Shown here piece after piece: positions 1 through 15,499 of a stretch of 15,499 bases of DNA. Under the pieces are notes generated by a model. The model worked only from the letters and a program-made list of their open reading frames with translations, was not told the origin of the DNA and searched no databases. Both the position numbers and the translations under genes were made by a program. Source of the DNA: Lachnospiraceae bacterium (GTDB lineage: Bacteria > Bacillota > Clostridia > Lachnospirales > Lachnospiraceae); the NCBI GenBank assembly GCA_020860745.1, contig JAJBTR010000180.1, positions 1-15,499 on the forward strand, read 5' to 3'. The stretch's first letter is position 1. Every line of letters starts with the position of its first letter.

Positions 1-336
1 CGGATGATTGAAATTGACGTCCGGGTCTGCCTGTCTCTGACGGAGGAGAGAGAAATCTTTGCAGCCAGGAGAAGAATATTAGACAGGCTGGACCGCTTCC
101 TGGATCCGGTTGACGGTAATTTTTATGGGGAAGGATGGGAAATCGGTGTTTTTCCCGACAAAAATCAGATTCTGTATGCGGTCAAAGGCGTGGAGGGCAT
201 TCGGAGCGTCAGACAGCTTACACTGCGGAAATATCAGAAAGACCGGGCCGGGGAGCCGGAGTTTCGGGATGACGGGAATTATCTGTCCTATCTGCTCCCG
301 GAGAGCGGCCAGCATGAGATTATAATAGATTTGTAA
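1..336 (+). CDS. Baseplate J-like (gpJ) protein, C-terminal fragment, cut by the window edge
   Basis: The frame is open from base 1 (CGG, then ATG at 4) to TAA at 334-336, so the visible 111 residues are most likely the end of a longer protein rather than a small gene; no ribosome binding site can be seen before the ATG. The residues resemble the C-terminal domain of TIGR02243/gpJ-type baseplate proteins: a beta strand, a helix with A-A-R-R-R-I-L-D-x-L-x-x-F-L-D-P, then G-N-F-Y-G-E-G-W-E-I-G and a helix ending in G-V-E-G-I. In that family this domain follows the baseplate wedge core. The next gene is a second gpJ-like protein, matching the paired gpJ-like genes (Pvc11/Pvc12 type) of many extracellular CIS loci. 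A stand-alone gp25-like protein was considered but fits less well. Confidence 0.75.
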   Translation, partial: RMIEIDVRVCLSLTEEREIFAARRRILDRLDRFLDPVDGNFYGEGWEIGVFPDKNQILYAVKGVEGIRSVRQLTLRKYQKDRAGEPEFRDDGNYLSYLLPESGQHEIIIDL

Positions 337-383
337 GAATTTTTGTCACTTTCATCATAGATAGCAAGACGGGGGAATCGCCT

Positions 384-2486
384 GTGTTTTATGAACTGGA
401 CCTGGACGACAGGACATATCATGAAATTGAATCAGACGCGGTATTTCAGATACCGCGGGAATATCCGGAGTGGACCAACTACAATCCGGCGGATCCCGGC
501 GTTACGCTGGTACAGCTTCTGTCCTGGCTGACAGAGGTGCAGCAGTACCACTTAAGCCAGGTCGACAGCTGTAAGCGCAGAAAGTTCTTAAAACTGCTGG
601 GAGCCGGAATCCGGTATGCCCGCCCGGCGGAGGGCGCGGTCAGCGCCAGCCCGGGACTGGAGCTGGCGGGGCAGGAGATTGCGCTGCCGGTGGGGAGCCG
701 GTTTTACGCGGAAGATATGGCGTTCGAGACCGTGGAACCGGTGCTGGTCTATCCGATCCGTCTGATCGGCGCTTATATCAGCTGGGAAGACCGGTGGAAC
801 CATTACTATAACATTGACAATGAGATGGAAAAGCAGATCCGGCTCTATCCTTTTGGCGAGGAGCCCCGGGTCGGCGACCAGTGTTATTTTCTGCTGGACC
901 GGCCATTGAGCAGCCGCTATCCGACCGATATGTATTTTGAGATCAGCACCGGCTGTGATCTGGAGCGGAACCCAGTGAGTGAGGATTTTATCTCACTGGC
1001 TGCTCTGGAGTGGGAGTACCAGACGGCGGATGGGTGGGAACCCATGGAGCCGGTGTATGACGAGACCCACGAGCTGCTGTTCAGCGGCAGAATCCGGTTT
1101 TTCCCTGAAAAGGAGATGGAGGCGGACCGTGAGCTGGGGGTTTACCGGATCCGGGTGACATTGCGCTACAATGATTACGATGTGGCGCCTCTGATCCGCA
1201 GCGTAAGGGTGAATGAAATCCCGGTCCGGCAGCAGTATACCTGCTGTGATTATGAGGATCATACCGCTCGTGTTCTGCCGGATGGGAAAACCTGCTGCAT
1301 TGACATCTGCCTTTATCTGGCAAATGCAGGAAAAGCGGAGCTTTATCTGAAGACAGAGGAAGGATGGCTGCCCTGGGAGACGGAGGAGGTCCGCTCGTTG
1401 CAGGGCGGGGCAGTCCGGATTTTCTTCCGGAAGCCTGAGTGGGAGTGGAGAGAAGAAGTCTGCCGGCTGATGGTCTGCGAGGAAGAGTGGGCGGAACGGC
1501 GTGTCCTGGGAAACGGGAACGCTTTCGCAAACCAGGAGTACCGCCTTTACATGCCGGACCTTCTGTATGACGAGTTTGAAATTATGGTTCGCGACGGCAA
1601 AGCGGGAGTTTATCAGAGCTACCGGAAGACGGAGGATTTTGATACCTGCACGCCGGAGAGTCTGGTATATATTCTGGATCCGGAGGCACAGACAATCCGT
1701 TTTGGAGACTGTGAGCGGGGGCAGGCGCCGGATGGCGAGATCCGGCTGATCCGTCTGAGAACCAGCCTCGGCTCCATGGGCAATATCAAAGCGGATAAGA
1801 TAAAGACCTGTGATACCCTGCCCCAGCTGATTGTGAAACAGTACCGGCCGACGATGGGCGGCCGGGACAATGAGGCACTCTCCCGGTGTTTTGAGAGGGT
1901 CCGCCGTGAACTGGATGAGATCAACCGGGGCGTTACCTACGCGGACTACGAGACGCTGGCCAGGAAAGCGCCGGGACTGCTGATTGTGGACAGCAGGGTC
2001 ATCGCGCCGGATGAGTGGGACGAGGGCGGAGAAAACCGGATCACGATTGTGGTGCAGCCCCTGAGCCTGAAAAAGCGCAGCGCGGATCTGAGCAGGCGGT
2101 ACCGGGAAAATCTGATGCGCGTCCTGAACCGGAGAAAGATGCTCGGGACATCCGTCCGGCTGCTGGCGCCGGTGTATATCGGGATCAGTGTCTACGCGGA
2201 GATTGCGATTCTGCCGCAGTTTAAGGACGCGGAGGAGCAGATCGAGACGGCGGTGCGGTCCTTTATAGACGACAGAACCTGGAAAATCGGCAGCCCTGTT
2301 TTAAGCAGCGTCATCTATGGCATCATCGATACGCTGCCCTGTGTGAGACAGGTGAGAACACTGACTCTGGATGGCCGCGGAAAAGGCTGCAGGCGCCTGC
2401 CGGGAGGCGATGTGAGTATTCCGCCAAACGGGCTGGCATGGCTGGAAAATCTGGATTACAGTATCCGGACCGTGGATTTGAGGTGA
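384..2486 (+). CDS. Putative baseplate assembly protein, gpJ-like (TIGR02243-type), 700 aa
   Basis: This is a structural wedge protein of the CIS baseplate. The start is GTG at 384, with a GGGGGA ribosome binding site at 371-376. Residues about 8-73 carry the typical opening of the family: L-D-D-R-T, then E-W-T-N-Y-N-P-A-D-P-G-V-T-L-V-Q-L-L-S-W-L-T-E, then K-F-L-K-L-L-G. From about residue 516 a gpJ core follows (G-V-T-Y-A-D-Y-E-x-L-A-R-K-A-P-G-L), and from about 598 a C-terminal domain comparable to the one seen in the preceding partial gene. Between them lies a long beta-rich region. There is no signal peptide or membrane segment, as expected for a protein assembled in the cytoplasm. It is 4 bases from the gpI-like gene downstream, so the two are probably translated together. 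The family call rests on recognised motifs; a search against TIGR02243/PF04865 would settle it. Confidence 0.88.
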   Translation: MFYELDLDDRTYHEIESDAVFQIPREYPEWTNYNPADPGVTLVQLLSWLTEVQQYHLSQVDSCKRRKFLKLLGAGIRYARPAEGAVSASPGLELAGQEIALPVGSRFYAEDMAFETVEPVLVYPIRLIGAYISWEDRWNHYYNIDNEMEKQIRLYPFGEEPRVGDQCYFLLDRPLSSRYPTDMYFEISTGCDLERNPVSEDFISLAALEWEYQTADGWEPMEPVYDETHELLFSGRIRFFPEKEMEADRELGVYRIRVTLRYNDYDVAPLIRSVRVNEIPVRQQYTCCDYEDHTARVLPDGKTCCIDICLYLANAGKAELYLKTEEGWLPWETEEVRSLQGGAVRIFFRKPEWEWREEVCRLMVCEEEWAERRVLGNGNAFANQEYRLYMPDLLYDEFEIMVRDGKAGVYQSYRKTEDFDTCTPESLVYILDPEAQTIRFGDCERGQAPDGEIRLIRLRTSLGSMGNIKADKIKTCDTLPQLIVKQYRPTMGGRDNEALSRCFERVRRELDEINRGVTYADYETLARKAPGLLIVDSRVIAPDEWDEGGENRITIVVQPLSLKKRSADLSRRYRENLMRVLNRRKMLGTSVRLLAPVYIGISVYAEIAILPQFKDAEEQIETAVRSFIDDRTWKIGSPVLSSVIYGIIDTLPCVRQVRTLTLDGRGKGCRRLPGGDVSIPPNGLAWLENLDYSIRTVDLR

Positions 2487-2490
2487 GAGA

Positions 2491-3645
2491 GTGGATTCGT
2501 TAAAATATTTTGTTTTTAACAAGAAAAAAGATTATCGGCATGGCTGTCTGAATCATATCTGCCTGACAGACCGCGGCATCACCCTGGAGCCGGGGGAGAA
2601 TACGGAAATGGGGGTATTTTTCAGCCGCATCCTGGATTCCGGTGAAGAGGGAAATGCCTGGCACCGGGCTGTGGTCGAGAGTGAGGATTACGGCGACGAT
2701 TCCATCCGCTTTTACTTTTACTGTGCGGACACAGACCGGATTACGGTGGACGGACGTGAGTGGGAGTGGGAGGAACTCATTGGCAGCGATGCGTTTGATG
2801 CGGAGAAAAAGCATAAGCTTATGAGCCCTTATCTGGTGCTGCGGCTGCTGAACCCGAAGGATATCCTGCTGACCGGGGCGAAGGGACGGTATCTGTGGAT
2901 GGAAATCCAGCTGTTTCGTCAGACCGGCTGTGTCCCGCAGATACAGCATATGAAGGTTTATGCCGACAATAAGAGTTTTGCGGATTATCTGCCGGAAATT
3001 TATCGCCGGGGAACGGAAAGCGATTTCCTGCGCAGATACCTGAGTATGTTTGAGGCGGTATACCGGGATCTGGACACAAAGATCCGGGACGCATCCCGAC
3101 AGCTGGATCCTGACGCTGCCCGGCCGGAATTCCTGTACTGGATGGCGGAGTGGATGGGCATTACCACCATTCATCTCTGGTCGGAAGAAAAGCTCCGCAG
3201 GCTGCTGACCGGTTTCGCAAAGAGAAGCCTGGTCCGGGGCACCAGAGAATATATGGAATATATGATCGAGACCTTTACCGGCGAGAAGCCGTATTTTGTA
3301 GAGTATGCGCAGATTGAGGAGTACAGAGGCAACGAAAAGGAGTACCAGACGCTGCTTCACTGCTACGCTCATGACCCTTATGAGGTAAATATCCTGATCC
3401 GGGAGGAGGCTGTTCCGACTTTGAGGGAGCAGCAGGCGCTGATCCAGGTGATCGAGGACGCAAAACCGGCACAGATTGCGGTGCACCTTATCGTTCTGCA
3501 TCCCCATATTTATCTGAGTCAGAATGTATATGTGGGAATTAACAGTTCCCTCGGAACCTATCAGAAGGCATCACTGGACGGCGTGACAGCAATCCTGTCC
3601 GTCGTTGCAGTGGCAAATACAGAAGGCAAAGGAGATCAAAAATGA
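2491..3645 (+). CDS. Phage tail protein I-like baseplate protein (TIGR02242-type), 384 aa
   Basis: This is a baseplate component that in phages sits between wedge and tail fibre (gpI). The start is GTG at 2491, with AGGTGA at 2481-2486 overlapping the stop of the gene before. Residues 1-160 are beta-rich and have no clear family. From residue 166 the gpI signature appears: Y-L-P-E-I-Y-R-R, then D-F-L-R-R-Y-L-S-M-F-E, a D-P-D-A-A-R-P-E-F-L-Y-W-M-A-E-W-M-G stretch, and a basic helix ending G-T-R-E-Y. In related loci this gene directly follows the gpJ-like gene, as here. Its last bases overlap the next gene by four (ATGA at 3642-3645), an arrangement that couples translation. No membrane segment is visible. 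The domain call is firm; the job of the N-terminal half is unknown. Confidence 0.85.
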   Translation: MDSLKYFVFNKKKDYRHGCLNHICLTDRGITLEPGENTEMGVFFSRILDSGEEGNAWHRAVVESEDYGDDSIRFYFYCADTDRITVDGREWEWEELIGSDAFDAEKKHKLMSPYLVLRLLNPKDILLTGAKGRYLWMEIQLFRQTGCVPQIQHMKVYADNKSFADYLPEIYRRGTESDFLRRYLSMFEAVYRDLDTKIRDASRQLDPDAARPEFLYWMAEWMGITTIHLWSEEKLRRLLTGFAKRSLVRGTREYMEYMIETFTGEKPYFVEYAQIEEYRGNEKEYQTLLHCYAHDPYEVNILIREEAVPTLREQQALIQVIEDAKPAQIAVHLIVLHPHIYLSQNVYVGINSSLGTYQKASLDGVTAILSVVAVANTEGKGDQK

Positions 3646-4913
3646 AGAATCTGAAGTGTTTTCCTTTTGAGAGAAACCGCTATTTTTACGGAAAGCTGCT
3701 GTCTGCGGATGATTTTGAGACAGAGCAAAAATATTTTAATGACAAACGCAGGACCGTAAACCGGTATCTCCTGGGAACCGGCGTGGTCTGCGGCCTTCAT
3801 GTGGTGGAGGTGGACGACGAGACCATATCGGTGGAGCGCGGCCTGGCATTGGATTTCTCCGGACGGGAGATTGTGGTGGATGAACCGGTCATCCGCCGGA
3901 TTTCACAGTTTGAGGGATATGACGACGACTCCGGGACGGACGGGGAGAGCGGCTACCATTACCTCTGCCTGGAATACCGCGAGGAAGCGGCGGAGCTGAT
4001 GCACAATGTGGCCGGGTCGCCGGACAGCAACAACGGTGAGTTCAACAAATATATGGAAGGATACCGCCTTTTTGTGACACAGCAGGAACCGGAACACGAA
4101 ATTTTTACACCGGACCGGCTATATCAGGAGAGCTGCGTGGTCTATGACGGCGAGGGCGTCCGCATTTCCCATGTCAGCCCAAGGTATCTGGAGGCCGGGG
4201 CGGATGCCGTTCTGCAGGTGGAAATTGAAAAGACCGGACAGCAGCAGGTCATCTCCTTTGACTATGATCTGGAATTCTCCTCCATGACCAGCATGGATGA
4301 GACGAAAGTTCACATTCATTTTGATGAGAGCGAGTACCCGAAGAGCCAGAGTTACCGGATGGAGGTTCCGGTGAGGGCGGCTTATGTCAATGGAGTGGAG
4401 GCGCAGGCGGCTGTGGTATCCGACAGTTTCCTGCTGAAAGCAGGCGGCCGGGAATATGACCCTGCGGTCCATGCGGTGAGCAGTGGGTTTGTCAGCAGCC
4501 TGGACAGCTATGAGGCGATGCAGGAGGAATACTACCGGGGAGCGATGGATTACATTGTCAATCATACGTTCCAGCAGAGTATCTATCTGGCAAAGATCTA
4601 TGTGGTAAAAGCGGGGACAGCCTGCATGATCGACCGGGTGGAGCAGCTGCCGTTTTCACAGAGGATTCTGCACATGGAAATTTCTGCCGCTCTGATCGAA
4701 AAGCTTGCGGATGATGTGCAGAAGCTGAAAGCCCTGGAAAAATCCGGTGACAATGCAAAGGGAGACGCTTCGCCCCGGGAAAAATCAATGGAGATTGCCA
4801 GCGGGGAGGTTGTTTTTGACCTGGCGGATGCAAAAAGCCGGACAGACGCTGCTCTCCGAGGAGATTACGCATGGCCTTGGTTTTTCACAGGTGTCGGTGA
4901 TCCTCGGGTATGA
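3642..4913 (+). CDS. CIS-associated protein with FERNRYFYGK start, N-terminal piece of a frameshifted gene
   Basis: As read, this frame gives 423 aa and ends at TGA 4911-4913. The start at 3642 is well placed: GGAG at 3631-3634, and a four-base overlap with the gene before. The opening F-E-R-N-R-Y-F-Y-G-K-L-L-S-x-D-D-F, then E-Q-K-Y-F-N-D-K-R-R and G-x-G-V-V-C-G-L, is a pattern I associate with proteins of unknown function placed next to tail-like baseplate genes. A beta-rich middle and a helix near residues 355-375 follow. Up to about residue 398 (K, codon 4833-4835) the sequence looks natural; the last 25 residues are out of character, rich in Trp and Arg. The expected continuation (S-E-E-I-T-H-G-L-G) sits in the next frame, so I read this as the front of a 583-aa protein, 3642-5394. 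Its function is unknown; structural or adaptor work at the baseplate is plausible. Confidence 0.7.
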   Translation: MKNLKCFPFERNRYFYGKLLSADDFETEQKYFNDKRRTVNRYLLGTGVVCGLHVVEVDDETISVERGLALDFSGREIVVDEPVIRRISQFEGYDDDSGTDGESGYHYLCLEYREEAAELMHNVAGSPDSNNGEFNKYMEGYRLFVTQQEPEHEIFTPDRLYQESCVVYDGEGVRISHVSPRYLEAGADAVLQVEIEKTGQQQVISFDYDLEFSSMTSMDETKVHIHFDESEYPKSQSYRMEVPVRAAYVNGVEAQAAVVSDSFLLKAGGREYDPAVHAVSSGFVSSLDSYEAMQEEYYRGAMDYIVNHTFQQSIYLAKIYVVKAGTACMIDRVEQLPFSQRILHMEISAALIEKLADDVQKLKALEKSGDNAKGDASPREKSMEIASGEVVFDLADAKSRTDAALRGDYAWPWFFTGVGDPRV

Positions 4914-5394
4914 GCTGGAGGGTACGGGCGCCGGGAAAAATGTGACGGTTTTCGGAGATCCCGATGTGTTTTCCGTAAGCGATGGGATACGGCTTGGCGC
5001 GCAGGTGAATGCGGAGGAGGGCTATCTGGTCCTGGGTGTAAAGTGTCAGAAAGACATGGGCAAGGGAAAGCTCAGGGTGTTCTGGACCGCACTGCGGGAT
5101 GACACGGCGAAAACTTTCACACAGAAGAAGCGAATCCTGATCCGCCCTGACATACCGAATGTGTTTGCGGGCGAGAGTATGGTATTTACCGTAGTCCTGG
5201 AGGGATTTGAGGACGATCGCTTTATCTGGAAGGTAAAGGACAGTGAGGGCGGTACGATAGACAGAAACGGTAAGTATACCGCACCGGATACAGCCGGGGT
5301 TTATCAGATTTCGGTAGAGAGCACCGCGTATCCGGAAGTGAAAGCGACGACATTTGTCGTGGTTCAGGAGAGGGATAACAACTGGCAGGAGTGA
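4828..5394 (+). CDS. C-terminal piece of the same frameshifted protein, with a bacterial Ig-like domain
   Basis: This frame is open from well before the junction to TGA at 5392-5394. From about base 4837 it reads A-G-Q-T-L-L-S-E-E-I-T-H-G-L-G, the natural continuation of the upstream frame. A beta-rich segment follows. From about base 5140 an Ig-like module appears, with an opening P-x-V-F-A-G-E-S, then F-I-W-K-V, G-G-T-I-D-R-N-G-K-Y-T-A-P and G-V-Y-Q-I-S-V. An ATG at 4828 could serve as an internal start, but no good ribosome binding site precedes it, so separate translation is doubtful; the coordinate given is a convention. If the frameshift is real, this half is expressed poorly or not at all. 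If it is a sequencing error in the A-run, both pieces form one protein. Confidence 0.6.
   Translation: MQKAGQTLLSEEITHGLGFSQVSVILGYELEGTGAGKNVTVFGDPDVFSVSDGIRLGAQVNAEEGYLVLGVKCQKDMGKGKLRVFWTALRDDTAKTFTQKKRILIRPDIPNVFAGESMVFTVVLEGFEDDRFIWKVKDSEGGTIDRNGKYTAPDTAGVYQISVESTAYPEVKATTFVVVQERDNNWQE
4832..4836 (+). other. Apparent frameshift site: run of five A
   Basis: The upstream frame reads GAT GCA AAA AGC here. Dropping one A gives GAT GCA AAA GCC GGA CAG and joins both halves into a continuous 583-aa frame. The change needed is +1 (or -2). A lysine tRNA on AAA at 4833-4835 could slip forward one base and still pair with AAA at 4834-4836, so slippage is possible, but an indel in the homopolymer is simpler. 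Confidence 0.65.
5387..5391 (+). promoter_or_regulatory. Ribosome binding site AGGAG fixing the start at 5399
   Basis: AGGAG lies 7 bases before ATG 5399 and overlaps the end of the preceding gene. The frame extends further upstream to an ATG at 5354, but that one lies inside the previous gene and lacks a good site, so 5399 is preferred. Confidence 0.7.
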
Positions 5395-5398
5395 CGGC

Positions 5399-6268
5399 AT
5401 GGAGATCAGAGTACTGGACAAACATTATGAGGTGATACAGAGAATCCGTTCCACCGGATCTCTGAATGTCTACGTGGCACGGGACTGCAATCTCTCAGAG
5501 GGCGATCTGTGTACGGTGGCCTGTGTCCGCGATGAGGCGCTGATCCGGGATCTGATACCGGTTACCACCGTGAACAATACCAGCCGGTCTTTTAAGGATC
5601 TGCGGGAGAGTTTTATCGCGGACGGAAGGTATTATATTGTGCTCCGTTATGTGGAAGGGGAACATTTTTCCGAGGCGGTAAAAAAGCATGACTGGAATCT
5701 GGAAGAGCGCCTTCTGCTGGTAAAAAACCTTTTTTTCCGGATTCTGACGATGAATATGCCAACCTGTTTTATCTATGAGGCGCTGCGGCGGGACAGCATT
5801 GTGGTAGACGCTGCGATGGGTGTTTCGTTCCGCTATTGTTTTGTTGAAGCGGACTCTTACGGGAAAGTGACGGAGGCGGACTGCATGAAGCGTGTGGGGG
5901 ATCTGCTTCTGGAGCTTTTTGAGAAAGAACTGAAAGAAAAAAGTTCTCCGGAGCTGACCCGGTTCTTCCGTGACATGGAGAGAGGGAAGTTTGAGGCGCT
6001 CTGGGATTATTATGTGGCTTTTGACGAAATCTACGACCAGATTCGCCAGAAAAACGCAAACAATGAGATAAAGCCGAGGCGCCTCCGCCAGAAGATTCAG
6101 GAACGGTTTCAGAAAGTGTTCCCGGTGATAAAAACGGTTCTGACGGTAGCATTGATCGCGGCGGCGGGTATTTATCTTCTGTGGAGCCTGCCAAATCCGG
6201 CGATTTCAGACGACGGAAGTACTTTTTCGAAGATCGGGACGCTGAATATCGTGGAGCAGCAGGAATAG
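5399..6268 (+). CDS. Tail-anchored kinase-like (probable pseudokinase) membrane protein, 289 aa
   Basis: The start at 5399 is set by AGGAG at 5387-5391; the gene begins 4 bases after the previous stop. Residues 1-230 look cytoplasmic and have the feel of a small protein-kinase fold: an opening Y-E-V-I-Q-R-I-R-S-T-G-S-L-N-V-Y-V-A-R-D in place of the glycine loop strands, a later Y-Y-I-V-L-R-Y-V-E-G-E-H-F like a hinge region, and a following helical part. I see no HRD or DFG motif and no proper glycine-rich loop, so catalysis is unlikely. A basic stretch around residues 220-240 (K-P-R-R-L-R-Q-K) precedes a single membrane segment at about 245-266 (ending A-A-G-I-Y-L-L-W), leaving a short tail of some 20 residues outside. 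In this context it may bind the CIS or its partners at the membrane. The kinase-fold reading is inference; structure prediction would test it. Confidence 0.5.
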   Translation: MEIRVLDKHYEVIQRIRSTGSLNVYVARDCNLSEGDLCTVACVRDEALIRDLIPVTTVNNTSRSFKDLRESFIADGRYYIVLRYVEGEHFSEAVKKHDWNLEERLLLVKNLFFRILTMNMPTCFIYEALRRDSIVVDAAMGVSFRYCFVEADSYGKVTEADCMKRVGDLLLELFEKELKEKSSPELTRFFRDMERGKFEALWDYYVAFDEIYDQIRQKNANNEIKPRRLRQKIQERFQKVFPVIKTVLTVALIAAAGIYLLWSLPNPAISDDGSTFSKIGTLNIVEQQE

Positions 6269-6286
6269 ACAGGAAATGACGTTAGC

Positions 6287-6321
6287 TTCCCGCAGCTGCG
6301 GCATGGCATGACAGCCGGGAA
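6287..6321 (+). other. Intergenic hairpin before the MORN gene
   Basis: Arms TTCCCG (6287-6292) and GCTG (6295-6298) pair with CAGC (6312-6315) and CGGGAA (6316-6321), leaving a two-base bulge and a 13-base loop. No T-run follows, so it is not a standard terminator. It sits just ahead of the ribosome binding site of the next gene and could affect message stability or translation. Confidence 0.45.
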
Positions 6322-6341
6322 CAACGAAAGGAAGTGACACA

Positions 6342-8534
6342 ATGGATCTAATGGAAGTGATTGCGAAATCAGCCGGCAAGTTGTGGACGATTCTGTCCGC
6401 ACCGTTTGTGGCTATCGTGCGGAATATCAGAACGGTAAATTATACATATTCCTTCGCGAACAGGCTGATCGGCGACTTTCGCAAGAATATGAAGGAAAAG
6501 AAAAAAGAACACTCCCTGAAGGATTATTTTTCTATCCGCCATTACTATGTGTCGAAAAAGCTGGTATATATTATCCTTCTGGCGGCGGTGGTTGCTCCTA
6601 TCCTGTGCGTAAAAATGCTGGTTCCGTTGATGGTATCTAAGTTTTTTACGAAGACGATGGTCATAAATTCGGAGGAGATGATCGGATACTCCGGGAATGT
6701 GAAGCTGGTTTCCACAGAGGACGGCACGCTTCTGTTCAAAGGGACGATGGAGAACGGAAGAATCAACGGCACGGGACAGCTCTACACTTACGAATGGAAC
6801 CTGCTCTATGAGGGGAACTTTGAGATGGATGCCTCTTCCGGCGACGGGGAGCTCTACTACGAGGATAGCGATGTCCTCTGCTACAAAGGAAACTTTGAAC
6901 TGAATCTGTACCAGGGACAGGGACAGCTTTATGATGAGGACGGAGACCTGCTCTATGAGGGCGAGTTTGTCAACGGCCTCTATGAGGGGAACGGAACGCT
7001 CTATTATGACAACGGGCAGGCGAAGTATGTCGGTGAGTTTGTCAATGGACTCTATGAGGGAAACGGAACGCTCTATTATGACAGCGGACAGGAGAAGTAT
7101 GTTGGTGAGTTTCAAAAGGGAATGATGCAGGGAACCGGTACGCTCTATGACGAGGATGGAAATGTCATAGCGGAGGGGACATTTGAGAATGATCAGCCTA
7201 CCCTGCAGAGCGTTACGCTTTATGACGACGACGGGAACCTGCTCTACGACGGAACCGTGAACTCTGACGGTGAATATGAGGGCGAAGGGAAGCTGTATGA
7301 GGACGGGGAACTGCTCTACGACGGTTCTTTCGACGACGGCGAGTATGAGGGCGAAGGGAAACTATATGATACCAGTGCCGACAGTGGGAGCGGCGACGGC
7401 GGCAGCGGGAGTGATGGAAGCAGCGGCGGGAGTGATGGCAGCAATGATGATGACAGCAACGATGGTGATGACAGCAGCGACAATGATGACAGTAATGACA
7501 GCGACGAGAGTGATGGCAGTGTCGACAGTGACAACCAGGGTACGCTGATTTATGAGGGCGGTTTTTCCGAAGGCGAATATGAGGGCGAGGGTGATCTCTA
7601 TGAGGACGGAACCCTGATTTACAGCGGTGATTTTGCGGACGGCAGCAGGGATGGAACCGGGGAAGCTTACGATGAGGACGGCGAGCTGATCTACAGCGGA
7701 CAGTTTGCATCGGATGAGTACAGCGGAACCGGGAAGCTCTATGAGGAGGGCGAGCTGGTTTACAATGGAAGTTTTGCCGAGGGGGAAAAGAACGGAACCG
7801 GAAAGCTGTACGATGAGGAGGGTGAGCTGCTTTTCATCGGGTCTTTTGTGGACGGCGTCTATGACGGCGAGGGAAAGCTGTATGAGGAGGGGGAACTGCT
7901 TTATTCCGGCAACTTTTCGGATGGTGAATATGACGGCGAGGGAAAGCTGACGGATGTGGAGACAGGAAACCTGATCTACAGCGGAGAGTTTTACCAGGGC
8001 GTCTACAGCGGAAACGGAAAGCTTTACGATTCGGAGACGCAGATTCTGCTCTATGACGGTGAGTTTTTAAATGGCCTGTACAGCGGGCAGGGAACACTTT
8101 GGGATTCCGACGGCAATCTCCTCTACGTAGGAAATTTTGTGTCGGGAAAATATTACGGTTCTGGTATCCTCTATGACACGGATACCGGGAAAATCCTGCA
8201 ATCCGGTGAATTCAGGAACGGTGCTCTTGTCACCACATCAGATGATATTGATGTGGAGTACGGCGTCATCACCTGTACGGTGACGGATACCAGCGGTTCC
8301 GTGATTTCCGGTGTGGAGATTACGCTGAGCGACGGGCAGGGCGGAGTCACCGATTCCAACGGGCAGGTGATCTTTGCCAACCATGAGCTGGGAACCTGGC
8401 GGGTTACGGCGACCGTGCCGGATGGATATACCTCCTCGCAGCCGTCTGTGAGCGCGACGATCTCAGCGGACGCGAATACGGCGACGGTCAGCATTGTGCT
8501 GACGGAGACGGAGTCCGAGTCCTCCGAGGAGTAG
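6342..8534 (+). CDS. Membrane-anchored MORN-repeat surface protein with C-terminal Ig-like domain, 730 aa
   Basis: The start is ATG 6342 with AAAGGAAG upstream. Residues 1-73 are basic and probably cytoplasmic. A membrane segment runs from residue 74 to about 98 (starts L-V-Y-I-I-L-L-A-A-V-V). From residue 130 to about 630 there are some 18 MORN repeats of about 23-25 residues, consensus L-L-Y-x-G-x-F-x-x-G-x-Y-x-G-x-G-x-L-Y, one of them (around residues 275-295) degenerate. A Ser/Asp/Gly/Asn-rich linker interrupts them at 344-399. From residue 641 a transthyretin/Ig-like domain follows, with T-C-T-V-T-D-T-S-G-S-V and T-D-S-N-G-Q-V-I-F, and an acidic Glu/Ser end. By the positive-inside rule the repeats lie outside the membrane. 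MORN repeats form extended beta sheets and are often tied to membranes, scaffolding or assembly; here a stalk or docking scaffold for the injection system is possible. There is no LPxTG motif and no enzyme domain. Confidence 0.85.
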   Translation: MDLMEVIAKSAGKLWTILSAPFVAIVRNIRTVNYTYSFANRLIGDFRKNMKEKKKEHSLKDYFSIRHYYVSKKLVYIILLAAVVAPILCVKMLVPLMVSKFFTKTMVINSEEMIGYSGNVKLVSTEDGTLLFKGTMENGRINGTGQLYTYEWNLLYEGNFEMDASSGDGELYYEDSDVLCYKGNFELNLYQGQGQLYDEDGDLLYEGEFVNGLYEGNGTLYYDNGQAKYVGEFVNGLYEGNGTLYYDSGQEKYVGEFQKGMMQGTGTLYDEDGNVIAEGTFENDQPTLQSVTLYDDDGNLLYDGTVNSDGEYEGEGKLYEDGELLYDGSFDDGEYEGEGKLYDTSADSGSGDGGSGSDGSSGGSDGSNDDDSNDGDDSSDNDDSNDSDESDGSVDSDNQGTLIYEGGFSEGEYEGEGDLYEDGTLIYSGDFADGSRDGTGEAYDEDGELIYSGQFASDEYSGTGKLYEEGELVYNGSFAEGEKNGTGKLYDEEGELLFIGSFVDGVYDGEGKLYEEGELLYSGNFSDGEYDGEGKLTDVETGNLIYSGEFYQGVYSGNGKLYDSETQILLYDGEFLNGLYSGQGTLWDSDGNLLYVGNFVSGKYYGSGILYDTDTGKILQSGEFRNGALVTTSDDIDVEYGVITCTVTDTSGSVISGVEITLSDGQGGVTDSNGQVIFANHELGTWRVTATVPDGYTSSQPSVSATISADANTATVSIVLTETESESSEE
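6963..7106 (+). repeat. Near-identical 72-base tandem repeat, two copies, inside the MORN gene
   Basis: Copies at 6963-7034 and 7035-7106 encode almost the same 24 residues (E-F-V-N-G-L-Y-E-G-N-G-T-L-Y-Y-D-x-G-Q-x-K-Y-V-G). They are much closer to each other at the DNA level than other MORN units in the gene, which points to a recent in-frame duplication. Confidence 0.8.
7371..7538 (+). repeat. Low-complexity Ser/Asp/Gly/Asn-coding stretch in the MORN gene
   Basis: The stretch encodes residues 344-399, an almost pure S/D/G/N linker built from repeated AGC, GAC, GAT and GGC codons. It splits the MORN array in two and resembles the flexible Ser-Asp spacers of Gram-positive surface proteins. 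The long frame on the opposite strand here is only its complement. Confidence 0.75.
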
Positions 8535-8634
8535 GATCAGAAAAGGGAAGAATTGGATTTGTGCTGTTGGCTCAGAAGTTATCGCGAAATCAGTATATCT
8601 TATTTTGTGACAGTTTCTGGGCGGGCGGCGGAAT

Positions 8635-8640
8635 GGGAGA
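8635..8640 (+). promoter_or_regulatory. Ribosome binding site GGGAGA fixing the start at 8646
   Basis: GGGAGA lies 5 bases before ATG 8646. The same frame is open back to a TTG at 8553, but the 31 extra residues do not look like the DUF4255 family, whose proteins begin at about this point. Confidence 0.65.
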
Positions 8641-8645
8641 ATAAA

Positions 8646-9209
8646 ATGGCGGATTATACCTCAATCGCGAATATGGCACAGGAGCTGCTGCGGCGCCTCT
8701 CGGATGCGCTGGTTCCGGATCTTGTTGGCAGCAGGGATCTGATCGGCCTGTGTGCGCCGGAGGACCACGGGGATTATACGGTGGGGATCTGGCTTTATGA
8801 CGTCAGGGAAAACACGGATGTCCAGCTGCATGATATGATCTCCGCAGGGCAGAATGCCCAGCGGTATCCCTCCGCGTATCTCACCCTGCGGTTTATGATT
8901 ACTCTTTTTCTGCAGAGTGACCTGAAGTACCGCTCGGCACAGGAACAGCAGATCCTGGGACGTATCATACAGGCGCTACGGGATCAGGCGACCGTGGAGG
9001 CGGAGGAGGTGCTGACCTCCGGGGAGGCGACCGGACCGGATATCCGGATCCGGATGATGAATCTCTCCATGGAGGAAAAGATCCGGCTCTGGACCGTGCC
9101 GAATACGGCGTACCGTCCCTCCCTGTTTTACGAAATCGGACCGGTGGAGATCCAGTCTGAGCGCAAGAGAGATGTGAAGAGAGTGCGCGATATCAGATAT
9201 CGCTTATAA
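8646..9209 (+). CDS. DUF4255 family protein (Pvc16 N-terminal-like), probable tail terminator, 187 aa
   Basis: In extracellular CIS such as PVC and Afp, the protein with this domain (Pvc16/Afp16) caps the tube and sheath and limits their length. The start is ATG 8646. The family pattern is visible along the protein: an N-terminal helix (I-A-N-M-A-Q-E-L-L-R-R-L), a strand with G-I-W-L-Y-D-V-R-E-N, the Y-P-S-A-Y-L-T-L-R-F-M-I-T segment, an E-Q-Q-I-L-G-R-I-I-Q-A-L helix, and the closing L-W-T-V-P-N-T-A-Y-R-P-S-L-F-Y-E-I-G-P-V-E-I. The length suits the domain alone, without the C-terminal extension some homologues carry. The gene stands 111 bases after the MORN gene and 18 bases before the next. 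No membrane segment is seen. Confidence 0.88.
   Translation: MADYTSIANMAQELLRRLSDALVPDLVGSRDLIGLCAPEDHGDYTVGIWLYDVRENTDVQLHDMISAGQNAQRYPSAYLTLRFMITLFLQSDLKYRSAQEQQILGRIIQALRDQATVEAEEVLTSGEATGPDIRIRMMNLSMEEKIRLWTVPNTAYRPSLFYEIGPVEIQSERKRDVKRVRDIRYRL
9187..9203. repeat. Perfect palindrome GCGATATC-A-GATATCGC
   Basis: Eight-base arms around a central A overlap the last codons of the DUF4255 gene, just before the stop. The size and symmetry would suit a dimeric DNA-binding protein, or a small message hairpin, but it lies in coding sequence and no second copy was noticed. Confidence 0.4.
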
Positions 9210-9213
9210 ACGG

Positions 9214-9222
9214 AGAAGGAGG
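9214..9222 (+). promoter_or_regulatory. Ribosome binding site AGAAGGAGG deciding among GTG 9222, ATG 9228 and ATG 9234
   Basis: GTG 9222 overlaps the site itself and is unlikely to be the start. ATG 9228 is 5 bases after GGAGG and ATG 9234 is 11 bases after it. The spacing favours 9228. Confidence 0.6.
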
Positions 9223-9227
9223 TGCGG

Positions 9228-10022
9228 ATGCGGATGGCAAAACAGATGCTGGATGAGATACATCTGACCCTTTCCAAAGCAGTTCTGATCAGGGATGCTT
9301 TTACCGGGAAAGGCGTGACAAACGGGATACAGGTTCAGGCTGCCGGGGGCTATAAGCCGGTCCTGAAGCCCGGCGGTTACTGCCTCTTCCTCAATCTGGA
9401 TACAGACACCATTGAGGTGGAGATTACCTCCGCGATTTATCAGAGCTGCAGACTTGTCCTTACGGCCGATGGGGGCAGCAAGGCGCAGGAAATTTTTCTC
9501 TATCCGTCCGCGGCCTACCCCGTGGGAAGAAATACTACGGTGGTCAGCGGGCAGGCTCCCGCAGGTGCGATGCTGTATTTTCATCTGGAGGAAAAAAGGC
9601 GGGAATACAGGCTGCTGCACGATTATAAAAAGGGAGAGAAAGAAATATCCATCTTTACGGGAGGAACCGCTGCCGCGGTGGGCGGTCTCTGGTTTATCCG
9701 GGAGCAGAACAACAGCACCGGCGAATATTTCCGTTCATTGGCTCCGGCCGACGGGTCGGAGGCAGAGGAGGAGCCGGAGGCGGAGCGGGGCGTGTTAGAG
9801 CAGACTTTGCAGAAAGGCTACCGGAAAAAAGACGCGAGACTTTATCCGGCTTTTGCGTGTGCGGCGGGGGAGGACGGAATGTTTTACCTGTTTTTAAATC
9901 AGTTAAAAGAACAGGATTACCGCCTGTTCTTCTCCTGTGAACAGGATGGAGCTTTTGTTAACAGGGAGATCGGAATACGGGGATGTGTTTATAACACCGT
10001 TGAGACGAAAGCTGCCCCGTAA
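9228..10022 (+). CDS. Unknown CIS-locus protein with Ig/transthyretin-like N-terminus, 264 aa
   Basis: I do not recognise a named family. The N-terminal 75 residues (A-V-L-I-R-D-A-F-T-G-K-G-V, then K-P-V-L-K-P-G-G-Y-C-L-F-L-N-L, then I-E-V-E-I-T-S-A-I-Y-Q-S-C) look like a beta-sandwich of the carboxypeptidase-regulatory or transthyretin type. The rest is a second beta-rich region with an acidic Glu-rich turn around residue 180, and a final Y-L-F-L-N-Q-L-K-E-Q-D-Y-R-L-F-F segment. No signal peptide, membrane helix or enzyme motif is visible. Its place between the DUF4255 gene and the PAAR-like gene suggests a particle component or adaptor, for instance a substitute for the C-terminal part of Pvc16-type proteins, but that is only inference from position. 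Confidence 0.6.
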   Translation: MRMAKQMLDEIHLTLSKAVLIRDAFTGKGVTNGIQVQAAGGYKPVLKPGGYCLFLNLDTDTIEVEITSAIYQSCRLVLTADGGSKAQEIFLYPSAAYPVGRNTTVVSGQAPAGAMLYFHLEEKRREYRLLHDYKKGEKEISIFTGGTAAAVGGLWFIREQNNSTGEYFRSLAPADGSEAEEEPEAERGVLEQTLQKGYRKKDARLYPAFACAAGEDGMFYLFLNQLKEQDYRLFFSCEQDGAFVNREIGIRGCVYNTVETKAAP

Positions 10023-10121
10023 GGAGCTGTGAGGATTCATTCTTTCGCAGTACCTGAAGCCGGACGAACAGCAGAAACAAAAGGATGAGGGAAAAAGTAT
10101 GAGAACAGGAAGGAGCAGGAT

Positions 10122-10505
10122 ATGGGATTATGTGTGACAGGGGGAGCGATGATGACCTGTACGTTTGGGATGGCTCCTTCCACATTCAATGTTTTGCCGA
10201 CGGCGCGGGTGATGTCCGCCATGCCGCTGGCATCCATTATGGATAATGTACCGCTGGTAAATATTATGCCGTTCGGCATGTGCACCTGCATGGCAAACCC
10301 GACGGTGGCGGCGGCGACGGCTGCTGCTCTGGGAGTGCTGACTCCCATGCCCTGTATCCCGGTGACGACGGCGCCGTGGACGCCGGGGGTTCCCCAGGTG
10401 CTTGTGGGAGGAAAGCCGGCGCTGAATAACCAGTGCAAGCTGCTCTGTTCCTACGGAGGGATGATACAGTTCACGAACCCGGGATGTCAGACGATACAGC
10501 TGTAA
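10122..10505 (+). CDS. PAAR-like protein (DUF4280), spike tip, 127 aa
   Basis: PAAR and PAAR-like proteins cap the central spike of contractile systems and can carry or recruit cargo. The whole small protein fits the DUF4280 type: M-G-L-C-V-T-G-G-A-M-M-T-C-T-F-G at the start, V-L-P-T-A-R-V near residue 24, N-I-M-P-F-G-M-C around 48, A-N-P-T-V-A-A-A-T, a Pro-rich middle (P-M-P-C-I-P-V) and L-N-N-Q-C-K-L-L-C-S-Y-G-G at the end. I count eight cysteines. The start at ATG 10122 has AAGGAG about 7 bases upstream. It lacks any C-terminal effector extension, so cargo would be carried by separate proteins, which agrees with the separate cargo-like genes downstream. Confidence 0.88.
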   Translation: MGLCVTGGAMMTCTFGMAPSTFNVLPTARVMSAMPLASIMDNVPLVNIMPFGMCTCMANPTVAAATAAALGVLTPMPCIPVTTAPWTPGVPQVLVGGKPALNNQCKLLCSYGGMIQFTNPGCQTIQL

Positions 10506-10607
10506 CGGTATCCGCAGAGGATCAGAGCGGACCGGAACAGGGTGATGGCAGGTTTTAAAAAGTCTGCGCAGCGGCAGATAATCTGACGGACATTAGAGGA
10601 TAAGCAT

Positions 10608-13289
10608 ATGAAAATAAACATAAAGCGGTTCGCACTGCGCACGCTGATGATTATTGTGGCTGCAGTTGCAGTGTTGGTTGTACTTTTGCTTTTATTAGTG
10701 AATAATGTGATTCTGCAGGGGGTGACCCATGTCAGTCTTGCGGAGGATTCCATGTATATTGTGGATCTGGACAGTACGGAAGATGAATACTGGATTATAC
10801 GCACGGATCTGAACGGGGAGAATGGCGCGGCGATCTATTTTGATCAATATGATATGGATTACAGCTATCAGGTACGTCAGATTTTCCTGGATGACGAGGG
10901 GGAAGCCTATGTTCTGATTGAAATGGTAGATCTCAGTACGATGGAGGAGATATCTCCTGCAATTTTTCACTGTAATTTTACAAGTCTTTCCCTGGAGGAG
11001 ACGGACTATGATCTGTCTGTGGAGTCCGTGGTTCAGGTACAGATCCAGGGGATCCGGGACGGAAAGCTGTATTATTTTCAGTCGGAGACGGAGAAGTTTT
11101 CCGGGGTATCGGTATGCGCGATGGAACCGTCGGGAAAGACGGAGGTGATAGACGCGATCACTCTTGAGTATCCGGATCTTAAGACGCAGTTTTACCTGAG
11201 TGAAAATCAGACGCTTCTGTGGATGGACTACAGCGGAGCCGTCCATATCCGGAAAGTGGGGGAGGAAGAAGAAATCGAGATCGAAGGGGTCACGGGCATC
11301 AGCAATACCTTTATGAATCTCGCGGATGACGGAGAAAACATGGCTTATGTGACAGACCATGAGGCGGATGTGATCCGGGCGGTCAATCTGGAAACCATGG
11401 AGACTGAGATCCTCTACACGGAGGGGGAAGCGGAGTTCTCTCTGGATGATATCAGCAGCACTGATTGTACGGACCGCGGATTCGCGGCGGCCGGCGACGG
11501 CGGCGGCGTCTATGTCTGGATCGACGGAGCCGGTCAGTATATTGAGATCATACAGGTTGCCAGGGCGTTTTTCCATATCAAAATGGGAGTCATGATGGCT
11601 ATGTTTCTGCTGATTGTCCTGGTGTTTATTCTTTACCGGATTTTTTACCGCATAAGGCACAGACAGACGGTACTGATGCGTATCATAATGATTTTTCTCG
11701 TAGTGATTTATCTGAGTGACCTGGCTGTGGAACGGTACATGGAAATGACGTTTTCAGATCAGATGACGCAGACCCAGGATCTGGCTCTGTCTGTCCTGGG
11801 GGAGCAGCTGATCGGCCGGATTGAGGAAAATCTGGTGGAGAATGGCGAGCTGTCTATGGAAGACACCTCCGTGCTGGAATTTTCCCGGCAGACCGGACTT
11901 CTGCTCTCCCTGGAATACGAGTATACGATTGTCAGACAGGATGAGGATGGTACATACCGTATCTATGCCTCAACGCAGGAATACTCTAATGTGCCGCTTG
12001 CGCAGCGCTACACCGGGAATCCGTATAATGCGATCCTGGAGGTATATGAAACAGGGGAAAGTCAGACCCTCAGCGATACGGACAGCGGTGTCAAAAGAAG
12101 GGAGCTTTTCCTTCCCATTACCGGGGAGGATGGGACAATCTGCGGTGTTCTGGCGATTGCCGTCCTCGGAAATAATTCCAATGCGCAGATCTGGCTTTAC
12201 AACCAGCTCCTGAGGATCATTATCACTATACTGATGGGGATTGTGCTGGCGGTGCTTGTCATTGTGCTGACTATCTTCCTGTGGCCGTTAAAGAGGCTGA
12301 AGGCGTGCGCGGATAAAATGGCCGGGGGAGAACTGAACGTGACGGTTCCCGTGCACGGGCATGATGAAATTGCCAATATCTCGGAGGCGTTTAACCATAT
12401 GTCAGACGGAATTTCCCGCCATGTGACCGATATCCAGGAGATGTCGGAGTGTTATTACAAATTTATCCCTGCAAAAATTCTGACATTGCTGGGAAAAGAG
12501 TCGATCCGCCAGGTGGAACTGGGGGATGAGATCAGCAAAAATATGACCATCCTTTCCATGCACGCCATCGACTACCCGAAACAGAAGCTGGCGCTGTCGG
12601 CGGAGACAGTTTACGCCAATATCAATCACATTTTATCTGTGATGGTGGCTTCCATCGTGGAACAGCAGGGGATGGTGGAGCACTTTGAGGATTCCGGTCT
12701 GACCGCCCTCTTTACCGAAGAGTGCCGGTGCGCGGTGGACGCGGCGATCTCGATTCATCGGTCGCTGGATAAAAACGCGCCGGGGGAGGGCAGATGTGTC
12801 GCCGTCACCTACGGACGCGTGATGCTGGGTGTGATCGGAAACGAGACCCGTCTGGAAGTGACGGCCATCTCCAATCATGCGGATCTGGCCAAAGCGCTCC
12901 GGACGAAGGGAGAAAAATATGGCGCCAGAATCCTGATCACCCACCTGATTTATCAGCAGATCCCGGAGTTTGAGCGGCAGTATCACGCCCGCTATCTGGG
13001 AAATATCTATCTGTCGTCTACCGAAAGCATGGAGCGGATTTATGATGTGTACGATGGGGATCCGGAGGAATCCTTCTACTATAAAGAACTGACAAAGTCC
13101 CTGTTTGAGGAGGGAGTGCAGCTTTTCGTCGCCCGGAAGTTTTATGCGGCGCGGCTGGTTTTTGTGGAAGTGTTAAAGCAGCACCGCAAGGACAGCGCAG
13201 CCAGAGAGTACCTGTACCGCTGCGACAGATATTATAAGCTGAGCGATAAGGAACAGCAGAATGTGGATACTGTGATGGAGCGGTTCTAG
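10608..13289 (+). CDS. Four-pass membrane receptor with HAMP and degenerate class III cyclase-like domain, 893 aa
   Basis: The start is ATG 10608 with GAGGA upstream. Membrane segments lie at about residues 11-33, 326-349, 355-375 and 535-558. An outside beta-rich, propeller-like region fills 34-320, and a second outside, Cache-like sensor 376-534. HAMP follows at 559-612 (W-P-L-K-R-L-K, then D-E-I-A-N-I-S-E-A-F-N), then a class III cyclase-like domain at about 619-810, and a TPR-like helical tail from about 833. The cyclase shape is clear (F-I-P-A-K-I-L, then G-V-I-G-N-E-T-R-L-E-V-T-A-I-S), but the expected first metal Asp is His (T-I-L-S-M-H-A-I), the second metal Asp is Ser, the purine-specifying Lys is His (V-E-H-F-E-D-S-G-L), and the Asn and Arg of the N-L-A-x-R motif are Asp and Ala (D-L-A-K-A). 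It probably senses an outside signal and passes it on by protein contact. A cyclase with unusual residues remains possible. Confidence 0.75.
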   Translation: MKINIKRFALRTLMIIVAAVAVLVVLLLLLVNNVILQGVTHVSLAEDSMYIVDLDSTEDEYWIIRTDLNGENGAAIYFDQYDMDYSYQVRQIFLDDEGEAYVLIEMVDLSTMEEISPAIFHCNFTSLSLEETDYDLSVESVVQVQIQGIRDGKLYYFQSETEKFSGVSVCAMEPSGKTEVIDAITLEYPDLKTQFYLSENQTLLWMDYSGAVHIRKVGEEEEIEIEGVTGISNTFMNLADDGENMAYVTDHEADVIRAVNLETMETEILYTEGEAEFSLDDISSTDCTDRGFAAAGDGGGVYVWIDGAGQYIEIIQVARAFFHIKMGVMMAMFLLIVLVFILYRIFYRIRHRQTVLMRIIMIFLVVIYLSDLAVERYMEMTFSDQMTQTQDLALSVLGEQLIGRIEENLVENGELSMEDTSVLEFSRQTGLLLSLEYEYTIVRQDEDGTYRIYASTQEYSNVPLAQRYTGNPYNAILEVYETGESQTLSDTDSGVKRRELFLPITGEDGTICGVLAIAVLGNNSNAQIWLYNQLLRIIITILMGIVLAVLVIVLTIFLWPLKRLKACADKMAGGELNVTVPVHGHDEIANISEAFNHMSDGISRHVTDIQEMSECYYKFIPAKILTLLGKESIRQVELGDEISKNMTILSMHAIDYPKQKLALSAETVYANINHILSVMVASIVEQQGMVEHFEDSGLTALFTEECRCAVDAAISIHRSLDKNAPGEGRCVAVTYGRVMLGVIGNETRLEVTAISNHADLAKALRTKGEKYGARILITHLIYQQIPEFERQYHARYLGNIYLSSTESMERIYDVYDGDPEESFYYKELTKSLFEEGVQLFVARKFYAARLVFVEVLKQHRKDSAAREYLYRCDRYYKLSDKEQQNVDTVMERF

Positions 13290-13368
13290 CTGCGTTGAGG
13301 ATTTTTCCGTTGTGCTATCGGGAAAAGGAACCAGAATGTTTGCACAGGGGTTTTCGATACGCTGTACT

Positions 13369-13380
13369 GGGGAGGTGATC
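13369..13380 (+). promoter_or_regulatory. Strong ribosome binding site GGGGAGGTGATC before a GTG start
   Basis: GGAGGTGAT is a near-full complement of the 16S tail. It fixes the unusual GTG start at 13383 and is repeated almost unchanged before the next gene (15218-15227), so both cargo-like genes are set for strong translation. Confidence 0.75.
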
Positions 13381-13382
13381 CT

Positions 13383-15182
13383 GTGGGAGATGATTCAGCG
13401 ATTCAGAAACTGCAAAATGATACTGATCTGTCCACCCCGCAGGGAGTCAGCCCGGAGCAGACAGAACTGAATCAACAGCCGAACCTGGGGCAGCGTCCCA
13501 TTCAGGATTCCAATCCGAACCCAAATCCGGGTCAGAGACCGAATCCGGACAGTCCTCCGCCGGAAGACAACCTGCCGGAAGACAACTTGCCGGAGAACAA
13601 TCCGCCGGAAAACAATCTGCTGCAGGATCAGGCACATCAGACTGACGGGTCGGAGGAAAGCCACGGCGGCAGGAGGACGAATGAAGGAGAACAGGCGGTA
13701 GATACCGTTCACACGGATGCGGTAAACGCATACAGTAATGCGAACGGAGACACAGGCAGGAGCGGCGGAGGGCAGGAAGCCGCGGAGGACAAGGTCTTTG
13801 ACAATCCGGGTGAAGCGCCGACGGACGAAGCGCTGCCCTCTGATATACCGGCCGGTCCGATTTATGACTCACTGAAAGAGACAAAGGACCGTCTGTATCT
13901 GTATCGGACAAACAGTACCGTCTATAAGGCGGTCTGTGTAGCCAGACTGCTGTATAATAAGAAGGACAATCCGCTGGCTGCCCCTGAGAGCACATCACAG
14001 AAGGTGTTGGAAAAGGCGGAAACTGCCTGGGATTCTCTCGTCGCTGTGAACAATATGGTGTCCGGTGGAAATCAGGTTTACAGTTCCCTTGTTTCTGAGG
14101 GAAAGACAACGAACGTCATCTCCACCATTACGGCTGCGGTCGGGGCTGCCGCCTCAGCCGTGGATACGATCCGGAATCTGAAGAAAATCATTCAGAACTT
14201 TAAGGCGAAGAATTTCTGGACTCTGGATAATATGCTGGAGGTTGTCAGTGCAATCAGTAATGCCTGCTTTCTGTTCGGCTATATCGGCAGTTCGCTGGAG
14301 GCTGGATTTAAAGCGTTCGGCGGCCGGCCGCCGGCCTGGGTAAATCGTTTTGTCAAGGTTTCCTATTTCCTGACCGGAAGCGCTGAGGTTGGCGCCACGC
14401 TTGTATCGGCCACAAAAATCGGCGTTCTGCTGAAGAAGGCCAGCAGTTTTGAAAAAACAGATGATCTGAAAAAAGCGAAGGAAGCGGCTTCCGGCGTAAT
14501 CAACCGGTACAAAAAGCCCGATGATGCGTTACTGGATCCGAACAAGGAATCGGATCGTGTCTGCAAGAACAAGGCCAGGGAATTGCTGAGGCGAAAAGAA
14601 CAGGGAGAGCTTCAGCTGGAGGAAGAGGAAGTCAAAACTCTGGTACGCTATGTCGCACTGCGGGGAAGGATCGATGATGCGAGAATGTCCGCTTTGAAAC
14701 TGGTTCCGGGACTTTTGACAAGTGTAACGGACGCATTCGCCAGCTTCTGGGGCGGCACACACCTGAAAGGGAGCGACGACGATTCCGAGGACAAGGTAGG
14801 AGACTGGAGTTATGCGATATCAGGTGCCTTTTTCGCCGGCAGTTCGGCTCTTGATCTGAAGGATACCATCCATGATGCGGCGTCGGACGGACCGGGCGGG
14901 GAAGTAAACAAAATGACGGCGAACTTTATGTGGAACAAGTTTGAGACGCTGATCACACATGATGAGTATGGCCTGAAAGGACTGGATCTGGAAATCAGAA
15001 TGCACAGGGATGCATATGATAGAAATATTGCGGACACGCTGAAGGAGAAAGAGCAAAGTGCTAATGAAAAATACGAGGATCTGGGAAAAACGATGGAGAG
15101 TATGTATATTTCGGTTGACGATTTGCTCGAGGCGTCGGATATCGAGGGGTTTAAGTCCCTGCTGGTTGCCTCGGAGCTGTAG
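13383..15182 (+). CDS. Candidate CIS cargo/effector: disordered Pro/Asn-rich leader plus helical body, 599 aa
   Basis: I recognise no named family. Residues 1-155 are disordered and rich in Pro, Asn, Gln, Glu and Gly, with N-P-N-P-N-P-G-Q-R-P-N-P and a four-fold five-residue repeat at 60-79 (P-E-D-N-L type). From about 157 the protein becomes helical. Hydrophobic, small-residue-rich stretches lie near 245-263, 287-306, 326-350 and 477-492, separated by charged helices (D-D-L-K-K-A-K-E-A, then L-E-E-E-E-V-K-T-L). This mix is reminiscent of soluble proteins that insert into membranes, but no family motif proves it. There is no signal peptide. Location after the PAAR-like and receptor genes and a leader resembling the next gene make it a good cargo candidate: known eCIS effectors carry flexible N-terminal packaging signals. 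An adaptor or structural role is also possible. Confidence 0.55.
   Translation: MGDDSAIQKLQNDTDLSTPQGVSPEQTELNQQPNLGQRPIQDSNPNPNPGQRPNPDSPPPEDNLPEDNLPENNPPENNLLQDQAHQTDGSEESHGGRRTNEGEQAVDTVHTDAVNAYSNANGDTGRSGGGQEAAEDKVFDNPGEAPTDEALPSDIPAGPIYDSLKETKDRLYLYRTNSTVYKAVCVARLLYNKKDNPLAAPESTSQKVLEKAETAWDSLVAVNNMVSGGNQVYSSLVSEGKTTNVISTITAAVGAAASAVDTIRNLKKIIQNFKAKNFWTLDNMLEVVSAISNACFLFGYIGSSLEAGFKAFGGRPPAWVNRFVKVSYFLTGSAEVGATLVSATKIGVLLKKASSFEKTDDLKKAKEAASGVINRYKKPDDALLDPNKESDRVCKNKARELLRRKEQGELQLEEEEVKTLVRYVALRGRIDDARMSALKLVPGLLTSVTDAFASFWGGTHLKGSDDDSEDKVGDWSYAISGAFFAGSSALDLKDTIHDAASDGPGGEVNKMTANFMWNKFETLITHDEYGLKGLDLEIRMHRDAYDRNIADTLKEKEQSANEKYEDLGKTMESMYISVDDLLEASDIEGFKSLLVASEL
13560..13619 (+). repeat. 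15-base tandem repeat, four copies, in the leader of the cargo-like gene
   Basis: Four units (13560-13574, 13575-13589, 13590-13604, 13605-13619) encode P-E-D-N-L, P-E-D-N-L, P-E-N-N-P and P-E-N-N-L. Being a multiple of three, copy-number change would lengthen or shorten the disordered leader without breaking the frame. Confidence 0.75.
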
Positions 15183-15183
15183 A

Positions 15184-15189
15184 TATAAT
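15184..15189 (+). promoter_or_regulatory. Possible -10 box TATAAT ahead of the last gene
   Basis: A perfect TATAAT stands in the 48-base spacer, 41 bases before ATG 15231. No good -35 box is found 16-18 bases upstream and no extended -10 TG is present, so this is a weak candidate for a separate promoter. Confidence 0.25.
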
Positions 15190-15217
15190 GATGTGGGTAA
15201 TGTGATGAGAGGATTGA

Positions 15218-15227
15218 GGGAGGTGAT
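15218..15227 (+). promoter_or_regulatory. Strong ribosome binding site GGGAGGTGAT fixing the start at 15231
   Basis: The site is almost the same as that before the 599-aa gene. With ATG 3 bases later (about 6 from the GGAGG core), it supports a real gene start at 15231. Confidence 0.7.
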
Positions 15228-15230
15228 TTG

Positions 15231-15499
15231 ATGCCAGGTCCGTATAAAGAGCAGGTAAAAAAACCAGAGGAACATGTAACTCCGGAAGGAGTAGCAACGA
15301 TGCAGGGAGTAGCAACGATGCAGGGAGGAGCACTTGAAGTACTCTTGAACCTTGGCAATCAATCATCAACCTCTGCAGGAGGAAATCCAAATCCGCAGCA
15401 AGTGCCGATTCAAGATCAAAGTGAGAATACGAGTTTACCGCAGAATTTAACGGGTGGTATACAACTGCAAATACAGCCGCCCGCGCCGCAAATACAGCC
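15231..15499 (+). CDS. Second candidate cargo/effector, N-terminal part, cut by the window end
   Basis: The frame is open from ATG 15231 to the last base, giving 89 residues. The leader begins M-P-G-P-Y-K-E-Q-V-K-K, has a doubled six-residue unit (G-V-A-T-M-Q), a short hydrophobic run (A-L-E-V-L-L-N-L), then a Pro/Gln/Asn-rich disordered stretch ending in repeated Q-I-Q-P-P-type residues. It shares with the preceding protein a T-P-x-G-V motif and a later P-I-Q-D motif followed by Asn/Gln/Ser/Pro-rich sequence, though order and spacing are loose. The DNA is visibly AT-richer and uses CAA, TTA and ATA codons more than the genes before it, which may mark a newly acquired module. No enzymatic domain is visible in the part present. 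The gap of 48 bases and the matching ribosome binding site suggest it is expressed with the 599-aa gene. Confidence 0.65.
   Translation, partial: MPGPYKEQVKKPEEHVTPEGVATMQGVATMQGGALEVLLNLGNQSSTSAGGNPNPQQVPIQDQSENTSLPQNLTGGIQLQIQPPAPQIQ
15288..15323 (+). repeat. Perfect 18-base tandem repeat, two copies
   Basis: The unit GGAGTAGCAACGATGCAG occurs at 15288-15305 and again at 15306-15323, coding G-V-A-T-M-Q twice. Identical copies suggest a recent slip or duplication in the leader of the last gene. Confidence 0.85.

What the first reader, a model, noticed from the sequence alone, without database searches (positions are those of the whole stretch)
5399..13289. CIS genes interleaved with membrane pseudo-signalling proteins
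A kinase-like protein, a MORN surface protein and a cyclase-like receptor, all with membrane segments, sit among gpJ, gpI, DUF4255 and PAAR-like genes on the same strand. Cytoplasmic particles of Gram-positive bacteria face the question of how they dock at and fire through the membrane. These three proteins could form a trans-envelope platform that holds and triggers the particle. This would be a sensing and gating module without evident enzymatic output.
Basis: inference. Interest (0 to 1): 0.75.

Follow-up and report, generated by a model that had tools for sequence, protein, structure and literature searches.

The report
Membrane module of clostridial injection machines
Many gut Clostridia that carry a phage-tail-like injection machine also carry, beside it, a conserved set of membrane proteins including a dead kinase and a dead cyclase, which probably dock the machine at the cell membrane and help trigger it.

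Summary
The window, one whole contig of a draft genome placed in Lachnospiraceae, holds part of a contractile injection system (CIS) cluster with three membrane-protein genes: kin (kinase fold, one C-terminal TM), a MORN protein (one TM) and cyc (four TMs, HAMP, cyclase fold). In the same 397 genomes of the family the CIS marker PF14065 is in 39 and kin (E<=4e-20) in 38; 37 are shared, and the 38th kin also lies among CIS genes. Thirteen of 13 kin hits outside the training set lie in contigs with the Cis13-like gene p4. Kinase catalytic residues are missing in 32 of 32 kin; no cyc domain of 41 aligned has both metal Asps, though 12 regions' cyc could not be aligned. In cyanobacteria Cis13 anchors the particle by its own TM; here p4 has none and a membrane pseudokinase is encoded next. 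Best reading: a docking and triggering platform; docking is inferred. Limits: four CIS genomes lack cyc, two loci have MORN and cyc without kin, another clostridial CIS type lacks all three, and one kin-like protein lies outside any CIS.

The parts
1..336 (+). gp25-like end of a large baseplate J-like protein, cut by the contig start
   Evidence: 5'-open ORF; 74% identical to part of a 979-aa ORF in L006, which matches TIGR02243 at 148 bits, cut-off 156
384..2486 (+). gpJ, baseplate J-like protein
   Evidence: PF04865 E 7.7e-9; TIGR02243 193 bits
2491..3645 (+). gpI, Cis12-like baseplate protein
   Evidence: PF09684 E 1.6e-4; NF053768 CIS12_fam 121 bits, below its cut-off of 860
3642..5394 (+). 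p4, Cis13-like baseplate protein; read here in two overlapping frames (3642-4913 and 4747-5394), a single ORF of 575-617 aa in the complete copies
   Evidence: NF053767 CIS13_fam 88 bits on the intact relative in L006, below its cut-off of 370; no hydrophobic segment in the window's two pieces
5399..6268 (+). kin: membrane pseudokinase, kinase fold at residues 1-220, single TM 240-262, short outer tail with conserved IGT
6342..8534 (+). MORN protein: N-terminus, TM 69-102, long MORN array, Ig-like C-terminal domain
   Evidence: PF02493, PF13620 and PF17802 matches; profiles of the two layout types match over 228 columns that include the N-terminus and TM, hhalign 99.95%
8643..9209 (+). Pvc16_N (DUF4255) protein; role as CIS cap recalled, not tested
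   Evidence: PF14065 E 1.6e-24
9222..10022 (+). p9, conserved CIS-cluster protein of unknown role
   Evidence: no Pfam match; homologues in 37 of 43 regions
10122..10505 (+). DUF4280, PAAR-like protein
   Evidence: PF14107 E 2.1e-33
10608..13289 (+). cyc: pseudocyclase receptor; TM, all-beta outer domain 33-317, two TMs, second outer domain about 388-520, TM, HAMP 560-602, class III cyclase fold 641-815, C-terminal helices 820-884
13383..15182 (+). p13, unknown downstream protein with low-complexity N-terminus, possibly cargo; membership uncertain
   Evidence: no Pfam or NCBIfam match

Best explanation
The three proteins, with p4 as adaptor, are a docking and triggering platform for a membrane-anchored CIS in Clostridia. 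Shown by sequence or model: the genes are parts of one conserved cluster; kin has a kinase fold and one TM and lacks catalytic residues; cyc is a four-TM receptor with HAMP and a cyclase fold that lacks the metal-binding pair; MORN is a single-TM protein with a long repeat array. Inferred: p4, a Cis13-like baseplate protein, binds the cytoplasmic pseudokinase domain of kin; kin and MORN together hold the particle on the inner face of the membrane, MORN reaching into the wall; cyc senses something outside and passes a conformational change through HAMP and the pseudocyclase to the docked baseplate, which fires. In cyanobacteria Cis13 itself carries the anchoring TM; here that task would have moved to the next gene.
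For: Co-occurrence: PF14065 in 39 and kin in 38 of the same 397 genomes, 37 shared; the 38th is in a gpI-p4-kin-MORN contig. Held-out test: 13 of 13 kin hits outside the training set lie in contigs with p4, 12 of 13 directly after it. kin follows p4 in 40 of 40 regions with both, within 50 bases or overlapping in 37. One genome (G427) has kin and MORN as one 660-aa ORF, the kinase domain joined to the MORN TM. Pseudo-enzymes. Folds. The two layouts share orthologous kin (hhalign E 6e-23), MORN (7e-38) and cyc (2e-38), although outside the closest four sequences kin identity to the window is 12-26%. p4 and gpI match NCBIfam CIS13 and CIS12 models below cut-off, the parts that contact the membrane in tCIS (passages) and are proposed to in the archaeal system (passages). 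No match to the T6SS part DotU/TssL in 8 of 8 genomes tested. Analogy: EssB/YukC and TraF, membrane pseudokinases described as interaction hub (YukC) or proposed for complex formation (TraF) in T7SS and T4SS (passages).
Against: No interaction, localisation or complex was tested. cyc was not found in G128, G426, G218 and G147, which keep p4, kin and MORN (G218's contig ends after the sheath gene), so it cannot be essential everywhere. G762 and the second locus of G463 have p4, MORN and cyc but no kin by the profile. A kin-like protein with TM and PKD domain lies outside any CIS in G631. The kin of G422 and G694 shows no TM segment. One of 36 p4 entries shows a hydrophobic segment (G222). The positive-inside rule supports kin topology (33 of 37) but is neutral for MORN (21 of 42). 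Distances of kin track p4 but track the hub protein C9 as well, and MORN less. p4 matches CIS13 below the curated cut-off and over its N-terminal part only. The five kin models ranged from pLDDT 78 to 48. Co-inheritance in one cluster would also arise if the module had a separate role in the same pathway.
Confidence: 0.55

Rival explanations
1. Same membrane recruitment, different purpose: the particles are stored in the cytoplasm and, on envelope stress sensed by cyc and MORN, are recruited by kin and fired into the cell's own membrane, causing self-lysis, as the cytoplasmic CIS of Streptomyces is linked to cell death and needs CisA to fire.
For: [quoted passage not shown] cyc looks like a sensor.
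Against: No CisA comparison was made. Long MORN arrays, and C17/C15 in type II clusters, suggest parts on the outside, more than a self-lysis trigger seems to need (inference).
Confidence: 0.2
2. Regulatory module: the pseudo-enzymes sense the envelope and control expression, assembly or release of the CIS through other proteins, without touching the particle.
For: HAMP and sensor architecture of cyc; four clusters carry, near a short cyc, a gene that looks like an RsbU/SpoIIE-type phosphatase by motif (motif recalled, no family search).
Against: kin sits after a baseplate gene in 40 of 40 regions; no DNA-binding domain was found by Pfam in kin, MORN or cyc of the window.
Confidence: 0.15
3. 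Ordinary extracellular CIS released by lysis; the membrane proteins are surface proteins or release factors carried along in the cluster.
For: The core set (sheath, two gp19 tubes, LysM CIS_tube, spike, AAA+ ATPase, Pvc16) is that of eCIS-type clusters.
Against: Retention of kin beside p4 across several families at low identity is not passenger behaviour; the other clostridial CIS type does without the module.
Confidence: 0.08

Closest known systems
Thylakoid-anchored CIS (tCIS) of Anabaena, Cis12/Cis13 anchoring
   Same: CIS with Cis12-like and Cis13-like baseplate parts that meet a membrane
   Different: There Cis13 carries its own TM (passages); here p4 has none in the window and a separate pseudokinase with a TM follows it
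Streptomyces CIS with the membrane protein CisA
   Same: Gram-positive host; [quoted passage not shown]
   Different: CisA is described there as having a largely unstructured N-terminus; kin has a kinase fold; no MORN or cyclase-like partner was mentioned in the passages seen. No sequence comparison was made
Archaeal T6SS of Halogeometricum with putative anchor Hbor_38620
   Same: CIS subset that correlates with a conserved membrane protein (29 of 41 clusters, passages)
   Different: That protein has six predicted TMs and a cytoplasmic domain of about 150 residues
EssB/YukC of T7SS and TraF of a Gram-positive T4SS
   Same: Membrane protein with cytoplasmic pseudokinase domain in a secretion machine of monoderms (passages)
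   Different: kin ends about 27 residues after the TM, without the outer helical domain; no sequence kinship detected to YukC (weak test)
Class III adenylyl cyclases (OaPAC, CyaC)
   Same: Fold of cyc 641-815
   Different: Metal-binding Asp pair absent in all 41 cyc domains that could be aligned

Membership tests
Contractile injection system (eCIS-type cluster) | sheath, tube, baseplate gp25/J/I, spike, LysM tube protein, AAA+ ATPase and Pvc16 in one cluster | tested here: met
   met in G035:C4, which keeps the window's gene order; the window itself holds only the baseplate-to-PAAR part because the contig ends
Free extracellular CIS | particles free in the cytoplasm and released by lysis | not testable with these tools
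   needs imaging
Canonical T6SS | TssL/DotU membrane component | tested here: not met
   PF09850 in 0 of 8 genomes; control E. coli rings. TssJ and TssM were not searched in genomes
Active protein kinase (kin) | VAIK Lys, HRD Asp, DFG Asp | tested here: not met
   0 of 32 rows at each column; allowing for misalignment, a Lys lies within residues 41-46 in 19 rows, an Asp within two residues of the HRD site in 5 and of the DFG site in 4
Protein kinase fold (kin) | two-lobed kinase fold | tested here: met
EssB/YukC (PF10140) | sequence kinship to YukC | tested here: inconclusive
   hhalign probability 0.3% against two YukC; a control against one true kinase also failed
EssB/YukC (PF10140) | large outer domain after the TM | tested here: not met
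   27 residues follow the TM segment in the window; tails are short in most rows of A2
Class III cyclase, active (cyc) | two metal-binding Asp | tested here: not met
   both in 0 of 41 distinct aligned domains, 36 of them with letters at both columns; first alone in 5, second alone in 3; the cyc of 12 further regions, mostly type II, did not align at E 1e-5
CisA | sequence kinship to SCO4242 | not tested
   no CisA sequence was fetched
Cis13 (p4) | match to NCBIfam CIS13_fam above cut-off | tested here: not met
   88 bits, cut-off 370, residues 9-157 only, E 5.5e-25, on the copy in L006; called Cis13-like for that reason

The most novel reading that the evidence does not exclude
A T6SS-like, contact- or stress-triggered secretion machine of monoderm gut Clostridia whose trans-envelope complex is built from dead signalling enzymes: a pseudokinase grips the baseplate, a MORN rod crosses the wall, and a pseudocyclase receptor transmits the firing signal mechanically with no second messenger.
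Probability: 0.35. Interest if true: 0.88.

Novelty: new variant of a known kind. Interest (0 to 1): 0.68.

Why it matters
How CIS particles of Gram-positive bacteria meet and cross their own envelope is open; in the passages I saw only Streptomyces CisA is described for them. This gives named genes to delete, present in an isolated strain, Sporofaciens musculi WCA-9-b2 (L014), and a possible third use of a membrane pseudokinase in a secretion machine of Gram-positive bacteria besides T7SS and T4SS. About one in ten genomes of the family sampled (39 of 397) carries the CIS marker. No paper held by the library has both 'contractile injection system' and 'pseudokinase', and the single one with 'contractile injection' and 'Lachnospiraceae' (listing) was not opened; preprints and most subscription journals were not searchable.

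Tried and rejected
Kinship of kin to EssB/YukC by profile comparison: no signal, but the control comparison with a true kinase also gave none, so nothing follows; no EssB or YukC row in the 50-row lists shown either. Phage origin of kin: no match of the window's kin in 50,697 phage records. Rfam: nothing at gathering threshold. Wide protein search with the kin alignment gave 14 proteins and missed most family members that genome searches found, so it says little about range. Distance-matrix correlation (20 genomes): kin follows p4 (0.92; partial 0.62 given gpJ and sheath) and the hub protein C9 (0.93; partial 0.65) more than MORN (0.84; partial 0.32); weak support only, because genomes share history. 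First paper search was too broad. Weak kin hits (E 3e-12 to 1e-3, mostly within residues 1-144) were set aside as ordinary kinases or chance; I judged this by their range and by one example from another search (L011, a PASTA kinase), not one by one. Three PF14065 genomes (G633, G673, G722, all genus g383) and the kin contig of G373 were not fetched. The profiles for p4, MORN and cyc were trained on the first set of regions; only the 13 regions are independent of the kin profile, and they were picked at E 1e-15, so they do not show what weaker hits would do. The genome-wide search for cyc used the type II profile only.
Full report
What is in the window. The window is a complete 15,499-base contig (G000:C266; length) of a 3.1-Mb draft genome. 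It reads as one strand of CIS genes: the end of a J-like/gp25 protein, gpJ, gpI, p4, kin, MORN, Pvc16_N, p9, DUF4280, cyc and an unknown protein p13. No sheath or tube gene is on the contig; in G035:C4, where the same gene order continues, sheath, two gp19 tubes, LysM tube protein, hub, spike, gp25 and AAA+ ATPases are present.

Co-occurrence. In 397 genomes of the family PF14065 is found in 39. The kin profile, built from 32 kin, hits 38 of the same genomes at E <= 4e-20, followed by a drop to 3e-12 and weaker. Thirty-seven genomes are shared. The one kin genome without PF14065 (G375) has gpI, p4, kin and MORN on a 5-kb contig. The two PF14065 genomes without kin are G025, whose contig begins inside the cluster, and G205, where only a PF14065 fragment remains. 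MORN was seen in 36 of the 39 (35 plus G147) and cyc in 31. Of the eight without cyc, G128, G426, G218 and G147 have none near the cluster or by a genome-wide search with the type II profile; G025 and G351 stop at contig borders, G205 is a remnant and the kin contig of G373 was not fetched.

Held-out test. A search of 295 genomes of the order gave 18 with kin at E <= 1e-15. The 13 whose neighbourhood had not been seen before were fetched. All 13 contigs hold p4; in 12 kin follows it directly (in G924 kin is broken into two ORFs), in G826 it lies in the same cluster on the other strand. MORN and cyc are each labelled in 11 of 13; the other two contigs end at kin (G956) or one gene after it (G1033). 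Four of these genomes carry two cyc genes in tandem. In the earlier set kin follows p4 in 40 of 40 regions with both; 37 of the 40 start less than 50 bases after it or overlap it, and the largest distance (443) is the window's own split p4. No two of these kin are near-identical.

Wider cases. Of 391 genomes of the class, 15 have PF14065. Of the eight newly fetched, G654 and G694 have p4, kin, cyc and MORN; G746 has MORN and cyc on a contig that begins at MORN; G570, G791, G463 (first locus) and G631 have a CIS without kin, MORN or cyc nearby. G463 carries a second CIS locus with p4, MORN and cyc but no kin, and so does G762. So the module goes with one CIS type, and kin is not strictly needed for it outside the window's order. 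G631 also has a kin-like protein with a TM and PKD domain away from any CIS gene.

Two layouts. Type I: gpJ-gpI-p4-kin-MORN-Pvc16-p9-DUF4280-cyc, as in the window. Type II: p4-kin-cyc-MORN-C17-C15-Pvc16-p9-DUF4280-sheath, where C17 (about 685 aa) and C15 (about 907 aa) mostly start with a TM segment. Some clusters are mixed. Profiles made from the two types apart match each other for kin, MORN and cyc.

MORN. One N-terminal TM segment is found in 42 of 43 (the exception begins at a contig end). Repeats follow it in the window, in G463 and in the type II alignment. In the window an Ig-like domain follows the repeats; type II members end in another conserved region. In G427 kin and MORN form one ORF, the kinase domain running straight into the MORN TM: one case, which could be a local deletion.

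Mechanism. In tCIS, Cis13 penetrates the thylakoid membrane by its TM, Cis12 touches it, and removal of the Cis13 TM frees many particles (passages). In the archaeal T6SS, Cis12 and Cis13 were proposed to meet the membrane, with a conserved membrane protein as putative anchor (passages). Here p4 is Cis13-like without a TM and is followed by a membrane pseudokinase. EssB/YukC and TraF show that membrane pseudokinases are parts of other secretion machines of monoderms (passages). From this I infer p4-kin docking, MORN as wall-spanning partner and cyc as an optional trigger. Every step after the gene content and folds is inference.

Literature. The listings of searches showed no paper that describes this module by title or abstract start; with 'pseudokinase' there was none. 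The main texts of Geller et al. 2021 and of the 2025 metagenome survey were searched for terms such as Clostridia, MORN and kinase without a relevant passage. No paper was read whole. Preprints and most subscription papers are not in the library.

Noticed in passing
window 3642-5394: p4 is split over two overlapping frames in this contig while intact in relatives; sequencing error or a decayed gene, in which case this copy of the CIS may be inactive.
   Followed up: partly
L021, L023, L072, L074 (G427, G119, G097, G320): A gene that looks like an RsbU/SpoIIE-type phosphatase by motif (recalled, no family search) lies near a short cyc, in G119 on the other strand; some of its motif residues look altered.
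   Followed up: no
L118, L119 and L091, L092 (G463): One single-contig genome holds two CIS loci of different types, one with MORN and cyc beside it and one without any of the three membrane genes nearby.
   Followed up: partly
L120:17341-18558: A membrane kinase-like protein with an outer PKD domain away from any CIS gene.
   Followed up: partly
L125-L128 (G833, G861, G1008, G988): Two tandem cyc paralogues per cluster, the second keeping the first metal Asp only.
   Followed up: partly
C17 and C15 genes in type II clusters, e.g. L036, L050: Two large proteins, mostly with an N-terminal TM segment, between MORN and Pvc16; possible further envelope parts. In G052, C17 has a weak outer-membrane-efflux match and C15 a weak Cu_amine_oxidN1 match.
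   Followed up: no
G129 and G427: Two genomes of one genus (g111) carry different cluster layouts, which suggests transfer or replacement of the whole cluster.
   Followed up: no
window 13383-15182: p13, a protein with a Pro/Asn-rich N-terminus, no known family; a candidate cargo.
   Followed up: no
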